In this document: positions 1-64,000 of the stretch, in pieces
How the letters are laid out: each line of letters opens with the position of its first letter
How positions within the stretch are numbered: position 1 is the stretch's first letter
From: Hyphomicrobiaceae bacterium
Lineage (GTDB): Bacteria > Pseudomonadota > Alphaproteobacteria > Rhizobiales > Hyphomicrobiaceae
Length of the DNA: 64,000 nucleotides
Assembly: GCA_022844275.1 (NCBI GenBank)
Contig: JALHMB010000002.1
Location: forward strand, 62,001 to 126,000
Direction of reading: 5' to 3'
The notes under the pieces: generated by a model
The model's database searches: none
What the model was told of the DNA's origin: nothing
Seen by the model: the letters and a program-made list of their open reading frames with translations, nothing else
Made by a program: the position numbers and the translations under genes

Positions 1-282
1 TCTGAGTTCGTATTGAGCACTCCTTCGGGTGAACGTCCCGCGTTAGAGGTGCTGACCGAAGGCAGTTATCATCGCGAATTCGTGGACGACCTCGACCGCT
101 GCGAGTACTTCGTCCCTATCGAGTGGCTCCAAACTGTGGACCTAAATGCAGGGGTGCAGGAGGTCGGCATGTTCGGAAACCAGAACACTGTCTGCAAGCC
201 CGCAACCCCGAAATGGCGACAGACCGTAGAGCGGTTGAAGCAGCGATTTCCAGACTTCGATAAGAGGGTTGTACGCGCTTAG
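1..282 (+). CDS. Hypothetical protein, C-terminal part
   Basis: The frame is open from base 1, so the gene probably starts left of the window; a TTG at 13 is the only plausible internal start seen and has no clear ribosome site. The visible ~93 residues end with a conserved-looking block containing GNQNTVCKP followed by a W-x-x-TVERLK-x-RF helix. I recognise this pattern from uncharacterised bacterial proteins but can name no function. It lies inside the tRNA-bounded element, upstream of two other hypothetical genes and a resolvase. Moderately sure that it is coding, unsure of everything else. Confidence 0.5.
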   Translation, partial: SEFVLSTPSGERPALEVLTEGSYHREFVDDLDRCEYFVPIEWLQTVDLNAGVQEVGMFGNQNTVCKPATPKWRQTVERLKQRFPDFDKRVVRA

Positions 283-417
283 GAGAAATTGAGTGCGCAC
301 TAACGTGGCACGCATATTCTTCTAGTCTCCTCGGCGTTGGCTGCTCGCCTCCGCACAGGTGACCTATTTCCAAACCGCGAGTAATATATTCGTCTGATTT
401 GGGATACGGAGAACATC

Positions 418-1257
418 ATGAGCGCACCGGAGCAGCGGCGCGCGGCCGCCAGAGCGAATGCACAAAAGAGCACCGGTCCCATTACGACCGCGGGAAAAGC
501 GGCGGCCAGTCGAAATGCAGTCCGACACGGTGTGCTGTCTGAAAAGCTCCTTCTCGATGGAGAGCCGACAAGCGAGTTTGAAGCGCTGATCGCTGGGCTC
601 GCGCAATCGCTCAACCCTGTCGGAGTGCTCGAAACATCGATTGTCGAGCGGATCGCCATCACGCTCTGGCGCCAGCGGCGTCTCGTCCAATCGGAGACAG
701 CAGCACTTTCGTTGTCCCGCGAAGCGAAGCAGCTTGCGGCTCGGGTGTCGTCTGAGCTCGGCCGCAGCTACGGGCGGGAGGTGCAACCCGAGGATCTCGC
801 ACCATTTGACGGGCAGCAATTGGAATGGTGTAGGGCCGTGATTGCCGAGCTGGAGGACCTCGACGCGATCGACATACAGCACCTGGAAAGCCGAGCACCG
901 CTCGCGTTCGAGCAACTTCAATCAGATGCCGATGAAGTCACGTCGCTACAGGCCTTTCTATCAAGCCATGATGGGGGGCTGATGGGCTATCTGGGAGAGC
1001 TACTGCTCTGGTGCCGTGGGAAGCTCAAGGATGGTGCAGAGCGGCCGCACGTGTTGGAATTGGCGAAGCGTGTGGCGGACGTGCGCCTTGTGCTTCCAGC
1101 CGAGTCCTTGGAGCTGATGGGGCGATACCAATCCACCTTAGACAACCAGCTGTACAAGGCGCTGAGGATGTTACGCGACGCGCAGGAATGGCGTCTGAAG
1201 ACGCTTGAGGGTGCCACGGCGACATCAGAACTCGAAGGTATATCGGCGGCTGTGTGA
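418..1257 (+). CDS. Hypothetical protein with N-terminal STGP/NAxxHG motif
   Basis: 279 residues, ATG start with GGAG at 408-411. The N-terminus carries a basic signature, NAQKSTGP near residues 18-25, a GKAAASRNA stretch, then RHGVLSEKLLL. This signature is common in uncharacterised proteins of Alphaproteobacteria and soil bacteria, often in accessory DNA. The rest is helical and rich in Leu, Glu and Arg, with no signal peptide or membrane segment. No catalytic motif is visible. It sits upstream of another orphan gene and a serine resolvase, so it is probably cargo or a remnant of a mobile element. Function unknown. Confidence 0.6.
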   Translation: MSAPEQRRAAARANAQKSTGPITTAGKAAASRNAVRHGVLSEKLLLDGEPTSEFEALIAGLAQSLNPVGVLETSIVERIAITLWRQRRLVQSETAALSLSREAKQLAARVSSELGRSYGREVQPEDLAPFDGQQLEWCRAVIAELEDLDAIDIQHLESRAPLAFEQLQSDADEVTSLQAFLSSHDGGLMGYLGELLLWCRGKLKDGAERPHVLELAKRVADVRLVLPAESLELMGRYQSTLDNQLYKALRMLRDAQEWRLKTLEGATATSELEGISAAV

Positions 1258-1344
1258 GTTTGGCTTCGTTTCGCAGTTTCAGTGTCAGACCTAATACCCC
1301 CGAAGAATCCATATGATTTCGGGAAAATCTGAGAGGCAAATTCA

Positions 1345-1938
1345 TTGGGCGGTCGCGGATCGGGACGATCATCCAGCTTCAGTATGACGGTCGACAAGAC
1401 CAATGAGTTCCATTCGATCGACCTTGCCTGGCTGGGCCGACGCAAGCTCCTTAACCCCGGCCAATGGTCGACGCTGACTTGGTCCCGCCGGGGGCAGACA
1501 ACAGGCTCAATTCGCCTGGAGGTGTTTCAGAGCGCCGTCAGGCTCGTTTATCGACACCGCCCCAGCGGTGGCGATTGGCAGGATGTCAGTGAGTGGGTGC
1601 CGCTGGTCGAGACTGAAACCCCCTTCGGCGGCCGCCGCCAATGGTTCGAATGCGTCTCGTGCCGCGCACGCTGCCGGATTCTGTATGGAGGTGGTCGTTT
1701 CCGCTGCCGCCGCTGCCGCCGCTTGCGTTATGAGTCTCAGTACGAGCCACCTTTCGCGAGAGCTGCGACACGGGCGCTTAAGATCCGCGAGCGCCTCGGC
1801 GACCGTAGCGGGATTGACGACCCCTTCCCTCCAAAGCCCAAGCATATGCGTTGGAAGACCTACGAGCGGCTTGAGACAGAGTACGATCGGCTCAACGATG
1901 CCTGGGCAGTTGGCATCATGGCCCGCTTTCGCCCGTGA
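1345..1938 (+). CDS. Hypothetical zinc-ribbon protein (MGGRGSGR family)
   Basis: 197 residues from a TTG start; this start gives the N-terminus MGGRGSGR, which I recognise as the conserved beginning of a family of uncharacterised proteins in Rhizobiales, so it is preferred over an internal ATG at 1384. Residues about 104-128 contain C-x2-C-x3-C and then a C-x2-C pair embedded in an Arg-rich stretch, which looks like a zinc ribbon. The C-terminal ~60 residues are charged and helical. Nucleic-acid binding is plausible from the Cys pairs and basic charge, but is inference. It ends 158 bases before the convergent resolvase. Confidence 0.55.
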   Translation: MGGRGSGRSSSFSMTVDKTNEFHSIDLAWLGRRKLLNPGQWSTLTWSRRGQTTGSIRLEVFQSAVRLVYRHRPSGGDWQDVSEWVPLVETETPFGGRRQWFECVSCRARCRILYGGGRFRCRRCRRLRYESQYEPPFARAATRALKIRERLGDRSGIDDPFPPKPKHMRWKTYERLETEYDRLNDAWAVGIMARFRP

Positions 1939-2019
1939 GCGAGCGGCGCGGGGCCCGACAATTACTTCCTGACAAACCCGTATCGGGAATCTGTAAGTTT
2001 TCGCCAATCAAGTAAAAGC

Positions 2020-2068
2020 GCACGCAATACAACTTCCCATAATGAATATTTGAGGAAGTTGAGCGTGC
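2020..2068. repeat. Two-part inverted repeat between convergent genes
   Basis: Outer arms GCACGC (2020-2025) and GCGTGC (2063-2068) enclose inner arms CAACTTCC (2030-2037) and GGAAGTTG (2054-2061) around a 16-base AT-rich centre. Both arm pairs are perfect. It lies between the 3' ends of the zinc-ribbon gene and the resolvase. There is no T-tract, so a recombination or protein-binding site is as likely as a terminator. Confidence 0.5.
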
Positions 2069-2096
2069 AACCTGCTCTGGCGCACCGGCGCGCGGA

Positions 2097-2669
2097 CTAC
2101 CGCTGAGATGCCTTGGTTGAACCAGTCTCTTCGATGATGCGATAGATAGACATGCGCGACACTCCCAGCGCGCGCGCAACCGCCGCTGGCCCGTCACCCG
2201 ACCCAAGTCGAGCAAGGACGGCGCTCCGATCAATTCGCGGCTTTCCTCCCGTGTAGATGCCGGCCTTCTTGGCGCGGGCGATGCCTTCGGCCTGACGATC
2301 CCGGCGGACGTCGGTCTCGAACTGCGCAAAGACAGCTAGCATTCCGAAGAAAGCGCGCCCGGCTGATGTCGCGGTATCGACGCTCTGCTCCAGCACGCGA
2401 AGATGGGCGCCAGCCTCGTCTATCTCGTGGGCAATGTTGGCGAGATCCCGCAGCGACCGGCCGAGCCGGTCTAGGCGCGTGACGACCAAAGTATCGCCCC
2501 TGACTAGCACCTTGAGCGCAAGCTCAAGCTGCACCCTGCCAATCCGCTTGGTACCGCTTCGCTTATCCTCGAAGACGATCGCACATCCGTCCTGGTTGAG
2601 GGCTGACCTTTGTAGCGAGAGATCCTGGTCGTCGGTGCTGACGCGCGCGTAGCCGATCCGCCGGGCCAT
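2097..2669 (-). CDS. Serine recombinase / resolvase
   Basis: Small serine recombinase of the resolvase/invertase type, 190 residues from the ATG at 2669; the frame extends to 2708 but MARRIGYARVST is the usual start of the family. The nucleophile Ser lies in YARVSTDDQ near residue 10. The RLDRLGRS motif, with its catalytic Arg, is present near residue 65, and the middle has the FAQFETDVRRDRQAEG segment of the dimerisation helix. The C-terminus has a helix-turn-helix (AVARALGVSRMSIYRII). All catalytic motifs look intact. It could resolve a transposon cointegrate or invert DNA; no transposase gene is visible beside it. A res-like dyad lies directly upstream at 2713-2747. Confidence 0.9.
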   Translation of the reverse strand: MARRIGYARVSTDDQDLSLQRSALNQDGCAIVFEDKRSGTKRIGRVQLELALKVLVRGDTLVVTRLDRLGRSLRDLANIAHEIDEAGAHLRVLEQSVDTATSAGRAFFGMLAVFAQFETDVRRDRQAEGIARAKKAGIYTGGKPRIDRSAVLARLGSGDGPAAVARALGVSRMSIYRIIEETGSTKASQR

Positions 2670-3037
2670 GGGCATCTCCAATGTCACATCTGACTGTGCT
2701 TGTAACATAATACGTCACAATACTCCAAAAGCGACCCTGTTGTGACGCGGAAACGGCCCTGTTTGTAGTGTAACGAAAGGGTGTACGCTGGTGATGATGA
2801 GCCGAGCGGTCCCGCCGCGGATGGCGAATTACGCGCTTTCCGGTGCGTCAATGCTTCGGTGGCCGCGCGTCCTAAACGGATTGCCGGGGCACGACCACGG
2901 TTTGACCTAGTAGAATGTCTTAGCACCCAGAGGGTGCGCGGACCGATATATGATAATTGATTAGTCTGGTATGCGTGGCGCGGATTTTGAGGACGACATA
3001 CGAGCAAGTCCTGTGCATCACGGACAAGACGGCGCGT
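2670..3037. other. Intergenic region between resolvase and SDR gene
   Basis: No convincing gene. It holds the res-like dyad next to the resolvase start and a nearby partial copy (CCCTGTTTGTAG around 2757) of the sequence in the dyad spacer. An in-frame extension of the SDR frame back to 2957 exists but lacks family similarity. Confidence 0.5.
2713..2747. promoter_or_regulatory. Candidate res/operator dyad of the resolvase
   Basis: Perfect 8-base inverted arms CGTCACAA (2713-2720) and TTGTGACG (2740-2747) separated by 19 bases, giving a 35-base dyad 44 bases upstream of the resolvase start. Size and position match a resolvase-binding subsite, which in this family doubles as an autoregulatory operator. 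Inferred from position and symmetry only. Confidence 0.45.
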
Positions 3038-3829
3038 ATGGATCTTAAACTCAAAGGACAGGCCGTTCTCATCACAGGGGCAGGGTCAGGGATTGGGCAA
3101 GCGATTGCACTCGCATTCGCGGCTGAGGGAGCTGCGGTTGCGGTCAATGACCTGACTCATGAGCAGTGCCGGGAGACGCTCGACCTGCTGCGGCCCACCG
3201 GAGTGCCGATGCTTGCGGCACCATTCGACGTCACCCGATTGAATGACGTACGTGCCAGCATGGGCGAGGTTCAAGCCCAGCTCGGGCGCCTCGACGTTCT
3301 CATCAACAACGCGGCCGTGATGGCGAATAACACCTCCTTCGTGGAGAGCCGACCCGAGGACTGCGAGAGAGAGATCGCGGTCGGTTTATTTGGGGCGATG
3401 CACTGCGCGCGAGTTGTTTTGCCGGGTATGATGGACCGAGCCCACGGCCGGATCGTGAACATCGTGTCAGACGCCGCCAGGGTTGGCCAAGAGAGGGAAG
3501 TCGCCTACTCGAGCGCGAAGGGTGGTCTGATTTCCTTCACGAAGTCGCTGGCTCGCGAGGTCGGACGCCACGGGATAACGGTCAATGCCGTGTCGCCAGC
3601 TGCAACCGACACGCCACTGCGCCGCCAGATGCTGCAGCGCCTAGAAGCAAAGCTCGGGGCAGAAGCCGTGGCGGCGCGCGAGGAGAAAGTGCGCCGCATC
3701 TACCCGGTTCGTCGCATCGGCGAGCCAAGCGACGTGGCCGACTTGGTGACATTCCTGGCATCGACCAGGGCGCGCCACATCACCGGACAGATCTGCAGTG
3801 TGAATGGTGGCTTTGCGATGCCCGGTTGA
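3038..3829 (+). CDS. SDR family NAD(P)-dependent oxidoreductase
   Basis: 263 residues from the ATG at 3038, which places the dinucleotide-binding motif TGAGSGIG at residues 13-20 as usual for classical short-chain dehydrogenases. NNAAV follows at 90-94, the catalytic Ser is in NIVS (144) and the catalytic pair is Tyr157 and Lys161 in YSSAK. The C-terminus has the family's ITGQICSVNGG. Such enzymes reversibly oxidise alcohols, 3-hydroxyacyl-CoAs or diols in the cytoplasm. It is the first gene of a run reading into an acyl-CoA dehydrogenase and an enoyl-CoA hydratase, so a 3-hydroxyacyl-CoA or related substrate is a reasonable guess. Substrate not determined. Confidence 0.88.
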   Translation: MDLKLKGQAVLITGAGSGIGQAIALAFAAEGAAVAVNDLTHEQCRETLDLLRPTGVPMLAAPFDVTRLNDVRASMGEVQAQLGRLDVLINNAAVMANNTSFVESRPEDCEREIAVGLFGAMHCARVVLPGMMDRAHGRIVNIVSDAARVGQEREVAYSSAKGGLISFTKSLAREVGRHGITVNAVSPAATDTPLRRQMLQRLEAKLGAEAVAAREEKVRRIYPVRRIGEPSDVADLVTFLASTRARHITGQICSVNGGFAMPG

Positions 3830-3882
3830 GCGGGCACTCGCCTAGACCTTCCCCTAGCCCAAGAGAAAATACCGTGACGACA

Positions 3883-5013
3883 ATGACCGACGAACAACTC
3901 GCGATGCGCGACATGGTGCGCAACTTCGTGCGCGACGAGATCATGCCTCACGCGGCCGATTGGGATCGACAGCACATCGTTCCAAAGGCGACTTTAGAAA
4001 AGCTGGGCGGATTCGGGTTTTTCGGCGTCGGTATTCCTCCGGAATGGGGCGGGGCGGGAGCCGATTTTTTCTCTTATCTGTATTTAACCGAAGAGCTGAG
4101 CTACGGCGATGCGGGCATCTGCAACACAATAAATGCAACGAACTCGTTCTCCAACAATCTATTCGCATTCGGTACAGAGCAGCAGAAGGAGCGCCACCTT
4201 CGCCCCGTTGTGGAAGGCCGGCAGGTTGCGTGCATGCTGCTGACTGAGCCGCAAGCAGGGTCGGATGCTGCAAACCTGCGGGCGCGCGCCGACCGACGCG
4301 GTGACTGCTATGTCATCAACGGAAGTAAGCTGTTCATCACTTCCGGAGCGACGGCGAAGATCTCGCTTGTCATTGCTGTTACCGATCCTGCTGCTGGACG
4401 GCGCGGCATCTCAGCATTCATCGTGCCGACTGACACGCCCGGTTACATCGTCGTTCGTGAGGAGCTGAAGCTTGGTCACCGGACGAACGACACCTGTCAA
4501 ATTTCACTCGAGAATGTGGAAGTTCCGGTCGAGAATCTGCTTGGTGAGCTTGGTGATGGTCTAAAAATCGCCCTGTCGGGGCTAGAGACGAAGCGCATCG
4601 TCGTAGCGGCTCAGGCCGTGGGCTTGGCACAGCGCGCCTTCGACGAAGCGTTGCGGTATTCCCAGGAACGCGAGACGTTCGGTAAGAAGATCTCCCAGCA
4701 CCAAGCTGTCGCATTCACGCTCGCCGAGATGGCGACCGACCTCGAATGTGCGCGGCAACTCTATCATCACGCGGGTCGTCTCAAAGAGGCGGGTGTTCGC
4801 TGCGTTCGCGAAGCTTCCATGGCGAAGCTGTTCGCCTCGCAGATGAGCGAGCGTGTCTGCTCGGCGGCGCTGAAGATGCACGGCGGCTATGGCTTCCTAA
4901 ACGACTTCCCTTTGGAGAAGCTGTATCGGGACGCCATGGTGTTCCAGCTTTATGACGGGACGAACGAGATCCAGAAGCTCCTCATTTCCCGTGAGTTGCT
5001 TGCCAAGCGCTAG
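3883..5013 (+). CDS. Acyl-CoA dehydrogenase family protein
   Basis: 376 residues from the ATG at 3883 (a GTG at 3874 is the alternative); the frame overlaps the end of the SDR gene, pointing to co-transcription. Visible family blocks are TEPQAGSD (FAD/substrate contact), ITSGATA, and the C-terminal MHGGYGFLNDFPLEKLYRD. FAD-dependent alpha,beta-dehydrogenation of an acyl-CoA with electrons passed to ETF is the expected reaction. The loop that carries the catalytic Glu in medium- and short-chain enzymes (YEGT) reads YDGTNEIQ here, with Asp at about residue 358. The Asp may still serve as base or the base may lie elsewhere. Next gene is an enoyl-CoA hydratase. Confidence 0.9.
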   Translation: MTDEQLAMRDMVRNFVRDEIMPHAADWDRQHIVPKATLEKLGGFGFFGVGIPPEWGGAGADFFSYLYLTEELSYGDAGICNTINATNSFSNNLFAFGTEQQKERHLRPVVEGRQVACMLLTEPQAGSDAANLRARADRRGDCYVINGSKLFITSGATAKISLVIAVTDPAAGRRGISAFIVPTDTPGYIVVREELKLGHRTNDTCQISLENVEVPVENLLGELGDGLKIALSGLETKRIVVAAQAVGLAQRAFDEALRYSQERETFGKKISQHQAVAFTLAEMATDLECARQLYHHAGRLKEAGVRCVREASMAKLFASQMSERVCSAALKMHGGYGFLNDFPLEKLYRDAMVFQLYDGTNEIQKLLISRELLAKR

Positions 5014-5048
5014 CGGATCGGCAGCTCCTTAGTACAGGGCAGGACGGC

Positions 5049-5825
5049 GTGATACTGACGATCTCACAAGACGGGCCGGTTCGGGTACTAACCCTCAACC
5101 GACCGGAAGCCATGAATGCTCTGTCGGATGCGCTTGCTACGCGGCTCCTTGAGGAGGTACGCGCGGCGGAGAATGATATCGACACCCGCGTCGTCATCGT
5201 GACTGGCGCTGGAGACAAAGCTTTCTGTGCTGGTGCCGATCTCAAAGAACGGCGCAATATGACGGCCGACGAGAAGTGGGGGCAGGCGACGTCTCTCTGG
5301 CGCGTAAACGAAGCCATATGGCGCTCCCCGAAAGCCTTCGTCGCTGCAGTAAATGGCTGGTGCGTCGGTGGTGGCTTTGAACTTGCCCTTTATTGTGATC
5401 TCCGGATAGCCAGTGAGCAGGCTCGCTTCGGTTTCCCCGAGATGACCTTGGGTGCATTTCCTGGTGCGGGTGGCGCGGTCATTCTCCCTCGGCTGATCGG
5501 TCGCGCGGCGGCTCGCCCCTTCTTCTACATGGCCCGTCAGGTCGGCTCTGATGAGGCGAAGGAACTCGGTATCCTAGAGGCCGTCGTCAGACGCGAGGCA
5601 TTACTCCCCGCAGCGATGGAACTTGCGAGGAAGATCGCGGACAGCACTAGCCCGCTTGGCTTCGCTGGCGCCAAGCAGCTCCTCAATGCGGGAGCGGACT
5701 TGCCTTTCGAAAATGCCGCAGAGCTCAATCAGGCTACTCGCCGTCCGCTGGAAGCAACGGCCGATTATGAGGAGGGCCTCCTAGCCCATTTCGAGAAGCG
5801 CAAGCCGCGGTTCATTGGCCGCTAG
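5049..5825 (+). CDS. Enoyl-CoA hydratase/isomerase family protein
   Basis: 258 residues with a GTG start. Crotonase-fold marks: the AFCAGADLKE loop (residues 58-67), the oxyanion-hole glycines in VGGGFELA (106-113), and two glutamates at the positions of the hydratase pair, Glu111 in GGGFEL and Glu131 in GFPEMTLG. Both being present favours a true 2-enoyl-CoA hydratase over an isomerase or hydrolase. It follows the acyl-CoA dehydrogenase by 35 bases, so the two steps (dehydrogenation then hydration) are probably successive in the island's pathway. Cytoplasmic. Confidence 0.9.
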   Translation: MILTISQDGPVRVLTLNRPEAMNALSDALATRLLEEVRAAENDIDTRVVIVTGAGDKAFCAGADLKERRNMTADEKWGQATSLWRVNEAIWRSPKAFVAAVNGWCVGGGFELALYCDLRIASEQARFGFPEMTLGAFPGAGGAVILPRLIGRAAARPFFYMARQVGSDEAKELGILEAVVRREALLPAAMELARKIADSTSPLGFAGAKQLLNAGADLPFENAAELNQATRRPLEATADYEEGLLAHFEKRKPRFIGR

Positions 5826-5857
5826 AGCCGACCTGGCGCGCAATGGAGAGTAGATCA

Positions 5858-6685
5858 GTGTCTGAGGGCCTGCCGACCTATCGTCTCTACGCCATCAAGT
5901 ACGCGTCACGAGAAGCCAAGCGCTCAGACCACTTTATCGGCGGTGACGCGCGCGATGAGCGCATGGATATGGACTACTTCATCTGGATCGCCGTCGGCGC
6001 GGGCCGGAAGATTGTGATCGACACGGGATTCTCCGCCGCGGTCGCGGAACGACGAAAGCGCAAGTTGTTACGTTGTCCGATTGAATCGCTGAGGTTGATC
6101 GGAATCGAGCCGAGCGCAGTCAGCGACGTCATCCACACACACCTTCACTACGATCATGCGGGCAACACCGATCTGCTACCGCAAGCGACTTTCCATCTTC
6201 AGCAGAGCGAACTGGCATTTGCGACGGGAGCGGATATGCGTTTCCGCTACTTCGCCGCCGGTTACGAGGCCGATGATATCGCCAATCTGGTCCGGCTGAA
6301 TTTCGCGCGCAGGCTGAAACTCTACGACGGTCCCTTCACTTTCGCGCCGGGCATGGAGGTCGACGTAGCGCCAGGGCATAGCGTCGGCCTGCAATATCTG
6401 CGCATCCACACCGAGCGTGGCTGGATCACGCTGGCGGGCGACGTGGCTTCATTCTTCGAGAACGTTAGCCGGCAACGGCCTTTCGTGGCGGCTGTCGATA
6501 TCGCGCAGATGCTGCGGTCTTACGAGAAGGTACGGGCGACGGTGCCGAGCCTCGACTATCTCATCCCGGGACACGATACGCTGGTAACGGAGAGCTATCC
6601 GCCGGCGAGCGATGAGCTCGCGGGTATTGTCGTTCGTCTCGATCTGCCGCCGCTGCGCGCGATTCCGGATCGACCGGTACGCTAG
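5858..6685 (+). CDS. MBL-fold metallo-hydrolase (lactonase-like)
   Basis: About 275 residues. The frame opens at an ATG at 5843, but a GTG at 5858 has GGAGAG nine bases upstream and gives the family-like start SEGLPTYRLYAIKYA. The zinc motif is HTHLHYDHAGN, followed by a GHS histidine, an LAGD aspartate and IPGHD near the C-terminus, so all five metal-ligand blocks are present. The arrangement is that of the N-acyl-homoserine lactonase-like branch. Next to catabolic genes it more likely opens a lactone or thioester intermediate than a signalling lactone, but that is inference. Confidence 0.82.
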   Translation: MSEGLPTYRLYAIKYASREAKRSDHFIGGDARDERMDMDYFIWIAVGAGRKIVIDTGFSAAVAERRKRKLLRCPIESLRLIGIEPSAVSDVIHTHLHYDHAGNTDLLPQATFHLQQSELAFATGADMRFRYFAAGYEADDIANLVRLNFARRLKLYDGPFTFAPGMEVDVAPGHSVGLQYLRIHTERGWITLAGDVASFFENVSRQRPFVAAVDIAQMLRSYEKVRATVPSLDYLIPGHDTLVTESYPPASDELAGIVVRLDLPPLRAIPDRPVR

Positions 6686-6873
6686 AAAGTCCCTGCGCTA
6701 CAGCCGATATGTGGCGGATAACGACGCTGCTATGCCGGTACCGCGCGTGGTCTGTGCCGGCTCACGGAATATGATCCGAACGGAGAATACGGCAGCATCG
6801 CCAGTTAAACGAACAATGGCATGACTGCGCCGCCGCATTATGGTGGACGGCTCGGCGGAGGAGACCAAAGATC

Positions 6874-8331
6874 ATGAAAACTTTCGAGCGGCTCACAGGC
6901 GAAGATCCGATGGAGGCGCTGTGTCGAATGGTCGTCGAGACGACCTACGATGATCTGCCGGAGGACGTCCGCGAATTCGGCAAGAAGCAGATCCTCGATA
7001 TCATCGGGGTTTCGATGGGCGGCTCCGGCATGGACGGCATCGCAGACGTCGTTGCCTTCGTCCGCGATCAGGGCGGCAAGCCTGAGAGCGATATCCCCTT
7101 CTTCGGCGGCAAAGTACCCGCAGCCATGGCGGCTTTTGCTATGGCGCCGATGGCCCGCGCGATGGATATGGGCGATACCCACTACGAAGCGGGCCACGGC
7201 GCCGAGTACACCGTGCCGACGTTACTGGCTGCGACAGGGCTGAAGGACAAGACCAGCGGTCGCGAGCTTTTGGCCGCCTTTATCGTCGCGCAGGAACTCA
7301 TGATCCGGACCGGCCTCGGCTGTTCGTTCAAGAGTACCGAGCAGCCCGGAGGTTCCGCCGGAGGTCACTACATTTTTGGAGCGGTCGCAGCGGCCGGGAA
7401 GCTGCTCGGCTTCAGCCAAGCCGAGCTCATGAACGCACTCGGCATCGCCAAGCTTATGACCCAGCCACATGACGCCTCGATGTACAACGAAGGCGCCTCG
7501 ATGATCCGCTTCCATCACGGTTTCGTCGCCCAGGATGCGATCACCGTGTGCCGCATGAGCCGTCTGGGAGTGACCGGCCCAGTGAAGGAATTCCTCGCGG
7601 GCACACAGCGCGGTTACTACGCCCTATTTGCACGCCAGGGGCGCATCGATCTGGAAGCTGTCACCCATGAACTTGGATCTCGCTGGGAGATGATGCGCAC
7701 CAGCTTTAAGGCGCACGCCGCCTGCAAATGCACCCACACAGGTATCGATCTGCTGTTGGAGCAGATGCAGAAGCACAAATTCACCGTCGCCGATGTCGAA
7801 GGAATGCACCTCGATGTCGGCAACTTGAATTGGACGGTCGTGGCCATCCCAAAGGCCGAGAAGTGGAAGCCGGAAACGGTCCCGCAGTGTCAGTTTAGCC
7901 TGCCTTATGTCATGTCGACGGTTGTTCACGACGGTGGCATCTTTCTCGACGCGTACACGCCGCAAGCCCGTTCGCGTGCCGATGTGCGGGCGTTCATGAC
8001 GCGCATCTCGGCGCAGCTTGATGAAAAACTGGACCCACTCGGCACGCGGTTGAGCACCCGGTTGAAAGATGGACGGATGATCACAGGCGTGTGCACGGTC
8101 GAGAAAGGGCACCCGGACAATCCTATGACCGTGGAAGAAGTGGCCGCCAAATTCCGCAGATGCGCGCCTTTCGCGGCTTACCCGATCGACGATGACGCAA
8201 TCTCCAGGGTCATCACCAATGTACTAGCGCTTGAAAGCGTTTCCGATGTCGCCGCTGATGTCGTCCGGCCTCTGGTGCCGCACAACGTAGTCGGCCGGCC
8301 AAAGAGTCTGACGGCGGAAGCCGCCACCTGA
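6874..8331 (+). CDS. MmgE/PrpD family protein
   Basis: 485 residues, ATG preceded by GGAGGAG. Family features are the all-alpha N-terminal domain with a KKQILDIIGVSMGG segment, the GHGAEYTVP active-site-like region near residue 110, and the C-terminal GHPDNPMTVEEVAAKFRRCA segment. The family includes 2-methylcitrate dehydratase (PrpD), cis-aconitate decarboxylase and iminodisuccinate epimerase, so the reaction cannot be fixed. A second paralogue lies at 10980 in the same island. A 188-base gap before it holds nothing recognisable. Probably acts on a branched di- or tricarboxylate. Confidence 0.88.
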   Translation: MKTFERLTGEDPMEALCRMVVETTYDDLPEDVREFGKKQILDIIGVSMGGSGMDGIADVVAFVRDQGGKPESDIPFFGGKVPAAMAAFAMAPMARAMDMGDTHYEAGHGAEYTVPTLLAATGLKDKTSGRELLAAFIVAQELMIRTGLGCSFKSTEQPGGSAGGHYIFGAVAAAGKLLGFSQAELMNALGIAKLMTQPHDASMYNEGASMIRFHHGFVAQDAITVCRMSRLGVTGPVKEFLAGTQRGYYALFARQGRIDLEAVTHELGSRWEMMRTSFKAHAACKCTHTGIDLLLEQMQKHKFTVADVEGMHLDVGNLNWTVVAIPKAEKWKPETVPQCQFSLPYVMSTVVHDGGIFLDAYTPQARSRADVRAFMTRISAQLDEKLDPLGTRLSTRLKDGRMITGVCTVEKGHPDNPMTVEEVAAKFRRCAPFAAYPIDDDAISRVITNVLALESVSDVAADVVRPLVPHNVVGRPKSLTAEAAT

Positions 8332-8403
8332 ACGTTCGGTGTGCCTGCTTCAGATAGAGCGAGAAGCTCGCCTCGCGAAATGAAACTTGAAAAGGAAGAA
8401 CAC

Positions 8404-8793
8404 ATGGCAGAAGACGCTGATAGCTTGTTTGAAAAAGGCCTTGCGGTGCGCAAGGAGGTGCTCGGCGAGGACTATGTCAACCGATCGATCGCCGGGGCGG
8501 ACGAGTTCACGCGCACGATGGCCGAGTGGTCGACGTCATACTGCTGGGGCGCCCTGTGGGCGCGTCCAGGCTTCGATCGCCGCAGCCGCAGCATCGTCAA
8601 TCTCGCCATGATTGCGGCTCTTAATCGTCCGCATGAGCTTAAGCTGCATGTGAAGGCGGCCCGGAAGAACGGTCTCTCCAAGGATGAGATCAAGGAGATC
8701 TTTCTGCAGGTTGCCGTCTACGCCGGTGTGCCGGCGGGCATCGACAGCTTCCGCATTGCCAAGGAAGCCTTCAAGGAAATGGGTGATGAGTAA
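8404..8793 (+). CDS. Carboxymuconolactone decarboxylase family protein
   Basis: 129 residues from the ATG at 8404 with AAGGAAG upstream. The sequence matches the PcaC-type layout: a WGALWARPGFDRRSRSIVNLAMIAAL core, HELKLHVKAA, then GLSKDEIKEIFLQVAVYAGVPAG. There is no CxxC pair, so it belongs with 4-carboxymuconolactone decarboxylases rather than AhpD peroxidases. It could decarboxylate a lactone or beta-keto acid intermediate. It overlaps the next gene by eight bases. Its presence with a lactonase-like protein and an enolase-superfamily (muconate-lactonizing-like) enzyme hints at a lactone step in the pathway. Confidence 0.85.
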   Translation: MAEDADSLFEKGLAVRKEVLGEDYVNRSIAGADEFTRTMAEWSTSYCWGALWARPGFDRRSRSIVNLAMIAALNRPHELKLHVKAARKNGLSKDEIKEIFLQVAVYAGVPAGIDSFRIAKEAFKEMGDE

Positions 8794-9695
8794 CTCGGAG
8801 GCTCAGCCTTCGGTGGGCTCAGTGATCGAGCCGCCAGCGAAGATCGCGATCATTGGACTTGGCAACATGGGACGTCCCATGGGCGCCCGTCTTATCGGTG
8901 CGGGCTTTGAAGTCGTCGGTTTCGATACGGCTGAACCAATGCGCGAGATCTTCGCTCGTGACGCCGGAGGGAAGATCGCTTCTTCCCTCGTGGCCGCTGT
9001 CGATGGTGCACAGGTTGTCATCACGATGCTGCCGAACGGCGCGATCGTGCGTGAAGTGCTGAACACCGTACGCCAGCATCTTCGCACCGATGCAATCATC
9101 GTAGAGATGAGCTCCTCCGATCCTATTGGAACTCGGGAAATCGGAGAGGCGCTCGTCGCGTCTGGGTTTGGTTTCCTCGATGCGCCGGTCTCCGGCGGCG
9201 TGAAGCGGGCGATCGATGGCTCGCTTGCGATCATCGCCGGTGGTGACAGCAGCACGATCGATCGCATAGAGCCGATGCTGAAGGCGATGGGCGCCGTCTT
9301 CCGCACCGGTCCGATCGGCTCGGGGCACGCTGTCAAGGCGTTGAACAATTACGTCGGGTGCGGGGCTCGTGGCCGCACTCGAGGCCATGCAGGTCGGCAA
9401 GGCGTTCGGCGTCGAGCCCGAAGTACTGGTCGACGTGCTCAACGCTTCGACGGGCAAAAACAACTCGACCGAGGTGAAGCTCAAGCAGTTTGTCATCTCC
9501 GAACGCTACGACTCTGGCTTCTTCATCGGGCTTATGGCGAAGGATATTCGCACTGCACAACATCTTGCCGAGAGACTTGGCGTGCCGGCACCGCTGGGTG
9601 AGAGGTGTGCGTATTTGTGGGACGCTGCTGCGGAAGAACTCGGCGATAAGGCTGATCACACGGCGATCAACCGATATCTGGTAGGGCCCGCCTGA
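8786..9695 (+). pseudogene. 3-hydroxyisobutyrate dehydrogenase-like gene with frameshift
   Basis: Starts at the ATG at 8786 inside the preceding gene's end. The Rossmann motif IGLGNMGRPMG, the substrate motif DAPVSGG and the catalytic-Lys block AVKALNNY are all intact. Immediately after NNY-V the reading frame must change: from about 9354 the next frame reads S-GAGLVAALEAMQVGKAFGVEP and continues normally to 9695. Restoring two bases (TC in GTC-TCG) gives one uninterrupted ~304-residue protein. Either a recent inactivating deletion or a sequencing/assembly error. The intact product would be a beta-hydroxyacid dehydrogenase using NAD(P). Confidence 0.85.
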
Positions 9696-9735
9696 GGCCG
9701 ACACAGCTCATTTGTGCGGACATGCTACCCATTCA

Positions 9736-9747
9736 GGTCAAATGACC
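9736..9747. promoter_or_regulatory. Palindrome upstream of LysR gene
   Basis: GGTCA-AA-TGACC, a perfect 5-base dyad 73 bases before the LysR gene. Position fits an operator for the regulator or a neighbour, although the spacing is shorter than the usual T-N11-A LysR box. Confidence 0.3.
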
Positions 9748-9820
9748 GCTATCATTGAGGCGGGCTCGCGGTAGACCTTATCGCCTTAGGTCATCGGGCT
9801 CGCCACTGGAATAGCGGAAC

Positions 9821-10750
9821 ATGACAATGGAGCTGAGACAGCTCGAGTACTTCCTTGCAATTACAGACTGCGGCGCATTCTCGCGCGCTGCAGCCAAAGT
9901 CTCGGTAGCGCAGCCTGTCCTCAGCCGCCAGATCAAGGCCCTCGAGGACGCGCTCGGCACAAAGCTCTATCATCGGACGGGGCGCGGCGTCGCGCTGACC
10001 GAGGCCGGAAAGCTGCTCGAGAAGTATGCGAGGGCCATGATCCAGGCGCGAACCGCCGCCGAATACGAGATCGCCACGCTAGGCCTTTCGCCATCCGGCC
10101 ACGTCAGCCTTGGAATGCCGCCGTCCGTAATGGCGGCCCTCGCCGGGCCTTTGGTTCAACGCTTCAGCCAGAAATTCCCGAATGTCCTCCTCGGAGTGAT
10201 GGAGGGCTTCAGCGCGCACGTCTTGGATTGGCTGATCTCCGGGCGCATCGACGTCGCCGTTCTGTATGATACGCCGCACAGCCGAACGGTATCGACGGAC
10301 GAGCTTCTTACTGACGAGCTGTTCCTGCTCGGCCCTATGAACGATCCGTTCGGTGTGGGCGACGATGTGGTGCCTACCGCTGCGCTCAAGGACATTCCGC
10401 TCATCCTTCCGAGCCGGCCACACGGACTACGACTACTCGTCGATGCGGTGCTTGCGCGTCTTGGTGGGCTTGTTGCCAATGTGCGCATCGAGATTGACGC
10501 CATGCCGTCGACACTGAGGCTGGTCGAATCTGGCGTTGCGTACACGGTGCTGTCGTATGCTTGCGTGCACGATCTAGTAACAGCAGGCCGCATTCGCTAC
10601 TGGCGGCTCGAACCGACCATGAATAGGAAACTAATCCTGGCCTCTTCCACGCTGCGGCCTTCAACTGAAGCGTCGCGCGCGCTTGCACAGACTGTTCGGA
10701 GCCAGGCACGCGCCATGTTGAGGTCCGGCCAATGGTCCCCGCGCGGCTGA
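9821..10750 (+). CDS. LysR family transcriptional regulator
   Basis: 309 residues. The N-terminal winged helix-turn-helix reads MELRQLEYFLAITDCGAFSRAAAKVSVAQPVLSRQIK when split around residues 3-39, with the typical LEYF...SFSRAA...QPxLSRQI pattern, followed by a linker helix and a periplasmic-binding-like effector domain to the end. The ATG at 9821 is two codons before a second ATG; neither has a strong ribosome site. Regulators of this type usually control adjacent catabolic genes in response to a pathway acid. It lies between the upstream CoA-pathway genes and the second MmgE/PrpD gene plus TctCBA transporter. Confidence 0.92.
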   Translation: MTMELRQLEYFLAITDCGAFSRAAAKVSVAQPVLSRQIKALEDALGTKLYHRTGRGVALTEAGKLLEKYARAMIQARTAAEYEIATLGLSPSGHVSLGMPPSVMAALAGPLVQRFSQKFPNVLLGVMEGFSAHVLDWLISGRIDVAVLYDTPHSRTVSTDELLTDELFLLGPMNDPFGVGDDVVPTAALKDIPLILPSRPHGLRLLVDAVLARLGGLVANVRIEIDAMPSTLRLVESGVAYTVLSYACVHDLVTAGRIRYWRLEPTMNRKLILASSTLRPSTEASRALAQTVRSQARAMLRSGQWSPRG

Positions 10751-10979
10751 AGAGGCGGTTCCTGGCATGACGGAATATGCGTCGGCCAATATGGCTGCTA
10801 TTCCGATCGTAGTGGTACTTGGCTGATCGATTGTGGCTATTGTCCACCGCACAACGCACGGCTCGCTCAACGGCGAGGCTGAATTTCTGGATATCCCTCA
10901 AGGGTCAGACGATCGCCTTCAGCGAGCGAAAGACTTGCCGCGCGAAGAAAAAAAGGTTTAGGAGGAGGCTCGCAGAGTG

Positions 10980-12389
10980 ATGACTGACAATGCCCTGAAT
11001 GGCGCAGCCATCGCGCGTTATATCTGCGCTGCACGATCCCGCGTTATGCCGACGGAAGCTCTCGAAGCGGCGCGGATGTGTCTTGTCGACTGGATTGCGG
11101 TATGCGTCGGGGCTCGCTCTGAAGGGGCGGGCGAACACGTGCACACCCTGGCCTCTAGTTGGAGCATTCCCGGCCATTCAACTTTGCTTATTGGCGGTAG
11201 ATCCGGTGCTATAGGCGCAGCACTCGCGAACGGTACACTTGCACATTGCCTCGACTTTGACGACACCTACGTCAAAGCGAACACTCATACGAGCGCGCCA
11301 TTGTGGGCGGCGACGCTGGCACTAGGCCAGGAAGCTGGCGCCTCCGAGAGCGAGATGCTCAGCGCGTTCTTGACCGGGTTCGAGGTCGCCGCACGCGTCG
11401 GCTATGGACTTGGCGAGGCGGTAACCGCTCGAGGATTTCACGCGACTGGCGTATTCGGCCGCATCGGCGCCGCCGCTGCGGGTGCTGTGCTCTTGAACCT
11501 TGACGAGCAAACAGCGCAACACGCGCTCGGTGTTGCTGCGACACAGGCAAGCGGTCTCGTCGGTTCCTTCGGCACAATGTCCAAACCCTTCCATGCCGGC
11601 AAAGCTGCTATGGACGGCGTACTGTCGGCGCAGCTGGCTGCAGTCGGTTTCAGGGCCGCGACCGGCCTGCTGGAGCCTAGAGGTCCCCTCGCGTCTGCCA
11701 TTATCCAAGACCGCGCGGCGACCATTGCTCCGGCAGATTTCACTGAATGGGAGATCCTTAATAACAGCTTCAAGCCGTACGCAGCTTGCCACCTGACACA
11801 TCCCGCAATCGACGCAGCGCGGTCTTTTGCGCTTTCTGCAGTCGAAGTCGGGCGTGTGGCGAAGGTACACGCCGAGATCGGAGCGTTGGCGCATCAAATC
11901 ACCGGCGGCAAGACGGGTGCACCGGCGTCGTCGCTGGAGGGTAAATTCGACGTCAAGTACTGTTTGGCATTGGCGCTCCACGGCCGACCGTTGTCCGCGG
12001 CGGATTTTGCAGAGCCGTTCGAGCCCGAGCCTCAGGTGCTCGATACAGCCCAGAAGGTTCAAGCGATCGCCAGCTCATCACACGGATATTCGTCTGCGGC
12101 GGTCACAGTCGATTTCGAAGGCGGCGAGCGGCGCCGGAGTGACATCGCCATCGCGAAGGGGCATCCGGGAAACCCCATGACCTGGGATGACATGCGGGCG
12201 AAGCTTGTCGGCCTCGCAGGGGCAAGCGAACAGACTGACTCCCTTTTCGAGGCTCTCCGGCAGTTCGGTTCCAACGACCAGAAGGGGCTGCGAGCTATCG
12301 AGCGTATTGGCGGTGCAAGCCACGAAGTGGAGCGACCCCTTTCGGCAAAAAATCCACTCGCCTCGCACCGCTCGTTGGCGTCCCGCTGA
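10980..12389 (+). CDS. MmgE/PrpD family protein (second copy)
   Basis: About 469 residues, start at the ATG at 10980 (GTG at 10977 also possible) with AGGAGGAGG eleven bases upstream, one of the strongest ribosome sites in the island. Family blocks include MCLVDWIAVCVGA, the DFDDTYVKANTHTSAPLWAA region, KPFHAGKAAMDGVLSA and the C-terminal KGHPGNPMTWDDM. It is clearly diverged from the copy at 6874, so the two probably act on different intermediates or stereoisomers. Followed at 76 bases by the transporter's binding-protein gene, suggesting one transcript. Confidence 0.88.
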   Translation: MTDNALNGAAIARYICAARSRVMPTEALEAARMCLVDWIAVCVGARSEGAGEHVHTLASSWSIPGHSTLLIGGRSGAIGAALANGTLAHCLDFDDTYVKANTHTSAPLWAATLALGQEAGASESEMLSAFLTGFEVAARVGYGLGEAVTARGFHATGVFGRIGAAAAGAVLLNLDEQTAQHALGVAATQASGLVGSFGTMSKPFHAGKAAMDGVLSAQLAAVGFRAATGLLEPRGPLASAIIQDRAATIAPADFTEWEILNNSFKPYAACHLTHPAIDAARSFALSAVEVGRVAKVHAEIGALAHQITGGKTGAPASSLEGKFDVKYCLALALHGRPLSAADFAEPFEPEPQVLDTAQKVQAIASSSHGYSSAAVTVDFEGGERRRSDIAIAKGHPGNPMTWDDMRAKLVGLAGASEQTDSLFEALRQFGSNDQKGLRAIERIGGASHEVERPLSAKNPLASHRSLASR

Positions 12390-12465
12390 CGCGCTTGCGT
12401 TATCTCTCGGAAGACAAGGCTGGCTTTAGAAAGCGAGCTGGAAAAACAGCAAGGAGGAAACCTGT

Positions 12466-13443
12466 ATGTTTAAGATGCTTCATTCAGCGCTCGCGGCAGC
12501 GGCGCTGCTCGCGTTGACCGGCGGCGCGCAAGCGGCCGACTGGAAGCCCGAGAAGCCAATCAAGCTCATCATTCCGTTTGGTCCTGGTGGTGCTACGGAC
12601 ATTGTCTCCCGCATCCTCGCAGCGAAGGTCACGGAGACGATAGGGCAGCCGGTTGTTGTAGAGAACCGCGCCGGTGGTGGCGGTCTCATCGGTCTGAGCG
12701 CTGTGCGCGAGGCACGCCCTGATGGCTATACGGTGCTCGTCACCACGATCGGCTTTGGCGCCAATCCGGCTCTCTATCGGCACAAGAAGATTCCGTACGA
12801 TCCTCTCAAGGACTTCACCCTGATTACACGTACGGCGGAAATCCCGACCGTACTGGTCGTGCCTCCCTCTCTCGGCATCAATACGCTGCAGGAGTTTATC
12901 GACCGTGCTAAAGCCAAGCCTGGCACGCTCTCACTCGGCTCAGCAGGTTACGGCACCGTCAACCATCTCGCCGGTGAGCTCTTCAAGGCGGAGACAGGCA
13001 TTCAGACCATCCATGTCCCGTATCGTTCCGGCGGCCTTTCCACAACGGCAGTCGTTTCAGGCGAGATTTCCGGATTGTTCGCGACAACGCCTTCTGCGCT
13101 TGGGCATATCAAGAACAAGGCGATGGTTCCGCTGGCAATGGGCAGCGCTAAAAAGATCGATACGCTGCCAGATGTCGAGCCAACGGCGAAGTTGATACCA
13201 GGTTTCGACGTTCCCGACTGGCAGGGGTTGATCGGGCCGGCAGCTCTCCCGAAGAATATCGTCGACGCTCTTAATGCGCAATTTGGCGCAGCGCTGAAGG
13301 ATCCGGAGGTCGTCAAGCGCCTTTCGGACCTAGGGGCGATCCCGACTCCCTCCACTCCTGAGGAATTTGTGGCCTTCGTCACTTCAGAGGTCAAGAAGTG
13401 GAACAGCGTTGCCGACCGCACCGGAATGAAGGCGGAGAACTGA
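12466..13443 (+). CDS. Tripartite tricarboxylate transporter substrate-binding protein (TctC/Bug)
   Basis: 325 residues, AAGGAGG before the ATG. A signal peptide of about 23 residues ends at AQAADW. The mature protein shows the Bug-family marks KPIKLIIPFGPGGATDIVSRI and VVENRAGGGG near its start. It binds a carboxylate in the periplasm and delivers it to TctA/TctB, encoded directly downstream. The ligand loop residues do not identify the substrate. As the only uptake system in the element it presumably imports the compound degraded by the surrounding genes. Confidence 0.92.
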   Translation: MFKMLHSALAAAALLALTGGAQAADWKPEKPIKLIIPFGPGGATDIVSRILAAKVTETIGQPVVVENRAGGGGLIGLSAVREARPDGYTVLVTTIGFGANPALYRHKKIPYDPLKDFTLITRTAEIPTVLVVPPSLGINTLQEFIDRAKAKPGTLSLGSAGYGTVNHLAGELFKAETGIQTIHVPYRSGGLSTTAVVSGEISGLFATTPSALGHIKNKAMVPLAMGSAKKIDTLPDVEPTAKLIPGFDVPDWQGLIGPAALPKNIVDALNAQFGAALKDPEVVKRLSDLGAIPTPSTPEEFVAFVTSEVKKWNSVADRTGMKAEN

Positions 13444-13462
13444 GCCTTCAACTACGCGAACT

Positions 13463-13501
13463 GCGCCATCTTGGGTGAGGAACCTTCATCCGAGATGGTG
13501 C
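13463..13501 (+). terminator. Stem-loop between binding-protein and tctB genes
   Basis: GCGCCATCTTGG (13463-13474) pairs with CCGAGATGGTGC (13490-13501): 12 pairs including two G-U, with a 15-base loop. No T-tract. Lying between tctC and tctB it would act as a partial terminator or 3'-end stabiliser for the binding-protein message. Confidence 0.5.
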
Positions 13502-13570
13502 GGTCTCGACTTCACGTCGTTCGTCGCAACGGCGCAAGACGAAGCAGTGTGAACGTGAGAGGAGGACAGC

Positions 13571-14035
13571 TTGTCTCTCATTCGCAGTCCCAAGGACTTC
13601 TGGAGTGGCCTGATCTATCTGGTCGCGGCCCTATTCGGGCTGACTATCGGAAGCAACTACTCAATGGGTCGAGCAGGGCAGATGGGTCCTGGCTACTTTC
13701 CAATCATCCTCTCATCGCTTCTTCTGATGTTTGGTGCTGTGACGCTCGTTCGCTCATTCATCGTACCCGGTGAGAGCGTGACAAGGTTCGCTCTCAAGCC
13801 GGCACTTCTGATCATCGGCTCGGTGGTCGTTTTCGGCTTGTTAGTGGAGCGGGCTGGTTTCCTTGTCGCGATGTTCGCATCGACATTGATGAGTGCAAGC
13901 GCGAGCAGCGAGTTTCGTTTTGAATGGCGCGCCATCCTGGGCCTCGTTCTTTTTGTTGCCGCGGGAGCGCTTCTTTTCGTGAAGGCGCTGGGTGTGCCCA
14001 TGCCCCTGATCGGCCCTTGGTTCAATCCCAGCTGA
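13571..14035 (+). CDS. Tripartite tricarboxylate transporter TctB family protein
   Basis: 154 residues from a TTG preceded by GAGAGGAGG. Four hydrophobic segments (about 15-33, 47-65, 78-105 and 117-140) match the small membrane subunit of TctABC systems. The N-terminal SPKDFWSGLIYLVAALFGL is characteristic of the TctB (DUF1468) family. It works with TctA in the inner membrane. Ends 31 bases before the large subunit gene. Confidence 0.85.
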   Translation: MSLIRSPKDFWSGLIYLVAALFGLTIGSNYSMGRAGQMGPGYFPIILSSLLLMFGAVTLVRSFIVPGESVTRFALKPALLIIGSVVVFGLLVERAGFLVAMFASTLMSASASSEFRFEWRAILGLVLFVAAGALLFVKALGVPMPLIGPWFNPS

Positions 14036-14066
14036 TCAATGCGTTTCAAGTTAGAAAGGGCTTCGG

Positions 14067-15575
14067 GTGGACCTTCTCGGTAACCTGTGGATCGGTCTCG
14101 AGACCGCCCTCACTCCATACAATCTCCTGTACTGCCTCGTTGGCGTCTTCTTCGGCACGGCAGTTGGTGTGCTTCCAGGTCTCGGCCCAGTCGCGACCAT
14201 TGCGATGTTGCTCCCGATCACGTTCGGCTTGCCGCCGGAATCCGCCCTGATCATGCTGGCCGGCATCTACTATGGTGCCCAGTACGGCGGTTCGACGACG
14301 GCGATCCTCGTAAATTTGCCCGGCGAGTCCTCATCCGTCGTCACGGCGTTGGATGGCTACCAAATGGCGCGCCAAGGCAATGCCGGACGCGCGCTCGCAA
14401 CGGCTGCGATCGGCTCATTCATTGCGGGTACGCTCGCAACAATCGTAATCATCTTCTTTGCGCCACCTCTCGCGAGCATCGCGCTAAAATTTGGGCCAGC
14501 GGAGTATTTCTCCCTGATGGTGCTCGGTCTCATCGGGTCCATCGTCCTCGCGCGCGGATCACTACTGCATGCGCTGGCCATGATTCTTCTCGGGTTGTTC
14601 CTCGGTTTGGTCGGAACCGATATCACCTCCGGAAGCGAGCGCTACACGTTCGACCTTCCAAAGCTCGCCGATGGCATTGACTTTGTGATCGTGGCCATGG
14701 GCATCTTTGGCGTCGGTGAGATCATCGCCAACCTCGAGAACGAATCGAAGCGCGAGCTAATAACAAAGCGCGTAACGGGACTGATGCCCACGCGCGAAGA
14801 TTGGCGCCGCATTAGATGGCCTATTCTGCGCGGTACGCTGCTTGGCTCGATCCTCGGTATCCTGCCGGGTGGCGGCGCCATGCTGGCGTCATTTGGTGCC
14901 TATTCGCTAGAGAAGAAGGTGTCGCCGAACTCTGCGGAGTTCGGTAAGGGAGCCATCGAGGGAGTTGCCGCTCCGGAAGCGGCCAACAATGCCGGTGCTC
15001 AGACGTCCTTTATTCCGATGCTGACGCTCGGTATTCCATCGAACCCCGTCATGGCTCTCATGATTGGTGCCATGATCATCCAAGGTATCCAGCCGGGGCC
15101 TTCGGTCATGACCGACCAGCCCTCACTTTTCTGGGGCCTCATCGTCTCGATGTGGGTCGGCAATCTGATGCTGCTGGCGTTGAACCTGCCTCTTATCGGT
15201 TTATGGGTGCGGATGATCTCCATCCCATACCATTTCCTCTTTCCGATGATCGTTGCGTTCTGTTCCATCGGCGTGTTCTCGCTGAGCAACTCGACTTTCG
15301 ACGTGTACTTGATGGCCATCTTCGGGTTGCTCGGCTACGTGTTCCGCAAGATCGATGCAGAGCCCGCACCTCTCCTTCTCGCCTTCGTCTTGGGGCCCAT
15401 GATGGAGGAGTTTCTTCGGCGTACGTTGCTTCTTTCGCGTGGTGATACGACGGTCTTCTTCACTCGGCCTATAAGCGCGATTATGCTCGGCGTGGCGGTC
15501 ATCCTGCTCATTATCGTACTGTTGCCCTCTATCCGAAAAAAGCGCGAAGAGGCGTTCGAGGAGGAGGCGGGCTGA
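14067..15575 (+). CDS. Tripartite tricarboxylate transporter permease TctA
   Basis: 502 residues with a GTG start. About eleven membrane segments. The family signature GVLPGLGPVATIAMLLPITFG occupies about residues 31-51 and YYGAQYGGSTTAIL follows; the second conserved half has GILPGGGAMLASFGAYSLEKK and GVAAPEAANNA. This is the large transport subunit, driven by an ion gradient. Its stop overlaps the start of the CoA-transferase by one base (TGATG), a sign of translational coupling between uptake and activation of the substrate. Confidence 0.95.
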   Translation: MDLLGNLWIGLETALTPYNLLYCLVGVFFGTAVGVLPGLGPVATIAMLLPITFGLPPESALIMLAGIYYGAQYGGSTTAILVNLPGESSSVVTALDGYQMARQGNAGRALATAAIGSFIAGTLATIVIIFFAPPLASIALKFGPAEYFSLMVLGLIGSIVLARGSLLHALAMILLGLFLGLVGTDITSGSERYTFDLPKLADGIDFVIVAMGIFGVGEIIANLENESKRELITKRVTGLMPTREDWRRIRWPILRGTLLGSILGILPGGGAMLASFGAYSLEKKVSPNSAEFGKGAIEGVAAPEAANNAGAQTSFIPMLTLGIPSNPVMALMIGAMIIQGIQPGPSVMTDQPSLFWGLIVSMWVGNLMLLALNLPLIGLWVRMISIPYHFLFPMIVAFCSIGVFSLSNSTFDVYLMAIFGLLGYVFRKIDAEPAPLLLAFVLGPMMEEFLRRTLLLSRGDTTVFFTRPISAIMLGVAVILLIIVLLPSIRKKREEAFEEEAG

Positions 15576-17737
15576 TGGCTGTGGATAGCAGCGCTGTACT
15601 CGACGGAACTCTGGTTCTCGAGTTTGGTGACCGGGTCGGCGCGTCAGTTTGCGGCTCGCTCCTGGCGCAGCTCGGCGCGACGGTAGTTTTTTTCGAGAGG
15701 ACCGAACCATCCGCTCCGGCTACGAAGTGGGCTTGTCGCGAGCAGTTCGCGGCCGGCAAGCTCAGCGTTTGCCTTAATCGCGACGCTGAAGCGGACAAAG
15801 CTCTCCTGGAGCGCCTTCTAGCACACGCAGATATCATGCTTGTGTCTCCAGATATCGATCCGATCGCGGTGCCGCGGCCTCCGCGTGCTGTTGTCTGCGA
15901 GATAACCGCCTACGGATCTACCGGGCCTGATGCCGGACGTGCCGATGACGAGTGTTTCATTCAGGCCCGGTCTGGCATTGTCGATACGACCGGAAATGCT
16001 GACGGCAAGCCGGTCCATGTCTCATTCCCTGTCGTTGAGTACCAAGCTGGCGCGTATGCCGCCGCTGCAGTTTTGGCCGCGCTGAGGAGTGCGCGACTCT
16101 CCGGTCTAGGCCAGACAGTTGAAGTTGCGCTTTACGATTGCGCATTCGCTTCCATGGCGACGTTCCTGCCGGGGCTACTGGCAGGGAGCAGCAGCACGGT
16201 CAACCGCATTGGTAATCGGCACGCTATGATTTCGCCTTGGAATGTTTTTCAGGCGAGCGACGGCTGGCTGCTGATCTGCGCCGGCAGCGATCAACAGTGG
16301 CTGCGGCTGACGCAGATTATGCAGCGCGACGACCTTGGAAGCGATTTGCGTCTAGCGCGCATCGCCGATCGCGTGCGCCACTCTGGCGAGGTCGATGCGT
16401 CCGTTCAGGCGTGGGCGGCTGGGAGGACAGTCGAGCAGTGCCTTGAGGTGCTCAACAAGGCTCAGATCGCGTGCGGGCCGGTCGTCGAAATCGAGCGGCA
16501 TCCCACAGAGCCGAACCTCGTCGAGCGCGGCATGATCTTGTCCGTGGTCGATCTTGCAACCGGTGAGGATTTGTTTGTGCCCGGCTCGCCGCTCAGTATG
16601 AGCAGAACCCCGGGGCGGGCACCACAGAGCATTCCGGCGCCTGACGGTGACAGGCGTGAGGTTGATCGTATCGCACTCGCGGCGGTGACGCCCGTTGAGA
16701 GTGTTGATGCAACACCGCAGCGTCCGCTGTCCGGCGTCAGAGTTGTCGAAATCGGCCACTACACAACGGTGCCGCTCTGCACCAAGCATCTCGGTGCGCT
16801 GGGAGCGGAAGTCATCAAGATTGAGCCGCCCGAAGGTGAGGCGACGCGCGAATGGCCTCCAGTTCAGGGGCGTCAGGGCTATTTCTTCACCTACATGAAC
16901 TCTGACAAGAAAAGCGTAACTCTTGATTTACGCACCGATGAAGGAGCGGATGCGCTCTGGAAACTCATCGAGAGCGCCGACGTCCTGATCGAGAACCTTA
17001 AACCTGGCGCGCTGGCCAAGCGCGGCTTCTCTTACGAGAAGCTGATAGAGCGCAATCCGCGCCTCATCTATGCTGGCGTATCAGGCTTCGGCGTGCGTTC
17101 GCTGTATCCGGGACGGCCAGCATTCGACACCGTCATTCAGGCAATGTCCGGAATTATGGATGTTGTGCGTTCCGATGGTGTGCCGATGAAAACGGGCATC
17201 TCGATCGCCGACCTCATGGGCGCCATTGTCGCGTGCGTTGCCGTTATCGCAGCGATCGTTCATCGCGATCGGAGCGGCTTCGGCCAGTCGATCGATCTAT
17301 CCATGCAGGACGTTGCAGCGTGGATGACACAGACTGCGTGGAACAGACGTGGAGCCACCGGACGCCAGCTTTGCGTGGTGCGATGCGCGGACGGACACGT
17401 TATTGCCGAGGGTGACCTGCCGCCCGATGTGTCGACGGACGGCATGACGCGTTCCGAGGCGGTGCCATACCTACGCGAGCGCGGCGTCACTGCATCGGCG
17501 GTGCTCTCAGTCCCCGAAATGCTGAGTCTTCCCCAGACCGTGGAACGCAGACTTTGGTTTAAGGCAGGCGGCGATGAGTTCGCGTGGCCGCTCCTCGATT
17601 GCCCGATGCGGCTTTCTCGGACACCTGCACGCGTAGAGCATCCAATGCCGGCTCTCGGTCGCGACAATTCGGCCGTTCTCGGCGCGCCGAGCTCTGCTGC
17701 ACCGAGATCAATGGCATCCTCCGAACGTAGTCTCTAG
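15575..17737 (+). CDS. Tandem-domain CaiB/BaiF (family III) CoA-transferase
   Basis: 720 residues, about twice the usual ~400. Residues ~1-370 form one CaiB/BaiF domain (ITAYGSTGPDAG, then GQTVEVALYDCAF) and ~385-720 a second, more canonical one starting LSGVRVVEIGHYTTVPLC with ADVLIENLKPGALAKRG, SGFG and GQSIDLSMQDVAAW. The nucleophilic Asp of family III enzymes is in the MQD/LYD position, and an Asp is present in both halves (LYDCAF and MQDVAAW). It should transfer CoA to the imported acid. Its one-base overlap with tctA ties it to uptake. The fusion could make a pseudo-heterodimer. Confidence 0.88.
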   Translation: MAVDSSAVLDGTLVLEFGDRVGASVCGSLLAQLGATVVFFERTEPSAPATKWACREQFAAGKLSVCLNRDAEADKALLERLLAHADIMLVSPDIDPIAVPRPPRAVVCEITAYGSTGPDAGRADDECFIQARSGIVDTTGNADGKPVHVSFPVVEYQAGAYAAAAVLAALRSARLSGLGQTVEVALYDCAFASMATFLPGLLAGSSSTVNRIGNRHAMISPWNVFQASDGWLLICAGSDQQWLRLTQIMQRDDLGSDLRLARIADRVRHSGEVDASVQAWAAGRTVEQCLEVLNKAQIACGPVVEIERHPTEPNLVERGMILSVVDLATGEDLFVPGSPLSMSRTPGRAPQSIPAPDGDRREVDRIALAAVTPVESVDATPQRPLSGVRVVEIGHYTTVPLCTKHLGALGAEVIKIEPPEGEATREWPPVQGRQGYFFTYMNSDKKSVTLDLRTDEGADALWKLIESADVLIENLKPGALAKRGFSYEKLIERNPRLIYAGVSGFGVRSLYPGRPAFDTVIQAMSGIMDVVRSDGVPMKTGISIADLMGAIVACVAVIAAIVHRDRSGFGQSIDLSMQDVAAWMTQTAWNRRGATGRQLCVVRCADGHVIAEGDLPPDVSTDGMTRSEAVPYLRERGVTASAVLSVPEMLSLPQTVERRLWFKAGGDEFAWPLLDCPMRLSRTPARVEHPMPALGRDNSAVLGAPSSAAPRSMASSERSL

Positions 17738-17753
17738 TCAGAGCAGATTTATC

Positions 17754-18896
17754 ATGTCCTCATCTCTATTTTCCCCATTCCGGCTCCGTGGGCTCGAGTT
17801 GTCAAATCGGATCGTCATCTCGCCGATGGCGCAGTACTCGGCCGAAGAAGGGCTCGCCACCGAGTGGCACAAAATCCACCTCGGGCACATGTCGCTGTCC
17901 GGCGCCGGCCTTCTCATCTTGGAAGCGACGAGTGTCACACGTGATGCACGGCTAAGTCCAGGTGATCTGGGCATTTGGTCGGATGCTCACGCGGAGCGGC
18001 TTGCGCCAATCATAGAGTTTTGCCGCAAGCACGGCAGTGCTCGGCTCGGCATCCAATTACAGCATGCGGGGCGGAAGGGCTCAGTGACGGTTGCGTGGGA
18101 GCATCAGCGCGAGATTCCGATCGACGCAGGCGGGTGGGAAATCAGGGGATCTGATGCCATCGCCTATCCGGGCCGAAGCACCCCTGTACCCTTTACGCCA
18201 GACGAAATCAGCGAACTCATCACCGAGTTCGCCAGAGCGGCCAGTCGGGCCGATGCGCTCGGTCTCGATTTGGTGGAGATCCACGCGGCCCATGGCTATC
18301 TGTTGCACAATTTCTTGTCTCCTCTGAGCAATCAACGGAGCGACAAGTATGGTGGATCTCTCGAGAACCGCATGCGCTTTGTGTTGGAGGTATTTGAAGC
18401 CGTGCGCTCTGTGTTCCCGCAGCACAAGCCGATCGGCGTGCGTATCTCGGCTACTGATTGGACGCCTGGCGGCTGGGACATTGAGGATAGCATAGCGCTG
18501 GCGACGGAGCTGAAAGCGCGCGGATGCGACTATGTCACGGCGTCGAGCGGTGGCAGTGTCCCCGAGCAGCACATACCGATCGCTCCAGGCTATCAAGTGC
18601 CATTCGCCGAGCAAATCAGACGCGAAGTTGATATCGCAACTATGGCGGTGGGGCTGATCACCGAGCCTCGGCATGCCGAAGCCATTATCAGCGAAGGGCA
18701 GGCCGATCTCGTCGCCCTCGGCCGTGGCATGCTCTATAATCCGCGCTGGCCGTGGCACGCTGCAGCAGAGCTTGGTGCCGAGGTGGCGTTCCCGCTCCAA
18801 TACCAGCGTGCCCATCCCTCCATGCGGAAGGGCAATTTCCTGAGACCAGCTCTGCCGAACGAGGCAAAACCAGCCGCAAGACGAAGGAGCAGATAG
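17754..18896 (+). CDS. NADH:flavin oxidoreductase / Old Yellow Enzyme family
   Basis: 380 residues. FMN-barrel marks: LFSPFRLRGLELSNRIVISPMAQYSA at the start, QLQHAGRKG near residue 100, then HAAHGYLLHNFLSP (substrate-binding His pair region) and SNQRSDKYGGSLENR. It is of the YqjM-like class; the redox-tuning Cys of YqjM (PMCMYS) is replaced by Ala (PMAQYS). Expected activity is NAD(P)H-dependent reduction of an activated C=C bond. It follows the CoA-transferase by 16 bases and ends before the divergent-facing IclR pair. Substrate unknown. Confidence 0.9.
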   Translation: MSSSLFSPFRLRGLELSNRIVISPMAQYSAEEGLATEWHKIHLGHMSLSGAGLLILEATSVTRDARLSPGDLGIWSDAHAERLAPIIEFCRKHGSARLGIQLQHAGRKGSVTVAWEHQREIPIDAGGWEIRGSDAIAYPGRSTPVPFTPDEISELITEFARAASRADALGLDLVEIHAAHGYLLHNFLSPLSNQRSDKYGGSLENRMRFVLEVFEAVRSVFPQHKPIGVRISATDWTPGGWDIEDSIALATELKARGCDYVTASSGGSVPEQHIPIAPGYQVPFAEQIRREVDIATMAVGLITEPRHAEAIISEGQADLVALGRGMLYNPRWPWHAAAELGAEVAFPLQYQRAHPSMRKGNFLRPALPNEAKPAARRRSR

Positions 18897-18947
18897 GCCC
18901 GTGCGCTCGGTATGTACTTTTGCGTAGTTCGTAACGGTTGCTACCCG

Positions 18948-19700
18948 TCAGTGCATGAACGTGCTCCACGCGGCGTTCCGGACCATATCCGCATAGAGCC
19001 TGATTTTGCTCTGTGAAAAGCGCGGTGCGGGAATGGCAAGCATGATCGAGCCGACGATATGGTTCGATCCGGAGAAGACGGGTGCCGCGATCTCAGCGGC
19101 GTCTGGCAGCGCATCGTTGCGCGTGACCGCCACACCCGAGGACTTCACCTTCTCCAGCTCCGAAATGAACTCGGAGCGGATGAGGCGTCTGCCCGTCAAC
19201 GGCGACGGCACTGCGTGTTTTACAGCGGCGGCTTGCACGTCGCTCGGAAGAAACGCGAGAATAGCCAACCCGGCAGCCCCCCAGACCAGGGGCAGGTCCT
19301 CGTAGAGTGCGACACGGAACCGCAATGTGTGAGGACTGTCGCATTTTGCGGCGAAACACATGGTCTGCTTGCCGGATAGATGCATCGCGAATAGTGATGT
19401 CTCGCCAGCCTCTTCCGTGAGCCGCTTGAGCGCGGGCTGTACTACCGTCGCCAGCGTGCTGTCCTGACCGACAATATTGGCTAGCCGGAAGAACTCCGGA
19501 CCGACGCGGTAGCGGCGCCGCTCGTAATCCTTGGCGACGAAGCCCTCGCGCTGAAGCAGATCGAGCAGGCGGTGCGACGTGCTCATCGGAAGGTTGAGTG
19601 ATGACGCCACATCTTTGACGCCGATGGCGGCGTCGGCTTCGGCGATGACCTTCAACACCGATAGTGCGCGCGCGACGGTTCCAACATTATCGGTCGTCAT
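18948..19700 (-). CDS. IclR family transcriptional regulator
   Basis: 250 residues. N-terminal winged helix-turn-helix (GVKDVASSLNLPMSTSHRLLDLLQ, residues ~24-47) and a C-terminal GAF-like effector domain with ETSLFAMHLSGK and GVAVTRNDALPDAAEIAAPVF. It overlaps the upstream IclR gene by four bases (19697-19700), so the two regulators are translationally coupled from one promoter. Two homologous but clearly different IclR proteins in one operon is unusual; they may form heteromers or answer different ligands. Confidence 0.92.
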   Translation of the reverse strand: MTTDNVGTVARALSVLKVIAEADAAIGVKDVASSLNLPMSTSHRLLDLLQREGFVAKDYERRRYRVGPEFFRLANIVGQDSTLATVVQPALKRLTEEAGETSLFAMHLSGKQTMCFAAKCDSPHTLRFRVALYEDLPLVWGAAGLAILAFLPSDVQAAAVKHAVPSPLTGRRLIRSEFISELEKVKSSGVAVTRNDALPDAAEIAAPVFSGSNHIVGSIMLAIPAPRFSQSKIRLYADMVRNAAWSTFMH

Positions 19701-20473
19701 GACGGTGTTCCTCGCGATGGTGATGGGTCTCCGACGAGAGACGCCCTCTCAGCGGCTTGGCGAACCAGCTTTTCGACGTGTGGCAACCGATCTTTCTTCC
19801 ATCGGAATGCAGGAATAGTGACGACTACAGATCCAATGACGCGTCCGTAGCGGTTGAATACCGGAGCCCCCACACCAACGCCTGCACCCGGAACGCGCTC
19901 GCCTCGCGACATCGCGTATCCGTTCTTGCGGATCTGACGAAACTTGCGTCGAAGCGTGTCCGGATCGGTGATTGTGAACTCGGTCAATTGTTCTAGAGGC
20001 CGCTGAAGCATCCTCTCGATCTCTTCGTCAGGCAGGAACGCGGCGATCGGCGTTCCGCTCGCACCAGCGTGAATCCCGTCCTTGCTGCCGATCTCGAAGG
20101 CGTATCCGAGTGGCTGCGGTCCATGCTCGACGATCGTCACGATTTTCGAGAATGTTTGCGGCTCGTAGATCGTAAAGGCGCACGTCTCGGCGAGCTCGTT
20201 GGCGAGCGCGACGATGATCGGTCTCACGCGCCCGATGGGAGAACCCGAAGCGAGCACCTGGGTTGCAAATCTGAGTGCCGCCGTGCCGATGCTGTAAGTG
20301 CGCAGGTGCGGATCGTACGCGACCATGTTGTCGTCCGTCATCTGCCGCAGGAGACGATGCACGGTGCTGGCGTTGAGCGCCGTCGCCACGGCAATCGCGG
20401 AAACCCCAATATTCTCCTTCTCGGCCAGCGTTCTCAAGACGGCCATGGCCTTGGATACGGGACTGTCGGTCAT
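19697..20473 (-). CDS. IclR family transcriptional regulator (second)
   Basis: 258 residues, first gene of a two-gene minus-strand operon. Helix-turn-helix at about residues 20-48 (VSAIAVATALNASTVHRLLRQM) and a C-terminal effector domain containing GIHAGASGTPIAAFLPDEE and SRGERVPGAGVGVGAPVF, the standard IclR ligand-pocket layout. It faces, across 329 bases, a CoA-transferase/CoA-lyase operon on the other strand. Two palindromes ending in GGAAT in that gap are likely its operators, so it probably controls both directions. Confidence 0.92.
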   Translation of the reverse strand: MTDSPVSKAMAVLRTLAEKENIGVSAIAVATALNASTVHRLLRQMTDDNMVAYDPHLRTYSIGTAALRFATQVLASGSPIGRVRPIIVALANELAETCAFTIYEPQTFSKIVTIVEHGPQPLGYAFEIGSKDGIHAGASGTPIAAFLPDEEIERMLQRPLEQLTEFTITDPDTLRRKFRQIRKNGYAMSRGERVPGAGVGVGAPVFNRYGRVIGSVVVTIPAFRWKKDRLPHVEKLVRQAAERASLVGDPSPSRGTPS

Positions 20474-20533
20474 CGTCTTTCAATCTCGATGCACTACGGC
20501 CGAGAGCAGTTAGGTCTCAGATTTCAGAATCGT

Positions 20534-20550
20534 ATTCCAACTACCGGAAT
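20534..20550. promoter_or_regulatory. Candidate IclR operator 1
   Basis: ATTCC-N7-GGAAT dyad, 61 bases upstream of the IclR start. Same half-site as the second dyad at 20628-20644. Inferred from symmetry and position. Confidence 0.45.
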
Positions 20551-20627
20551 AGATACTTGCGCATCGCTGATGCTGCGGAGCAATTGACAGATACGCTATC
20601 ACTCGCGATATTATCAAATGAAAAAGC

Positions 20628-20644
20628 ATTCCATTGAGTGGAAT
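20628..20644. promoter_or_regulatory. Candidate IclR operator 2
   Basis: ATTCCA-TTGAG-TGGAAT, a perfect 6-base dyad with a 5-base centre, resembling IclR-family operators. It begins 94 bases after the first dyad, close to nine helical turns, so both would lie on one face of the DNA. Confidence 0.55.
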
Positions 20645-20802
20645 ACTAGTTGGGGATCCGACTCTGCTTTGTCGGCTTCAGACCCACATGGAGTCTGTGA
20701 TGCTGCGCGTTGGAGGACGCGCCTGAGAGCACGACACGAATTCGCAGACAGCCGCTCCGCAGCTTAAGCGCCACGTGCTCTCAAACATTCAGGAGTAGAG
20801 AA

Positions 20803-22026
20803 TTGGCTAAGCCATCGCAGGAAGGAGAGCGGCCGTTGCCGCTGCAGGGTTATCGTGTCCTCGACATGGCAACGATGGTTGCTGCCCCGTATTGTGCCGG
20901 CATTCTGGGCGAATTCGGCGCCGAGGTGATCAAGCTGGAGATCCCGGGCGTTGGAGACCCATGGCGGCGCTTTGGGACGATGACGGCGACCGGATCGACG
21001 CTCAACTGGCTCAATGAAGCGCGCAACAAAAAATCGATCACGCTCGATCTCCGCGCGCCAGAGGGTAATGCGCTTGTGAAGCGCCTGATTGAAAAGTGCG
21101 ATGTCGTGATCGAGAATTTCCGGCCGGGCACTTTTGAAAAGTGGGGATTGGGCCCTGATGTACTCAAGACGCTTAAGCCTGATCTGATATTTGTGCGCGT
21201 GTCAGCCTATGGCCAAGACGGACCCTATCGAGATCGCCCTGGCTACGCGCGCGTGGCACATGGTTACGGCGGGCTGACCTATCTTGCAGGAGAGCCCGGT
21301 CGCCCGCCTGTGGTCCCCGGATCGACATCGCTAGCCGACTATATTACTGGCACCTATGCTGCGATTGGTGCGCTTATGGCGCTGATGGCGAGGAACCGCT
21401 ACGGCATCGGTCAAGCGGTCGACGTCGGTCTCTATGAGGGCATCTTCCGGATGCTGGACGAGACAGCGTCGGTCTATGCAAAGACAGGCGAAGTTCGCGA
21501 GCGCATGGGCGCCGATACTGTCAATGCTGTTCCGCATAGTCACTACGAGACCAAAGACGGGCGCTGGGTCGCTCTGGCGTGCTCGAGCGACAAGATGTTC
21601 GACCGCCTGGCCAACGTGATGGGACAGCCCGAGCTCGTGAAAGAAGATCGCTTTGCCAAGGTGGCACAGCGGGAGGCGGGGCGAAACGAGGTCAATCGCA
21701 TCGTCGCCGAGTGGATCCGAACCATGACGCTTGCCGATTTGATGGCGCGGTGCATCGAAGGCGATGTTCCTATCGGGCCGATCAACAGTATCGCTGACAT
21801 CTTCGACGATGAGCACATCAAAGCGCGTAGAAATCTGGTCGAGATGCACGATCCGCGTGAAGGCAAGGTGGTGGTGCCCAACGTCTTGCCACGTCTGTCG
21901 GAGACGCCGGGGACGATCCGCTCGCTCGGGCCGGATCTAGGTCAGCATAACGACGAAGTTTTCGGCGGTCTGCTTGAGCTGCCTGAAGAAGAGATTCGTC
22001 GCCTGCGCGAGCTGAACATCATCTGA
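20803..22026 (+). CDS. CaiB/BaiF family III CoA-transferase
   Basis: 407 residues from a TTG at 20803, chosen because AGGAG lies eight bases upstream and the upstream extension of the frame is not family-like. Typical blocks: LQGYRVLDMATMVAAPYCAG, GAEVIKLEIPGVGDPWR, NKKSITLDLR, VIENFRPGTFEKWG, VSAYGQDGPY and GQAVDVGLYEGIF. The last has Glu where formyl-CoA transferase has its Asp nucleophile (MQD), a variation also common in the broad family. With the CitE-like lyase 44 bases downstream it forms an activate-then-cleave pair, as in itaconate or similar dicarboxylate pathways. Confidence 0.92.
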   Translation: MAKPSQEGERPLPLQGYRVLDMATMVAAPYCAGILGEFGAEVIKLEIPGVGDPWRRFGTMTATGSTLNWLNEARNKKSITLDLRAPEGNALVKRLIEKCDVVIENFRPGTFEKWGLGPDVLKTLKPDLIFVRVSAYGQDGPYRDRPGYARVAHGYGGLTYLAGEPGRPPVVPGSTSLADYITGTYAAIGALMALMARNRYGIGQAVDVGLYEGIFRMLDETASVYAKTGEVRERMGADTVNAVPHSHYETKDGRWVALACSSDKMFDRLANVMGQPELVKEDRFAKVAQREAGRNEVNRIVAEWIRTMTLADLMARCIEGDVPIGPINSIADIFDDEHIKARRNLVEMHDPREGKVVVPNVLPRLSETPGTIRSLGPDLGQHNDEVFGGLLELPEEEIRRLRELNII

Positions 22027-22070
22027 TCGGTACCGCAGCGACCGACACCCCGTCTCAAGAGGATCTCAAA

Positions 22071-22982
22071 ATGAAGAATTCAAGTCTGCGTGTGCGCCGG
22101 TCGCTGGTGCCAACACCTGGAAACGTCGAAAACATGGTGGACAAGGCGCGCGGCTTTCCTGTCGATGTCCTCATGCTGGACTTAGAGGATGGCGTGCCGG
22201 GCACCGATGAAGCCAAGGCGCGCGCACGTACGGTTCTGGAAAGGGTGCTCATCTCGTCGAACTTTGCGGCGCGCGAGAAGGCCGTGCGCATCAACGGGCC
22301 GCACAGCAAGTGGTTCTTCGAGGATCTTGCATACGTGACGCGGCTGCCCATCGATACGATCGTTGTTCCGATGGTACGAGATGCGCAGGACCTGATCGTA
22401 ACTGAGCGCGCGTTGACCGGTTTTGACGCACCGGCTTCGCTAGGCGTTGTGCTGTTGATCGAAACCCCTGCCGCCGTCCTAAATTTACATGAGATGGTGA
22501 AAGCAAGCCCGCGCACGAATGGTCTGATTGCGGGCGGTCTCGACTATGCGAGCGAGACGCACAGTCTCTCCATCATTCCAGTCGGTTCAGCCTCGCGCCT
22601 GCCGCTGCATGATCAGGACTTGCTCTACATGCGCCAGCATGTGCTTGCGGTTGCGCGCGCGTACGGACTTTCTGCGATCGATGCGCTGCGTCCGAAGCTG
22701 CTCTCGGACGTCGATGCCTTCCGCGCTGATGCCGAGGCCTCCCGCTGGCTGGGGTTCGATGGCGTAGACTTCTATCACCCGTCGTTCATCGACATCGCGA
22801 ACGATGTATTCTCACCGTCGGAGGAGGAACTGATCTGGGCGGATCAGATTCTGGGGGCTAATGCTGCGATGGACCCGACGCGGCCAGCGTCGCGCACCGT
22901 CGCGGGGCGTGCCGTTCTGCCGCAACACGTCGAGATCGCGCGTCGCCTTAAGGATCTTTCGACCGCCCTGAAGGTCGCATAG
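22071..22982 (+). CDS. HpcH/HpaI aldolase / CitE-like CoA-ester lyase
   Basis: 303 residues with AGAGGA before the ATG. The N-terminus has RRSLVPTPGNVENMVDKA and the metal-binding VLMLDLEDGVPGTDEAKARAR; IETPAAVLNL and AGGLDYASE follow, the magnesium- and substrate-contact blocks of citryl-, malyl- and citramalyl-CoA lyases. The expected reaction is retro-Claisen or aldol cleavage of a 3-hydroxyacyl-CoA dicarboxylate. It converges with the enolase-superfamily gene, five bases away. It supplies the C-C cleavage step for the island pathway. Confidence 0.9.
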   Translation: MKNSSLRVRRSLVPTPGNVENMVDKARGFPVDVLMLDLEDGVPGTDEAKARARTVLERVLISSNFAAREKAVRINGPHSKWFFEDLAYVTRLPIDTIVVPMVRDAQDLIVTERALTGFDAPASLGVVLLIETPAAVLNLHEMVKASPRTNGLIAGGLDYASETHSLSIIPVGSASRLPLHDQDLLYMRQHVLAVARAYGLSAIDALRPKLLSDVDAFRADAEASRWLGFDGVDFYHPSFIDIANDVFSPSEEELIWADQILGANAAMDPTRPASRTVAGRAVLPQHVEIARRLKDLSTALKVA

Positions 22983-22987
22983 CCGCT

Positions 22988-24121
22988 TCAGGGTGGCGTG
23001 ACAGCCAGGGACCATGTGCGCCGATAGCGGGTAATTTTGTCCTCGTCGATCGTGATGCCAAGTCCGGGAGCATCACTCAGACGGATGACGCCGTCCTCGT
23101 CAACAGTCGATGACTGCACAATATCATCGACGAAATAGTCGAGCGGGCTCCCGTACACTCCTCCCATCTCCACGTCGACGTTCCGCGTGGCGATCGCGAA
23201 ATGGTGGATGGCCGCAGCGCCGATACCGAGCGGAAGCATGCTTCCCAGGGTGCATCTGACACCTGCGGCTTCGCTGATAGCGTTGATAGTCGATGCATGA
23301 CCGAGACCGGATTTCGGTATCTTGATGCAGATTAGGTCAGCCGCACCGCATGACAGCAGCCGCATAACGTCCTGTGGCGTGTAGGCACTCTGGTCAGCGC
23401 AGATTGGTGTATCCAAGGCTTCAGCTAGCCGCCGCATACCCTCGATGTCCCACCGCGGTACCGGCTGCTCGATGTAAACGAGATCCAGCGCCTCCATCGC
23501 GCGTAGTATCCTGAGCCCGGTTCCCGCGGCATACCCTTCATTGCAGTCGATGCGGAGGCGCGCATCGGGACCGACCGCTTTCCGGATCGCCTCGACACGC
23601 TTGAAATCGACTTCAGGTTCCTTGCCGATCTTGATCTCGAAGGCCGACACGCCGCGACTTGCTGCCTCCTTGGCCATGGCTGCCATGGCTTCCGGCGTAT
23701 CGATCCAAATATCAGCCTCAATAACGCTTATTGTCTGGCGTGAGCGCCCGCCGAGAAGCTGGTACACGGGGACACTCAATGCTTTGCCGACCAGATCATG
23801 TAGGGCAATGTCAACACCCGACTTGGCGCATTGGTTCCCGGGAATGGCTGTATGAATCAATGCGAGACAGTCCTGCAAACGGCATGGATCGCAGCCGACA
23901 AGACGCGGACCGATACGTTTAGACACTACCTCAACGATTGACCCTGGCGTATCGGCGTCTGTAGACGCGATTGGAGAGGCTTCACCAAGGCCTACCAAGC
24001 CAGCATCGGTATGGACACGGATGAGGACATGGAAGCCGGTGGTGGCAGATCCACTCGCAATAACCGCAGGTCGCAATAGCGGCACGGTTAGGGCGATCGT
24101 TTCTATGTTGGTTATTTTCAT
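22988..24121 (-). CDS. Mandelate racemase / muconate lactonizing enzyme family protein
   Basis: 377 residues, AGGAGAATGGC before the ATG. Enolase superfamily: N-terminal capping domain (VHTDAGLVGLGEASP), then a barrel with metal ligands in LRIDCNEG (Asp), YIEQPV (Glu) and ICADQSAY (Asp), and a Lys in CIKIPKSG at the end of the sixth strand. In the muconate-lactonizing subgroup the second strand ends K-x-K; here it reads FEIKIG, so the first Lys is Glu and only the second, normally the base, is kept. Reaction could be racemisation, cycloisomerisation or dehydration. Confidence 0.88.
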   Translation of the reverse strand: MKITNIETIALTVPLLRPAVIASGSATTGFHVLIRVHTDAGLVGLGEASPIASTDADTPGSIVEVVSKRIGPRLVGCDPCRLQDCLALIHTAIPGNQCAKSGVDIALHDLVGKALSVPVYQLLGGRSRQTISVIEADIWIDTPEAMAAMAKEAASRGVSAFEIKIGKEPEVDFKRVEAIRKAVGPDARLRIDCNEGYAAGTGLRILRAMEALDLVYIEQPVPRWDIEGMRRLAEALDTPICADQSAYTPQDVMRLLSCGAADLICIKIPKSGLGHASTINAISEAAGVRCTLGSMLPLGIGAAAIHHFAIATRNVDVEMGGVYGSPLDYFVDDIVQSSTVDEDGVIRLSDAPGLGITIDEDKITRYRRTWSLAVTPP

Positions 24122-24721
24122 GCCATTCTCCTGGGCCTCTTCGAGGTTTTTTTGACGCTAAGCCAACGTTGGGGCAATCCGCGCCAAGATGTGCTAGCAG
24201 TTTTGGTCTCCGGATGAAGCCGACGGGCGCAGAACCGGCTGCCAACTAGTCATGCATGAAAATGCGTTGGACTGCTCGCATTCTGACTCGTCAGCTTGCC
24301 CCTTGAATCGGCATTGCCGATTTGCACATCACGAAGTCAGAACGAGCATTTCAATCGTTGAGTTTAGCCTTGCCTACGAATCTGGGGATCTATCGGTCCC
24401 AAGCTGTTAATCACAAGCTGCGCAACGCTTGGACCCACGCTCAGCAGACCCGTCGTCGTCCAAATGACATTGATCAATGGGACGGAATGAAGCATGTGGC
24501 GGGGATTGCATCTGCCGCTGATAGGCGGCAATAGCGCGCTACAACGTATGCATTGCGCGGGCGCTGCCACGCGATGGCCTCCGATCAAGATCGCATCCTC
24601 CAACAGATTGCGTGAGATTTGCGGGACGCTGTCCCGCACTGTGCTGAACCAAGGTGCAGATCCCGCAACGGACGCCCGCACAAGCTATTGATACACGTGG
24701 ATTTCTGCTTTCGCTTCCGTT
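24122..24721. other. Gene-poor end of the integrated element
   Basis: No convincing gene. A 105-codon open frame on the minus strand (24364-24681) shows no motif I recognise. A small imperfect dyad (GCGGGAC...GTCCCGC, about 24626-24637) is visible. The stretch separates the last catabolic gene from the tRNA scar; no integrase is encoded here. Confidence 0.5.
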
Positions 24722-24766
24722 CTCTTAATCAGCGGGTCGAAGGTTCGAGTCCTTCATCGCCCACCA
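24722..24766 (+). repeat. 3'-half fragment of tRNA-Lys(CTT), attachment-site scar
   Basis: The segment reads the 3' side of the anticodon loop (CTCTTAA), the 3' anticodon strand, a variable loop, a perfect T-arm (GAAGG-TTCGAGT-CCTTC), the 3' acceptor strand ATCGCCC and ACCA. The bases before 24722 do not pair with the 3' anticodon strand and no 5' acceptor strand, D-arm or GGGCGAT occurs upstream, so it is not a functional tRNA. It is the repeat left at the distal end when an element integrates into the anticodon-loop/T-arm region of a tRNA gene. Confidence 0.8.
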
Positions 24767-24872
24767 TTTTGATCAGTACGCTAGGTCTTTGTGTTTTCCG
24801 CCGTATCTCAGTATTGGCCGATAATTGGCTTACTGGGCACGCTCGACGTTGTTTTTCAATTTGAGCCGGGTC

Positions 24873-24898
24873 CCAGCCCCGAAGGAGTTCGGGGCTGG
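24873..24898. terminator. Strong stem-loop
   Basis: CCAGCCCCGAA (24873-24883), loop GGAG, TTCGGGGCTGG (24888-24898): 11 perfect pairs. No T-tract on either side. It separates the tRNA scar from the stress gene promoter and may insulate it. Confidence 0.45.
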
Positions 24899-24986
24899 CC
24901 ATGGTCGGGACCAGTTTTGAAGCAGGCATCGACGCCCGTATAAATCCGCTGCTTGGCGTCGTCCCGTAAGTTGAAGCGGCCGCAGT

Positions 24987-25011
24987 GGAACAGCACACCA
25001 AAGCCGACGTT
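24987..25011 (+). promoter_or_regulatory. EcfG-type general stress promoter
   Basis: GGAAC (24987-24991), 16-base spacer, CGTT (25008-25011): an exact match to the -35/-10 elements of the alphaproteobacterial general stress sigma factor, 46 bases before the start of the downstream general-stress-like protein. Confidence 0.7.
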
Positions 25012-25056
25012 TGGCCTCCAACACGCGCATTCTCAGGCCGACGAAGGACCCCCACT

Positions 25057-25539
25057 ATGGACACCAAAAAGCAGCTCTACGACGTAGTAAAAGGCTTTCG
25101 GGCCGCGATGCTGGTCACTTACGGCCGCGACGGCAATCTCAGCGCCCGACCGATGGCGGTCGCCGAGCTTGAGCCAGACTCGGACGCCTATTTCTCGACG
25201 AGCCTCACGTCGCCGAAGATCGCCGAGATCGAAGCCGACCCGAGAGCAATGGTTACGTTTCAGGGTGGATCGCAGTTCGCCACCATATTCGGCACGGTCG
25301 CCGTCGTGCGCGACCGTGCCCTCGTCGAGAGACTGTGGTCCGAGGATTGGCGATTGTGGTTTCCGAAGGGAAAGGATGATCCCACCCTCTGTCTGCTGAA
25401 ACTCTCCGCCGAGCGAGGAGAATACTGGGATACCAGCGGCCTGGAAGGCGTCAACTTCATGATTGAGAGCGTCAAGGCGCGTATTTCGGGTCGCTCGCCG
25501 GAAAAGACCGAAGCTCAGAATGCGAAGGTTCGCCTTTAG
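25057..25539 (+). CDS. Pyridoxamine 5'-phosphate oxidase-like general stress protein
   Basis: 160 residues from the ATG at 25057. FMN split-barrel fold: KGFRAAMLVTYGRDGNLSARPMAVAE near the start, then PKIAEIEADPRAMVTFQ and the GTVAVVRDRALVERLW segment, matching the general stress protein 26 branch rather than true PdxH. Such proteins bind flavin or a related cofactor; their reaction is mostly unknown. An EcfG-type promoter lies just upstream, consistent with stress control. First backbone gene to the right of the element border. Confidence 0.85.
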   Translation: MDTKKQLYDVVKGFRAAMLVTYGRDGNLSARPMAVAELEPDSDAYFSTSLTSPKIAEIEADPRAMVTFQGGSQFATIFGTVAVVRDRALVERLWSEDWRLWFPKGKDDPTLCLLKLSAERGEYWDTSGLEGVNFMIESVKARISGRSPEKTEAQNAKVRL

Positions 25540-25672
25540 GTGGGCTTTGGGCGGGGTGCGGTAGGCATCGCCCCGCTCTCGGCGGCGAAGTTTGCACGTG
25601 CCATTTCTCCTGAATTGGTACTGAACCATTGAGGGGGCGGCGCGTTCGCCTGTGAAAAGGAGGTGCCTGATC

Positions 25673-25957
25673 ATGGACACAGGCAGATCCGCGATCATCG
25701 ATGGTCCAAACAAGCCGGCTCGTCAGTCGTCCCTCGCAAACACCGGCGCGCAGTATGTGTACTTTTGCGTCAAAGGAGACGCGTTCAATGCGCAAATCCT
25801 GCGCATGGACGAAGAAGTCGATGGCTTTACGTGCAGGGTGCACGGTCGGCTGAAGTCCGGGCGCACCATCGGCGTGCCATTCCGTGGTGAATATAGCGTT
25901 GGAACCCGTTCCGGCTGGTTTGAATTCCACAGCGAAGGAGGAGCGAACAATGGCTAG
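25673..25957 (+). CDS. Small hypothetical protein
   Basis: 94 residues, preceded by a very strong ribosome site (AAAGGAGGTG). Rich in beta-type sequence with GAQYVYFCVKGDAFNAQILRM and a Gly/Arg-rich C-terminal half; no signal or membrane segment. Its last eight bases overlap the start of the small Cys-rich gene, so both are translated from one message. I do not recognise a family. Confidence 0.55.
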   Translation: MDTGRSAIIDGPNKPARQSSLANTGAQYVYFCVKGDAFNAQILRMDEEVDGFTCRVHGRLKSGRTIGVPFRGEYSVGTRSGWFEFHSEGGANNG

Positions 25958-26171
25958 GTGTGAAGTATGCGGTAATGACTACGAAAAGTCGTTCAAAATC
26001 GTCCAGGGCCAACGCGAAATGACCTTCGACAGCTTCGAATGCGCTGTCCATGCCATGGCACCACGCTGTGAGCATTGTGAGTGCCGCATCATCGGGCACG
26101 GGGTGGAAGCCGGAGGTAAACTATATTGCTGCGAGCATTGCGCCAAGCATGAGCGTGGCGATGCGCACTAA
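25950..26171 (+). CDS. Small zinc-binding protein, five CxxC-like motifs
   Basis: 73 residues with GAAGGAGGAG before the ATG. Cys/His pattern: CEVCG at the start, then CEHCECRIIGHG and CCEHCAKHERGDAH, which can fold as two treble-clef or LIM-like knuckles. Related to small Rhizobiales proteins annotated only as hypothetical. It overlaps both neighbours (eight bases upstream, eleven downstream), a tight translational chain with the DUF296 gene. A role in metal binding or as a DNA/protein adaptor is possible but unsupported. Confidence 0.65.
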   Translation: MARCEVCGNDYEKSFKIVQGQREMTFDSFECAVHAMAPRCEHCECRIIGHGVEAGGKLYCCEHCAKHERGDAH

Positions 26172-26613
26172 GCTGCTGCACGAGGCAGACGGAAAGCGCA
26201 CATTTGCGGTCGTCCTGAAAGCAGGCGACGAGGCCATGGCATGTTTGAAGGCGTTTGCGGCTTCTCAGAACATCGGAGGTGCGCAAATCACGGCGATCGG
26301 AGCTTTCAGCTCGGCTGAGCTCGCGTTCTTCGATTGGGAGAGCAAGAGATATATTCCCATAAAGGTCGATGAGCAGGTCGAAGTCGCCTCCCTCCTTGGC
26401 GACATCGCGCGAGATCCAGACGGCAAGCCTGCTGTCCACGTTCACGCTGTCCTGTCGGGTCGCTCCGGCGCGGCGCGTGCGGGGCATCTGAGCAAGGGTT
26501 ATGTGCGCCCTACTCTCGAAATCATAATTAACGAAACGCCTGCTCATTTGCAGAAGTCGCACGATCCCGAGAGCGGTCTTGCGCTCATAGAGCTCGGCCG
26601 AAGCAGCACCTAG
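26161..26613 (+). CDS. PPC/DUF296 domain protein
   Basis: 150 residues from the ATG at 26161, inside the end of the zinc-protein gene. The single domain shows FAVVLKAGDEAMACLKAFAASQNIGGA at the start, ITAIGAFSSAELAFFD and KPAVHVHAVLSGRSG, the core of the PPC (plant and prokaryote conserved) fold, which forms trimers. In bacteria it stands alone without an AT-hook and its function is unknown. The same gene pair in tight overlap suggests a shared task. Confidence 0.85.
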   Translation: MRTKLLHEADGKRTFAVVLKAGDEAMACLKAFAASQNIGGAQITAIGAFSSAELAFFDWESKRYIPIKVDEQVEVASLLGDIARDPDGKPAVHVHAVLSGRSGAARAGHLSKGYVRPTLEIIINETPAHLQKSHDPESGLALIELGRSST

Positions 26614-26644
26614 CTTGCGAGCTAGTCGGCCGTACGGAGAGATC

Positions 26645-26872
26645 ATGACACGCCGCACCGACGCCAAGCCACACCATCCTTACCCACAAGGTGGTCGTCC
26701 GAAAAAGGATGCGCCATCGGAGCCTGCCCCAAAGCCCGCGCGAAATGAAAAGAGCTGGTTGCCCGGCAGAAAAGGCCAGGGGGCGAGGGCCTCAGCAAGG
26801 GGTACGGCGGCAGTGGTGGCGATGGAACAGGTGCCTCCGGTCCTGAGGACAAGGACTAGACATCGCCGGTGA
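26645..26872 (+). CDS. Small basic Pro-rich hypothetical protein
   Basis: 75 residues from the ATG at 26645 with GGAGAG upstream. Highly basic and Pro/Lys/Arg/Ala rich (PHHPYPQGGRPKKDAPSEP near the start), so probably disordered. It follows the DUF296 gene by 31 bases in the same direction. Coding is plausible from the ribosome site and context only; it could be a chance frame. Confidence 0.35.
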   Translation: MTRRTDAKPHHPYPQGGRPKKDAPSEPAPKPARNEKSWLPGRKGQGARASARGTAAVVAMEQVPPVLRTRTRHRR

Positions 26873-26975
26873 GCATCGGATGCGGAGCGGAACGTAGCGC
26901 CGCCCGCGGACATGATTGCGCGAACCCAATGACCTGTTTTTCCTTAACTGCTTGCCGCGTTCCGTTCTCCCCAGC

Positions 26976-27001
26976 GGAACAAAACGACCGCTCCGATTGT
27001 T
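26976..27001 (+). promoter_or_regulatory. EcfG-like promoter within an inverted repeat
   Basis: GGAAC (26976-26980), 17-base spacer, TGTT (26998-27001), one mismatch from the CGTT consensus. The same bases form arms GCGGAACAA / TTGTTCCGC. It is 56 bases before the 24-codon gene. Confidence 0.4.
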
Positions 27002-27004
27002 CCG

Positions 27005-27034
27005 CGAACATCGTCACACGTCGACGGATGTTCG
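27005..27034. repeat. Inverted repeat upstream of small membrane protein gene
   Basis: CGAACATC (27005-27012) and GATGTTCG (27027-27034), perfect 8-base arms around 14 bases, in the probable 5' leader of the 27057 gene. Could be an operator or a leader stem-loop. Confidence 0.4.
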
Positions 27035-27056
27035 ACATGGAGTGGAGGATCGTTCA

Positions 27057-27131
27057 ATGGATGGCATCATTTACCTCGTTGGCTTGATCGTAGTCGTGAT
27101 GGCAATCCTTTCCGTCCTTGGCTTGAGGTGA
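27057..27131 (+). CDS. 24-residue single-span membrane peptide
   Basis: ATG at 27057 with GTGGAGGAT nine bases upstream; stop TGA at 27129. The peptide is one hydrophobic helix (IIYLVGLIVVVMAILSVLGL) after a Met-Asp-Gly start and ends in Arg. Proteins of this size and pattern recur in Rhizobiales. The stop overlaps the GTG codon of the next frame and lies five bases before its ATG, so translation is coupled. Likely stress induced, given the EcfG-like promoter. Function unknown. Confidence 0.6.
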   Translation: MDGIIYLVGLIVVVMAILSVLGLR

Positions 27132-27136
27132 GTGTC

Positions 27137-28036
27137 ATGACCACAGTCGTTGCACCCATCAAGACGAGTGGCGTTGACTGGAGCGCTGTCGTCGCCGGCG
27201 CCGTCGCCGCTGCTGCGATCTCCGGATTGCTTACTGCCTTCGGTGCCGCTATCGGGTTGTCTTTGACCTCCGCGCATCGCGACTCGGGCGTTTCAATAAC
27301 AACGTTGGCGATCGCGGCCGCCGTATGGATGGTGATGGTTCACGTCTGGAGTTTCACTGCCGGGGGCTATCTCGCAGGTCGGCTGTCGGACGTTCCTGAT
27401 CTCGATCCCCAAGAATCGCAGTTTCGCGCCGGCGCGAACGGCTTCATGGTCTGGGCGCTCGGGACGGCAGTGGGCCTCGTCTTTCTGGCGCTCGCGGCTG
27501 GCACGGCGGCGAGATCCACTGCGGATGTTGCTGGTAGTGCCGTTTCTGGTGTCGCTCAGGCGACATCAAACCTCTCTGCAGAAAATGTCTCGTACGTCGC
27601 AGATGCGCTATTCCGTGCGCAAGCGGCCCCTGGAGGTGCAGCGCCGCCGGCCGCGGCTCAGAACCGACCGGATCCGGCGCTGGTGGCCGAGGCCGGTCGC
27701 ATATTCGCTGTTGGGCTTGCCGAGGGATCGCTCAATGCAGGCGACCGCACCTACCTTGCGCAAGTTGTCTCGCGTCAGACCGGCCTGCCGGAAGCGGATG
27801 CGCAGCGGCGCGTAGACGAGAGCTATGCACGCGCAAAAGGCATGAAGGATGCCGCAGAGCAGCGCATGCGTGAGGCAGCGGACAAGGCACGCAAGCAAGC
27901 CGTAATCGCCGGCTTCCTCGCGGCAGCCGCATCGCTTGCCGGTCTCGTCGCTGCGGCTTGGGCAGCCGGCGTTGGTCGCGAGCATCAGAATACGCGAGAG
28001 TACCCGAGAATACTTGGATCTGAGCGCTTCTGGTAA
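27137..28036 (+). CDS. Multi-pass membrane protein of unknown function
   Basis: 299 residues. Hydrophobic segments at about 15-42, 56-76, 99-124 and 260-282; between the third and fourth is a ~130-residue soluble part with helices resembling repeats of AGRIFAVGLAEG and YARAKGMKDAAEQRMREAADKARKQA, probably coiled coil. Start at the ATG at 27137 rather than the overlapping GTG at 27128. Similar proteins are common in Rhizobiales without known role. Co-transcribed with the 24-residue peptide. Confidence 0.75.
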   Translation: MTTVVAPIKTSGVDWSAVVAGAVAAAAISGLLTAFGAAIGLSLTSAHRDSGVSITTLAIAAAVWMVMVHVWSFTAGGYLAGRLSDVPDLDPQESQFRAGANGFMVWALGTAVGLVFLALAAGTAARSTADVAGSAVSGVAQATSNLSAENVSYVADALFRAQAAPGGAAPPAAAQNRPDPALVAEAGRIFAVGLAEGSLNAGDRTYLAQVVSRQTGLPEADAQRRVDESYARAKGMKDAAEQRMREAADKARKQAVIAGFLAAAASLAGLVAAAWAAGVGREHQNTREYPRILGSERFW

Positions 28037-28056
28037 TTCAGACTTATTGTAACGAT

Positions 28057-28086
28057 GGCGAAGCGCCCACCCCGGCGCGCTTCGCC
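28057..28086 (+). terminator. Stem-loop after membrane protein gene
   Basis: GGCGAAGCGC (28057-28066) and GCGCTTCGCC (28077-28086), ten perfect pairs with a 10-base loop, 20 bases after the stop codon. No T-tract, but position and strength fit a terminator. Confidence 0.55.
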
Positions 28087-28225
28087 AATTCCATGTTGAT
28101 CTCGATCGCCAGCTTCCGACGGCCTCATTGCCCGCGCGTCGCGGTCGGGATAGCGTAAGCAGCGCCTGCTCGATTTTGCCAGCTGGCCGAGCAGCCTCGG
28201 TGCAATGCGATTGAAAGCATGGGAC

Positions 28226-28834
28226 ATGGCAACGCCCATACTCGTGATCGGCTTAGCGGTGGCGGGACTGCTGCTCTTGCTACTCCTTGCAACGTTGCTC
28301 AGCGGCACTTTCCGTATCTGGCCGACGCCGGGACCCGGCACGTGGCAGAGCCATGTGTTCTGGCCGCTCTTTCGCGGCCTTAATTTTCTGTGCTTTGTAA
28401 TGGCCGTGGTCGATACGGGCGGCTATCTTGGTCTGCCCATTTGGCTACGCGCCCTAGCGCTATTAGCGCTCGTCGCTTCCACCATGGTGTTCATCTACGC
28501 GTTTTACGTGCTAGGACGCGACAACAGTTACGGAGCGCGCGATGGGCTCGTCACCAGAGGCATCTATCGCTGGAGCCGCAACCCGCAGAACGCGATGCTC
28601 GTTGTGGTCTACGGATGCCTCGCAGTCGCGACGGACGGCGGCGGAACGTACCTTCTGTGCTCATCCATGATGGCGGTCTACGCGCTGATGGTGTTCTGCG
28701 AGGAGCCGTGGCTCGAAAGAATCTACGGCTCGTCATTTCGCCGCTATTGCTGCCAAGTGCCCCGCTTCATCAACCTGCGCCGAGTGCTGGTTTTCTTGCA
28801 GGTTAGCGCACGGCGCTGCGTATCGAGGGCCTAG
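28226..28834 (+). CDS. Isoprenylcysteine/phospholipid methyltransferase family membrane protein
   Basis: 202 residues from the ATG at 28226. Four or five membrane segments and a C-terminal half with GLVTRGIYRWSRNPQN, followed by EEPWLERIYGSSFRRYCCQVPRFI, the conserved cofactor-binding block (RNP...E...YG..Y..Y...VPRF) of the ICMT/PEMT-like membrane methyltransferases. In bacteria these methylate lipids or unknown small molecules; the acceptor cannot be told from sequence. Confidence 0.8.
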   Translation: MATPILVIGLAVAGLLLLLLLATLLSGTFRIWPTPGPGTWQSHVFWPLFRGLNFLCFVMAVVDTGGYLGLPIWLRALALLALVASTMVFIYAFYVLGRDNSYGARDGLVTRGIYRWSRNPQNAMLVVVYGCLAVATDGGGTYLLCSSMMAVYALMVFCEEPWLERIYGSSFRRYCCQVPRFINLRRVLVFLQVSARRCVSRA

Positions 28835-28893
28835 CGGTTGAGGTCGACGAGAATGGGACATCGTCACCCGCGCTTGTCGCATACAATCACGCC

Positions 28894-31137
28894 TCAATCA
28901 CGGCCACCAATATCGCACGTCAAACGTGGCCCGCCGCCGTGCGGTTGGTAGGTGCAGGTTGCAGCGTCGAACGAGCGAAACCGGCTCGCGCAGACGTCGA
29001 CGTTGCAGGATGACGTCGAGGCAGCGGACGCGCGCGTGATTGGAGGCGGAGCCATCATGATGCTCGTGCGCAGCTCGCACATACGCCTCGGTCCCGCGTA
29101 TGGTTGATACGTGCAGTCGGAAGCCCGGAACGAAGAGAAGGCTGCGGCGCAGGCCCTAGCGTCGCATTGGTGGGATGACGACCCATCCGCGAATTCCGGC
29201 TCTGACGATGCCTCGGTTGATACCGGCATTGGTCCGCTCGGCGCGCCGAGTTCGGGAGTGGCCGCACTCACGAACTCTCTCCAGATCGTCGCAGGCAGAG
29301 ATCCGCCCGTCACATGCTTCATCGGCGTTCCGTCATCGTTGCCCACCCAAACGCCCACGACGAGCTCTTTGCTGAAGCCCACAAACCACGCATCGCGATA
29401 GTCTTGGCTTGTACCGGTCTTACCAGCGGCAGAGCCATCCGCAAGGGATGCACCGCGCCCGGTGCCGGACGTGACAACGCGTTGGAGGAGCTTCGTCAGT
29501 TCTTGACCATGTGCGAGTTCCCTCGCCGGCCCAGACGGAGCCCCAACATGCCGCAAGCCACTCCCCTCGGGACCGAAGGCAGTGATACCCCATGCCTCAT
29601 GACGCGGGCGCCCGGCGCGGATGGATGCGAATGCCGTGGTGAGATCAAGCAGCGAGACCTCGTTGGCTCCGAGTGCCATGCTTGGCACCTCGGATAAGGG
29701 CGAGGTGAGGCCAAGTTCGCGCGCGGCGCTCACAACGTTGGAAAGTCCTACGTCGAGCGCCAGGCGGATTGCCGCGGTGTTTGCGGAGTGCGCAAAAGCG
29801 TCGGCGAGGGTCAGCTTGCTGAATACCTGGCCACCGTAGTTCTCGGGGCGCCATGACTTGATCGAGATCGGCGAGGCATCAATGACATCCTCTGCGCGGT
29901 AGCCCTGACGCAAGGCGGCATAGAACACGAACACCTTGAACGTCGAGCCTGGCTGCCGACGGGCGTCGACGGCCCGATTGAACTGGCTCGTGCTGTAGTC
30001 TCTGCCACCCACCATCGCGACTAAAGAGCCGTCAGGACGCAACGCGACCAAGGCTGCCTGAGAAGCACCGAGGCGCTTGCCATCGCTATCGAGATTGTGC
30101 GTGACGATACGTTCTGCAATGCCCTGTAGTTTTCTGTCGAGCGAAGTGCGGACTCGCATAGGTCGTGTCATCGTTCCCGCAACTTTCGGGAATTCGTGTC
30201 GCGCGATCCAATCGGAAAACCAACTTGCCGCAGGCTCCGTTCGGCTTGACGGACGAACCGTCGCCGGCTGGGCTTTTGCCGCGGACGCGCTCGTGCGGTC
30301 GATGAACTTCTCGTCGACCATGGCGTCGAGCACGAGTCCCGCTCGAACTCGCGCGGCTTCTGGGTTGGTGATCGGGTTGAAGCGCGTTGGCGCTTGAATG
30401 AGGCCAGCGAGCATGGCTGCTTCGGCAAGGTTGATGTCGCGCAGATCTTTATCGAAATAGTGTCGCGCAGCCGCGGACATTCCATAGACGCCGGCACCGA
30501 GGTAGACTGCATTCATGTAGCGCGTGAGGATTTGATCTTTGCTAAGCGTGGTTTCCAGCCACAGTGCCAGCAGTGCTTCCCGAAACTTCCTTCCGAGATT
30601 GCGGTCGTTGCCGACGAGCTGCAGCTTTGCAAGCTGCTGCGTGAGAGTACTGCCGCCCTCCACGATACCGCCGGCCGACCAGTTCGAATAGGTGGCGCGC
30701 GCTATCCCACGCAGGTCGACACCGAAATGGTTGAAGAACCGGCGATCCTCGATGCTGAGTACGGCTTTCACGAGGATGTCAGGTATAGCGGCGCGCGGCA
30801 CGGCATCCCCGAGTGAGCCGACGCGGCCCAGCGGGGTGGCGTCGGCCGCTTCGACGAGGATCGAAGGGGCGTCGGATGTCTCGCGAACTTTCAGAGGAAT
30901 TCCATTTAGAACCCAAAGCATGGCGCCGGCGCAGGCCAACACCACGACCATCGTAGTTAGCAATGTTATTCGAACGACGGGAAGTAACCGGCGAAGCCAG
31001 CCTCGAGGACGATGCGCGATGCGCATTGCATCTGCCGCAAGAGCGGCCGCGAACTGTTTGGCTGCGACCCTCGTTCCGACATTTGGCCCATCGGATCGGG
31101 CACCAACCGTCGACGACGTCTTCGGTGCGCTCATCAT
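28894..31137 (-). CDS. Class A penicillin-binding protein (PBP1 family) with BA14K-like C-terminal repeats
   Basis: 747 residues from the ATG at 31137; the frame continues to a TTG at 31218, so a longer start is possible. One membrane anchor at ~57-77. The GT51 glycosyltransferase domain has its catalytic Glu in IEDRRFFNHFG (~130) and GGSTLTQQLAK. The transpeptidase has GSTFK (Ser ~398), SAN and KTGTS. After the transpeptidase, residues ~658-687 and ~711-741 hold two repeats with C-x4-C-x11-C-x11/12-C, resembling BA14K domains. It polymerises and cross-links peptidoglycan in the periplasm. The Cys-rich tail is unusual. Confidence 0.93.
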   Translation of the reverse strand: MMSAPKTSSTVGARSDGPNVGTRVAAKQFAAALAADAMRIAHRPRGWLRRLLPVVRITLLTTMVVVLACAGAMLWVLNGIPLKVRETSDAPSILVEAADATPLGRVGSLGDAVPRAAIPDILVKAVLSIEDRRFFNHFGVDLRGIARATYSNWSAGGIVEGGSTLTQQLAKLQLVGNDRNLGRKFREALLALWLETTLSKDQILTRYMNAVYLGAGVYGMSAAARHYFDKDLRDINLAEAAMLAGLIQAPTRFNPITNPEAARVRAGLVLDAMVDEKFIDRTSASAAKAQPATVRPSSRTEPAASWFSDWIARHEFPKVAGTMTRPMRVRTSLDRKLQGIAERIVTHNLDSDGKRLGASQAALVALRPDGSLVAMVGGRDYSTSQFNRAVDARRQPGSTFKVFVFYAALRQGYRAEDVIDASPISIKSWRPENYGGQVFSKLTLADAFAHSANTAAIRLALDVGLSNVVSAARELGLTSPLSEVPSMALGANEVSLLDLTTAFASIRAGRPRHEAWGITAFGPEGSGLRHVGAPSGPARELAHGQELTKLLQRVVTSGTGRGASLADGSAAGKTGTSQDYRDAWFVGFSKELVVGVWVGNDDGTPMKHVTGGSLPATIWREFVSAATPELGAPSGPMPVSTEASSEPEFADGSSSHQCDARACAAAFSSFRASDCTYQPYAGPRRMCELRTSIMMAPPPITRASAASTSSCNVDVCASRFRSFDAATCTYQPHGGGPRLTCDIGGRD

Positions 31138-31524
31138 CTCATCCCGAAAAGCCGAACCGTGAAGCGGTGCACTCGAGGCCGTGGTGCGCGGCCTCTTTTG
31201 GGTCAGCTTCTGCGTCAACGTGAGACGCCCGGACTAGTTCCAAATCGGCGCTCACCTTGAAGCGCGGTTTGATAGGGCAGAAGAGGCGTCGAAGCGCCTC
31301 GGGGAACGGGGCCGAAAGCCGCTTGCAGCGCATGGCTTGCAGCACCGCCGCTTCCGCGCGTTTACTAGATCTCAACGTAGTCCTGTCGGGCGTACGAAAC
31401 AGTACGTATGCTGAAGTGGCTTACACTACGGATCGCGGTTAACGCAGACCCATGTCAGTGCATTCGCGTTGGGGGGGCCCACCAGTGAACTCTGGAGCCT
31501 TTTCATGCCCCCATTGCGTTTGCC
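31138..31524. other. Divergent intergenic region (PBP / GMC oxidoreductase)
   Basis: Includes the possible N-terminal extension of the PBP gene up to 31218. A short dyad CGTAC-N6-GTACG lies at 31391-31406. No gene seen. Promoters for both flanking genes are expected here but I cannot assign them. Confidence 0.4.
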
Positions 31525-33282
31525 ATGACCATCCTCGCGGATTTCCCCGCCGAGAGTGTTCCCTGCGATATCTGTATCGTCGGAACGGGGCCAGCCGGAC
31601 TCGCGCTGGCGCTCGAATGCGAGCGTCTCGGCCTCAAGGTGCTGGCACTGGAAGCTGGTGGCAAGAATCCTGGCAGTATTCCTAGATCAGAAGTCGAGAT
31701 TCTTTCGCCCAACCATCACGCGCCGCTACACATAACAACACGAAGCGCCTTTGGTGGAACGTCGTGGGGCTGGTCCGGGCTTTGCACACGTTTCGATGAC
31801 ATCGATTTCGCAGTGCGTCCGCATATAACAGACTCCGGATGGCCGATCCGACATAGTGAACTCGCACCGTACTACCAGCGTGCAGCAAGCCTCCTGAATT
31901 GCCGTATCGACGATGCATCGCCTGTCGACGAAAGCTGGCACACTCTCGAAGGTGTCACGCTTGACAATCGAGCCTACACGTCCGCGCAGCCTAGGCTTGG
32001 AGAAAGCCACTGGGAGTATGTCGCGCGATCGAAGGCCATCACCGTGTGTCTCAACACCGCGGTCGTCGGGCTGGATCTCGGCACCGATGGCCGGAAGGTC
32101 GAGGCCATTGCCGTCAACAGCCGCGGCCGCGCCATAACCTTGCACCCGCCGCGCGTCGCTCTCGCCGGCGGCGGTCTCCGAACCACACAGCTTCTGCTTG
32201 CGACGCAAAGGCACTGGCCGGACCATTTTGGCGGCGCCGATGGTATCCTCGGCCGCAACTACATGGGCCATTTGACCGGCTGGATCTCGTCCATCAGATT
32301 CAACAACCGAGCGGACGCCATTTACTTTAAACCATTTGCGGTCGAAGGTGCCAAGTCGGCCCAGCGGCGCTTCTTGATCTCGAGGCAAGTGCAGCTCTCC
32401 GAGCGCCTTCATAATATCGTGCTCTGGGCCGGTGCTCGCGCTCTCTATGATCCAACGCACGCCAATGGCCTTCTCTCGGCTGCTTATCTGGCATTGGCAG
32501 TTCCCGGGATCGGCTCGCTGTTCCTGTCGAGACCACTCCGCCGCGCCGCACTTGGCCCGAAGCCGCGGCACTACATGCCCCATGTCCAGAATGTTGGGCG
32601 CGCGCCGTTGCAAACCGCGTTGGATGCAATGCGCGCTGTGAGCGGAAAGGTGCGGGCGCAGCAGGCGATCGGCGAGCTGCTGCAGCAGGATGACAGCCTC
32701 GAGTATCTGCTCACCTATCATGCCGAAGCGGCGCCCAACAGGGAGAGCCGCGTGACCCTCGGCGAGGGAACGGACAGCTTCGGCTTGCCGCGCATGCGCA
32801 TCGATCTGCGCTTCTCCGACACGGACATCGCATCGACCGTGCGTGCGCACGAGGTGCTCGATCGGGCTCTGAGGAAGACCGGCAAGGCGCGGCTCGTGTA
32901 CCTGGATCCGCCAGAGGGCCGCGCCGCTCGCGTGCTCGAGCAGGCAACGGACGGCTATCATCAACTGGGCCTGACGCGCATGGGCACCGATCCGAGGCAG
33001 AGCATCGTCGATCCCGATTGCCGAGTACATGGCCTCGCCAATCTGTTCATCGCCTCCGGCAGCGTCTTTCCGACATCGGGTCAGGGGAATCCGACACTGC
33101 TCACGGCCGCGCTCGCCATTCGGCTGGCAGGCCATGTCGCCGCGTCGATGCACGAACTCCAGGCTCCGAGAGCCAAGGCCGCACTCGTCAGGCGACGCCC
33201 CAAGCTGAACCAGCCGCCGCGTGTGGAGCCGCCGATGGCTGCGCCAGTTAAATCCCGCGCAAAAACTCGAAGGCGGGCCTAG
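31525..33282 (+). CDS. GMC family FAD-dependent oxidoreductase
   Basis: 585 residues. The N-terminal FAD-binding motif is DICIVGTGPAGLALALE (about 15-31) with the AFGGTSWGWSG second flavin block near residue 75-85. The C-terminal catalytic region has YHQLGLTRMGTDP (His candidate) and SGQGNPTLLTAALAIRLA with the Asn that pairs with it. GMC enzymes oxidise alcohols, sugars or sterols. A ~35-residue basic Pro-rich tail follows the domain. No signal peptide. Stands alone; substrate unknown. Confidence 0.88.
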   Translation: MTILADFPAESVPCDICIVGTGPAGLALALECERLGLKVLALEAGGKNPGSIPRSEVEILSPNHHAPLHITTRSAFGGTSWGWSGLCTRFDDIDFAVRPHITDSGWPIRHSELAPYYQRAASLLNCRIDDASPVDESWHTLEGVTLDNRAYTSAQPRLGESHWEYVARSKAITVCLNTAVVGLDLGTDGRKVEAIAVNSRGRAITLHPPRVALAGGGLRTTQLLLATQRHWPDHFGGADGILGRNYMGHLTGWISSIRFNNRADAIYFKPFAVEGAKSAQRRFLISRQVQLSERLHNIVLWAGARALYDPTHANGLLSAAYLALAVPGIGSLFLSRPLRRAALGPKPRHYMPHVQNVGRAPLQTALDAMRAVSGKVRAQQAIGELLQQDDSLEYLLTYHAEAAPNRESRVTLGEGTDSFGLPRMRIDLRFSDTDIASTVRAHEVLDRALRKTGKARLVYLDPPEGRAARVLEQATDGYHQLGLTRMGTDPRQSIVDPDCRVHGLANLFIASGSVFPTSGQGNPTLLTAALAIRLAGHVAASMHELQAPRAKAALVRRRPKLNQPPRVEPPMAAPVKSRAKTRRRA

Positions 33283-33425
33283 TCCTCTCCTCCCTCCCGC
33301 CGGCCGAAGGCGCCGGGAACCCTCATCGGCTAAGTCCGTTCTGCACTCACACAGCTCGTAGGGCTCGATCGCCGATGTCCTGTGGGAGTTCCGCGACGCT
33401 CTGTTTTCTCTCTAGGAAGCCGACC

Positions 33426-33722
33426 ATGACTATCAAGATGACCGCTCTGGCTGCTGCCGCTGTGGTGGGCGGCTTCGCCATTTCAGTCGGAACCTCACGG
33501 GATGCCGACGCTCAGTCGCGTCGGGGTGCTGTCGGCTACGTACAGACCTGCAGCCAATACGGTAACGGCTGCACGAAGGCGCCGGTGCGCAGGGGGCGGA
33601 ATGGCTATGAATTCCGAATGCCAGGCGGCACCTGGATCAGGTGCCGAGGAAGTTGCCGGAATTCGCTGCGCGAGGATTCCGTTGATTTCTGGGAGACGCA
33701 GCGTGAGAACCAGCGGGACTAG
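33426..33722 (+). CDS. Small secreted hypothetical protein
   Basis: 98 residues from the ATG at 33426. A signal peptide (TIKMTALAAAAVVGGFAISVG, cleavage likely after ADAQ or nearby) precedes a mature part of ~65 residues with four Cys (QTCSQYGNGCT, RCRGSC), probably two disulfides. Rich in Arg and Gly. Periplasmic or outer-membrane associated. Similar small Cys-containing exported proteins occur in Rhizobiales; no function known. Confidence 0.65.
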   Translation: MTIKMTALAAAAVVGGFAISVGTSRDADAQSRRGAVGYVQTCSQYGNGCTKAPVRRGRNGYEFRMPGGTWIRCRGSCRNSLREDSVDFWETQRENQRD

Positions 33723-33913
33723 TGAGGCTCGGCCGCTTGCAGGACAAGCTGCCGACTGCCAGTCTCGTCGTCAGCGGGCCAAAGTTTCGAGTCCTCTATT
33801 GACCGCCATCACTTCAATGCCGTAGCCGCCGAGGAGAAAGCTGCTCTGCTGCCGGACAGCGCCTGGGCTATAGAGCGACTGTCCGACCGCCTTCGACCAA
33901 CGGAGTTCGAGGA

Positions 33914-34315
33914 ATGGCCACCCCATCGCTGGTAGGGACCTGGGCGCTGGTCCGCGGGATATGTACGGCCGCTGACGGTACACCCCGGCCGGTGCCGTAC
34001 GGACCCATGGGTATGGGGCGGGTTTCGTTCTCGGCCGACGGCCGAATGATCGCGGTCGTTTGCGACAGCCGACCTGAGTTGCCGGCCGACACGCCACGCG
34101 AATACAACTCGTACTGCGGCACCTACACTTTCGACGGCCAGCGGCTCGTGACGAAGGTGTTCGCCAATTCTGATCCCGGCCGATTGAGTGGCGATCAAGT
34201 GCGCGACATCAGCTTCGAGGGGAATTACCTCGTGATGCGACCGCCGCCACGCTCCGTTCCCGGCAAACCCGCCGAGCAACGAGAAATCTGGTGGGAGAAG
34301 ATTGCGGACATCTAA
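33914..34315 (+). CDS. Lipocalin-like domain protein
   Basis: 133 residues. The pattern LVGTWALVRG at the start, GRVSFSADGRMIAVV, YCGTYTFDGQRLVTKV and the C-terminal IWWEKI is that of lipocalin_5-like domains, where the G-x-W near the N-terminus and a beta-barrel of alternating hydrophobic residues are usual. No signal peptide. May bind a small hydrophobic ligand. Function not known. Confidence 0.7.
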   Translation: MATPSLVGTWALVRGICTAADGTPRPVPYGPMGMGRVSFSADGRMIAVVCDSRPELPADTPREYNSYCGTYTFDGQRLVTKVFANSDPGRLSGDQVRDISFEGNYLVMRPPPRSVPGKPAEQREIWWEKIADI

Positions 34316-34416
34316 TCGGCTGCCGACACAGGCGTGCATCGAGTCTTCACGAACGCGCAGAATTTCGCTGTGGATGCCTCGAATCAATTCGAGCCGGATG
34401 GGTCAGCAGAGACCCG

Positions 34417-35907
34417 CTACGCTGCTTTGGGGCGCAGGAATCGCCAGCTCCAGGCGAAGACCGGCCAGAGGAGCGCAGCTATCGTCATGGCCGCGAGCAC
34501 GGATGCGACGGGGCGGTCGAAGAACGGAATGATGCTGCCGTCGGATTTCATGATCGACGTCACCAGATTCTGCTCGACCATCGTCCCCATGATGATGCCA
34601 AGCACCATTGCGGCCACGGGGTAGCCATTGCGCTCCATCACGTAACCGATGACGCCAAAGGCGGCGACCGTCAGCACGGCGAAGAGATTGTTTCCCGTCG
34701 CAAAGGCCCCGACCGCGCAGAGCAGCACGATCACCGGCATAACTGAGGCGCGCGGCGCACGCAGCACTAAACTTGACGCGCGGATCATCGCGATGCCCAA
34801 CGGGATCATGAGAATGTTTGCAACGATGAAGATGATGTACAGCGCATACATGCTCGACGCCTGCTCGGTGAAGAGCGTGGGGCCCGGATTTAGGCCCTTC
34901 ATGTAAAGAACGCCGATAGCGATGGCCGTGATCGTATCTCCGGGAATGCCGAACAAGAGCGCCGGCACCCAACCGGCCGCCAGAGCCGAGTTGTTCCCGG
35001 AGCCCGACTCTATCAGACCCTCGGGATGCCCCGTGCCGAACTTCTGTGGTTCTTTCGAGAAACGCTTCGATACGGAGTAAGCGACCCACGCCGCAATGTC
35101 TGCTCCCGCGCCGGGCAGGACTCCGATGAGGACGCCAATGATGTTTCCGCGGAATTGCTGCTTGGGATATTGCTTGGTGAGCGCCCATTGCCCGGCGAGG
35201 ATGCTGCCGAGCCGGCGTCGCGGCGGCTTCGGCGGCTCGGATGTGAGCATCGCGCGCATGACTTCCGAAACTGCAAAGACGCCGACAAGAGCCGGAATGA
35301 CGTCGATCCCGCCGAGAAGATTGGTGCTGCCGAACGTGAAACGCGGGGTGCCGGCCGGGTTCTCGATGCCAATGCAGGAGACGAGAAGTCCAAGGAGCAT
35401 GCTGGCAATCGCCTTAACCGGCGACGAGCGCGAGACCAATGTCGCGCACATGAGACCGAGGAAGGCCAGCCAGAAATACTCGAAGGTCGAAAAGCGCAAC
35501 GCCATGCTCGCTAGCGGTGGCGCGAGTGCCATCAGCGCGATCGTGCCAAAGATGCCGCCGAGGGCGCTGAACCACAGCCCGATGCCGAGCGCCAGCTCCG
35601 GTTGCCCCTTGCGGGTCATGGCATAGGCTTCGTCCGTATAGGCTGCGGAGGCCGGCGTGCCGGGAATGCGAAGCAGCGCTCCCGGGATGTCGCCCGAGAA
35701 GATGGCCATTGCCGATGCCGAAATGATCGCACCGATCGCAGCGATGGGCGGCAGATAAAACGTGATCGGCACCAGCAAGGCCGTTGCCATCGTGGCAGTG
35801 AGACCAGGCACAGCACCGACGATCAGCCCGTAGATCGACGCGAGCAGGATGACGATCAAGATATCGAGCTGGAATACAATGGTGAAAGCTTGCGCGATGT
35901 CGCTCAT
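34417..35907 (-). CDS. Tripartite tricarboxylate transporter permease TctA (second system)
   Basis: 496 residues from the ATG at 35907, which lies inside the end of the tctB gene (four-base overlap). About eleven membrane segments; signature GAVPGLTATMATALLVPITFY near residues 31-51 and the second-half block GVLPGAGADIAAWVAYSVSKR with HPEGLIESGSGNNSA. Transports an unknown carboxylate with the TctB and TctC encoded upstream. Diverged from the copy at 14067; this one is in the backbone. Last gene of the operon. Confidence 0.95.
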   Translation of the reverse strand: MSDIAQAFTIVFQLDILIVILLASIYGLIVGAVPGLTATMATALLVPITFYLPPIAAIGAIISASAMAIFSGDIPGALLRIPGTPASAAYTDEAYAMTRKGQPELALGIGLWFSALGGIFGTIALMALAPPLASMALRFSTFEYFWLAFLGLMCATLVSRSSPVKAIASMLLGLLVSCIGIENPAGTPRFTFGSTNLLGGIDVIPALVGVFAVSEVMRAMLTSEPPKPPRRRLGSILAGQWALTKQYPKQQFRGNIIGVLIGVLPGAGADIAAWVAYSVSKRFSKEPQKFGTGHPEGLIESGSGNNSALAAGWVPALLFGIPGDTITAIAIGVLYMKGLNPGPTLFTEQASSMYALYIIFIVANILMIPLGIAMIRASSLVLRAPRASVMPVIVLLCAVGAFATGNNLFAVLTVAAFGVIGYVMERNGYPVAAMVLGIIMGTMVEQNLVTSIMKSDGSIIPFFDRPVASVLAAMTIAALLWPVFAWSWRFLRPKAA

Positions 35908-36419
35908 GGGAGGCCGATCCACGGTAGCGGGAGCAGCCCAGAGGGCAACGGCACGCGCAGTAGTTTGAGGAACAGGAGATTGATCGCGAGCGGGGCGACG
36001 ATTGCGACGGGAATTGCGAGACGCAGACGCGCTCCTAGGGCGAGCGCCGTGACGAGCACGATCGCAGCGGCGGTTGGTAGAAAGCCGAGTGCCTCCACAA
36101 CATAGACATAGAATATGAGCAGCGCCGGCGGGATGAGCACCCTCAACTCGCGCCATCTACTCGGCAATAGATCGGCTGAGGCCGACGTGCCCTCCACCGG
36201 AGTGGAGACCATCGCAACATCAGCCTCGTCCTCGTATCGACGCCCGACGCCCAGAGCAATCAGCCCGCCGCAAAGCGCGAGGCTGAGGCCGACAACCATC
36301 GGGAAGACTTCCGGGCCGATCTGCTGGCCGGGCACGGGCGGCAAGCGCGATCCGCCATAGGCTGCTACGCCACCCAGGGCAACCAGGAACAGCCCTGTAA
36401 CACGATCGGAAAGGTGCAT
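35904..36419 (-). CDS. Tripartite tricarboxylate transporter TctB family protein (second system)
   Basis: 171 residues with four hydrophobic segments, at about 9-24, 38-59, 91-110 and 112-155. The start DRVTGLFLVALGGVAAYGGSR and the QIGPEVFPMVVGLSLALCG block are typical of TctB. Its ATG is 79 bases downstream of the binding-protein stop, with a strong stem-loop between. The stop overlaps the tctA start. Confidence 0.85.
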   Translation of the reverse strand: MHLSDRVTGLFLVALGGVAAYGGSRLPPVPGQQIGPEVFPMVVGLSLALCGGLIALGVGRRYEDEADVAMVSTPVEGTSASADLLPSRWRELRVLIPPALLIFYVYVVEALGFLPTAAAIVLVTALALGARLRLAIPVAIVAPLAINLLFLKLLRVPLPSGLLPLPWIGLP

Positions 36420-36460
36420 TCGAGCTTACGATCCGAAGGGCAACAGCAACATCGAAATAA

Positions 36461-36488
36461 GAGGCCCGCATGAACGCACGCGGGCCTC
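36461..36488 (-). terminator. Stem-loop between tctC and tctB
   Basis: GAGGCCCGC (36461-36469) and GCGGGCCTC (36480-36488), nine perfect pairs with a 10-base loop, directly after the binding-protein stop on the minus strand. Fits a partial terminator that favours binding-protein expression. Confidence 0.55.
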
Positions 36489-36498
36489 GGTCTGCGGA

Positions 36499-37491
36499 TC
36501 AACCCTTGGCGAGGCCTGCGGCCTTCATGGCAACGCCCATGGCCTTGTTGGCTTCGTCCATGAACTTCGTGGTGCCCGCGGCGTCGGCCCAGCGGACGCC
36601 AAACCCGCGATTGGCCATGAAGTCGAGGAACTCCTTCGACTCGTTGACCGTCTTGAGTGAAGCGGTGAGCGCGCTCGCGATATTCGCGGGCAGGCCCTTC
36701 GGTCCCACAAACACGCGCCATGCGCCGGTCGTGTAGTCGATGCCCATGGCTTCCTTGAGCGTTGGCACGTCCTTGAACGCCGGATTGCGCTCCGCGGCCA
36801 TCACGGCGAGGCTGCGCGCTTTGCCGGCCTCGATTATCGCACGGGCTTCGGGGACCGAGCATGTGACGAGATCAAGACCGCCGGCGGCGAGATCCTGCAT
36901 GGCCGGTGCCGCGCCGTTGAGCGGCACCCACGCAACGTGATCCGGCTTCAGACCCATGGCCGTCAGCCAGCCGACGAGCGCCAGATGCCAGATGCCGCCC
37001 TGGCCTGTGCCGGACGCCTTCAGCTTGCCGTGAGGCGCGGCCTTGATCGCGTCGGCGAGTTCCTTGACGGTCTTGTAGGGGCTCGATGAGTTGACCTGGA
37101 TGCCCGGCGGATCCTCGTTCATGAGGGCGAGTGGTGTGTAGCTGTCCGGCTTCAGCTCCGTCAGGCCCTGCCAATGCATCATGGAGATTTCGACTGTGAC
37201 AAGGCCGAGCGTATAGCCATCGGGCGGCGCGGCGGCGATCGCAGCGTGGCCGACAACGCCGGAGCCGCCGGTGCGATTGACGACGTTGACCGGTTGTTTC
37301 AGCTCTCTCTCGAGCCCGGCCGCCACAATGCGCGCCGTGGCGTCGGTGCCGCCGCCCGCACCCCAGGGGCAGATGATCGTGATCGGTCGTGCCGGATAGG
37401 CCTGTCCGAATGCGGGGCTCACGCCAACGGCCGCAGCCGTTGCCAATGCGCTACCCCCAACAAGCACCTCGCGGCGCGTACGTGAAACCAT
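36499..37491 (-). CDS. Tripartite tricarboxylate transporter substrate-binding protein (second TctC/Bug)
   Basis: 330 residues. The N-terminus SRTRREVLVGGSALATAAAVG has a twin-Arg motif and hydrophobic stretch, so Tat export is likely, with cleavage near AFGQA. The mature start ARPITIICPWGAGGGTDATARIV and NVVNRTGGSGVVGH are Bug-family ligand-loop blocks. It captures a carboxylate in the periplasm for the TctAB membrane unit. Divergent from the aminoethylphosphonate transporter operon across 376 bases. Confidence 0.93.
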   Translation of the reverse strand: MVSRTRREVLVGGSALATAAAVGVSPAFGQAYPARPITIICPWGAGGGTDATARIVAAGLERELKQPVNVVNRTGGSGVVGHAAIAAAPPDGYTLGLVTVEISMMHWQGLTELKPDSYTPLALMNEDPPGIQVNSSSPYKTVKELADAIKAAPHGKLKASGTGQGGIWHLALVGWLTAMGLKPDHVAWVPLNGAAPAMQDLAAGGLDLVTCSVPEARAIIEAGKARSLAVMAAERNPAFKDVPTLKEAMGIDYTTGAWRVFVGPKGLPANIASALTASLKTVNESKEFLDFMANRGFGVRWADAAGTTKFMDEANKAMGVAMKAAGLAKG

Positions 37492-37867
37492 CGTCGTTTC
37501 CTCCAGTAAGTTTTGTTTGTTACCCGCAGGATAGCGAAACCGGGATGAGGGCGCCAGTCGTACTTCGTCGGGGCTGTCCTGCAGTCCGGGGAGAAGGCGA
37601 AGGGGGCTCGGCGATGGTGTAAGACGCCGACGGAGCGTGGCGGCAACATAGGCAGTGCGCCGAAAAAGTGCTCAATCTTGATCCTTGCGAAACCTACAGA
37701 AGCTCGCGACGCTGGGGATACTGGAAGGCGAGCCCGCAATTTTTTCCTTCGACGCAGTTCGTCCCGGCTATCGAAAAAAACTCTTCGCAGCGGGTGTCAT
37801 CCACCTGTCGTATTCGAATTGGAAAACCTGCTTACTGGACAAGTCCAGGCATTTCGGAGGGAAACCG
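37492..37867. promoter_or_regulatory. Divergent region upstream of the aminoethylphosphonate operon
   Basis: No gene. Contains the PHO box at 37794-37811 and the GGAGGG ribosome site at 37857-37862. An in-frame extension of the binding-protein frame back to 37685 lacks a signal-peptide-like sequence and is taken as chance. Confidence 0.5.
37794..37811 (+). promoter_or_regulatory. PHO box upstream of the aminoethylphosphonate transporter
   Basis: GTGTCAT-CCAC-CTGTCGT: two 7-base direct repeats with 4-base spacing, 12 of 14 positions matching the PhoB consensus CTGTCAT-N4-CTGTCAT. It ends 56 bases before the start codon. Confidence 0.6.
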
Positions 37868-38908
37868 ATGTCAATGAACTCGCTCGTGCGCAGCGCTGCC
37901 GCTTCGGCGCTCGTCCTGCTGGCGGCTGGCGCCTTTGATCGGGCCGACGCCCAGACAAAGACACGCCTGACGGTCTACACGGCGCTGGAGAACGATCAGC
38001 TCCAGCCGTTCAAGTCGGCAATCGAGGCGGCAGTTCCGGAGGTCGAGATCGCCTGGGTTCGCGATTCGACCGGCGTCATCACGGCACGCTTTCTCGCGGA
38101 GAAGGACAATCCGCGCGCCGATCTCGTCATGGGCCTTGCCGCGACGTCGATCATCGTCTTCGAGACTGCAGGTCTGCTCGAGCCTTACAAGCCAGCAGGC
38201 GCTGATGCGCTCAAGCCGAACTTCCGCGATACGACCGAGCCCTACACGTGGACGGGCATGGACGGCTATCTCGGCGTCATCTGCTACAACACCGCAGAGG
38301 CAGCCAAGGCCGGCACGACACCGCCGAAGAGCTGGAAGGATCTGCTCGACGCCAAGTACGCCGATAAGCTTGTCATGCCGCATCCGGCATCGTCGGGGAC
38401 CGGCTACCTCATGGTCGGTGGCTGGCTCCAGATGATGGGCGAGGCCGAGGGCTGGAAGTTCATGGACGCCTTGCATCAGAACATCGCCGTCTACACCCAC
38501 TCGGGCTCGGCGCCCTGCGTGCAGGCTGCACGTGGCGAGCGGGTCGCAGGCATTGCTCTCGATATGCGCGGCGCCAGCGAGAAGACCAAGGGCGCGCCGC
38601 TCGAGGTCATCATCCCGAGCGAGGGCACGGGTTGGGAGATCGAGGCGGCGGCGGTCGTCAAGGGCAGCAAGAACATGGCGCTCGCGAAGAAGGTCGCCGA
38701 CTGGGTGGCGACGAAGGGTGCCAACGAGCTCTATTCCAAGACGTATGCTGTCGTTGCCATGCCCGGCGTCGAGAACCTGCCGCCGAACTATCCGGCCGGC
38801 GCCGAGAAGTCGCTTATCAAGAACGACTTCGCCTGGATGGCGACGAACCGGGAGCGGATCCTTGCCGAGTGGACGAAGCGCTACGATGCCAAGGCCGCCA
38901 AGAAGTAG
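37868..38908 (+). CDS. phnS: 2-aminoethylphosphonate ABC transporter substrate-binding protein
   Basis: 346 residues from the ATG at 37868. Signal peptide to about residue 29 (cleavage near RADAQ). The mature protein starts RLTVYTALENDQLQPF and has AWVRDSTGVITARFLAEK and PHPASSGTGYLMVGG, the pattern of family 1 iron/AEP-type binding proteins of the PhnS2/AepX group. It delivers aminoethylphosphonate to the ATPase and permease encoded next. A PHO box upstream and the PbfA, PhnX genes downstream support phosphonate as ligand. Iron or polyamine binding is the alternative for this fold. Confidence 0.85.
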   Translation: MSMNSLVRSAAASALVLLAAGAFDRADAQTKTRLTVYTALENDQLQPFKSAIEAAVPEVEIAWVRDSTGVITARFLAEKDNPRADLVMGLAATSIIVFETAGLLEPYKPAGADALKPNFRDTTEPYTWTGMDGYLGVICYNTAEAAKAGTTPPKSWKDLLDAKYADKLVMPHPASSGTGYLMVGGWLQMMGEAEGWKFMDALHQNIAVYTHSGSAPCVQAARGERVAGIALDMRGASEKTKGAPLEVIIPSEGTGWEIEAAAVVKGSKNMALAKKVADWVATKGANELYSKTYAVVAMPGVENLPPNYPAGAEKSLIKNDFAWMATNRERILAEWTKRYDAKAAKK

Positions 38909-38924
38909 CCTCATGAAATAGCCA

Positions 38925-38947
38925 AGGCCGCGCGTTTTGCGCGGCCT
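38925..38947 (+). terminator. Stem-loop between binding-protein and ATPase genes
   Basis: AGGCCGCGC (38925-38933), loop GTTTT, GCGCGGCCT (38939-38947): nine perfect pairs, 16 bases after the binding-protein stop. Intra-operon position suggests partial termination or message protection. Confidence 0.6.
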
Positions 38948-38977
38948 ATCTTCACAAGCCGGATTGTGACGGCGCGC

Positions 38978-40084
38978 ATGACAGACGAAGCAAGTAAGGG
39001 GGTGACCGGCGTCGCGCCCTACTTGCGCGTTCGCAATCTGGTCAAGACGTACGGCACGTTCACGGCCCTTGATAGCGTCTCGCTGGATGTCGTGGCTGGC
39101 GAGTTCGTCTGTTTTCTCGGACCTTCCGGCTGTGGCAAGACCACACTGCTTCGCGCCATAGCAGGACTCGATCCGCAGACATCAGGGACCATCGAGCAGG
39201 CCGGTCGCGATATCTCCAATCTTCCGCCGCCGGCGCGCGATTTCGGCATCGTGTTCCAGTCCTACGCGCTGTTCCCCAACCTGACAGTGGCTGCCAATGT
39301 GGCATACGGGCTCGTGAGCCGCGGGCGTCCGAAGGCGGAGACGGCTGAGCGCGTGACCATGCTCCTGCAGCTTGTCGGGCTCTCGGACCAGGGCGCGAAA
39401 TATCCGGGACAGCTCTCCGGCGGCCAGCAACAGCGTGTCGCACTTGCACGCGCGCTCGCAACCTCGCCTGGCCTGCTGCTGCTCGATGAGCCTCTTTCGG
39501 CACTGGACGCGCGCGTGCGCATTCACCTGCGTCGGGAAATCAAGGATCTGCAGCGCCGCGTCGGCGTCACCACCATCATGGTCACGCACGACCAGGAGGA
39601 GGCGTTGACGATGGCCGATCGCATCGTGGTCATGAACCGCGGGGCGATCGAGCAGATCGGAAGTCCGGCCGAAGTCTATCGCAAGCCGGCAACTGAATTT
39701 GTCGCTGATTTCATTGGCGCCATGACGTTCATTCCGGCGTCGGCGCTCGACGATACGCACGTAAAGGCAGGTCCGCTGGTGTTCGAGACCGCGCCTTTCT
39801 CGATCCGGCAAGGCTCGACGGTGAAGCTCGGCATCCGGCCGGAGGAGGTGCGCGTGCGCAATCTCGGCGCCGATGTCCCGAACCGCCTTGATACACGGAT
39901 TGAAGCCCTCGAATTTCTCGGCGCCTTCGCGCGCGCACGGCTCGTGCCGGTCGTCGCCCCCGAGCTGCAGGTGACCGCCGACTTCTCGATGAATGCACTC
40001 CGCGATCTCTCCCTCGTGGAAGGCCAGTCGCTCACCGTGTCTCTGCCTCCCGAAACTCTGCGCGTGTTCCCGGTGCCGCAGTGA
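38978..40084 (+). CDS. phnT: 2-aminoethylphosphonate ABC transporter ATP-binding protein
   Basis: 368 residues from the ATG at 38978 (GTG at 38966 possible). Walker A LGPSGCGKTT, Q-loop VFQSYALFPNLTV, signature LSGGQQQR, Walker B LLLDEPLSALD and the H-loop MVTHDQEEAL, followed by a ~110-residue TOBE-type C-terminal domain (GIRPEEVRV). This is the spermidine/iron/phosphonate-type (CUT1-like) ATPase class. Neighbours decide the substrate: the AEP-type binding protein upstream and a double permease downstream. Confidence 0.9.
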   Translation: MTDEASKGVTGVAPYLRVRNLVKTYGTFTALDSVSLDVVAGEFVCFLGPSGCGKTTLLRAIAGLDPQTSGTIEQAGRDISNLPPPARDFGIVFQSYALFPNLTVAANVAYGLVSRGRPKAETAERVTMLLQLVGLSDQGAKYPGQLSGGQQQRVALARALATSPGLLLLDEPLSALDARVRIHLRREIKDLQRRVGVTTIMVTHDQEEALTMADRIVVMNRGAIEQIGSPAEVYRKPATEFVADFIGAMTFIPASALDDTHVKAGPLVFETAPFSIRQGSTVKLGIRPEEVRVRNLGADVPNRLDTRIEALEFLGAFARARLVPVVAPELQVTADFSMNALRDLSLVEGQSLTVSLPPETLRVFPVPQ

Positions 40085-40118
40085 TGGGCCACGCGCCTCA
40101 TTTTTGCATCGCTTTCTC

Positions 40119-41816
40119 ATGACTGCCGCCGTTCGACCCGTTGAAAGTCTTGTCACCCGCTCCGCATCGCTCGAGACGGCGGTGGCGGGCACGGCCATCC
40201 TCGTGCTTGTCTGCGGCCTGCTCGTGCTGGTGGGTTTTCCGCTGTGGTCTCTTCTGTCGAAGAGCCTTTATGTGCGCGGCGAGTTCGCTGGTCTTCAGAA
40301 CTTCATTGCCTATGTCACTACGCCGGCACTCTCGCGCTCCGTGATCAACAGTCTCTTCGTCGCGCTCGTGACCACACTGATCGTCGTGCCAATCGCCTTC
40401 GCCTATGCCTACGCCCTGACCCGCACGTCCATGAGGGCCAAGGGTCTGCTCTATGCAACCGCGCTGGTGCCGCTGTTCGCGCCCTCACTGCTGCCGGCGA
40501 TCTCGCTGATCTACTTCTTCGGCAACCAGGGCTTTCTCAAAAGCTGGATGTTCGGTGGTTCCATCTATGGCCCTGCCGGCATCATCATGGCGGAAGTATT
40601 CTATTGCTTTCCCCACGCGCTCACGATCCTCGTTGCCGCCTTGAGGCTCGCGGACGCTCGGCTCTATGAGGCCGCCGAAGCGCTGGGCGCATCGCGTCCG
40701 CGCATCTTTTACACGGTGACGCTCGGTGGCGCGAAGTACGGGCTGGTTTCGGCCGTCATGGTCGTCTTCACCCTCGTCATCACGGACTTCGGCATTCCCA
40801 AGGTCATCGGCGGTCAGTTCTCCGTGCTGGCGACCGATGTCTACAAGCAGGTCATGGGTCAGCAGAACTTCGAGATGGGTGCGGTGGTTGGCGTCATTCT
40901 GCTCATTCCCGCCGTCATCGCCTTTCTCGTCGATCGGCTCGCGCAGCGGCGGCAGGTGGCGCTGGTATCCGCCCGCGCCGTCGCTTACGCGCCGAACCGC
41001 AGTCCACTTCGCGATGCCGCCGCGCTCGCGCTATGCATTGTCGTTTCGGGTATTTTCCTCGCCGTGCTCGGCATGGCCGTATGGGCCTCGTTCGTGACCT
41101 ATTGGCCGTACAATCTTGGGCTCACCTTGCAACACTACGCTTTCGAGATCGCCGACTCGAGCGGCTGGCAGCCGTTCTTCAACTCACTCGAGGTGGCGGC
41201 TCTGACGGCCATATGCGGCACGGCTGTGATCTTCGTCGGCGCCTATCTCGTGGAGAAAATCCGCGCGTTCCCGGTGCTGCGCTTCGTCGCCCAGTTCCTT
41301 GCCATGCTGCCGATGGCCGTACCGGGGCTGGTTCTGGGCCTCGGCTACATCTTCTTCTTCAATGCCGCCTGGAACCCGTTGAACGTGCTCTATGGTACCA
41401 TCGCGATCCTGGTCCTCAACTGCACAGCGCATTTCTACACGGTGCCGCACATTACGGCGACGACGGCGCTGAAGCAGATCGATCCGGAGTTCGAGGCCGT
41501 ATCGGCGTCACTGAAAGTGCCGTTCTGGCGCACATTCACACGCGTGACCGTACCGATCTCGCTGCCGGCTATCCTGGATATTGCCGTCTATCTCTTCGTG
41601 AGCGCAATGACGACCGTCTCCGCGATCATTTTCCTCTATTCGACAGACACGAAGCTTGCATCGATCGCCGCCGTGAATATGGATGAGGCGGGCTTCACGG
41701 CGTCGGCGGCGGGCATGTGCGTGCTGGTCGTGCTGGCATCGATGACGGTGAAGCTGCTCCAGGTTCTCGCCGATCGCTTGCTGCTGGACCGCCTCCAGGC
41801 CTGGCGCCGGCGCTGA
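40119..41816 (+). CDS. phnU: 2-aminoethylphosphonate ABC transporter permease (fused PhnU-PhnV type)
   Basis: 565 residues, two ABC permease halves in one chain. Each half has six or so membrane segments and an EAA loop: YEAAEALGASRPRIFYTV near residue 185 and FEAVSASLKVPFWRTFTRV near residue 460. This is the single-chain AEP permease form; in Salmonella the halves are separate PhnU and PhnV. It follows the ATPase gene by 34 bases and precedes pbfA by 24. Confidence 0.9.
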   Translation: MTAAVRPVESLVTRSASLETAVAGTAILVLVCGLLVLVGFPLWSLLSKSLYVRGEFAGLQNFIAYVTTPALSRSVINSLFVALVTTLIVVPIAFAYAYALTRTSMRAKGLLYATALVPLFAPSLLPAISLIYFFGNQGFLKSWMFGGSIYGPAGIIMAEVFYCFPHALTILVAALRLADARLYEAAEALGASRPRIFYTVTLGGAKYGLVSAVMVVFTLVITDFGIPKVIGGQFSVLATDVYKQVMGQQNFEMGAVVGVILLIPAVIAFLVDRLAQRRQVALVSARAVAYAPNRSPLRDAAALALCIVVSGIFLAVLGMAVWASFVTYWPYNLGLTLQHYAFEIADSSGWQPFFNSLEVAALTAICGTAVIFVGAYLVEKIRAFPVLRFVAQFLAMLPMAVPGLVLGLGYIFFFNAAWNPLNVLYGTIAILVLNCTAHFYTVPHITATTALKQIDPEFEAVSASLKVPFWRTFTRVTVPISLPAILDIAVYLFVSAMTTVSAIIFLYSTDTKLASIAAVNMDEAGFTASAAGMCVLVVLASMTVKLLQVLADRLLLDRLQAWRRR

Positions 41817-41840
41817 AAAGAAAGTGCTGAGGAAACTGCC

Positions 41841-43214
41841 ATGCCGAAAGTCGTGCCCGCTCAATCCGAGAGCGATACGAATGCGACGCCGGAGCGTGCC
41901 GCCTGGCGGGCGCGTCATCTCAATGCCGACACACGTGCGCTGCTGGACCGCGATGCCCGCGCGTTCCTCCACCAATCCGTGTCGACGCCGTGCCTCAGCG
42001 CCATCCGCAAGGCCGAGGGCATCTTCATCGAGGACCTTGCCGGCCGGCGCTACATGGATTTCCACGGCAACAACGTCCATCACATCGGCTATGGCCATCC
42101 GCGCCTGAAGCAGGCGATCGCGGCACAGATGGACGAGCTGCCGTTCACGCCGCGCCGCTTCACGAGCGAGCCTGCAGTACAGCTTGCCGAAAAGCTCGGA
42201 GAGATCACGCCGGGCACGCTCTCCAAGGTCCTGTTCACGACTGGCGGCTCCGATGCTGTGGAGGTCGCGATCAAGGTGGCGCGCGCGGCGACGGGTCGCT
42301 TCAAGACATTGTCTTTCTGGGATGCTTTCCACGGCGCGGGCTTCGGTGCATCGAGCGTCGGCGGTGAGGCGCTGTTCCGCAGCGGACCGCACGGGCCGCT
42401 TATGCCGGGCGCCGAGCACGTCGCGCCCTTCGGCAGCTTCAACTGCCCCTATGGCGGCACGAACGCGCAGGAGTCGGGAGATGCCTGCGCGCGCATGATC
42501 GATTACGTGCTCGGGCGCGATGGCGACTTCGCGGCCTTCATCGCCGAGCCGATGCGCGCCGTCCCCTACGTGGCGCCGCCGGGCTTCTGGCAGAAGGTGC
42601 GCGCCGCGTGCGATGGCACTGGCACGCTCCTGATCTTCGACGAGATCCCGACGGGCCTAGGCAAGACAGGACATATGTTCTCCTGCGAGCACGACGGTGT
42701 CGTTCCCGACATCCTCGTTCTCGGCAAAGGCCTCGGCGGCGGTATCCTGCCGATCGCCGCCGCGATCTGCCGGCCAGAGCTCGATGTCGGCGGCGACTGG
42801 GCTTTCGGCCACTACACGCACGAGAAGAATCCGGTGACCGCGCGGGCGGCGTTAGAGACCATCGCCATAATCGAGGACGAGCAGCTCGTCGAGAACGCCG
42901 CGCACGTCGGCGCCGCCGCGCTCGAGCGGCTTGGCACGTGGATGCACGATATTGCCGAGATCGGCGAGGTGCGCGGCCGCGGTTTCCTGATCGGTATCGA
43001 GCTGGTCGAGGACCGCGAGAGCAAGGCACCGGCGCGTCAGCTCGCCGAGCGGACGATGTACGCGGCGCTCGAACGCGGTCTTTCCTTCAAGACGACTATG
43101 GGCAACGTGCTGACGCTCACGCCGCCCCTCGTCACGACCCAAGGGCAGATGGACCGCGCGCTCGACATCCTGCAGGAAGCGCTTCTGACGGCCATTCCAG
43201 CCGGCAAGGGCTGA
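41841..43214 (+). CDS. pbfA: PLP-dependent (R)-1-hydroxy-2-aminoethylphosphonate ammonia-lyase type enzyme
   Basis: 457 residues, class III aminotransferase fold. PLP Lys296 lies in VLGKGLGGG; the FDEIPTGLGKTG and FTTGGSDAVEVAIKVA blocks bind cofactor. Class III sequences next to an AEP transporter and phnX belong to PbfA, known to convert (R)-1-hydroxy-AEP to phosphonoacetaldehyde and ammonia rather than transaminate. Placement in the AEP transporter operon and three bases from the convergent phnX stop supports this. An ordinary AEP aminotransferase would be class V (PhnW), which this is not. Assignment by fold plus context. Confidence 0.8.
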   Translation: MPKVVPAQSESDTNATPERAAWRARHLNADTRALLDRDARAFLHQSVSTPCLSAIRKAEGIFIEDLAGRRYMDFHGNNVHHIGYGHPRLKQAIAAQMDELPFTPRRFTSEPAVQLAEKLGEITPGTLSKVLFTTGGSDAVEVAIKVARAATGRFKTLSFWDAFHGAGFGASSVGGEALFRSGPHGPLMPGAEHVAPFGSFNCPYGGTNAQESGDACARMIDYVLGRDGDFAAFIAEPMRAVPYVAPPGFWQKVRAACDGTGTLLIFDEIPTGLGKTGHMFSCEHDGVVPDILVLGKGLGGGILPIAAAICRPELDVGGDWAFGHYTHEKNPVTARAALETIAIIEDEQLVENAAHVGAAALERLGTWMHDIAEIGEVRGRGFLIGIELVEDRESKAPARQLAERTMYAALERGLSFKTTMGNVLTLTPPLVTTQGQMDRALDILQEALLTAIPAGKG

Positions 43215-43217
43215 ACG

Positions 43218-44009
43218 CTACGTCGACTTGCGCTCGATCTCAGCGAGCAGGGCCGGTAGATCGGCGATCGTCTCGATGACGTGGTCCGCACCTGCAGCCT
43301 TCAACTTGGCGCCGACGCGCTCATGGGTGCGGGCGCGGTCCGCCTTCGACAAGGCCTGGAACTCCGCGAGCGTAAGCCCCGCGTCGTTCCCCGAGAGCGT
43401 AACGCCCACGGTCACACAGCCGGCCGCCACGCCCTCGGCGATGCCGGGCTCGGTGTCATCGACTTTGACGACCGCCGAGGCGGGATAGACCATGAGGTCG
43501 AGGAAGCATTTGTACATGCCCATGGGTGTCGGCCGCCCGAGTGGGAGATCATCGGAGCAGACGAGATTGTCGGGCGAATAGCCTTGCGCGGCGGCGAGCG
43601 GCAGCACGCGTTCCATGATTGACCGGACATAGCCGGTCGTCGAGCCGATCTTCATGCCGCGGTTGCGCAACTCGCGCACGGCTTCGGCTGCGCCGGGAAT
43701 GAGGTCGGCGTAGTTAGCAACGACCTCGACGTTGAGCGGCACGAAGATTTCGTAGACACGGTCGATTGCGGCTTCATCCGGCGCCGCGCCATGCGCCTTG
43801 GCCCAGCTTGCCGCGATGTGCGGCTCGGACATCATCGATTTGATGTGGTCGCGCTTCGGCAGACCCATCGGCTTGCGCGCATCGGCAATGGTGACCGGCA
43901 CGTCGAAGCGCTTGAAGACCTCGACAAACACACCCATCGGCGCGAACGAGCCGAAGTCGATGACGGTCCCGGCCCAATCGAAAACCGCAGCCTTGAACTT
44001 CTGTGTCAT
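43218..44009 (-). CDS. phnX: Phosphonoacetaldehyde hydrolase (phosphonatase)
   Basis: 263 residues, HAD superfamily. The nucleophile Asp11 is in AVFDWAGTVID, and Lys52 in MGLPKRDH is the Schiff-base Lys that singles out PhnX from other HAD phosphatases. SDDLPLGRPTPMGMYKC and VKVDDTEPGIAEG are later conserved blocks. It splits phosphonoacetaldehyde into acetaldehyde and phosphate in the cytoplasm. Its start overlaps the FAD-oxidase stop by four bases, so its substrate is probably made by that enzyme. Confidence 0.95.
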   Translation of the reverse strand: MTQKFKAAVFDWAGTVIDFGSFAPMGVFVEVFKRFDVPVTIADARKPMGLPKRDHIKSMMSEPHIAASWAKAHGAAPDEAAIDRVYEIFVPLNVEVVANYADLIPGAAEAVRELRNRGMKIGSTTGYVRSIMERVLPLAAAQGYSPDNLVCSDDLPLGRPTPMGMYKCFLDLMVYPASAVVKVDDTEPGIAEGVAAGCVTVGVTLSGNDAGLTLAEFQALSKADRARTHERVGAKLKAAGADHVIETIADLPALLAEIERKST

Positions 44010-45142
44010 AGGCGTTTCCTTTCCGATGTGCCGTACAACTCGGAAATCGTCTCCTCGGCAATCCCGAACGACGTCGATGCGCCGGTGCCGCTGGTGACGA
44101 TGACAATGCGGATATTGTCCGCCGGGCGGTCCGTCAACCGCCAGCGATCGGGCGCGGAAGCATACGTGCCGATCCAGCGCTCGGTCACTGTGCGGCCGGG
44201 GAGATCGAGCACGCGGTCGAACTCCTCAAGGATGATGTCGTCGATCTCCGAGGGCGCGAACGGATCCGGCGTTGCCGCGTAGTGATGGCTGTCACCGACG
44301 ACGAGAGAACCGTCGGCGGACTGTGTCACGATGAGATGCACGCCGTTCTCGCGCGCCGGCTTGAGCTCGGTATCGAGGCGCGCCTTGAGCGATGCCGCGG
44401 CCGGCAGCTCGGCATAACCGAGATAGCGGCCGAGCCCGAGGTCCGACATGACGGCGGTTTGGTGCCGCACTGGCGCCGCAGGGCGCACGCGCAGCATGTG
44501 CAGTTTGCAGCGCGTGACGTTGTAAGGCGCGAGGCGTTCGGGAAAGAGCGACGTGAAATCATCGCCCGGGCAGACGATAACCACCTCGGCTTCGATGGTG
44601 CCTTTCGACGTCTCGATCGTCGGCGGCGCAACGCCGAGAACTTGGGTCTGGCGTTTGAACTCGACGCCGAGTCGCTCGGCCAGGAAGGCGGCAACTTTCG
44701 GGATCGCGGTCCGCGACTCGACCCGCAAATCATGGGGACTGTAGAGCGCAGCGCGGACGGCATCCGCGCGGATGGAGGGTACTTTCTCTGCCGCCTGCGC
44801 TGCCGTGAGGCGGCGGCAGCCTTCGCCCATTTCCGTGGCGAGGAATGCATCGATCACGGCTTCGGATTCCGGCCAGCGCGCCGTCATCACGAGACCGCGC
44901 TGGAGGACATCGATGCCGGCAAGCGGCGCGATTTCCGCCCAGATGTCACGCGCCGTGCGGGCCATGTTCCAGCAGTCGCCCGCTCCCTGCCCGGTCACGG
45001 TGACAAAACCGAAATTGCGGATGGAGGCGCCATTCGCCTGGGCATCCCGGTCGATCACGACAACCTTTTTGCCGCGCCGCGCCGCTGCCAATGCATGGGC
45101 GAGGCCGACGATGCCGGCTCCGACAATGGCCAAATCGTACAT
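44006..45142 (-). CDS. FAD-dependent oxidoreductase of phosphonate clusters (TIGR03364 type)
   Basis: 378 residues, DAO-fold. FAD motif LAIVGAGIVGLAHALAAA at 4-21, then NGASIRNFGFVTVTGQ and a C-terminal GTGASTSFGIAEE. Members of this branch recur beside phosphonatase and phosphonate transporters and have been described as oxidising AEP or N-methyl-AEP to phosphonoacetaldehyde. With no PhnW in the window it is the best candidate for AEP deamination. The four-base overlap with phnX supports direct coupling. The exact amine is not readable from sequence. Confidence 0.82.
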   Translation of the reverse strand: MYDLAIVGAGIVGLAHALAAARRGKKVVVIDRDAQANGASIRNFGFVTVTGQGAGDCWNMARTARDIWAEIAPLAGIDVLQRGLVMTARWPESEAVIDAFLATEMGEGCRRLTAAQAAEKVPSIRADAVRAALYSPHDLRVESRTAIPKVAAFLAERLGVEFKRQTQVLGVAPPTIETSKGTIEAEVVIVCPGDDFTSLFPERLAPYNVTRCKLHMLRVRPAAPVRHQTAVMSDLGLGRYLGYAELPAAASLKARLDTELKPARENGVHLIVTQSADGSLVVGDSHHYAATPDPFAPSEIDDIILEEFDRVLDLPGRTVTERWIGTYASAPDRWRLTDRPADNIRIVIVTSGTGASTSFGIAEETISELYGTSERKRL

Positions 45143-45300
45143 GGGGAGACACTCTTGGAATGGCGTGGCGAATTGGTGTCACACTAGATCACGGCATTCC
45201 TGCCGACAATGGCTGCACGAGGAAGCGTGAGGAAGCGGATCGCGAGCACCGCATGATTGCCCAAAAATCGTGCGCACCGGGCCGTACGCGCCGCGATCGC

Positions 45301-46167
45301 TTACGCGGCAGCCGCAGACTTCCCGATGATGGCGTGGCGGAGGCTGGACGAAAGCCAGTCGATAATGGCGACCGCGGCGAGGATCAGCAGAATGAGGAAG
45401 GCCACGCGATCCCATTCGAAGGTGCGGATTTGCTCGACGAGGTGCATACCGATGCCGCCCGCGCCGACGATGCCGATGATCGTCGCAGAGCGCGTATTGG
45501 ACTCGAAGAAATAGAGTATCTGCGAAAGTATGACCGGCAGGACCTGCGGCAAAATACCGAAATGAATTTGTTGCAACCGGTTGCCGCCTGCAGCCGTGAT
45601 GCCCTCGACCGGCTTCTTGTCCGACGCCTCGATGGCCTCCGAGAAGAGTTTGCCGAACGTGCCGATGTCCGACGTCATGATCGCGAGGACACCGGCGAAC
45701 GGCCCGAGCCCGACGACGTTGATCCAGATCAGCGCCCAGATAAGCGTATCGACGCCGCGGACCGTGTCGAGCGAGCGCCGCGTCATAAACTGAACAATGC
45801 GCGCGGGGACGACGTTGCGGGCAGCAAGCAGGCCGAGCGGGAATGCCAGGACCGCCGCCAGCAGCGTGCCGAGGAAGGCAATGGCCACCGTCTCCGCGAG
45901 CGAGTGCAGATAGAGCAGCGCATTGGCCCACGAACCCGGCGTCGGCGGGAACATGAGCACGACGAGTCGACCGAGCTCGCTGAAGCCGGTTATGACCCGC
46001 CAGAGCGAGATGTCGAGATGCCAAAAGCCAATAACCACGAGCGCCAGGAGTGCAGCGGCGAGCAGGAACGTCCTAACGCGAGAGGAAGCCTGAGCCCTGA
46101 GCAGTTCGCGATAATTTGCGAATATCGTCGGATCAACCGCGACAACCAATTTGGTGCGCTCGCTCAT
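45301..46167 (-). CDS. phnE: Phosphonate ABC transporter permease PhnE
   Basis: 288 residues, start ATG at 46167 in a four-base overlap with the upstream phnE. Five to six membrane segments; the permease loop GGNRLQQIHFGILPQVLP and the SIIGIVGAGGIG-like block (ATIIGIVGAGGIGMHL) are typical of PhnE. Two adjacent phnE genes are common and are thought to form a heterodimeric channel. Followed by 158 bases before the FAD-oxidase gene. Confidence 0.93.
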   Translation of the reverse strand: MSERTKLVVAVDPTIFANYRELLRAQASSRVRTFLLAAALLALVVIGFWHLDISLWRVITGFSELGRLVVLMFPPTPGSWANALLYLHSLAETVAIAFLGTLLAAVLAFPLGLLAARNVVPARIVQFMTRRSLDTVRGVDTLIWALIWINVVGLGPFAGVLAIMTSDIGTFGKLFSEAIEASDKKPVEGITAAGGNRLQQIHFGILPQVLPVILSQILYFFESNTRSATIIGIVGAGGIGMHLVEQIRTFEWDRVAFLILLILAAVAIIDWLSSSLRHAIIGKSAAAA

Positions 46168-47075
46168 GTGCGCGATCCTTGACCGATGAGGTAGTGACGC
46201 AGGCGCTCCGTTCCTATGTCGATGATCATGACAGTGGCGATGATGAGCAGGAGCACGGCAGAAACGTCCGAATAGTAGAACTTGCGGATGTTCTCGATCA
46301 GCTCCTGGCCGATGCCACCAGCACCGACGAAGCCCATGACAGCGGCGCCGCGCACGTTAACCTCGAAGCGCAGAAGGCCATAACTCGCGAAGTTCGAGAG
46401 CACCTGCGGGACGACGGCCATATGCACGGTCTGCCACCACGTGGCCCCTGCTGCCAACACGCCCTCGACGGGCTTCATGTCGATGTTCTCGACGACTTCG
46501 GAATAGAGCTTGCCGAGGGCGCCCGCGGTATGGATCGCCAGCGCGAGGACGCCGGGGAGCGGGCCGAGGCCGAAGGCGACCACGAAGATAAGCGCGAAGA
46601 CGAGCTCCGGAACCGTGCGGCAGAACTCGAGAAAGCGGCGAACTAAGCCGCGAGACCAGGCATTGGTGTTGAGGTTGGCGCTCGCGAGAAAGCAGAGAAA
46701 GAATGCGCCGGCGAAGCCGAGTACCGTGCCGAGGTAGGCGATGAGCAATGTGTCGGCGAGAAGCAAGAGCCACTTCTTCCAGCCCCAGAACCACTCGGCG
46801 GGATCGCTCCAGACAGGGAGGCCGCTGTCGAGATAGAACAGTCGCCCGATGTAGTTGGTAAACCGGCCCAAGTTGGCGAAGAGCTTCGCCAGATCGATCT
46901 CAGCCACGCCCGACGCGACGATCGTCGCAAGGATCAGCGCTGCGAAGAAGTAAATCGTGCTCCGCCGTCGGGCCGCGTTGGCTCTCGCGTAGGCCGCGGT
47001 CAATGGCGCAAGCTGGTGCTCTGGAAGGCGCGGCAGGGCTAGATGCGGCGTGACGGCGTCGGTGGCGGATGTCAT
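46164..47075 (-). CDS. phnE: Phosphonate ABC transporter permease PhnE (paralogue)
   Basis: 303 residues. Membrane segments at about 42-60, 100-130, 150-178 and 245-283. Conserved ARTVPELVFALIF-like block (FCRTVPELVFALIF), KPVEGVLAAGATWWQTVHMAVVPQVL and MGFVGAGGIGQEL. It should pair with the second PhnE and PhnC. Preceded by a strong stem-loop after phnD. Confidence 0.93.
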   Translation of the reverse strand: MTSATDAVTPHLALPRLPEHQLAPLTAAYARANAARRRSTIYFFAALILATIVASGVAEIDLAKLFANLGRFTNYIGRLFYLDSGLPVWSDPAEWFWGWKKWLLLLADTLLIAYLGTVLGFAGAFFLCFLASANLNTNAWSRGLVRRFLEFCRTVPELVFALIFVVAFGLGPLPGVLALAIHTAGALGKLYSEVVENIDMKPVEGVLAAGATWWQTVHMAVVPQVLSNFASYGLLRFEVNVRGAAVMGFVGAGGIGQELIENIRKFYYSDVSAVLLLIIATVMIIDIGTERLRHYLIGQGSRT

Positions 47076-47129
47076 CGGGACAGCCTAGGGTGCGGGCGGG
47101 CAAGCATTTTCAGATTCATCACGGCAGAC

Positions 47130-47163
47130 GGCGGGCGCGAAGGCCGAAAGCCTCGCGCCCGCC
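47130..47163 (-). terminator. Stem-loop between phnD and phnE
   Basis: GGCGGGCGCG (47130-47139) and CGCGCCCGCC (47154-47163) pair perfectly, with a further AGGC/GCCT inner stem after one bulged A. About 14 pairs, the strongest hairpin I see in the window, 17 bases after the phnD stop on the minus strand. Confidence 0.6.
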
Positions 47164-47179
47164 GGTAGAGATCAGGGGT

Positions 47180-48109
47180 TTACGTGCCCGACTTCTTGCG
47201 CAGCGAGTCGACGAATTTGATGAGCTCGACGACCGGCTCGTATTCCTTGTGCTCCGTCGGCTGGAACGGCAGCTGCTTGCCGCCGTAGATGCCGTCGAAA
47301 ACCGCCTTGTCGTTCGTCGCGAGATTGAGAACCGCGTCGCGGATCTTGGCCTTGAGGTCGGCTGGGAGGCTCGACAGATAAGCCATCGGCGAGTTCACGA
47401 TTTGGTCGGACTTGAAGATGATGCGGAAGTTCTCGGCCTTGACGATGCCGCGGCTCGCCATGCGCAGGAGGTTCGACTCCTTCTCGTCGTTCCACCAGTT
47501 GAAGGCGGCGTCGCAGGTGCCCTGGTCGACGGCGATCACGGCGTTCTCGTGCGAGCCCGCGTACACGACCTTGCTGAAAAACTTATCCGGATCGATGCTC
47601 ATCTTGTTCATGGCAAAACGCGGGACGTTGTTGCCAGAGGTCGAGTTCGGATCGACGAGGCAAAGGTTCTTGCCCTCGAGATCCTCGAGCTTCTGATACG
47701 GCGAGTCGGCCTTTACATAGAGCACCGAGTAGTAGCCGCGCGTGCCGTCACTGCTGATCTCGATCGCGAACGGTTCGGTCTTCACGCCGGTCGTGTAGGC
47801 GCGGGCGTAGGACGCCGGGCCATACATCGCGATATGGATGTTCTCGGAGCGCTGGCCTTCGATCACGGCGGCGTAGTCATTGGCAATGCGCAGCGTGACC
47901 TTCGTGCCGAGCTGCCTGCTCAGGTACTCGGTGAAGGGCGTGTAGCGCGCCGTGGTGGCGGAAGCGTTTTCGGCGGGAATGATACCGAAGACGAGCTCGG
48001 GATACTTGGACTTCCAATCCTGCGCTTCGGCGGGTTTGGTGCCGAGCGCAAGCCCATTTGCAAGCGCAAGACCGGCGACGCCGGCGATGACAAGACGACG
48101 GTTCAACAT
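47180..48109 (-). CDS. phnD: Phosphate/phosphonate ABC transporter substrate-binding protein PhnD
   Basis: 309 residues from the ATG at 48109, which has AGAGGA upstream; the frame runs to a TTG at 48130. N-terminal RR plus hydrophobic stretch to about residue 28 (cleavage near AEAQD) is a signal peptide, perhaps Tat. The mature part has LVFGIIPAENASATTARYTPFTEYL, characteristic of PhnD, and VDPNSTSGNNVPRFAM. Binds phosphonates in the periplasm. Confidence 0.94.
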   Translation of the reverse strand: MLNRRLVIAGVAGLALANGLALGTKPAEAQDWKSKYPELVFGIIPAENASATTARYTPFTEYLSRQLGTKVTLRIANDYAAVIEGQRSENIHIAMYGPASYARAYTTGVKTEPFAIEISSDGTRGYYSVLYVKADSPYQKLEDLEGKNLCLVDPNSTSGNNVPRFAMNKMSIDPDKFFSKVVYAGSHENAVIAVDQGTCDAAFNWWNDEKESNLLRMASRGIVKAENFRIIFKSDQIVNSPMAYLSSLPADLKAKIRDAVLNLATNDKAVFDGIYGGKQLPFQPTEHKEYEPVVELIKFVDSLRKKSGT

Positions 48110-48198
48110 GACATCCTCTGTTCTGTTCAAGTGTGTTCACGGGGGGGCCGCACGTGATGACGCTGGCCTGCGGTCCCCGAACCGCGGCAGCGACCGGA

Positions 48199-49017
48199 TC
48201 AGGCAGCGGCTACCTGTCCGAGCGCAGGTACACCCTGCTTATTCTCGCTTCCTTCAGCGTCCGACGCGCCGAGAACGTCCTGGGCCTCGAGGCCGTAGAG
48301 CTGGCGCGCGACGTCGTCGGTGAGCGCTTCGGGCGCGGCGTCGAAGACGATCCGGCCCGATGCCATGCCGATCAGCCGGTCGCAGTAGGTGCGGGCCAGA
48401 TCGAGCGAGTGCAGATTGCAAAGGACGGTGATGCCGTAGTGCTTGTTGATGCGCAGCAGCGCATCCATGACAATCTTGGTATTGCGCGGGTCGAGCGAGG
48501 CGACGGGCTCGTCGGCGAGAATGATGTCGGGCTGCTGGACCATGGCGCGGGCAATCGCGACGCGTTGCTGCTGGCCGCCGGAGAGCTGCTCGGCGCGCTG
48601 TGCCGCAAGGGCGCCGATCTCAAACTGCTCGAGTGCCGAGAAGGCAATGGCCTTGTCGTTGTCGCTCCACGAACGGGTCATGGCGCGCCAGGTTGGCACT
48701 TCCGCGAGGCGGCCCGTCAGCACGTTTGTTAGGACATCGAGGCGGCCGACGAGGTTGAACTGCTGGAAGATCATCGCGGCGCGCGCGCGCCAGAGTCTCA
48801 GCTCGCGGCCCTTGAGGGACGTCACGTCGCGACCGTCGAAGACGATGCGTCCCTCGCTGGGGTCGACGAGGCGGTTGATCATGCGCAGAAGCGTGGACTT
48901 GCCGGCCCCCGAGCGGCCGATGACGCCTACAAAACCTCCGCGTGAAACCTCGAATGAGGCACCCGAGACCGCGGCAACCGAACCGAACCGCCGCGAGACA
49001 CCGTCGAGAACCAGCAT
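48199..49017 (-). CDS. phnC: Phosphonate ABC transporter ATP-binding protein PhnC
   Basis: 272 residues. Walker [33 protein letters not shown]-loop (a PhnC trademark), signature LSGGQQQR, Walker [13 protein letters not shown] and the NLHSLDLA H-loop. First gene of a six-gene minus-strand operon phnC-phnD-phnE-phnE-FAD oxidase-phnX. Divergent from the DUF1045 gene across 198 bases that should hold both promoters. Confidence 0.95.
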
Positions 49018-49172
49018 GGCACCTCTTAAATGTTACACTGCTCCATGCAAGCGACACCTAGTTCGCAGGTGCTACAATTGTGTGACGTTTTCCAGAGGGG
49101 TCGAACCCGGCGATTTGCGCGAGCACGGACGGCTGTCGATTAAAAAAATAGGCAGAAACGCCTGCGCGGCTT

Positions 49173-49190
49173 ATGTCACAAACCTGTTGC
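49173..49190 (+). promoter_or_regulatory. Weak PHO box-like repeat before DUF1045 gene
   Basis: ATGTCAC-AAAC-CTGTTGC: spacing is right and about 9 of 14 positions match. It lies 25 bases before the DUF1045 start and within the divergent region shared with phnC. Confidence 0.35.
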
Positions 49191-49215
49191 TGCCACGGAC
49201 TACTGCTCGGCTAGC

Positions 49216-49926
49216 ATGCGTTACGCGCTCTACTTCACTCCGGCACCCGATACGGGCCTCTGGCGCTTCGGATCGGGCGTGCTCGGATACGACAGTGCCA
49301 CGCGCGAGGCTGCCGCCTTTCCGGTGCACGCTCTATGGCATGAGCCGTGGTTCGAGCGCGCTCAGGAGACGCCGGCGCGCTACGGCTTTCATGCGACGTT
49401 AAAGGCACCCTTCGCGCTCGCGCCCGGCATCAGCGAGGACGTGCTTCTCGAACGTGCGGCGTCATTCAGCGCGGGCCGCGTGCCAATCTGTCTGCCAGCC
49501 CTGGAGGTCGCGTCGCTTGGTGATTTCGTTGCGTTGCGCCCGCTCGCCGAAGATGCCGAGTTGAACCGTCTGGCGGCCGCCTGTGTCAGGGACTTCGACG
49601 ACTTGCGGGCGCCGCTAAGCGCGGAAGATCGGGCGCGTCGACTGGCATCGGCACTCAAGCCCCGCCAGCATCGACATCTCGAAGATTGGGGCTATCCCTA
49701 CGTCTTCGAGGACTTCCGCTTTCATATGACGTTGACGGGGGCGCTGCCGAAGTCCCTTCAGCCGCGGGCGCTCGAAGTGCTGCGGACGCTCTATTATCGT
49801 ATCAGCGGTCCGGTCTGGATCGATGCCATTACGGTCTTGGCTCAGCCGACACGCGACAGCCGATTTGCGGTGGTCGAGCGTTTTGCGCTCAGAGCGTACG
49901 CTCCCGCGATCGACCTTGGTCTCTAG
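49216..49926 (+). CDS. DUF1045 phosphonate-operon protein, 2H phosphoesterase family
   Basis: 236 residues. Two H-x-T motifs define the 2H phosphoesterase fold: H59-A-T61 in YGFHATLKAP and H170-M-T172 in FHMTLTG. This family (TIGR03223) is always seen near C-P lyase genes and has no proven role. 2H enzymes hydrolyse cyclic phosphodiesters, and the C-P lyase product is a ribose 1,2-cyclic phosphate normally opened by PhnP, which is absent here. The stop codon shares the palindrome CTAG with the phnN stop on the other strand. Confidence 0.85.
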   Translation: MRYALYFTPAPDTGLWRFGSGVLGYDSATREAAAFPVHALWHEPWFERAQETPARYGFHATLKAPFALAPGISEDVLLERAASFSAGRVPICLPALEVASLGDFVALRPLAEDAELNRLAAACVRDFDDLRAPLSAEDRARRLASALKPRQHRHLEDWGYPYVFEDFRFHMTLTGALPKSLQPRALEVLRTLYYRISGPVWIDAITVLAQPTRDSRFAVVERFALRAYAPAIDLGL

Positions 49927-50522
49927 GCTTCTGCGGGCAGCGATCGCAGGAATTCGGTCAGTGCCTGCACGCCAAGTGCAAGCGGCCCGGAATTGTCGAT
50001 CACTATGTCCGCTTCGGCCGGATCGAAGCCCGGGACACTGCGCATGAGCCGGGCCTCCGCACTGGTAGCGCTTTCGCGTCCGCGCCCTGCCAGCCGTGCG
50101 GCCCGGACGTCGAGAGGGCATTCGATGAGGACGAAACTCACGCGAGCATAGCGCCGCCGCGCTATCTCGCCGATCGTGCGGGAGGCATTGACGACGACGG
50201 CCCGGCCTTCCGCGATCAAACCATCAATACTCGCAGGCACGCCGTAGCGCAGACCGTGAGCGGCCCACGTGAGAGCAAAGCGCCCCTCTTCGAGCGCGCG
50301 TGTGAACTCGATGTCGCTCAACGACGCGTGGCTCTCCGCGCTATTCTGCGGGCGTGTGACAGCGCGCTCAGGGAAGGCAAAGTTCATGTCCGCTGCGAGA
50401 GCTGCGCGCGCACCTGCGATCAGCGCATCCTTGCCGACGCCGCTCGCCCCGACGACCAGTACCAGGGTACCGGGTCCCAGCGGGTAAGCTGGCCCCTCGG
50501 TCGCCGTTGCGTCAGGAGACAC
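49923..50522 (-). CDS. phnN: Ribose 1,5-bisphosphokinase PhnN
   Basis: 199 residues from the GTG at 50522, chosen because GGGAGGG precedes it and it lies inside the phnM end; the longer open frame is all overlap. P-loop GASGVGKD at 25-32 and the guanylate-kinase-like AVTRPQNSAESHASLS block, then GLRYGVP and IVIDNSG. It phosphorylates ribose 1,5-bisphosphate to PRPP, the last step of the C-P lyase route. Last gene of the minus-strand C-P lyase operon. Confidence 0.93.
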   Translation of the reverse strand: MSPDATATEGPAYPLGPGTLVLVVGASGVGKDALIAGARAALAADMNFAFPERAVTRPQNSAESHASLSDIEFTRALEEGRFALTWAAHGLRYGVPASIDGLIAEGRAVVVNASRTIGEIARRRYARVSFVLIECPLDVRAARLAGRGRESATSAEARLMRSVPGFDPAEADIVIDNSGPLALGVQALTEFLRSLPAEA

Positions 50523-51651
50523 GGCGTCCCTCCCGATAGACGTCGCGGACAACGGGCAGGCCATCCACCACGCGCACGCGCACGAGATCAGCGCGTTTGC
50601 CGACCTCGATCGCGCCCCGGTCATGGAGGCCGGCAGCACGCGCCGGGTTGATGGTCACGGTGCGCAGGGCTTTGGCCAGACCGTAGCCCTCGATGAGCCG
50701 CGCGAGCTCGAAGGCACCGAGCAACAGGCTCGCCGGCACGTAGTCGGAGGAAAGGATGTCGAGATGGCCGTTGCGGGCAAGGGTCTCGGCGGCGATGTTC
50801 CCGGAGTGCGAACCGCCGCGCACGACATTCGGCGCGCCCATCATCACGTCGATCCCCGCCTCGTGGGAAAGGCGCGCAGCTTCCGCTGAAGTCGGGAACT
50901 CGGCGATGGCGACCTTGTCGCTGATCGACTCGTCGACGTGGGCCGGCGTCGCATCGTCATGGCTCGCCAGAACGATGCCGCGCTCGCGCGCAAGTGCGAC
51001 GAGGGCGCGGCGGTGTTTCGCGTAGTTCCTGGCGTGCGAGGCGTGCTTGGTCTCGATCAGCTTTTCGAGGTCGGCGGCCGTCCGCCCCGACTTGCCGCCG
51101 TAGTAGATGCGCCACGCGTCGAGACTGGTGAACTGTCGCGCGCCGGGCGTGTGATCCATCAGCGAGATCAGGTCGATACGCTGCGTGAGCGCCTTACGCG
51201 TATCATCGAGAACCTCGTCCGAGGTCACCTCGCACCTCACATGCACGCGATGGTCGGCCCGCAGCAGCCCCTCCGCCGCGGCCTGCATGATATAGCCGAT
51301 GACAAGCGAGATCTCGTTGACGACGGGGGAATAGTCGTCGTCCCGGCCGGCGCGGATGCAGTCGAACACGGTCGTGATGCCTGAAGCGGCGATCTGCGCA
51401 TCAAAGGCCAGGATCGCGGACCGCTCCGGCCAATGCACCTTGGGGCGCGGCCTGAGATGGGTCTCGAGGTGATCGGTGTGCAGCTCGATGAGGCCGGGAA
51501 TTACGAGATCGCCGGTGAGATCCATGCTGCCGCGCGGTGCCGCGCCGCGACCGATCTCAACGATGATGCCGTCGTTTGTGGCGACCCACCCCTCGACGAT
51601 CTCGTCGGGAAGGGCGAGCTTCGCATTGCCGAAAACAAGCTCGCGTGTCAT
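50512..51651 (-). CDS. phnM: Alpha-D-ribose 1-methylphosphonate 5-triphosphate diphosphatase PhnM
   Basis: 379 residues, amidohydrolase fold. Metal-site region IELHTDHLETHLRPR at 55-69, SLMDHTPGARQF in the middle, and ASHDDATPAHV near residue 236. The C-terminal NPARAAGLHDRGAIEVGKRADLVRV is typical. Removes pyrophosphate from the triphosphate made by PhnGHIL before C-P cleavage by PhnJ. Four-base overlap with phnL upstream. Confidence 0.96.
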   Translation of the reverse strand: MTRELVFGNAKLALPDEIVEGWVATNDGIIVEIGRGAAPRGSMDLTGDLVIPGLIELHTDHLETHLRPRPKVHWPERSAILAFDAQIAASGITTVFDCIRAGRDDDYSPVVNEISLVIGYIMQAAAEGLLRADHRVHVRCEVTSDEVLDDTRKALTQRIDLISLMDHTPGARQFTSLDAWRIYYGGKSGRTAADLEKLIETKHASHARNYAKHRRALVALARERGIVLASHDDATPAHVDESISDKVAIAEFPTSAEAARLSHEAGIDVMMGAPNVVRGGSHSGNIAAETLARNGHLDILSSDYVPASLLLGAFELARLIEGYGLAKALRTVTINPARAAGLHDRGAIEVGKRADLVRVRVVDGLPVVRDVYREGRRVS

Positions 51652-52364
51652 CTGCCGGGCGCCTCGGGTGCGAATTTCGCGACGTCGATCACGCGGTCGG
51701 CCACGCGATCCCGGACATCTTCATCGTGAAAGATGCCGAGGATTGCGGCGCCCGCGCGCTTACGGGCTTCGATCAGACCGACCACGGCGGCGCGGTTCGT
51801 CGCATCGAGCGAGGCCGTCGGCTCGTCGAGAAGGAGGATGGGACGCTCGGCGGCAAATCCGCGCGCGATATTGATACGCTGCTGCTCGCCACCTGAGAAC
51901 GTCGCGGGAGGCAGGCTCCACAACCGCTCAGGCACATTGAGCATGTCGAGAAGTGATGCCGCGCGGGTGCGCGCAGCAGTTTCGTCGAGCCCGCTCTCGC
52001 GAGCGCTCGCTGCGACGACGTCGAGGGCGCCGACGCGTGGAATGACGCGGAGAAATTGGCTGACGTATCCGATCGTGCTCTTGCGGAGCGACAGCACGGA
52101 GCGTGGCACAGCGCGCGCGATGTCGACCCAACCGGCAGGGCCATGGATATCAATGCGTCCGCCGTCGGCGCGATAGTTGCCGTAGATCATCTTGAGGATC
52201 GACGATTTACCCGTTCCCGATGGACCGCCGAGCACGACGCACTCGCCGCCTCTGACCTCGAACGAGACGCCTGCGACGACCGGAAGCCGCGCGCCGCCGC
52301 GCAGGTGCATCACGAATGTCTTGGCGACGGCATCGAGGCGGATCATGACGGGGTTCGCGGACAT
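51648..52364 (-). CDS. phnL: Phosphonate C-P lyase system protein PhnL
   Basis: 238 residues, ABC ATPase. Walker A LGGPSGTGKSSILK, YVSQFLRVIPRV Q-loop specific to PhnL, signature FSGGEQQRINIARG, Walker B LLLDEPTASLD and HDEDVRD in place of the usual H-loop. No membrane partner exists; PhnL binds the C-P lyase core complex with PhnK. Gap of four bases to phnK. Confidence 0.95.
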   Translation of the reverse strand: MSANPVMIRLDAVAKTFVMHLRGGARLPVVAGVSFEVRGGECVVLGGPSGTGKSSILKMIYGNYRADGGRIDIHGPAGWVDIARAVPRSVLSLRKSTIGYVSQFLRVIPRVGALDVVAASARESGLDETAARTRAASLLDMLNVPERLWSLPPATFSGGEQQRINIARGFAAERPILLLDEPTASLDATNRAAVVGLIEARKRAGAAILGIFHDEDVRDRVADRVIDVAKFAPEAPGR

Positions 52365-52368
52365 CGGA

Positions 52369-53154
52369 TCAGGCCTGCAGGATCGAGGCGACGAGGAGCT
52401 GCGTATAGGGTTCGCGCGGATCGTCGAGGACCTGATCGGTGAGACCGGTCTCGATCGCGCGGCCGTGGCGCATGACGACGATGCGGTGAGAGAGCAGGCG
52501 CGCGACGGCGAGGTCGTGCGTGACGATCACCGCGGCCAGGCCATAGTCGTTGACGAAGCCGCGAATGAGGTCGAGCAGACGCGCCTGCACGGAGACGTCG
52601 AGCCCGCCGGTCGGCTCGTCCATGAAGATGAGGCGCGGGCGCGTCACCATGTTCTTGGCGATCTGCAGACGCTGGCGCATGCCGCCGGAGAACGTGTCGG
52701 GCCGGTCGTCGATGCGATCGCGCGCGATCTCCACGCGCTCGAGCCAGCTCTCGGCTTCGGCGCGGATGCGCCCATAGTTGCGCCAGCCGACGGCCATCAA
52801 CCGCTCGCCGACATTGCCGCCGGCCGAGACGCCCATGCGCAGGCCGAGGCGCGCATCCTGGTGGACGAAGCCCCAGTCCGTGCGCAAGAGAAAGCGCCGC
52901 TCGGCCTCGCCGAGAGCAAAGAGATCGCGCGCCTCGCCGTCGCGCATCCGATAGCGGATGCTGCCGGAGTTCGGCAGGAGCTGAGTGGAGAGCAGTCCGA
53001 GCAGGGTGGATTTTCCCGACCCGGATTCGCCGACGACAGCGACGACTTCGCCCTCGTGGATCTCCAGCGAGACGTCCGCGCAGCCGAGGTGCGGACCGTA
53101 ATGCTTGGTGAGGCCTTCGGCGACGAGCAGCGGGTGGTCAGCAGGCGCGATCAT
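52369..53154 (-). CDS. phnK: Phosphonate C-P lyase system protein PhnK
   Basis: 261 residues from the ATG at 53154 (four-base overlap with phnJ); the upstream open frame is shadow of phnJ. Walker A VVGESGSGKSTLLG, the WGFVHQDARLGLRMGVSAGGN block that is peculiar to PhnK, signature FSGGMRQRLQIAKN, Walker B LIFMDEPTGGLD and VTHDLAVARL. Soluble ATPase that docks on PhnJ in the core complex. Confidence 0.95.
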   Translation of the reverse strand: MIAPADHPLLVAEGLTKHYGPHLGCADVSLEIHEGEVVAVVGESGSGKSTLLGLLSTQLLPNSGSIRYRMRDGEARDLFALGEAERRFLLRTDWGFVHQDARLGLRMGVSAGGNVGERLMAVGWRNYGRIRAEAESWLERVEIARDRIDDRPDTFSGGMRQRLQIAKNMVTRPRLIFMDEPTGGLDVSVQARLLDLIRGFVNDYGLAAVIVTHDLAVARLLSHRIVVMRHGRAIETGLTDQVLDDPREPYTQLLVASILQA

Positions 53155-54026
53155 CGCGGCACCTCGTGCAGAGCGTGCCCGCCCTCGGTCGCCTCCGCGC
53201 GGCGGCTCTCGCAGTAATCCGTGTCGGAGCACACGAACATGCGGCCGCCGCGATCGTCCGTGACGACCTCGTCGAGATAGATGCCTTCCGATCCACAGAG
53301 CGCACAGCCGCGGTCGAATTTCGTCGGCTCGAAGGGATGATCCTCGAAATCGAGGCTGACAACCTTCGTGTAGGGAGGCAGCGCATAGATGCGCTTCTCG
53401 CGGCCGGCGCCGAAGAGTTGGAGCGCCGGACACATGTCCATCTTCGGATTGTCGAACTTCGGCGTCGGCGAAGGATCCATGATGTAGCGCCCGTCCACCT
53501 TGACGGGATAGGCGTAGGTCGTGGCGATATGGCCGTGGCGCGCGATGTCCTCGTAGAGCTTCACGTGCATGAGGCCGTAGTCCTCGAGCGCGTGCAGGCG
53601 CCGGGTCTCGGTCTCGCGCGGCTCGAGGAAGCGCAGCGGCTCCGGGATCGGCACCTGGTAGACGAGGATCTGCCCTTCGCCGAGCGGCGCCTCGGGAATG
53701 CGATGGCGCGTCTGGATGACGGTCGCTTCGCTCGTATGGGTGGTCGTTGCGATGCCGGCTGTGCGCTCGAAGAACTTCCGGATCGACACGGCGTTGGTCG
53801 TGTCATCCGAGCCCTGGTCGATGACTTTGAGCGTGTCATCGGCGCCGAGCACGGAAGCCGTCACCTGCACGCCGCCGGTGCCCCAACCATAGGGCATCGG
53901 CATTTCGCGACTCGCGAACGGCACCTGATAGCCAGGTATGGCCACGGCCTTGAGCAGGGCGCGGCGGATCATGCGTTTCGTCTGCTCGTCGAGATAGGCG
54001 AAGTTATAGCTGGCCGCGTCGCTCAT
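53151..54026 (-). CDS. phnJ: Alpha-D-ribose 1-methylphosphonate 5-phosphate C-P lyase PhnJ
   Basis: 291 residues from the ATG at 54026, in four-base overlap with phnI. Radical SAM C-P lyase. The iron-sulfur cysteines fall at Cys241, Cys244, Cys266 and, for the thiyl radical, Cys272 (C-x2-C-x21-C-x5-C), the same numbers as in the E. coli enzyme. The N-terminal NFAYLDEQTKRMIRR and MPMPYGWGTGG are conserved. It cleaves the C-P bond to give alkane and ribose cyclic phosphate. Intact. Confidence 0.98.
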   Translation of the reverse strand: MSDAASYNFAYLDEQTKRMIRRALLKAVAIPGYQVPFASREMPMPYGWGTGGVQVTASVLGADDTLKVIDQGSDDTTNAVSIRKFFERTAGIATTTHTSEATVIQTRHRIPEAPLGEGQILVYQVPIPEPLRFLEPRETETRRLHALEDYGLMHVKLYEDIARHGHIATTYAYPVKVDGRYIMDPSPTPKFDNPKMDMCPALQLFGAGREKRIYALPPYTKVVSLDFEDHPFEPTKFDRGCALCGSEGIYLDEVVTDDRGGRMFVCSDTDYCESRRAEATEGGHALHEVPR

Positions 54027-55120
54027 TCGGCGGCCTCCTTGCGATTTGCTTCTTCCCACTCGCGCCGCATCTGGCGGACGAGCTGCAGCTCGGCCTGGAA
54101 GTCGACGTAGTGCGGTAGCTTCAGGTGCTCGACGAAACCCGTGGCCTGCACGTTATCGACATGCGAGAGGACGAACTCCTCGTCCTGTGCGGGTGCGACG
54201 ACTTCCTCGCCGAGCTCGCGGGTACGTAACGCGCGATCGACGAGAGCCATGGACATGGACTTGCGCTCGGAATGGCCGAAGGTGAGGCCATAGCCGCGTG
54301 TGAACTGCGGCGGGCTCTCGGCGCTGCCTTTGAACTGGTTCACCATCTCGCATTCGGTGACGACGATCGTGCCGAGCGGCACCTCGAAGCCGAGTTCTTC
54401 CGGGGCCAGGTGCACCTCGACGCTGCCCATGCGGATTTCGCCCGCAAAGGGATGCGTGCGGCCGTAGCCGCGCTGGGTCGAATAGCCGAGTGCGAGCAGC
54501 AAGCCCTCGTCGCCGCGAGCTAGAGATTGGAGACGCAGGTCGCGCTCGGCAGGAAAGGCGAGCGGGTCGCGCGTCAGGTCGGCGACCGGCGCGTCGTCTG
54601 TCGCCTGCGGATTGGGCTCGATCAGGCCCTGCTCGCCGAGCAGGTCGGCTACGTGAGGCGCGTTCGCATCGTCAGCGATCGGTCTGCGTGCGGGGGCCGT
54701 CGGTTCTGCCGCTACCTCATTGAGGCTGTCGTCGAGCAGGCGGTGTGTGTAGTCGAATGTCGGACCGAGCACCTGACCACCCGGCAGATCCTTGAACGTC
54801 GCGGAGATACGGCGGCGGATCGACATCGCGCTCGTGTCGATCGGCTGCGCATAGCCGAAGCGCGGCAGTGTCGAGCGGTAGGCGCGCACAAGGAAGATGG
54901 CCTCGATCAGATCGCCACGCGCCTGCTTGATGGCCAGTGGAGCGAGGTCGCGGTCGTAGAGCGAGCCTTCCGACATGACGCGATCGACCGCGAGGGCGAG
55001 CTGCTCGCGGATCTGGTCCGTTGTCAGCTCGGGCACAGCCGGATCGCCGCGCCGCTCCTTCGCGAGCAGGGTATGGGCTGCCGCGATTGCAGCTTCGCCA
55101 CCTTTTACCGCGACATACAT
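54023..55120 (-). CDS. phnI: Alpha-D-ribose 1-methylphosphonate 5-triphosphate synthase subunit PhnI
   Basis: 365 residues. Start MYVAVKGGEAAIAAAHTLL is nearly invariant in the family; RGDLIEAIFLVRAYRSTLPRFGYA, the YTHRLLDDSL segment and GYGRTHPFAGEIRMG follow. Transfers the ribosyl group of ATP onto the phosphonate with PhnG, PhnH and PhnL. One-base gap from phnH, four-base overlap with phnJ. Confidence 0.97.
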   Translation of the reverse strand: MYVAVKGGEAAIAAAHTLLAKERRGDPAVPELTTDQIREQLALAVDRVMSEGSLYDRDLAPLAIKQARGDLIEAIFLVRAYRSTLPRFGYAQPIDTSAMSIRRRISATFKDLPGGQVLGPTFDYTHRLLDDSLNEVAAEPTAPARRPIADDANAPHVADLLGEQGLIEPNPQATDDAPVADLTRDPLAFPAERDLRLQSLARGDEGLLLALGYSTQRGYGRTHPFAGEIRMGSVEVHLAPEELGFEVPLGTIVVTECEMVNQFKGSAESPPQFTRGYGLTFGHSERKSMSMALVDRALRTRELGEEVVAPAQDEEFVLSHVDNVQATGFVEHLKLPHYVDFQAELQLVRQMRREWEEANRKEAAE

Positions 55121-55121
55121 T

Positions 55122-55721
55122 TCAGGCGGCCTCCACGATGCGGCAGGTTCTCGGGAGGGCCGCGATCTCGGTTTGGGTCGTAAAGATCAGGTCGACACCG
55201 AGAGGAAAGCGCGCGCGATTGGCCGCAAGCTGCTCCGGGAAGTCGGGAGGCAGGGGGGCAGCGCTGAAGGATGCGCACTCGCGAATGCCGGGTCCGGTAA
55301 ATTGCCAACCGCGATTGGCGAGCGTCTCGACCTGAATGATCAGAGTGGTCGATCGGTCGGGATACTCGGGTGTGCCGCTCGCGAATGCCGTGAGTGGGGG
55401 CATGTGTTCGGGCTCGGCAATGACGGCGAATTCGGCCTCGCGCCGCGCCCGCGTCAGACGCGTGCCCGTATGGAAGCGGACGAACTCGGCGATGGCCGGT
55501 ACTTCGGCAAGCGTGTCATCCAGCCAGACGCATGTCTCGTAGTCGGCAAGCGCAAGCAGCAGGCTCGCAGAGGTCGCGAAGAGTGGTGCCGGCGGTTCGA
55601 TGTGCGTGCCAAGCTGCGCGATGCGACCAGGATGCGCCATGGCATCGAGTGCGCGACGAAAGACCTTTTGTGAGTCGTGTACCGGATCGGCAAAGCCGCG
55701 CGCGACGGCGGACGTGCTCAT
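55122..55721 (-). CDS. phnH: Phosphonate C-P lyase system protein PhnH
   Basis: 199 residues from the ATG at 55721; the open frame extends to 55883 but only overlaps phnG. Conserved GFADPVHDSQKVFRRALDAMAHPGR start, LADYETCVWLD and the GPGIRECASF segment. Structural subunit of the PhnGHIJ core. Four-base gap from phnG. Confidence 0.95.
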   Translation of the reverse strand: MSTSAVARGFADPVHDSQKVFRRALDAMAHPGRIAQLGTHIEPPAPLFATSASLLLALADYETCVWLDDTLAEVPAIAEFVRFHTGTRLTRARREAEFAVIAEPEHMPPLTAFASGTPEYPDRSTTLIIQVETLANRGWQFTGPGIRECASFSAAPLPPDFPEQLAANRARFPLGVDLIFTTQTEIAALPRTCRIVEAA

Positions 55722-55725
55722 CGAC

Positions 55726-56208
55726 TTAGTCCTCGCCGCGTACGAGCGTGAAGAATTCGACCCTGGTCGCTTCCGCTTCCTCGCGGGCGACGCGTCGCTC
55801 GCTCTCGACCCGCTCTCCCACCGGAAGAACGAGATGCTGGACAATGGATCGGCGGTAGGCGGGGCGCTGACCCGCAGCTTCAAGAATGGCGGCGAGGCGC
55901 GCTCGCGTCTTGGAGCGACCGAGCAGATACGAGAAGCCCGTCTCGCCCGTGCTGAGGCGCACTGCAGCGCGCGTCACGGTCGCCTCGCCCACATTGAAGG
56001 GTGCGCCGCTCCCGCCGACGCGACCGCGCAGCATGACGAGGCCGATTTCCGCGGGGCGAATGTCGATAGCTTCGGGGGGCGGCTCGAGCGCGTCGAGGGC
56101 CGCGGTGAGTTCAGCCTCGGACGCCTGTGCGCAGATAGCCATCAGTTCCTGACGCGCGGCAACAGCACGCGCGTCCGGCTTGTCATGAATCTGCTGAGCG
56201 TCGTGCAT
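55726..56208 (-). CDS. phnG: Phosphonate C-P lyase system protein PhnG
   Basis: 160 residues. RPAEIGLVMLRGRVGGSGAPFNVGEATVTRAAVRL (positions ~51-85 in parts) with GFSYLLGRSK is the family core. First core subunit gene; 63 bases after the phosphatidylserine-decarboxylase-like gene on the same strand, with no clear promoter between, so C-P lyase may be read from the promoter near 57150. No phnF regulator gene precedes it. Confidence 0.95.
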   Translation of the reverse strand: MHDAQQIHDKPDARAVAARQELMAICAQASEAELTAALDALEPPPEAIDIRPAEIGLVMLRGRVGGSGAPFNVGEATVTRAAVRLSTGETGFSYLLGRSKTRARLAAILEAAGQRPAYRRSIVQHLVLPVGERVESERRVAREEAEATRVEFFTLVRGED

Positions 56209-56271
56209 GGCCCGTGCTCTTAGTTGCCGCTCTTAAAGCTTTTGTGACACTCCACACAGCGGCCGTTTCGC

Positions 56272-57138
56272 CTACGGCAAATACATCAGAGGCTCACCCA
56301 TACGGATGGCGCTGCCGTCCAGAATTGATGGGGCGAGCGCGAAGCCGGGCGGAGCGAGAACAATGATGGTCGAGCCGTGCTCGAACCAGCCCATTTCCTC
56401 ACCCTTGGCGAGGCCGACATCGCAGTCGCGCACCCAGGGTGTCGTGTGCTGACGGTCGGCCGGCATGTCCATGAACCGCAGCTTCAAGCCGGCGACGAGG
56501 ATGGCGGCGACGGGAACGAGGGCGAGTGTGTGGCCTGTCGCGTCGAGACGCAGGCGCAAGACGGCGCGCTCGTTGCGACAGAAGACGCGGTTCTGGCGCT
56601 TGAGCGTCGGCGGGTTCACGTTCCAGGTATCGCCGGCAATGTGACGGACCTGCTCGACGTGGCAATCATGCGGCGCGTGAAAGCGATGGTACATGCTCGC
56701 TGTGAGCCGCAAGGTGACGTACGTGCCGTTTCGATAGGTAACGGCGACCTCGGGATCGCGAACGAGCTCCTCGAGCGCATAGGTTGAGCCTTTGACCTGC
56801 AACATCACGCCATCCACGATGCGGCCGCTCGCGCCCACAATGGCGTCGGAGGGGCTCGTCAGAACGCCCGGCCGCGGGTCGATCGGACGCGCATCGTCCT
56901 TGAGCTCGCGAATGAAGCAGTCGTGCAGGCTGCGAAACGTCGTCTTGCGCGCCTCGGAGAGGTCGAGATTAGAAAACTGGAGCCAGATAGCGATGGAAAG
57001 ATCGCGCACGAGGGGCTGCTCGATTTTGGCGAGCCATCCGACGAAGCGCGTCAGCGTGCGGCGCGGAATCCTGTTCGTGAGAACGTAGTTCAGGCGGTCG
57101 TTGTCGCCGAGGCGCGCCAGTAGCGTGCGCATTGTCAT
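56272..57138 (-). CDS. Phosphatidylserine decarboxylase family protein
   Basis: 288 residues. PSD fold: FIRELKDDARPID, TSPSDAIVGASGRI, LRLTASMYHRFHAPHDC with the catalytic His region, and the self-cleavage site, which reads HGST (in WFEHGSTIIV) where most have LGST; the Ser that becomes the pyruvoyl group is kept. It should decarboxylate phosphatidylserine or a related substrate at the membrane. Unusual place: directly upstream of and co-directional with phnG, divergent by 35 bases from an aminotransferase. Confidence 0.88.
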   Translation of the reverse strand: MTMRTLLARLGDNDRLNYVLTNRIPRRTLTRFVGWLAKIEQPLVRDLSIAIWLQFSNLDLSEARKTTFRSLHDCFIRELKDDARPIDPRPGVLTSPSDAIVGASGRIVDGVMLQVKGSTYALEELVRDPEVAVTYRNGTYVTLRLTASMYHRFHAPHDCHVEQVRHIAGDTWNVNPPTLKRQNRVFCRNERAVLRLRLDATGHTLALVPVAAILVAGLKLRFMDMPADRQHTTPWVRDCDVGLAKGEEMGWFEHGSTIIVLAPPGFALAPSILDGSAIRMGEPLMYLP

Positions 57139-57173
57139 CGTCCTGTATTGTTCTTGAGATTCGTTCGGTGAAC

Positions 57174-58856
57174 ATGGAACTGAGTCTCATGACACTCGCG
57201 CTCGGTGGCTTCGGCGCCGCTGCGCTTGCCACTGCCACGGCCAAGGCGAAGACCCGCCTCGAGCTGTCGCGCGCCAAGCACCCCTCGCTGACCGGCCACG
57301 TGCGCATGTCGAAGCGCATCGCGTCGCTCATTCCGCATTACGAGTTCGGCGAGGAGCGCTTCTTCGATTGCGATGATGCGCCGGCAGATATTGCGGCCAG
57401 GCGGCGTCAGGCTTTCCACGCGCTCGCGGAGGATTACCGGGCCCGCTTCCCGCACACGATCGCGCTCAAGGGTGAGGTCAAGGGCGGCCTGTCCGACATG
57501 CAATTCACGGACGCCTACCGCGTGCCCTTCCAATTCAGCCGCATGGTTCGCGAGCAGCTCGGTGGTGGCCCGTTCCTCGAAGCCTCGAGCGGAGTGACGC
57601 TCACGGATGTCGATGGCAATCTCTACCATGACCTTGCCGGCTCGTACGGCGTGAACGTCTTTGGCTACGACTTCTACAAGCAGTGCATGGCGGAGGGCGC
57701 GGCGCGTGTCGGCACACTCGGGCCGGTCCTCGGGCTCTACCATCCCGTCATTGCCGAGAATGTCGCGCGCATTCGCGAGATCTCGGGCCTCGACGAAGTG
57801 TCGTTCCACATGTCGGGAACCGAGGCGGTCATGCAGGCCGTGCGCCTCGCCAGATATCATACGGGTCGGTCGAAGATTGTGAGATTTGCCGGCGCCTATC
57901 ATGGCTGGTGGGGTGACGTGCAGCCCGGCGTCGGCAATCCCGAGCGCGAGCGAAATACGTTTACGCTTGCCGAGATGTCGGACGCGACGCTGAGAGTTCT
58001 GCGCCGTCGGCGCGATATTGCCTGCGTCCTCGTCAATCCCATTCAGGCCATGCATCCGAATGCGAGCCCACCGGGCGACTCGGCGCTGGTCGACAGTGGG
58101 CGAGCGTCCGGCTTCGATCGCGCGGCCTATGCGGAATGGCTGCGCAAGCTCAAGGAAGTGTGCGCCGAGCGCGGCATCGTCTTTATTCTCGATGAGATCT
58201 TCGTTGGCTTCCGCCTCGCGCCGGGTGGTGCGCAGCAGTACTTCGGCGTCCGCGCGGATATGGTGACGTACGGCAAGACGCTCGGTGGCGGATATCCTGT
58301 CGGCGTGCTCACGGGGCGCCGCGAGCTCATGAAGCGTTATCGTGACGACCGGCCCGGCGACGTCTGTCTGGCGCGCGGCACCTTCAATGCACATCCGTAT
58401 GTGATGGGCGCGATGAATGCTTTCCTGCGCCGCATCGCAGAGCCCCAGTGCCAAGCGGTCTACAGGGATCTCGACGCGACCTGGGCGGCGCGTGCGGAAG
58501 CGCTCAATGCGCGTCTCGCAGCTGCCGGTATTCCGGTCGCCGTCGCCAACATGTCGACGATCTGGACGGTGCTCTATACGCGGCCTTCGCGCTACAACTG
58601 GATGTTCCAGTATTACCTGCGTAAGCATGGCCTCGCCTTGAGCTGGGTCGGGAGCGGCCGCCTCATTTTCAGCTTGAACTACACGTCGCAGGACTTCGCG
58701 GCGGCTGCAGATGGATTCGTGGCAGCGGCGGAGGAGATGGCACGCGACGGTTGGTGGTGGCAGGACGCTGATCGTGCGCCGATGAACATCAAGCGGCGCA
58801 TACTGCAGGAGATGTGGCAGCTCGGCGTACTGAAGCGGAAGGCCGTTGCAGTCTGA
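57174..58856 (+). CDS. Class III PLP-dependent aminotransferase-like protein
   Basis: 560 residues, longer than the usual ~430 because of an N-terminal ~130-residue extension beginning with a hydrophobic stretch (LMTLALGGFGAAALATATA, about 5-23) that may anchor it. PLP Lys368 in VTYGKTLGGGYP, MSGTEAVMQAVRLARYHTG and ILDEIFVGFRLAPGG are glutamate-semialdehyde-aminomutase-like. An aromatic-rich tail (WWWQD) closes it. Substrate unknown. Divergent pairing with the PSD-like gene suggests a lipid headgroup role. Confidence 0.82.
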   Translation: MELSLMTLALGGFGAAALATATAKAKTRLELSRAKHPSLTGHVRMSKRIASLIPHYEFGEERFFDCDDAPADIAARRRQAFHALAEDYRARFPHTIALKGEVKGGLSDMQFTDAYRVPFQFSRMVREQLGGGPFLEASSGVTLTDVDGNLYHDLAGSYGVNVFGYDFYKQCMAEGAARVGTLGPVLGLYHPVIAENVARIREISGLDEVSFHMSGTEAVMQAVRLARYHTGRSKIVRFAGAYHGWWGDVQPGVGNPERERNTFTLAEMSDATLRVLRRRRDIACVLVNPIQAMHPNASPPGDSALVDSGRASGFDRAAYAEWLRKLKEVCAERGIVFILDEIFVGFRLAPGGAQQYFGVRADMVTYGKTLGGGYPVGVLTGRRELMKRYRDDRPGDVCLARGTFNAHPYVMGAMNAFLRRIAEPQCQAVYRDLDATWAARAEALNARLAAAGIPVAVANMSTIWTVLYTRPSRYNWMFQYYLRKHGLALSWVGSGRLIFSLNYTSQDFAAAADGFVAAAEEMARDGWWWQDADRAPMNIKRRILQEMWQLGVLKRKAVAV

Positions 58857-58867
58857 GTGCTTCTTAT

Positions 58868-58984
58868 CCCCTCTCCTCGCAAGCGGGGAGAGGGCGAGGG
58901 TGAGGGGCAGCGGCATACACAAACGTCGGCAAATGAGGCCGCCCCTCATCCCGACCTTCTCCCCGTAAGGACGGGGAGAAGGGG
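58868..58984. repeat. Intergenic palindromic repeat pair
   Basis: Two GC-rich hairpins: CTCTCCTCGC...GCGGGGAGAG at 58870-58892 and CCTTCTCCCCG...CGGGGAGAAGG at 58955-58982, flanked by GAGGGGC (58902-58908) and GCCCCTC (58941-58947), so the whole unit is a large imperfect palindrome. This is the REP/BIME-like element common between alphaproteobacterial genes; it lies between convergent genes and may also terminate transcription. Confidence 0.7.
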
Positions 58985-59012
58985 AAAGAAGCGCCCTCAT
59001 CGTCCAGTCAAA

Positions 59013-59624
59013 TCAATGCGGGCGATGCGAGGCGATCTCCGGGTCGATCAGCTCGCCGCGCATGAGTGCGAGCGGCGCCTTGTGGTAGAGCTTAATGTCG
59101 TGGAAGGGGTCGGTCATGATCTTGAACGCCCACACGAGCCCCGCCTTGACGTCCTGGATGAAGAAAAGCTGCACGACGCGGAAAAGTACCCCCGCGATCC
59201 CGAGCGCCAGCCAGATGGTACCGACCTGGCGGGCGAAGCCCATCCAGCCTTCGTACGGCGCGAGCAGTCCACCCACCGTCGGATCGAGCAGCACGATCAG
59301 GGGCAACACCGCCCAGATCGCCATCAGCACGGCCTTGCGGAACAGGTTGTACCCAACCTTGATCTCTTCCTTGTGCTCGTGGGTCGCCTGGTTGACATGA
59401 TCGTAGTCGTGCGGCTCAAAGAAGAAGTGGCCGCTCTGGCGCGTGCACATGCCGATGATCCAGGCGATCAGCGCCGCCATCGGCGGATCGAAAAACAGCA
59501 TACCGTAGGCGACGACAAAGCTGATGGCGCTGACGAAGTGCAGCGCCTGGTTGATGCGGCTGTGGTGGTAGAAGCGATGGTCGTCCCACCGCTGCTCGCG
59601 TAGTGTCTCCATGAAGCCGGCCAT
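59013..59624 (-). CDS. His-rich multi-pass membrane protein
   Basis: 203 residues. Membrane segments at about 30-60, 96-116 and 133-156. Many His: H16, H20, H21, H29, then a cluster H66, H72, H76, H82, H84 in GHFFFEPHDYDHVNQATHEH. The spacing resembles di-iron or Fe(II) membrane oxygenases (Mpo1-like, hydroxylases), but no family is certain. Third gene of a minus-strand operon after a glycosyltransferase and a PmtA-like methyltransferase, so a lipid substrate is likely. Confidence 0.7.
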   Translation of the reverse strand: MAGFMETLREQRWDDHRFYHHSRINQALHFVSAISFVVAYGMLFFDPPMAALIAWIIGMCTRQSGHFFFEPHDYDHVNQATHEHKEEIKVGYNLFRKAVLMAIWAVLPLIVLLDPTVGGLLAPYEGWMGFARQVGTIWLALGIAGVLFRVVQLFFIQDVKAGLVWAFKIMTDPFHDIKLYHKAPLALMRGELIDPEIASHRPH

Positions 59625-59684
59625 TGCAATGATCCTTCAGTTGATGGTCTGACGTGACGAACGCGTGGACGCCAATCACCAGTT

Positions 59685-60371
59685 TCAGGCGGCGGTGATG
59701 AGTTCTCGCTTGGCCGGTGTGGCCGCGGGCAGCTTGCGGAAACGCAGAAGGGCGAAGTGACCGAGTGGCGGAAGCGGACGACGCTCGGCAAGCGAGACGC
59801 GGCCGTTCTCGGCAATCCAGTCCTCGAAGCGCGCCCAGGGAAAATCCGATCGCCAGCCGAGCCGTTCGACGACCGGCTCCAGCAGCTTCTCGACCTTGAG
59901 GCGCGCGCCGCCTTCGGCACCGACACGATTGACGACGATGAGCTCGCCGCCTGGGCGCAGAACGCGGATGAATTCGTCGAGTGCCGCTTCGGGATCCGGC
60001 ACGGTGTTGACGACGTACTGGGCAGTGACGACGTCGAAAGATCCGTCGGGGAAGGCGAGGTCCTGCACATCCATGATCGCGAGTTGCTCGACGTTCGTCA
60101 TGCGCAGATCGGTGACGCGCTGGCGGGCGACCTCCAGCATGGCGCCGGAAATGTCGACGCCGACGATGCGGCAGCGCTCGGAGTAGTAAGGCAGCGAAAT
60201 GCCAGTGCCGACGCCGACTTCAAGCACACGCCCGCCCACATCTTCGCAGGCGCTGATCGCTGCCTTCCGCGCCTTCTCGAACACGGTGCCGAAGACAAGG
60301 TCATAGACCGGCGCCCAACGGTCATAGGTCTTGACCACACCTTCTCGATCCATGGCTTTAGTCATAGGCAT
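59685..60371 (-). CDS. SAM-dependent methyltransferase, PmtA-like
   Basis: 228 residues, class I Rossmann fold. SAM motif VLEVGVGTG at 49-57, then VGVDISGAMLEVAR, VVTAQYVVNTVPDPEAALDE and LRPGGELIVVNRV. This order matches the Rhodobacter/rhizobial phosphatidylethanolamine N-methyltransferase type (PmtA), which is related to UbiE. It could make methylated phospholipids or headgroups. 60 bases downstream of the glycosyltransferase gene, same strand. Confidence 0.8.
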   Translation of the reverse strand: MPMTKAMDREGVVKTYDRWAPVYDLVFGTVFEKARKAAISACEDVGGRVLEVGVGTGISLPYYSERCRIVGVDISGAMLEVARQRVTDLRMTNVEQLAIMDVQDLAFPDGSFDVVTAQYVVNTVPDPEAALDEFIRVLRPGGELIVVNRVGAEGGARLKVEKLLEPVVERLGWRSDFPWARFEDWIAENGRVSLAERRPLPPLGHFALLRFRKLPAATPAKRELITAA

Positions 60372-60431
60372 CAGCTCCGAGGTTCAACTTCCTTCAGGTC
60401 TTCGCTTCAAGTCTTTCGGGTCCGCGCCGGC

Positions 60432-61490
60432 TCACCGGCCAGCGTCAGCACGCACGCCCGCAACCGCCTCCGGCGCGGCGCTCTCTGCGGTCACATGCAC
60501 AGGCTGGAGGTTTGCGAGGAATTGTGTGGCGCTACGCGCCCAGGAGAAGCTGAGTGCGTGCGCACGGCAGGCTTCGCGGGAGAGCGGGAGAGCATCTAGG
60601 CAGGCCTGGCGAAGATCGTTGCTGAGCGCGCCGACGGCAGCGTCTCCGATGACGTCCTGCGGTCCCGTCACCGGGAAGGCTGCAACGGGAACGCCGGATG
60701 CGAGGGCTTCGAGCTGGGCGATGCCGAACGTATCCGTCAGGCTCGGGAAGACGAAGACATCGGCCGCGGCGAGATGCGATGCAAGCGTTTCGCCGCTCAT
60801 GGCACCGAGGAAGAAAGCTTCAGGATAGCGCGCGCGCAACTCGGCTTCCTGCGGCCCATGACCGATGACGACCTTGCTTCCGGGCAGATCGAGAGAGAGG
60901 AAAGCATCCAGGTTCTTCTCGACGGCAACGCGCCCGACATTCATGAAGATCGGCCGCGGTAGATCCAGTTGGATCGCGCGCGCCGGCTGGAACAACGCCG
61001 TATCGACGCCGCGTGACCACATGCAGAGATTGCGGAAGCCGCGGCCCTCGAGCTCGGCGCGGAGCGAGGGCGTCGAGACCATCGTCGCCGAGGCGGCCAA
61101 ATGAAAGCGGCGCATGAGCGTGTAGCCCCACGAGACCGGCACCGGCAATCGCGCGGAAATGTATTCGGCAAATCGCGTCGTGAAACTCGTCGTGAAAGGG
61201 AGGCCGCGACGCAGACAGTATCGGCGCACGGCAAGGCCGATCGGTCCCTCCGTCGCGATATGGATGGCATCGGGCGCGGCGCGCGCGATGCGGCGCGCAA
61301 TCTCGCGCCCGCTCGGGATGGCGCAACGAAGGCCCGGGTATGTCGGCACGCTGACAGAGGGAAAGCCCTCGGGGGTGAGCAGCTCGACGATCGTGCCCCG
61401 CTCCATGAGGCTGCGCCGCAGGGCCTCGAGCGTACGCACGACGCCGTTGATCTGCGGATGCCATGCGTCAGTGGCTATGAGCACGATCAT
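60432..61490 (-). CDS. Glycosyltransferase family 4 protein
   Basis: 352 residues from the ATG at 61490. GT-B fold: IATDAWHPQINGVVRTLEAL at the start with the acceptor-site pattern, FMNVGRVAVEKNLDAFL and the C-terminal PSLTDTFGIAQLEALASGVPVAA, in which the second Glu of the retaining GT4 E-x7-E pair lies. Close in layout to lipid glycosyltransferases such as the diacylglycerol (Agt-like) and sulfoquinovosyl types. A PHO box on the same strand is 73 bases upstream. First gene of the operon. Confidence 0.85.
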   Translation of the reverse strand: MIVLIATDAWHPQINGVVRTLEALRRSLMERGTIVELLTPEGFPSVSVPTYPGLRCAIPSGREIARRIARAAPDAIHIATEGPIGLAVRRYCLRRGLPFTTSFTTRFAEYISARLPVPVSWGYTLMRRFHLAASATMVSTPSLRAELEGRGFRNLCMWSRGVDTALFQPARAIQLDLPRPIFMNVGRVAVEKNLDAFLSLDLPGSKVVIGHGPQEAELRARYPEAFFLGAMSGETLASHLAAADVFVFPSLTDTFGIAQLEALASGVPVAAFPVTGPQDVIGDAAVGALSNDLRQACLDALPLSREACRAHALSFSWARSATQFLANLQPVHVTAESAAPEAVAGVRADAGR

Positions 61491-61562
61491 GTTCGACCCC
61501 GTCGATCGTCTGCAGGAGATTCTTCTCGTGCAGTGTGTCGGATGAGGCCATAGCGAGTTCAC

Positions 61563-61580
61563 ATCGCAGTCATATGACAG
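61563..61580 (-). promoter_or_regulatory. PHO box upstream of the glycosyltransferase operon
   Basis: On the minus strand CTGTCAT-ATGA-CTGCGAT: first repeat perfect, second 5 of 7, spacing correct. 73 bases before the glycosyltransferase start. Confidence 0.6.
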
Positions 61581-61647
61581 TTTGCAGAAGCGAGGTGCAG
61601 GGGAGATCGACCGTAGCAACGGCAGCACTGACGGGCGCGTAGAGAAT

Positions 61648-61665
61648 CCGTCGCGGAACTGTCAT
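61648..61665 (+). promoter_or_regulatory. PHO box upstream of the acetyltransferase
   Basis: CCGTCGC-GGAA-CTGTCAT: second repeat perfect, first 4 of 7. 66 bases before the start. With the minus-strand box 68 bases away, both divergent units may be PhoB targets. Confidence 0.5.
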
Positions 61666-61731
61666 GTGGCGCTGGTAGGTGGGCCGCGCACATAGCCGTG
61701 ACATCGACAACGGCGGCAGAGAGAGGGCGCG

Positions 61732-62346
61732 GTGAAGAAGCTAGGCGTTGCGCCGTTGATCCATGAGACCGCATCCGTTCGCGATTGCCGCCTCGGGCGC
61801 TATACAGAAGTCGGTGCTTGGACGTCGATGGCTGAGACGACACTCGGCGACTACAGCTACGTCGTGCAGAATTGCGAGATCATCACCACGACGATCGGGA
61901 AGTTCTGCTCCATCGCGGCCATGGTACGAATCAATCCCGGCAACCACCCCATGTGGCGGGCGTCGCAGAGCCACTTCTCCTATCGTGCCAGCGCGTACTT
62001 CGACGATGCGGCCGATGAAGCGGCATTCTTCGACTGGCGCCGCGCGCATCCCGTGACGATCGGGCATGATGTCTGGATCGGCCATGGTGCGATCATCCTG
62101 CCGGGCCGCTCCGTCGGCGACGGTGCGGTCATCGCCGCCGGTGCCGTCGTCACGAAGGATGTGCCGGCCTACAGCATAGTCGCGGGTATGCCGGCCCGCG
62201 TCGTGCGGCCGCGGTTCGAAGCAGCCATTGCGACCCGCCTCCAGGCGATGAAGTGGTGGGATTGGAGCCACGAGCAGCTCCGCGGCGCGCTCGAGGATTT
62301 CCGGGCACTGCCCGTCGAGGCTTTCCTCGTCAAGCACGGCGGATAG
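61732..62346 (+). CDS. Hexapeptide-repeat acetyltransferase of phosphonate loci
   Basis: 204 residues with a GTG start and GAGAGGG upstream. Left-handed beta-helix repeats ([40 protein letters not shown]) and the C-terminal [14 protein letters not shown] are the chloramphenicol/virginiamycin-type acetyltransferase layout. The branch found with C-P lyase genes (TIGR03308) matches the long loop [17 protein letters not shown]. Probably acetylates an aminophosphonate or an intermediate; substrate unproven. Confidence 0.85.
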
Positions 62347-62400
62347 GTACGAAGACGTTGGCGGACGCCTTGGACGTCCGCCCCCTCGGGAATGCCAACC

Positions 62401-63006
62401 TCAGATCAGTCCCTCGGCCTTCATGGCAGCCTGGACGGCTGGTCGGGCCTCGACCCTCTTCATATAGCCCTGCAGGTACGGATAGGGCGCGAGGTCGATC
62501 TTCGTCGGCGCTGTCCAGCGCATGACTGTGAAGCAGTAGGCATCCGGGCAGGTGAAAGTCTCGCCCATGAGATAGTTGTTCGTGGCGAGATGGGAGTTGA
62601 GATGGGCGAAGCGCGTGGCGAGGCGCTCCCTGGTGAGCTGCTTTGCAGCATCGGGCATCTGCGGGTTGAATAGGGGCGAGAAGCCCTTGTGCAACTCGCT
62701 CGACACGAAATTGAGCCAGGACTGCATCTTGTAGCGGGCGAGTGTGCCGTTGGCCGGGGCGAGCTCCTTCTCGGGCACCTTGTCGGCAATGTACTGGACG
62801 ATGGCGGGCCCTTCGGTCAGCAGAGTGCCGTCGTCGAGGGCGAGCGCCGGCACGTATCCGAGGGGGTTGATGGTACGATAGTCGCTGCCACTGGCGGTAG
62901 TCTTGGCGCGGATGTCGGTCTTGACCAGCTCATGTGGCAGACCGGCCTCTTCGAGGACGATATGTGGGGACAGGGAGCATACGCCGGGGGCATAGTAGAG
63001 CTTCAT
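62401..63006 (-). CDS. Glutathione S-transferase family protein
   Basis: 201 residues from the ATG at 63006. Thioredoxin-like N-terminal domain: MKLYYAPGVCSLSPHIVLEEAGL with the Cys/Ser active-site region of beta-class enzymes, then NPLGYVPAL and LTEGPAIVQYIAD (glutathione contact). C-terminal helical domain to the end. Common detoxification or housekeeping enzyme; no operon partner. Confidence 0.92.
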   Translation of the reverse strand: MKLYYAPGVCSLSPHIVLEEAGLPHELVKTDIRAKTTASGSDYRTINPLGYVPALALDDGTLLTEGPAIVQYIADKVPEKELAPANGTLARYKMQSWLNFVSSELHKGFSPLFNPQMPDAAKQLTRERLATRFAHLNSHLATNNYLMGETFTCPDAYCFTVMRWTAPTKIDLAPYPYLQGYMKRVEARPAVQAAMKAEGLI

Positions 63007-63261
63007 GAGCCGACTCCTGATCATCTGTTATGGGATTGAGCTGGTTGTCGGCTGATTGAGGCACATTGCGCGCCGCGCGTCGAGGGAACCGCAGCTTCTC
63101 ACCGCGAATTGATGCACGAGGCCACGCCCCTAGCGCAGCAGTTCCCCGCGTCACTGGACCGGCGCGAGCTTTTGTGTAGGATCACTCCAAATTTCGGCCC
63201 GGACGAAAGGGCCTCGACTTAGGCCCATGTAGAAGCGGGATTTTCGGGGGGCAGCGGAGAG

Positions 63262-64000
63262 ATGGCAACTGCAGGTGGCGATGCGCCGAGGTCGGCCGCT
63301 GGTCTGATGGCCGGCAAGCGGGGCCTTATCATGGGGCTGGCCAACAGCCGCTCGATCGCCTGGGGCATATCGAAGGCCTGCGCGGCCGAGGGTGCGGAGC
63401 TTGCGTTTACCTATCAGGGTGATGCGCTGAAAAAGCGCGTCGAGCCGCTGGCAGCGGAGCTCGGCTCAAAGATCGTGCTGCCCTGCGACGTGATGGACTA
63501 TGCGTCCGTGGACGCCGTATTCGAGGCCCTGAAGACGCAGTGGGGCCGGCTCGATTTCCTCGTGCACGCCATTGCCTTTTCGGACAAGGCGGAGCTCGAC
63601 GGGCGGTACGTGGACACGAGCGAGCGCAACTTCGTCCAATCCATGCTGATCTCCTGCTACTCCTTCACGGCGCTAGCCCAGCGAGCCGAGAAGCTGATGA
63701 CGGATGGCGGCTCGCTGCTGACGCTTACCTACTACGGCGCCGAGAAGGTCATGCCGCACTACAATGTCATGGGCGTTGCCAAGGCCGCGCTCGAGGCGAG
63801 CGTGCGCTATCTGGCGGCCGACCTCGGCAAGCAGGGCATTCGCGTCAACGCGATCTCGGCCGGACCGATCAAGACGCTCGCGGCCTCGGGTATTGCGGAC
63901 TTCCGCTACATCCTGCGCTGGAACGAGTACAACTCGGCCCTCAGGCGCAACGTGACCATCGAGGAGGTCGGCGGCTCGGCGCTCTATCTGCTCTCCGATC
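63262..64000 (+). CDS. fabI: Enoyl-[acyl-carrier-protein] reductase FabI (3' end outside window)
   Basis: Starts at the ATG at 63262 (GGAGAG just upstream) and stays open to the window end, about 246 residues. GLANSRSIAWGISKA is the FabI NADH motif; HAIAFSDKAEL and the Tyr-x6-Lys pair in YNVMGVAK are present, with LTYYGAEKVMP before it (Tyr also conserved). ISAGPIKTLAASGI is the substrate-loop region. It reduces enoyl-ACP in fatty acid elongation. The missing part is about 25-30 residues. Confidence 0.95.
   Translation, partial: MATAGGDAPRSAAGLMAGKRGLIMGLANSRSIAWGISKACAAEGAELAFTYQGDALKKRVEPLAAELGSKIVLPCDVMDYASVDAVFEALKTQWGRLDFLVHAIAFSDKAELDGRYVDTSERNFVQSMLISCYSFTALAQRAEKLMTDGGSLLTLTYYGAEKVMPHYNVMGVAKAALEASVRYLAADLGKQGIRVNAISAGPIKTLAASGIADFRYILRWNEYNSALRRNVTIEEVGGSALYLLSD

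Follow-up and report, generated by a model that had tools for sequence, protein, structure and literature searches.

The stretch of DNA analysed here (the window; 64,000 nucleotides, C2:62001-126000 of a 6.08-Mb genome in 24 contigs) carries at positions 24722–24766, on the plus strand, 45 bases that are identical to nt 32–76 of tRNA-Lys(CTT). The identity runs from the first base of the anticodon loop, nt 32 (ARAGORN places the anticodon at 34), to the CCA, so that the initial annotation, which had recognised here a tRNA-Lys(CTT) 3' half beginning in the anticodon loop, was right. ARAGORN detects no intact tRNA in the window, an Rfam search of the window at the gathering score gave no match, no second match to the 45 bases at up to 3 mismatches is present in the window, and a match occurred in 0/100 dinucleotide shuffles. 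The whole genome has exactly two occurrences of the 45-mer, C2:60359-60403 and C2:86722-86766, each on the plus strand, and a whole-genome scan gave no third copy at up to 3 mismatches. The former copy makes up the 3' portion of a complete tRNA-Lys(CTT) gene at G000:C2:60328-60403 (+), which lies 26.4 kb to the left of the fragment in the same orientation and includes the left att core (L003:16328-16403; window positions are L003 positions minus 18000). By its exact repetition, its uniqueness and its start at nt 32, the fragment at 24722–24766 is the displaced 3' half of this gene, that is, the right att core and the right boundary of the element.

The initial annotation had predicted an intact tRNA to the left of the window and an adjacent integrase, and an integrase gene does adjoin the tRNA on the element side. 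It encodes a tyrosine integrase of 390 aa (L003:16417-17589, minus strand; PF00589, E 1.9e-16; phrog_1, 1.2e-39), runs toward the tRNA and has its stop codon 13 nt from it. A 13-bp arm-like site, ATCAAGAACTTAG (L003:16408-16420), lies 4 nt after the CCA and overlaps this stop codon. Beside the integrase, an ORF at L003:17551-18282 (+), the end of which occupies window positions 1–282, matches PDC-S11, a candidate defence protein, over its C-terminal two thirds (PADLOC PDLC04916, E 3.6e-96, profile positions 126–355 of 358); it has no Pfam family, its 5' part is missing, and it looks like a defence gene that lost this part at the integrase end of the island. Two ORFs without a family in profile searches follow (418-1257 and 1345-1938, together 418–1938, +), then a serine resolvase/invertase gene (2097–2708, minus strand; PF00239, 7.9e-38) and a cluster of 19 catabolic genes (2957–24121). 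The right arm-like site, ACAAGCTATTGAT (24680–24692, +), is inverted relative to the left one and ends 29 nt before the core. No integrase had been noticed near this end, and a genome-wide PF00589 search indeed gives no match anywhere in the window.

Counted from the first base past the tRNA through the last base of the fragment, the element spans 26,363 bp, taking in window positions 1–24721, which had been assigned to it, and a further 1,597 bp to the left of the window. Its GC content is 59.6%, vs. 63.4% in the 16 kb left of the tRNA, where the DNA is conserved (72–76% identical) in the same-genus genomes G002, G003 and G004. Pfam families are found in 21 of the 24 element proteins; relaxase or type IV secretion families are absent from all 24, as are structural, packaging and lysis families (with PHROGs on 5/24). 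Insertion at tRNA genes by integrases is a textbook mechanism of ordinary bacterial gene gain, and two marks of such an island are present, namely a tRNA and a fragment in the same orientation on one replicon, and an integrase inside, near one end. Given the exact 45-bp repeat, the integrase beside the intact tRNA and the orientation, the earlier call holds, and we are close to certain that a genomic island of 26,363 bp occupies the interval, having entered the 3' half of tRNA-Lys(CTT) by means of its own tyrosine integrase. It is a member of the anticodon-loop class, mapped to the base, and a further case of an already known type of island. In the accessible text on the Islander collection, 3,760 of 3,919 islands have a 3' fragment and 2,083 an anticodon-centred site (PMC4383910). 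The present island shares with these the intact tRNA, the displaced 3' fragment in the same orientation and the integrase between them, and we see no essential difference from what that text describes, the present one having a catabolic cluster and readable arm-like sites (PMC4383910).

Catabolic cargo and its copy in a sister species

The 19 genes of the cluster are catabolic, transport and regulatory genes. They encode an SDR, an acyl-CoA dehydrogenase, an enoyl-CoA hydratase, an MBL hydrolase, an MmgE/PrpD protein, a CMD protein, a HIBADH-like protein, a LysR regulator and a second MmgE/PrpD protein, as well as TctC, TctB, TctA, a 720-aa double CoA-transferase III, an OYE, two IclR regulators, a further CoA-transferase III, an HpcH/HpaI lyase and a muconate-cycloisomerase-like enzyme. 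Their location inside the element, bounded by the two cores, supports the proposal that the CoA-catabolism genes are cargo. At E <= 1e-80, the double CoA-transferase is found in 5 of 99 family genomes, own included. Class III CoA-transferase sequence occurs more than once in the 720-aa protein (window 15575–17737): in the best PDB and Pfam matches, residues 380–600 pair with the N-terminal half of the family, and residues 103–322 match a later part of the family.

For 10 element proteins compared with NCBIfam, no family among the matches listed reaches its cut-off (for the SDR, these are the best 25 of 232), and the cluster lyase scores 90 bits, vs. a RipC cut-off of 375. Judging from the available part of a study on itaconate and methylsuccinate clusters, these bring together a CoA-transferase, an acyl-CoA dehydrogenase, MmgE/PrpD and a CitE-type lyase, and in Cupriavidus necator a TctC-type gene lies close to such a cluster (PMC12290011). 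The present cluster is like them in having TctCBA, CoA-transferases, MmgE/PrpD, an acyl-CoA dehydrogenase, a hydratase, an SDR and a CitE-like lyase, but is larger than the clusters in that part of the study, with the double CoA-transferase, the OYE, the MLE-like enzyme and the SDR (PMC12290011). As a guess from the protein families, the cargo probably serves to take up, through TctCBA, a dicarboxylic acid that is small and perhaps branched, and to degrade it in a CoA-dependent way.

In the sister species G003 all 19 genes are colinear at 79–80% DNA identity, with window positions 2963–24138 corresponding to C2 about 2537576–2516052 of that genome. A tRNA-Arg(CCT) lies 124 bp from the end of the homology, and beyond this boundary the G003 DNA matches contig C6 of the present genome exactly up to the 3' end of tRNA-Arg(CCT); on the other side (2511900-2516000) matches in the present genome are weak. 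With this colinear copy, the cluster is present at two places in the genus, each next to a tRNA gene. The nearest PF00589 match on the G003 contig is 0.58 Mb away, and apart from a 13-base match inside the cluster there is no tRNA-Arg 3' half in the 80 kb from 2490001 to 2570000; at most, the G003 copy may have come as an island.

Integrase relatives, arm-like sites and the probable course of the insertion

A scan of the genome collection returned 19 relatives of the integrase, one of which (29% identity) was dropped, leaving 18 at 56–79% identity. An intact tRNA lies on the opposite strand, at most about 410 nt past the matched end, for 11 of the 18 (Lys 4, Phe 5, Met 2); at L064 and L080 the contig ends past the integrase. 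Of 13 relatives' genomes probed with tRNA-Lys(TTT), two have a tRNA-Lys half on the contig and strand of the tRNA itself: in Sedimenticola (G082) it lies at a distance of 155 kb and begins with nt 32, in Thiodiazotropha (G081) at 35 kb and with nt 31. The integrases of these two sister islands are 70–71% identical to the present one, and in both the displaced half and the working tRNA differ by paired T-stem changes (judged by eye), which would fit two sources of the tRNA half. By eye, integrases beside tRNA-Lys were also seen in the relatives' loci L019, L024 and L031, where a regex search gave the present one only; that of L019 has 61 aa left at a contig end and is 80% identical, and those of L024 and L031 are other recombinases. 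Tyrosine recombinases usually have an HxxR motif with the second catalytic Arg. The present integrase has HDLKH, with Lys at this position, as do 13 of 14 readable relatives and all three phage relatives (L071 has Arg), and because the Lys is common to most relatives it is probably not inactivating.

Past the CCA of many integrase loci we found the consensus WTCAANNNSTTAS. A weight matrix was made from ten left arms, none from the present genome, and run on both strands of 82 kb of that genome (163,976 positions). Its top position is the left arm of the present element, at 17.7 bits; the right arm ranks 7 at 12.2 bits. The right arms of the two sister islands lie 30 and 29 nt before their cores and score 19.8 and 17.7 bits, the left arms of these islands being part of the matrix and the right arms outside it, so that the right arm of the present element is the weakest of the three. 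Four loci with a readable integrase end (L071, L076, L078 and L081) were left out of the matrix because they fit poorly by eye, and the arm model is selected to that extent. At L096 (G026:C10:1-2100), only 1.7 kb separates a tRNA-Lys from a 3' half; the left arm is clear and the right one weak (8.0 bits), no integrase was recognised there by eye, and the locus looks like a tiny leftover element.

The closest phage integrases, those of phiPSA1 and SC_8_H2H8_2017 (Pseudomonas) and CF418P1 (Achromobacter), are 46–47% identical over 88–90% of the protein. These phages share with the present element the HDLKHTFGRRLRAA motif, tRNA 3' sequence at the integrase end and arm-like 13-mers, whereas the elements are phages and their tRNA, by eye, resembles tRNA-Pro. 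Of the two arms, each phage has one: phiPSA1 combines a tRNA-Pro-like half with a left arm and has no right arm upstream of the core (4.7 bits), CF418P1 combines such a half with a right arm at 27 nt, and SC_8_H2H8_2017 has a left arm after an apparently whole tRNA. By phage locus, an upstream right arm is absent at L118 and L119, and a left arm at L120.

Directly readable from the DNA are both att cores, the integrase gene, the arm-like sites and the genes carried, as well as the corresponding layout in two other bacteria; from this arrangement we infer the direction of the event, binding of the arm-like sites by the integrase and a former capacity of the island to excise as a circle. Strand exchange would have taken place in or next to the anticodon loop of tRNA-Lys(CTT). 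A copy of nt 32–76 borne by the element would then have restored the tRNA on the left side, and the original 3' half of the host would have been displaced to 24722–24766, where it now forms the boundary on the right. The integrase probably bridges the tRNA core to the inverted 13-bp arm sites at both ends.

Whether the whole interval moved as one unit is less certain. The integrase end and the catabolic cluster could have come separately, e.g. with the resolvase or by recombination, only part of the interval having moved as a unit, a history that is compatible with the island reading at both ends. Such a composite is favoured by the candidate defence gene without its 5' part beside the integrase, by the resolvase between this gene and the cluster, and by the sister-species homology, which stops short of the att cores at 2963–24138. 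However, GC is equal in both parts (59.9% and 59.6%), and a single pair of att cores and a single pair of arm-like sites enclose both; we regard a composite origin as possible, but on balance somewhat doubtful. The kinship of the integrase with those of the three phages could also point to the remains of a prophage instead of an island, a reading that is very unlikely in view of Pfam families for 21/24 proteins, with no capsid, terminase or tail (PHROGs on 5/24). Finally, tRNA fragments do arise in other ways, e.g. as a CRISPR spacer in the accessible part of one report (PMC9897764), and the 45 bases could in principle be a chance or duplicated tRNA piece that came about without integration. 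Against this stand the integrase, the orientation, the start at nt 32, the arm-like sites, the sister islands and the lack of any match in the 100 shuffles, which together reduce its probability to almost nothing.

DNA beyond the fragment and apparent reuse of tRNA genes in the family

The tRNA-Lys query matched 79 relatives and the present genome at E <= 0.001, some of them weakly and perhaps at other tRNAs. Among 30 tRNA loci examined, one of them the present one, the sequence right of 24766 follows the tRNA in 0/29 other loci. The comparison with a strain lacking positions 1–24721, suggested in the initial annotation, could be made in part: four other same-genus genomes yielded no empty site, and the right side of tRNA-Lys is readable in two of them (G002 and G003), both with other DNA. 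In G004 the contig continues for only 4 kb past the tRNA, and G001 is without a full-length match. Compared with 12 genomes, the right flank (24767–34400) gives scattered matches. A gene at 33914–34315 has an 83% counterpart in G002, 14 kb right of tRNA-Lys and in the same orientation, and a block of G004 contig 56, a contig with no tRNA-Lys piece, matches roughly 25000–26600. Farther right lie a gene at 62401 and one at 63262, which we take by eye to be GST-like and enoyl-ACP-reductase-like, respectively. The distance from tRNA-Lys to the counterpart of the 63262 gene is 18 kb in G002 and 30 kb in G003, vs. 65 kb here, and the 62401 gene precedes it in G003 too; between tRNA-Lys and the 63262 gene little matches, except the 33914–34315 gene in G002. 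The fragment stands as the right boundary of the element, but if stable chromosome was thought to begin beyond it, the comparison speaks against this, as most of 24767–~62400 differs among species of the genus. The variable stretch at 34417–61628 contains a second TctA/TctC pair, ABC transporter genes, PhnI and a glycosyltransferase gene, and its matches to the tRNA-Lys regions of G002 and G003 are weak and mostly ABC-type.

Outside the element, 33771–33825 (+) is plausibly the decayed scar of an older insertion. Its first 25 nt (33771–33795) correspond to tRNA-Lys nt 39–63 with 3 mismatches and give a score of 16, whereas 60 Markov controls reach 13 at most. Behind them, 33813–33825 is an arm-like 13-mer, with 10.4 bits by the matrix and 8/11 letters in a simpler count, a value reached by 63 of 1,487 window stretches; the support comes mainly from the tRNA match, the Markov controls and the matrix, the simpler letter count being unremarkable. 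Mean GC differs on the two sides (61.1% in 24767–33770, 64.1% in 33827–62400), with no sharp step there in the 2-kb profile, and the genome-wide PF00589 search places no match inside the window. We claim no older arm right of 24767, because the flank there scores 7/11 letters, which is ordinary for the window.

Within the family, the 25 nt after tRNA-Lys(CTT) reach at least 10 bits in 11 of the 29 relatives (own locus excluded), vs. 0 of 1,484 control 25-mers, the controls being other 25-mers of the same loci and not other tRNA genes. The pattern CCACCA plus 3–7 nt plus arm has 55 matches in 43 of 99 family genomes (own included), vs. 4 for the reversed pattern. The two counts are not wholly independent, since the motif had first come to notice in some of the 29 loci, and the 29 and the 55 overlap in part. 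When 30 of the 55 matches were examined, an intact tRNA (Lys, Ala, Met or Val) was found before 17 and a half tRNA, starting at about the anticodon loop (calls by eye), before 7; three have a partial or contig-edge piece (L124, L134 and L145) and three are without a tRNA (L126, L133 and L148). A clear integrase of the family lies within 1.5 kb on each side at 2 of the 30 (the present locus and one cut by a contig end), and L135, L143 and L146 have weak partial integrase matches. Given the 55 vs. 4 matches, and the intact and half tRNAs before the arms, such tRNA sites look repeatedly used, and the half-plus-arm junctions would be the expected trace of stacked insertions.

Work by Williams (2002) is said to concern tRNA sublocations. 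In tandem arrays, the Islander rule, as given in the accessible text, is that each island has its own tRNA fragment and integrase (PMC4383910). As far as the available text goes, the ssrA islands of Dehalococcoides, in which one RNA gene is reused by tandem islands, are similar to the present case in their catabolic cargo, the reuse of one RNA gene (apparent in the present case), leftover direct repeats and integrase module at the left edge; they differ in using a serine recombinase and a site in the tmRNA T-loop, whereas the present island has a tyrosine integrase and a tRNA anticodon-loop site (PMC3146451). The part of PMC11476347 at hand has nothing on tRNA-Lys(CTT), and at the title and abstract level of a literature whose subscription journals were largely beyond reach, we found no description of this arm motif or of this cluster on an island.

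Taken jointly, these observations lead to a wider reading to which we give even chances. CCA plus the 13-bp arm would be a durable scar that outlasts both island and integrase, and tRNA-Lys(CTT), tRNA-Ala(CGC), tRNA-Met and tRNA-Val would have been struck repeatedly in the family, with new islands pushing older half-tRNA-plus-arm scars outward. The window would then hold two such layers (24722 and 33771), and large catabolic clusters would move between tRNA sites on such elements. The island itself matters because a whole 19-gene catabolic cluster is its cargo, its ends are exact to the base, and a sister species has a copy of the cluster at a different tRNA. For future work, the arm-like scar and the reuse of the same tRNA genes are the parts worth pursuing. 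If the arm motif is indeed the footprint of the integrase, it would provide a simple sequence test for past insertions from which no integrase remains, and one could tally, over a whole bacterial family, how often tRNA genes have been the site of gene gain.
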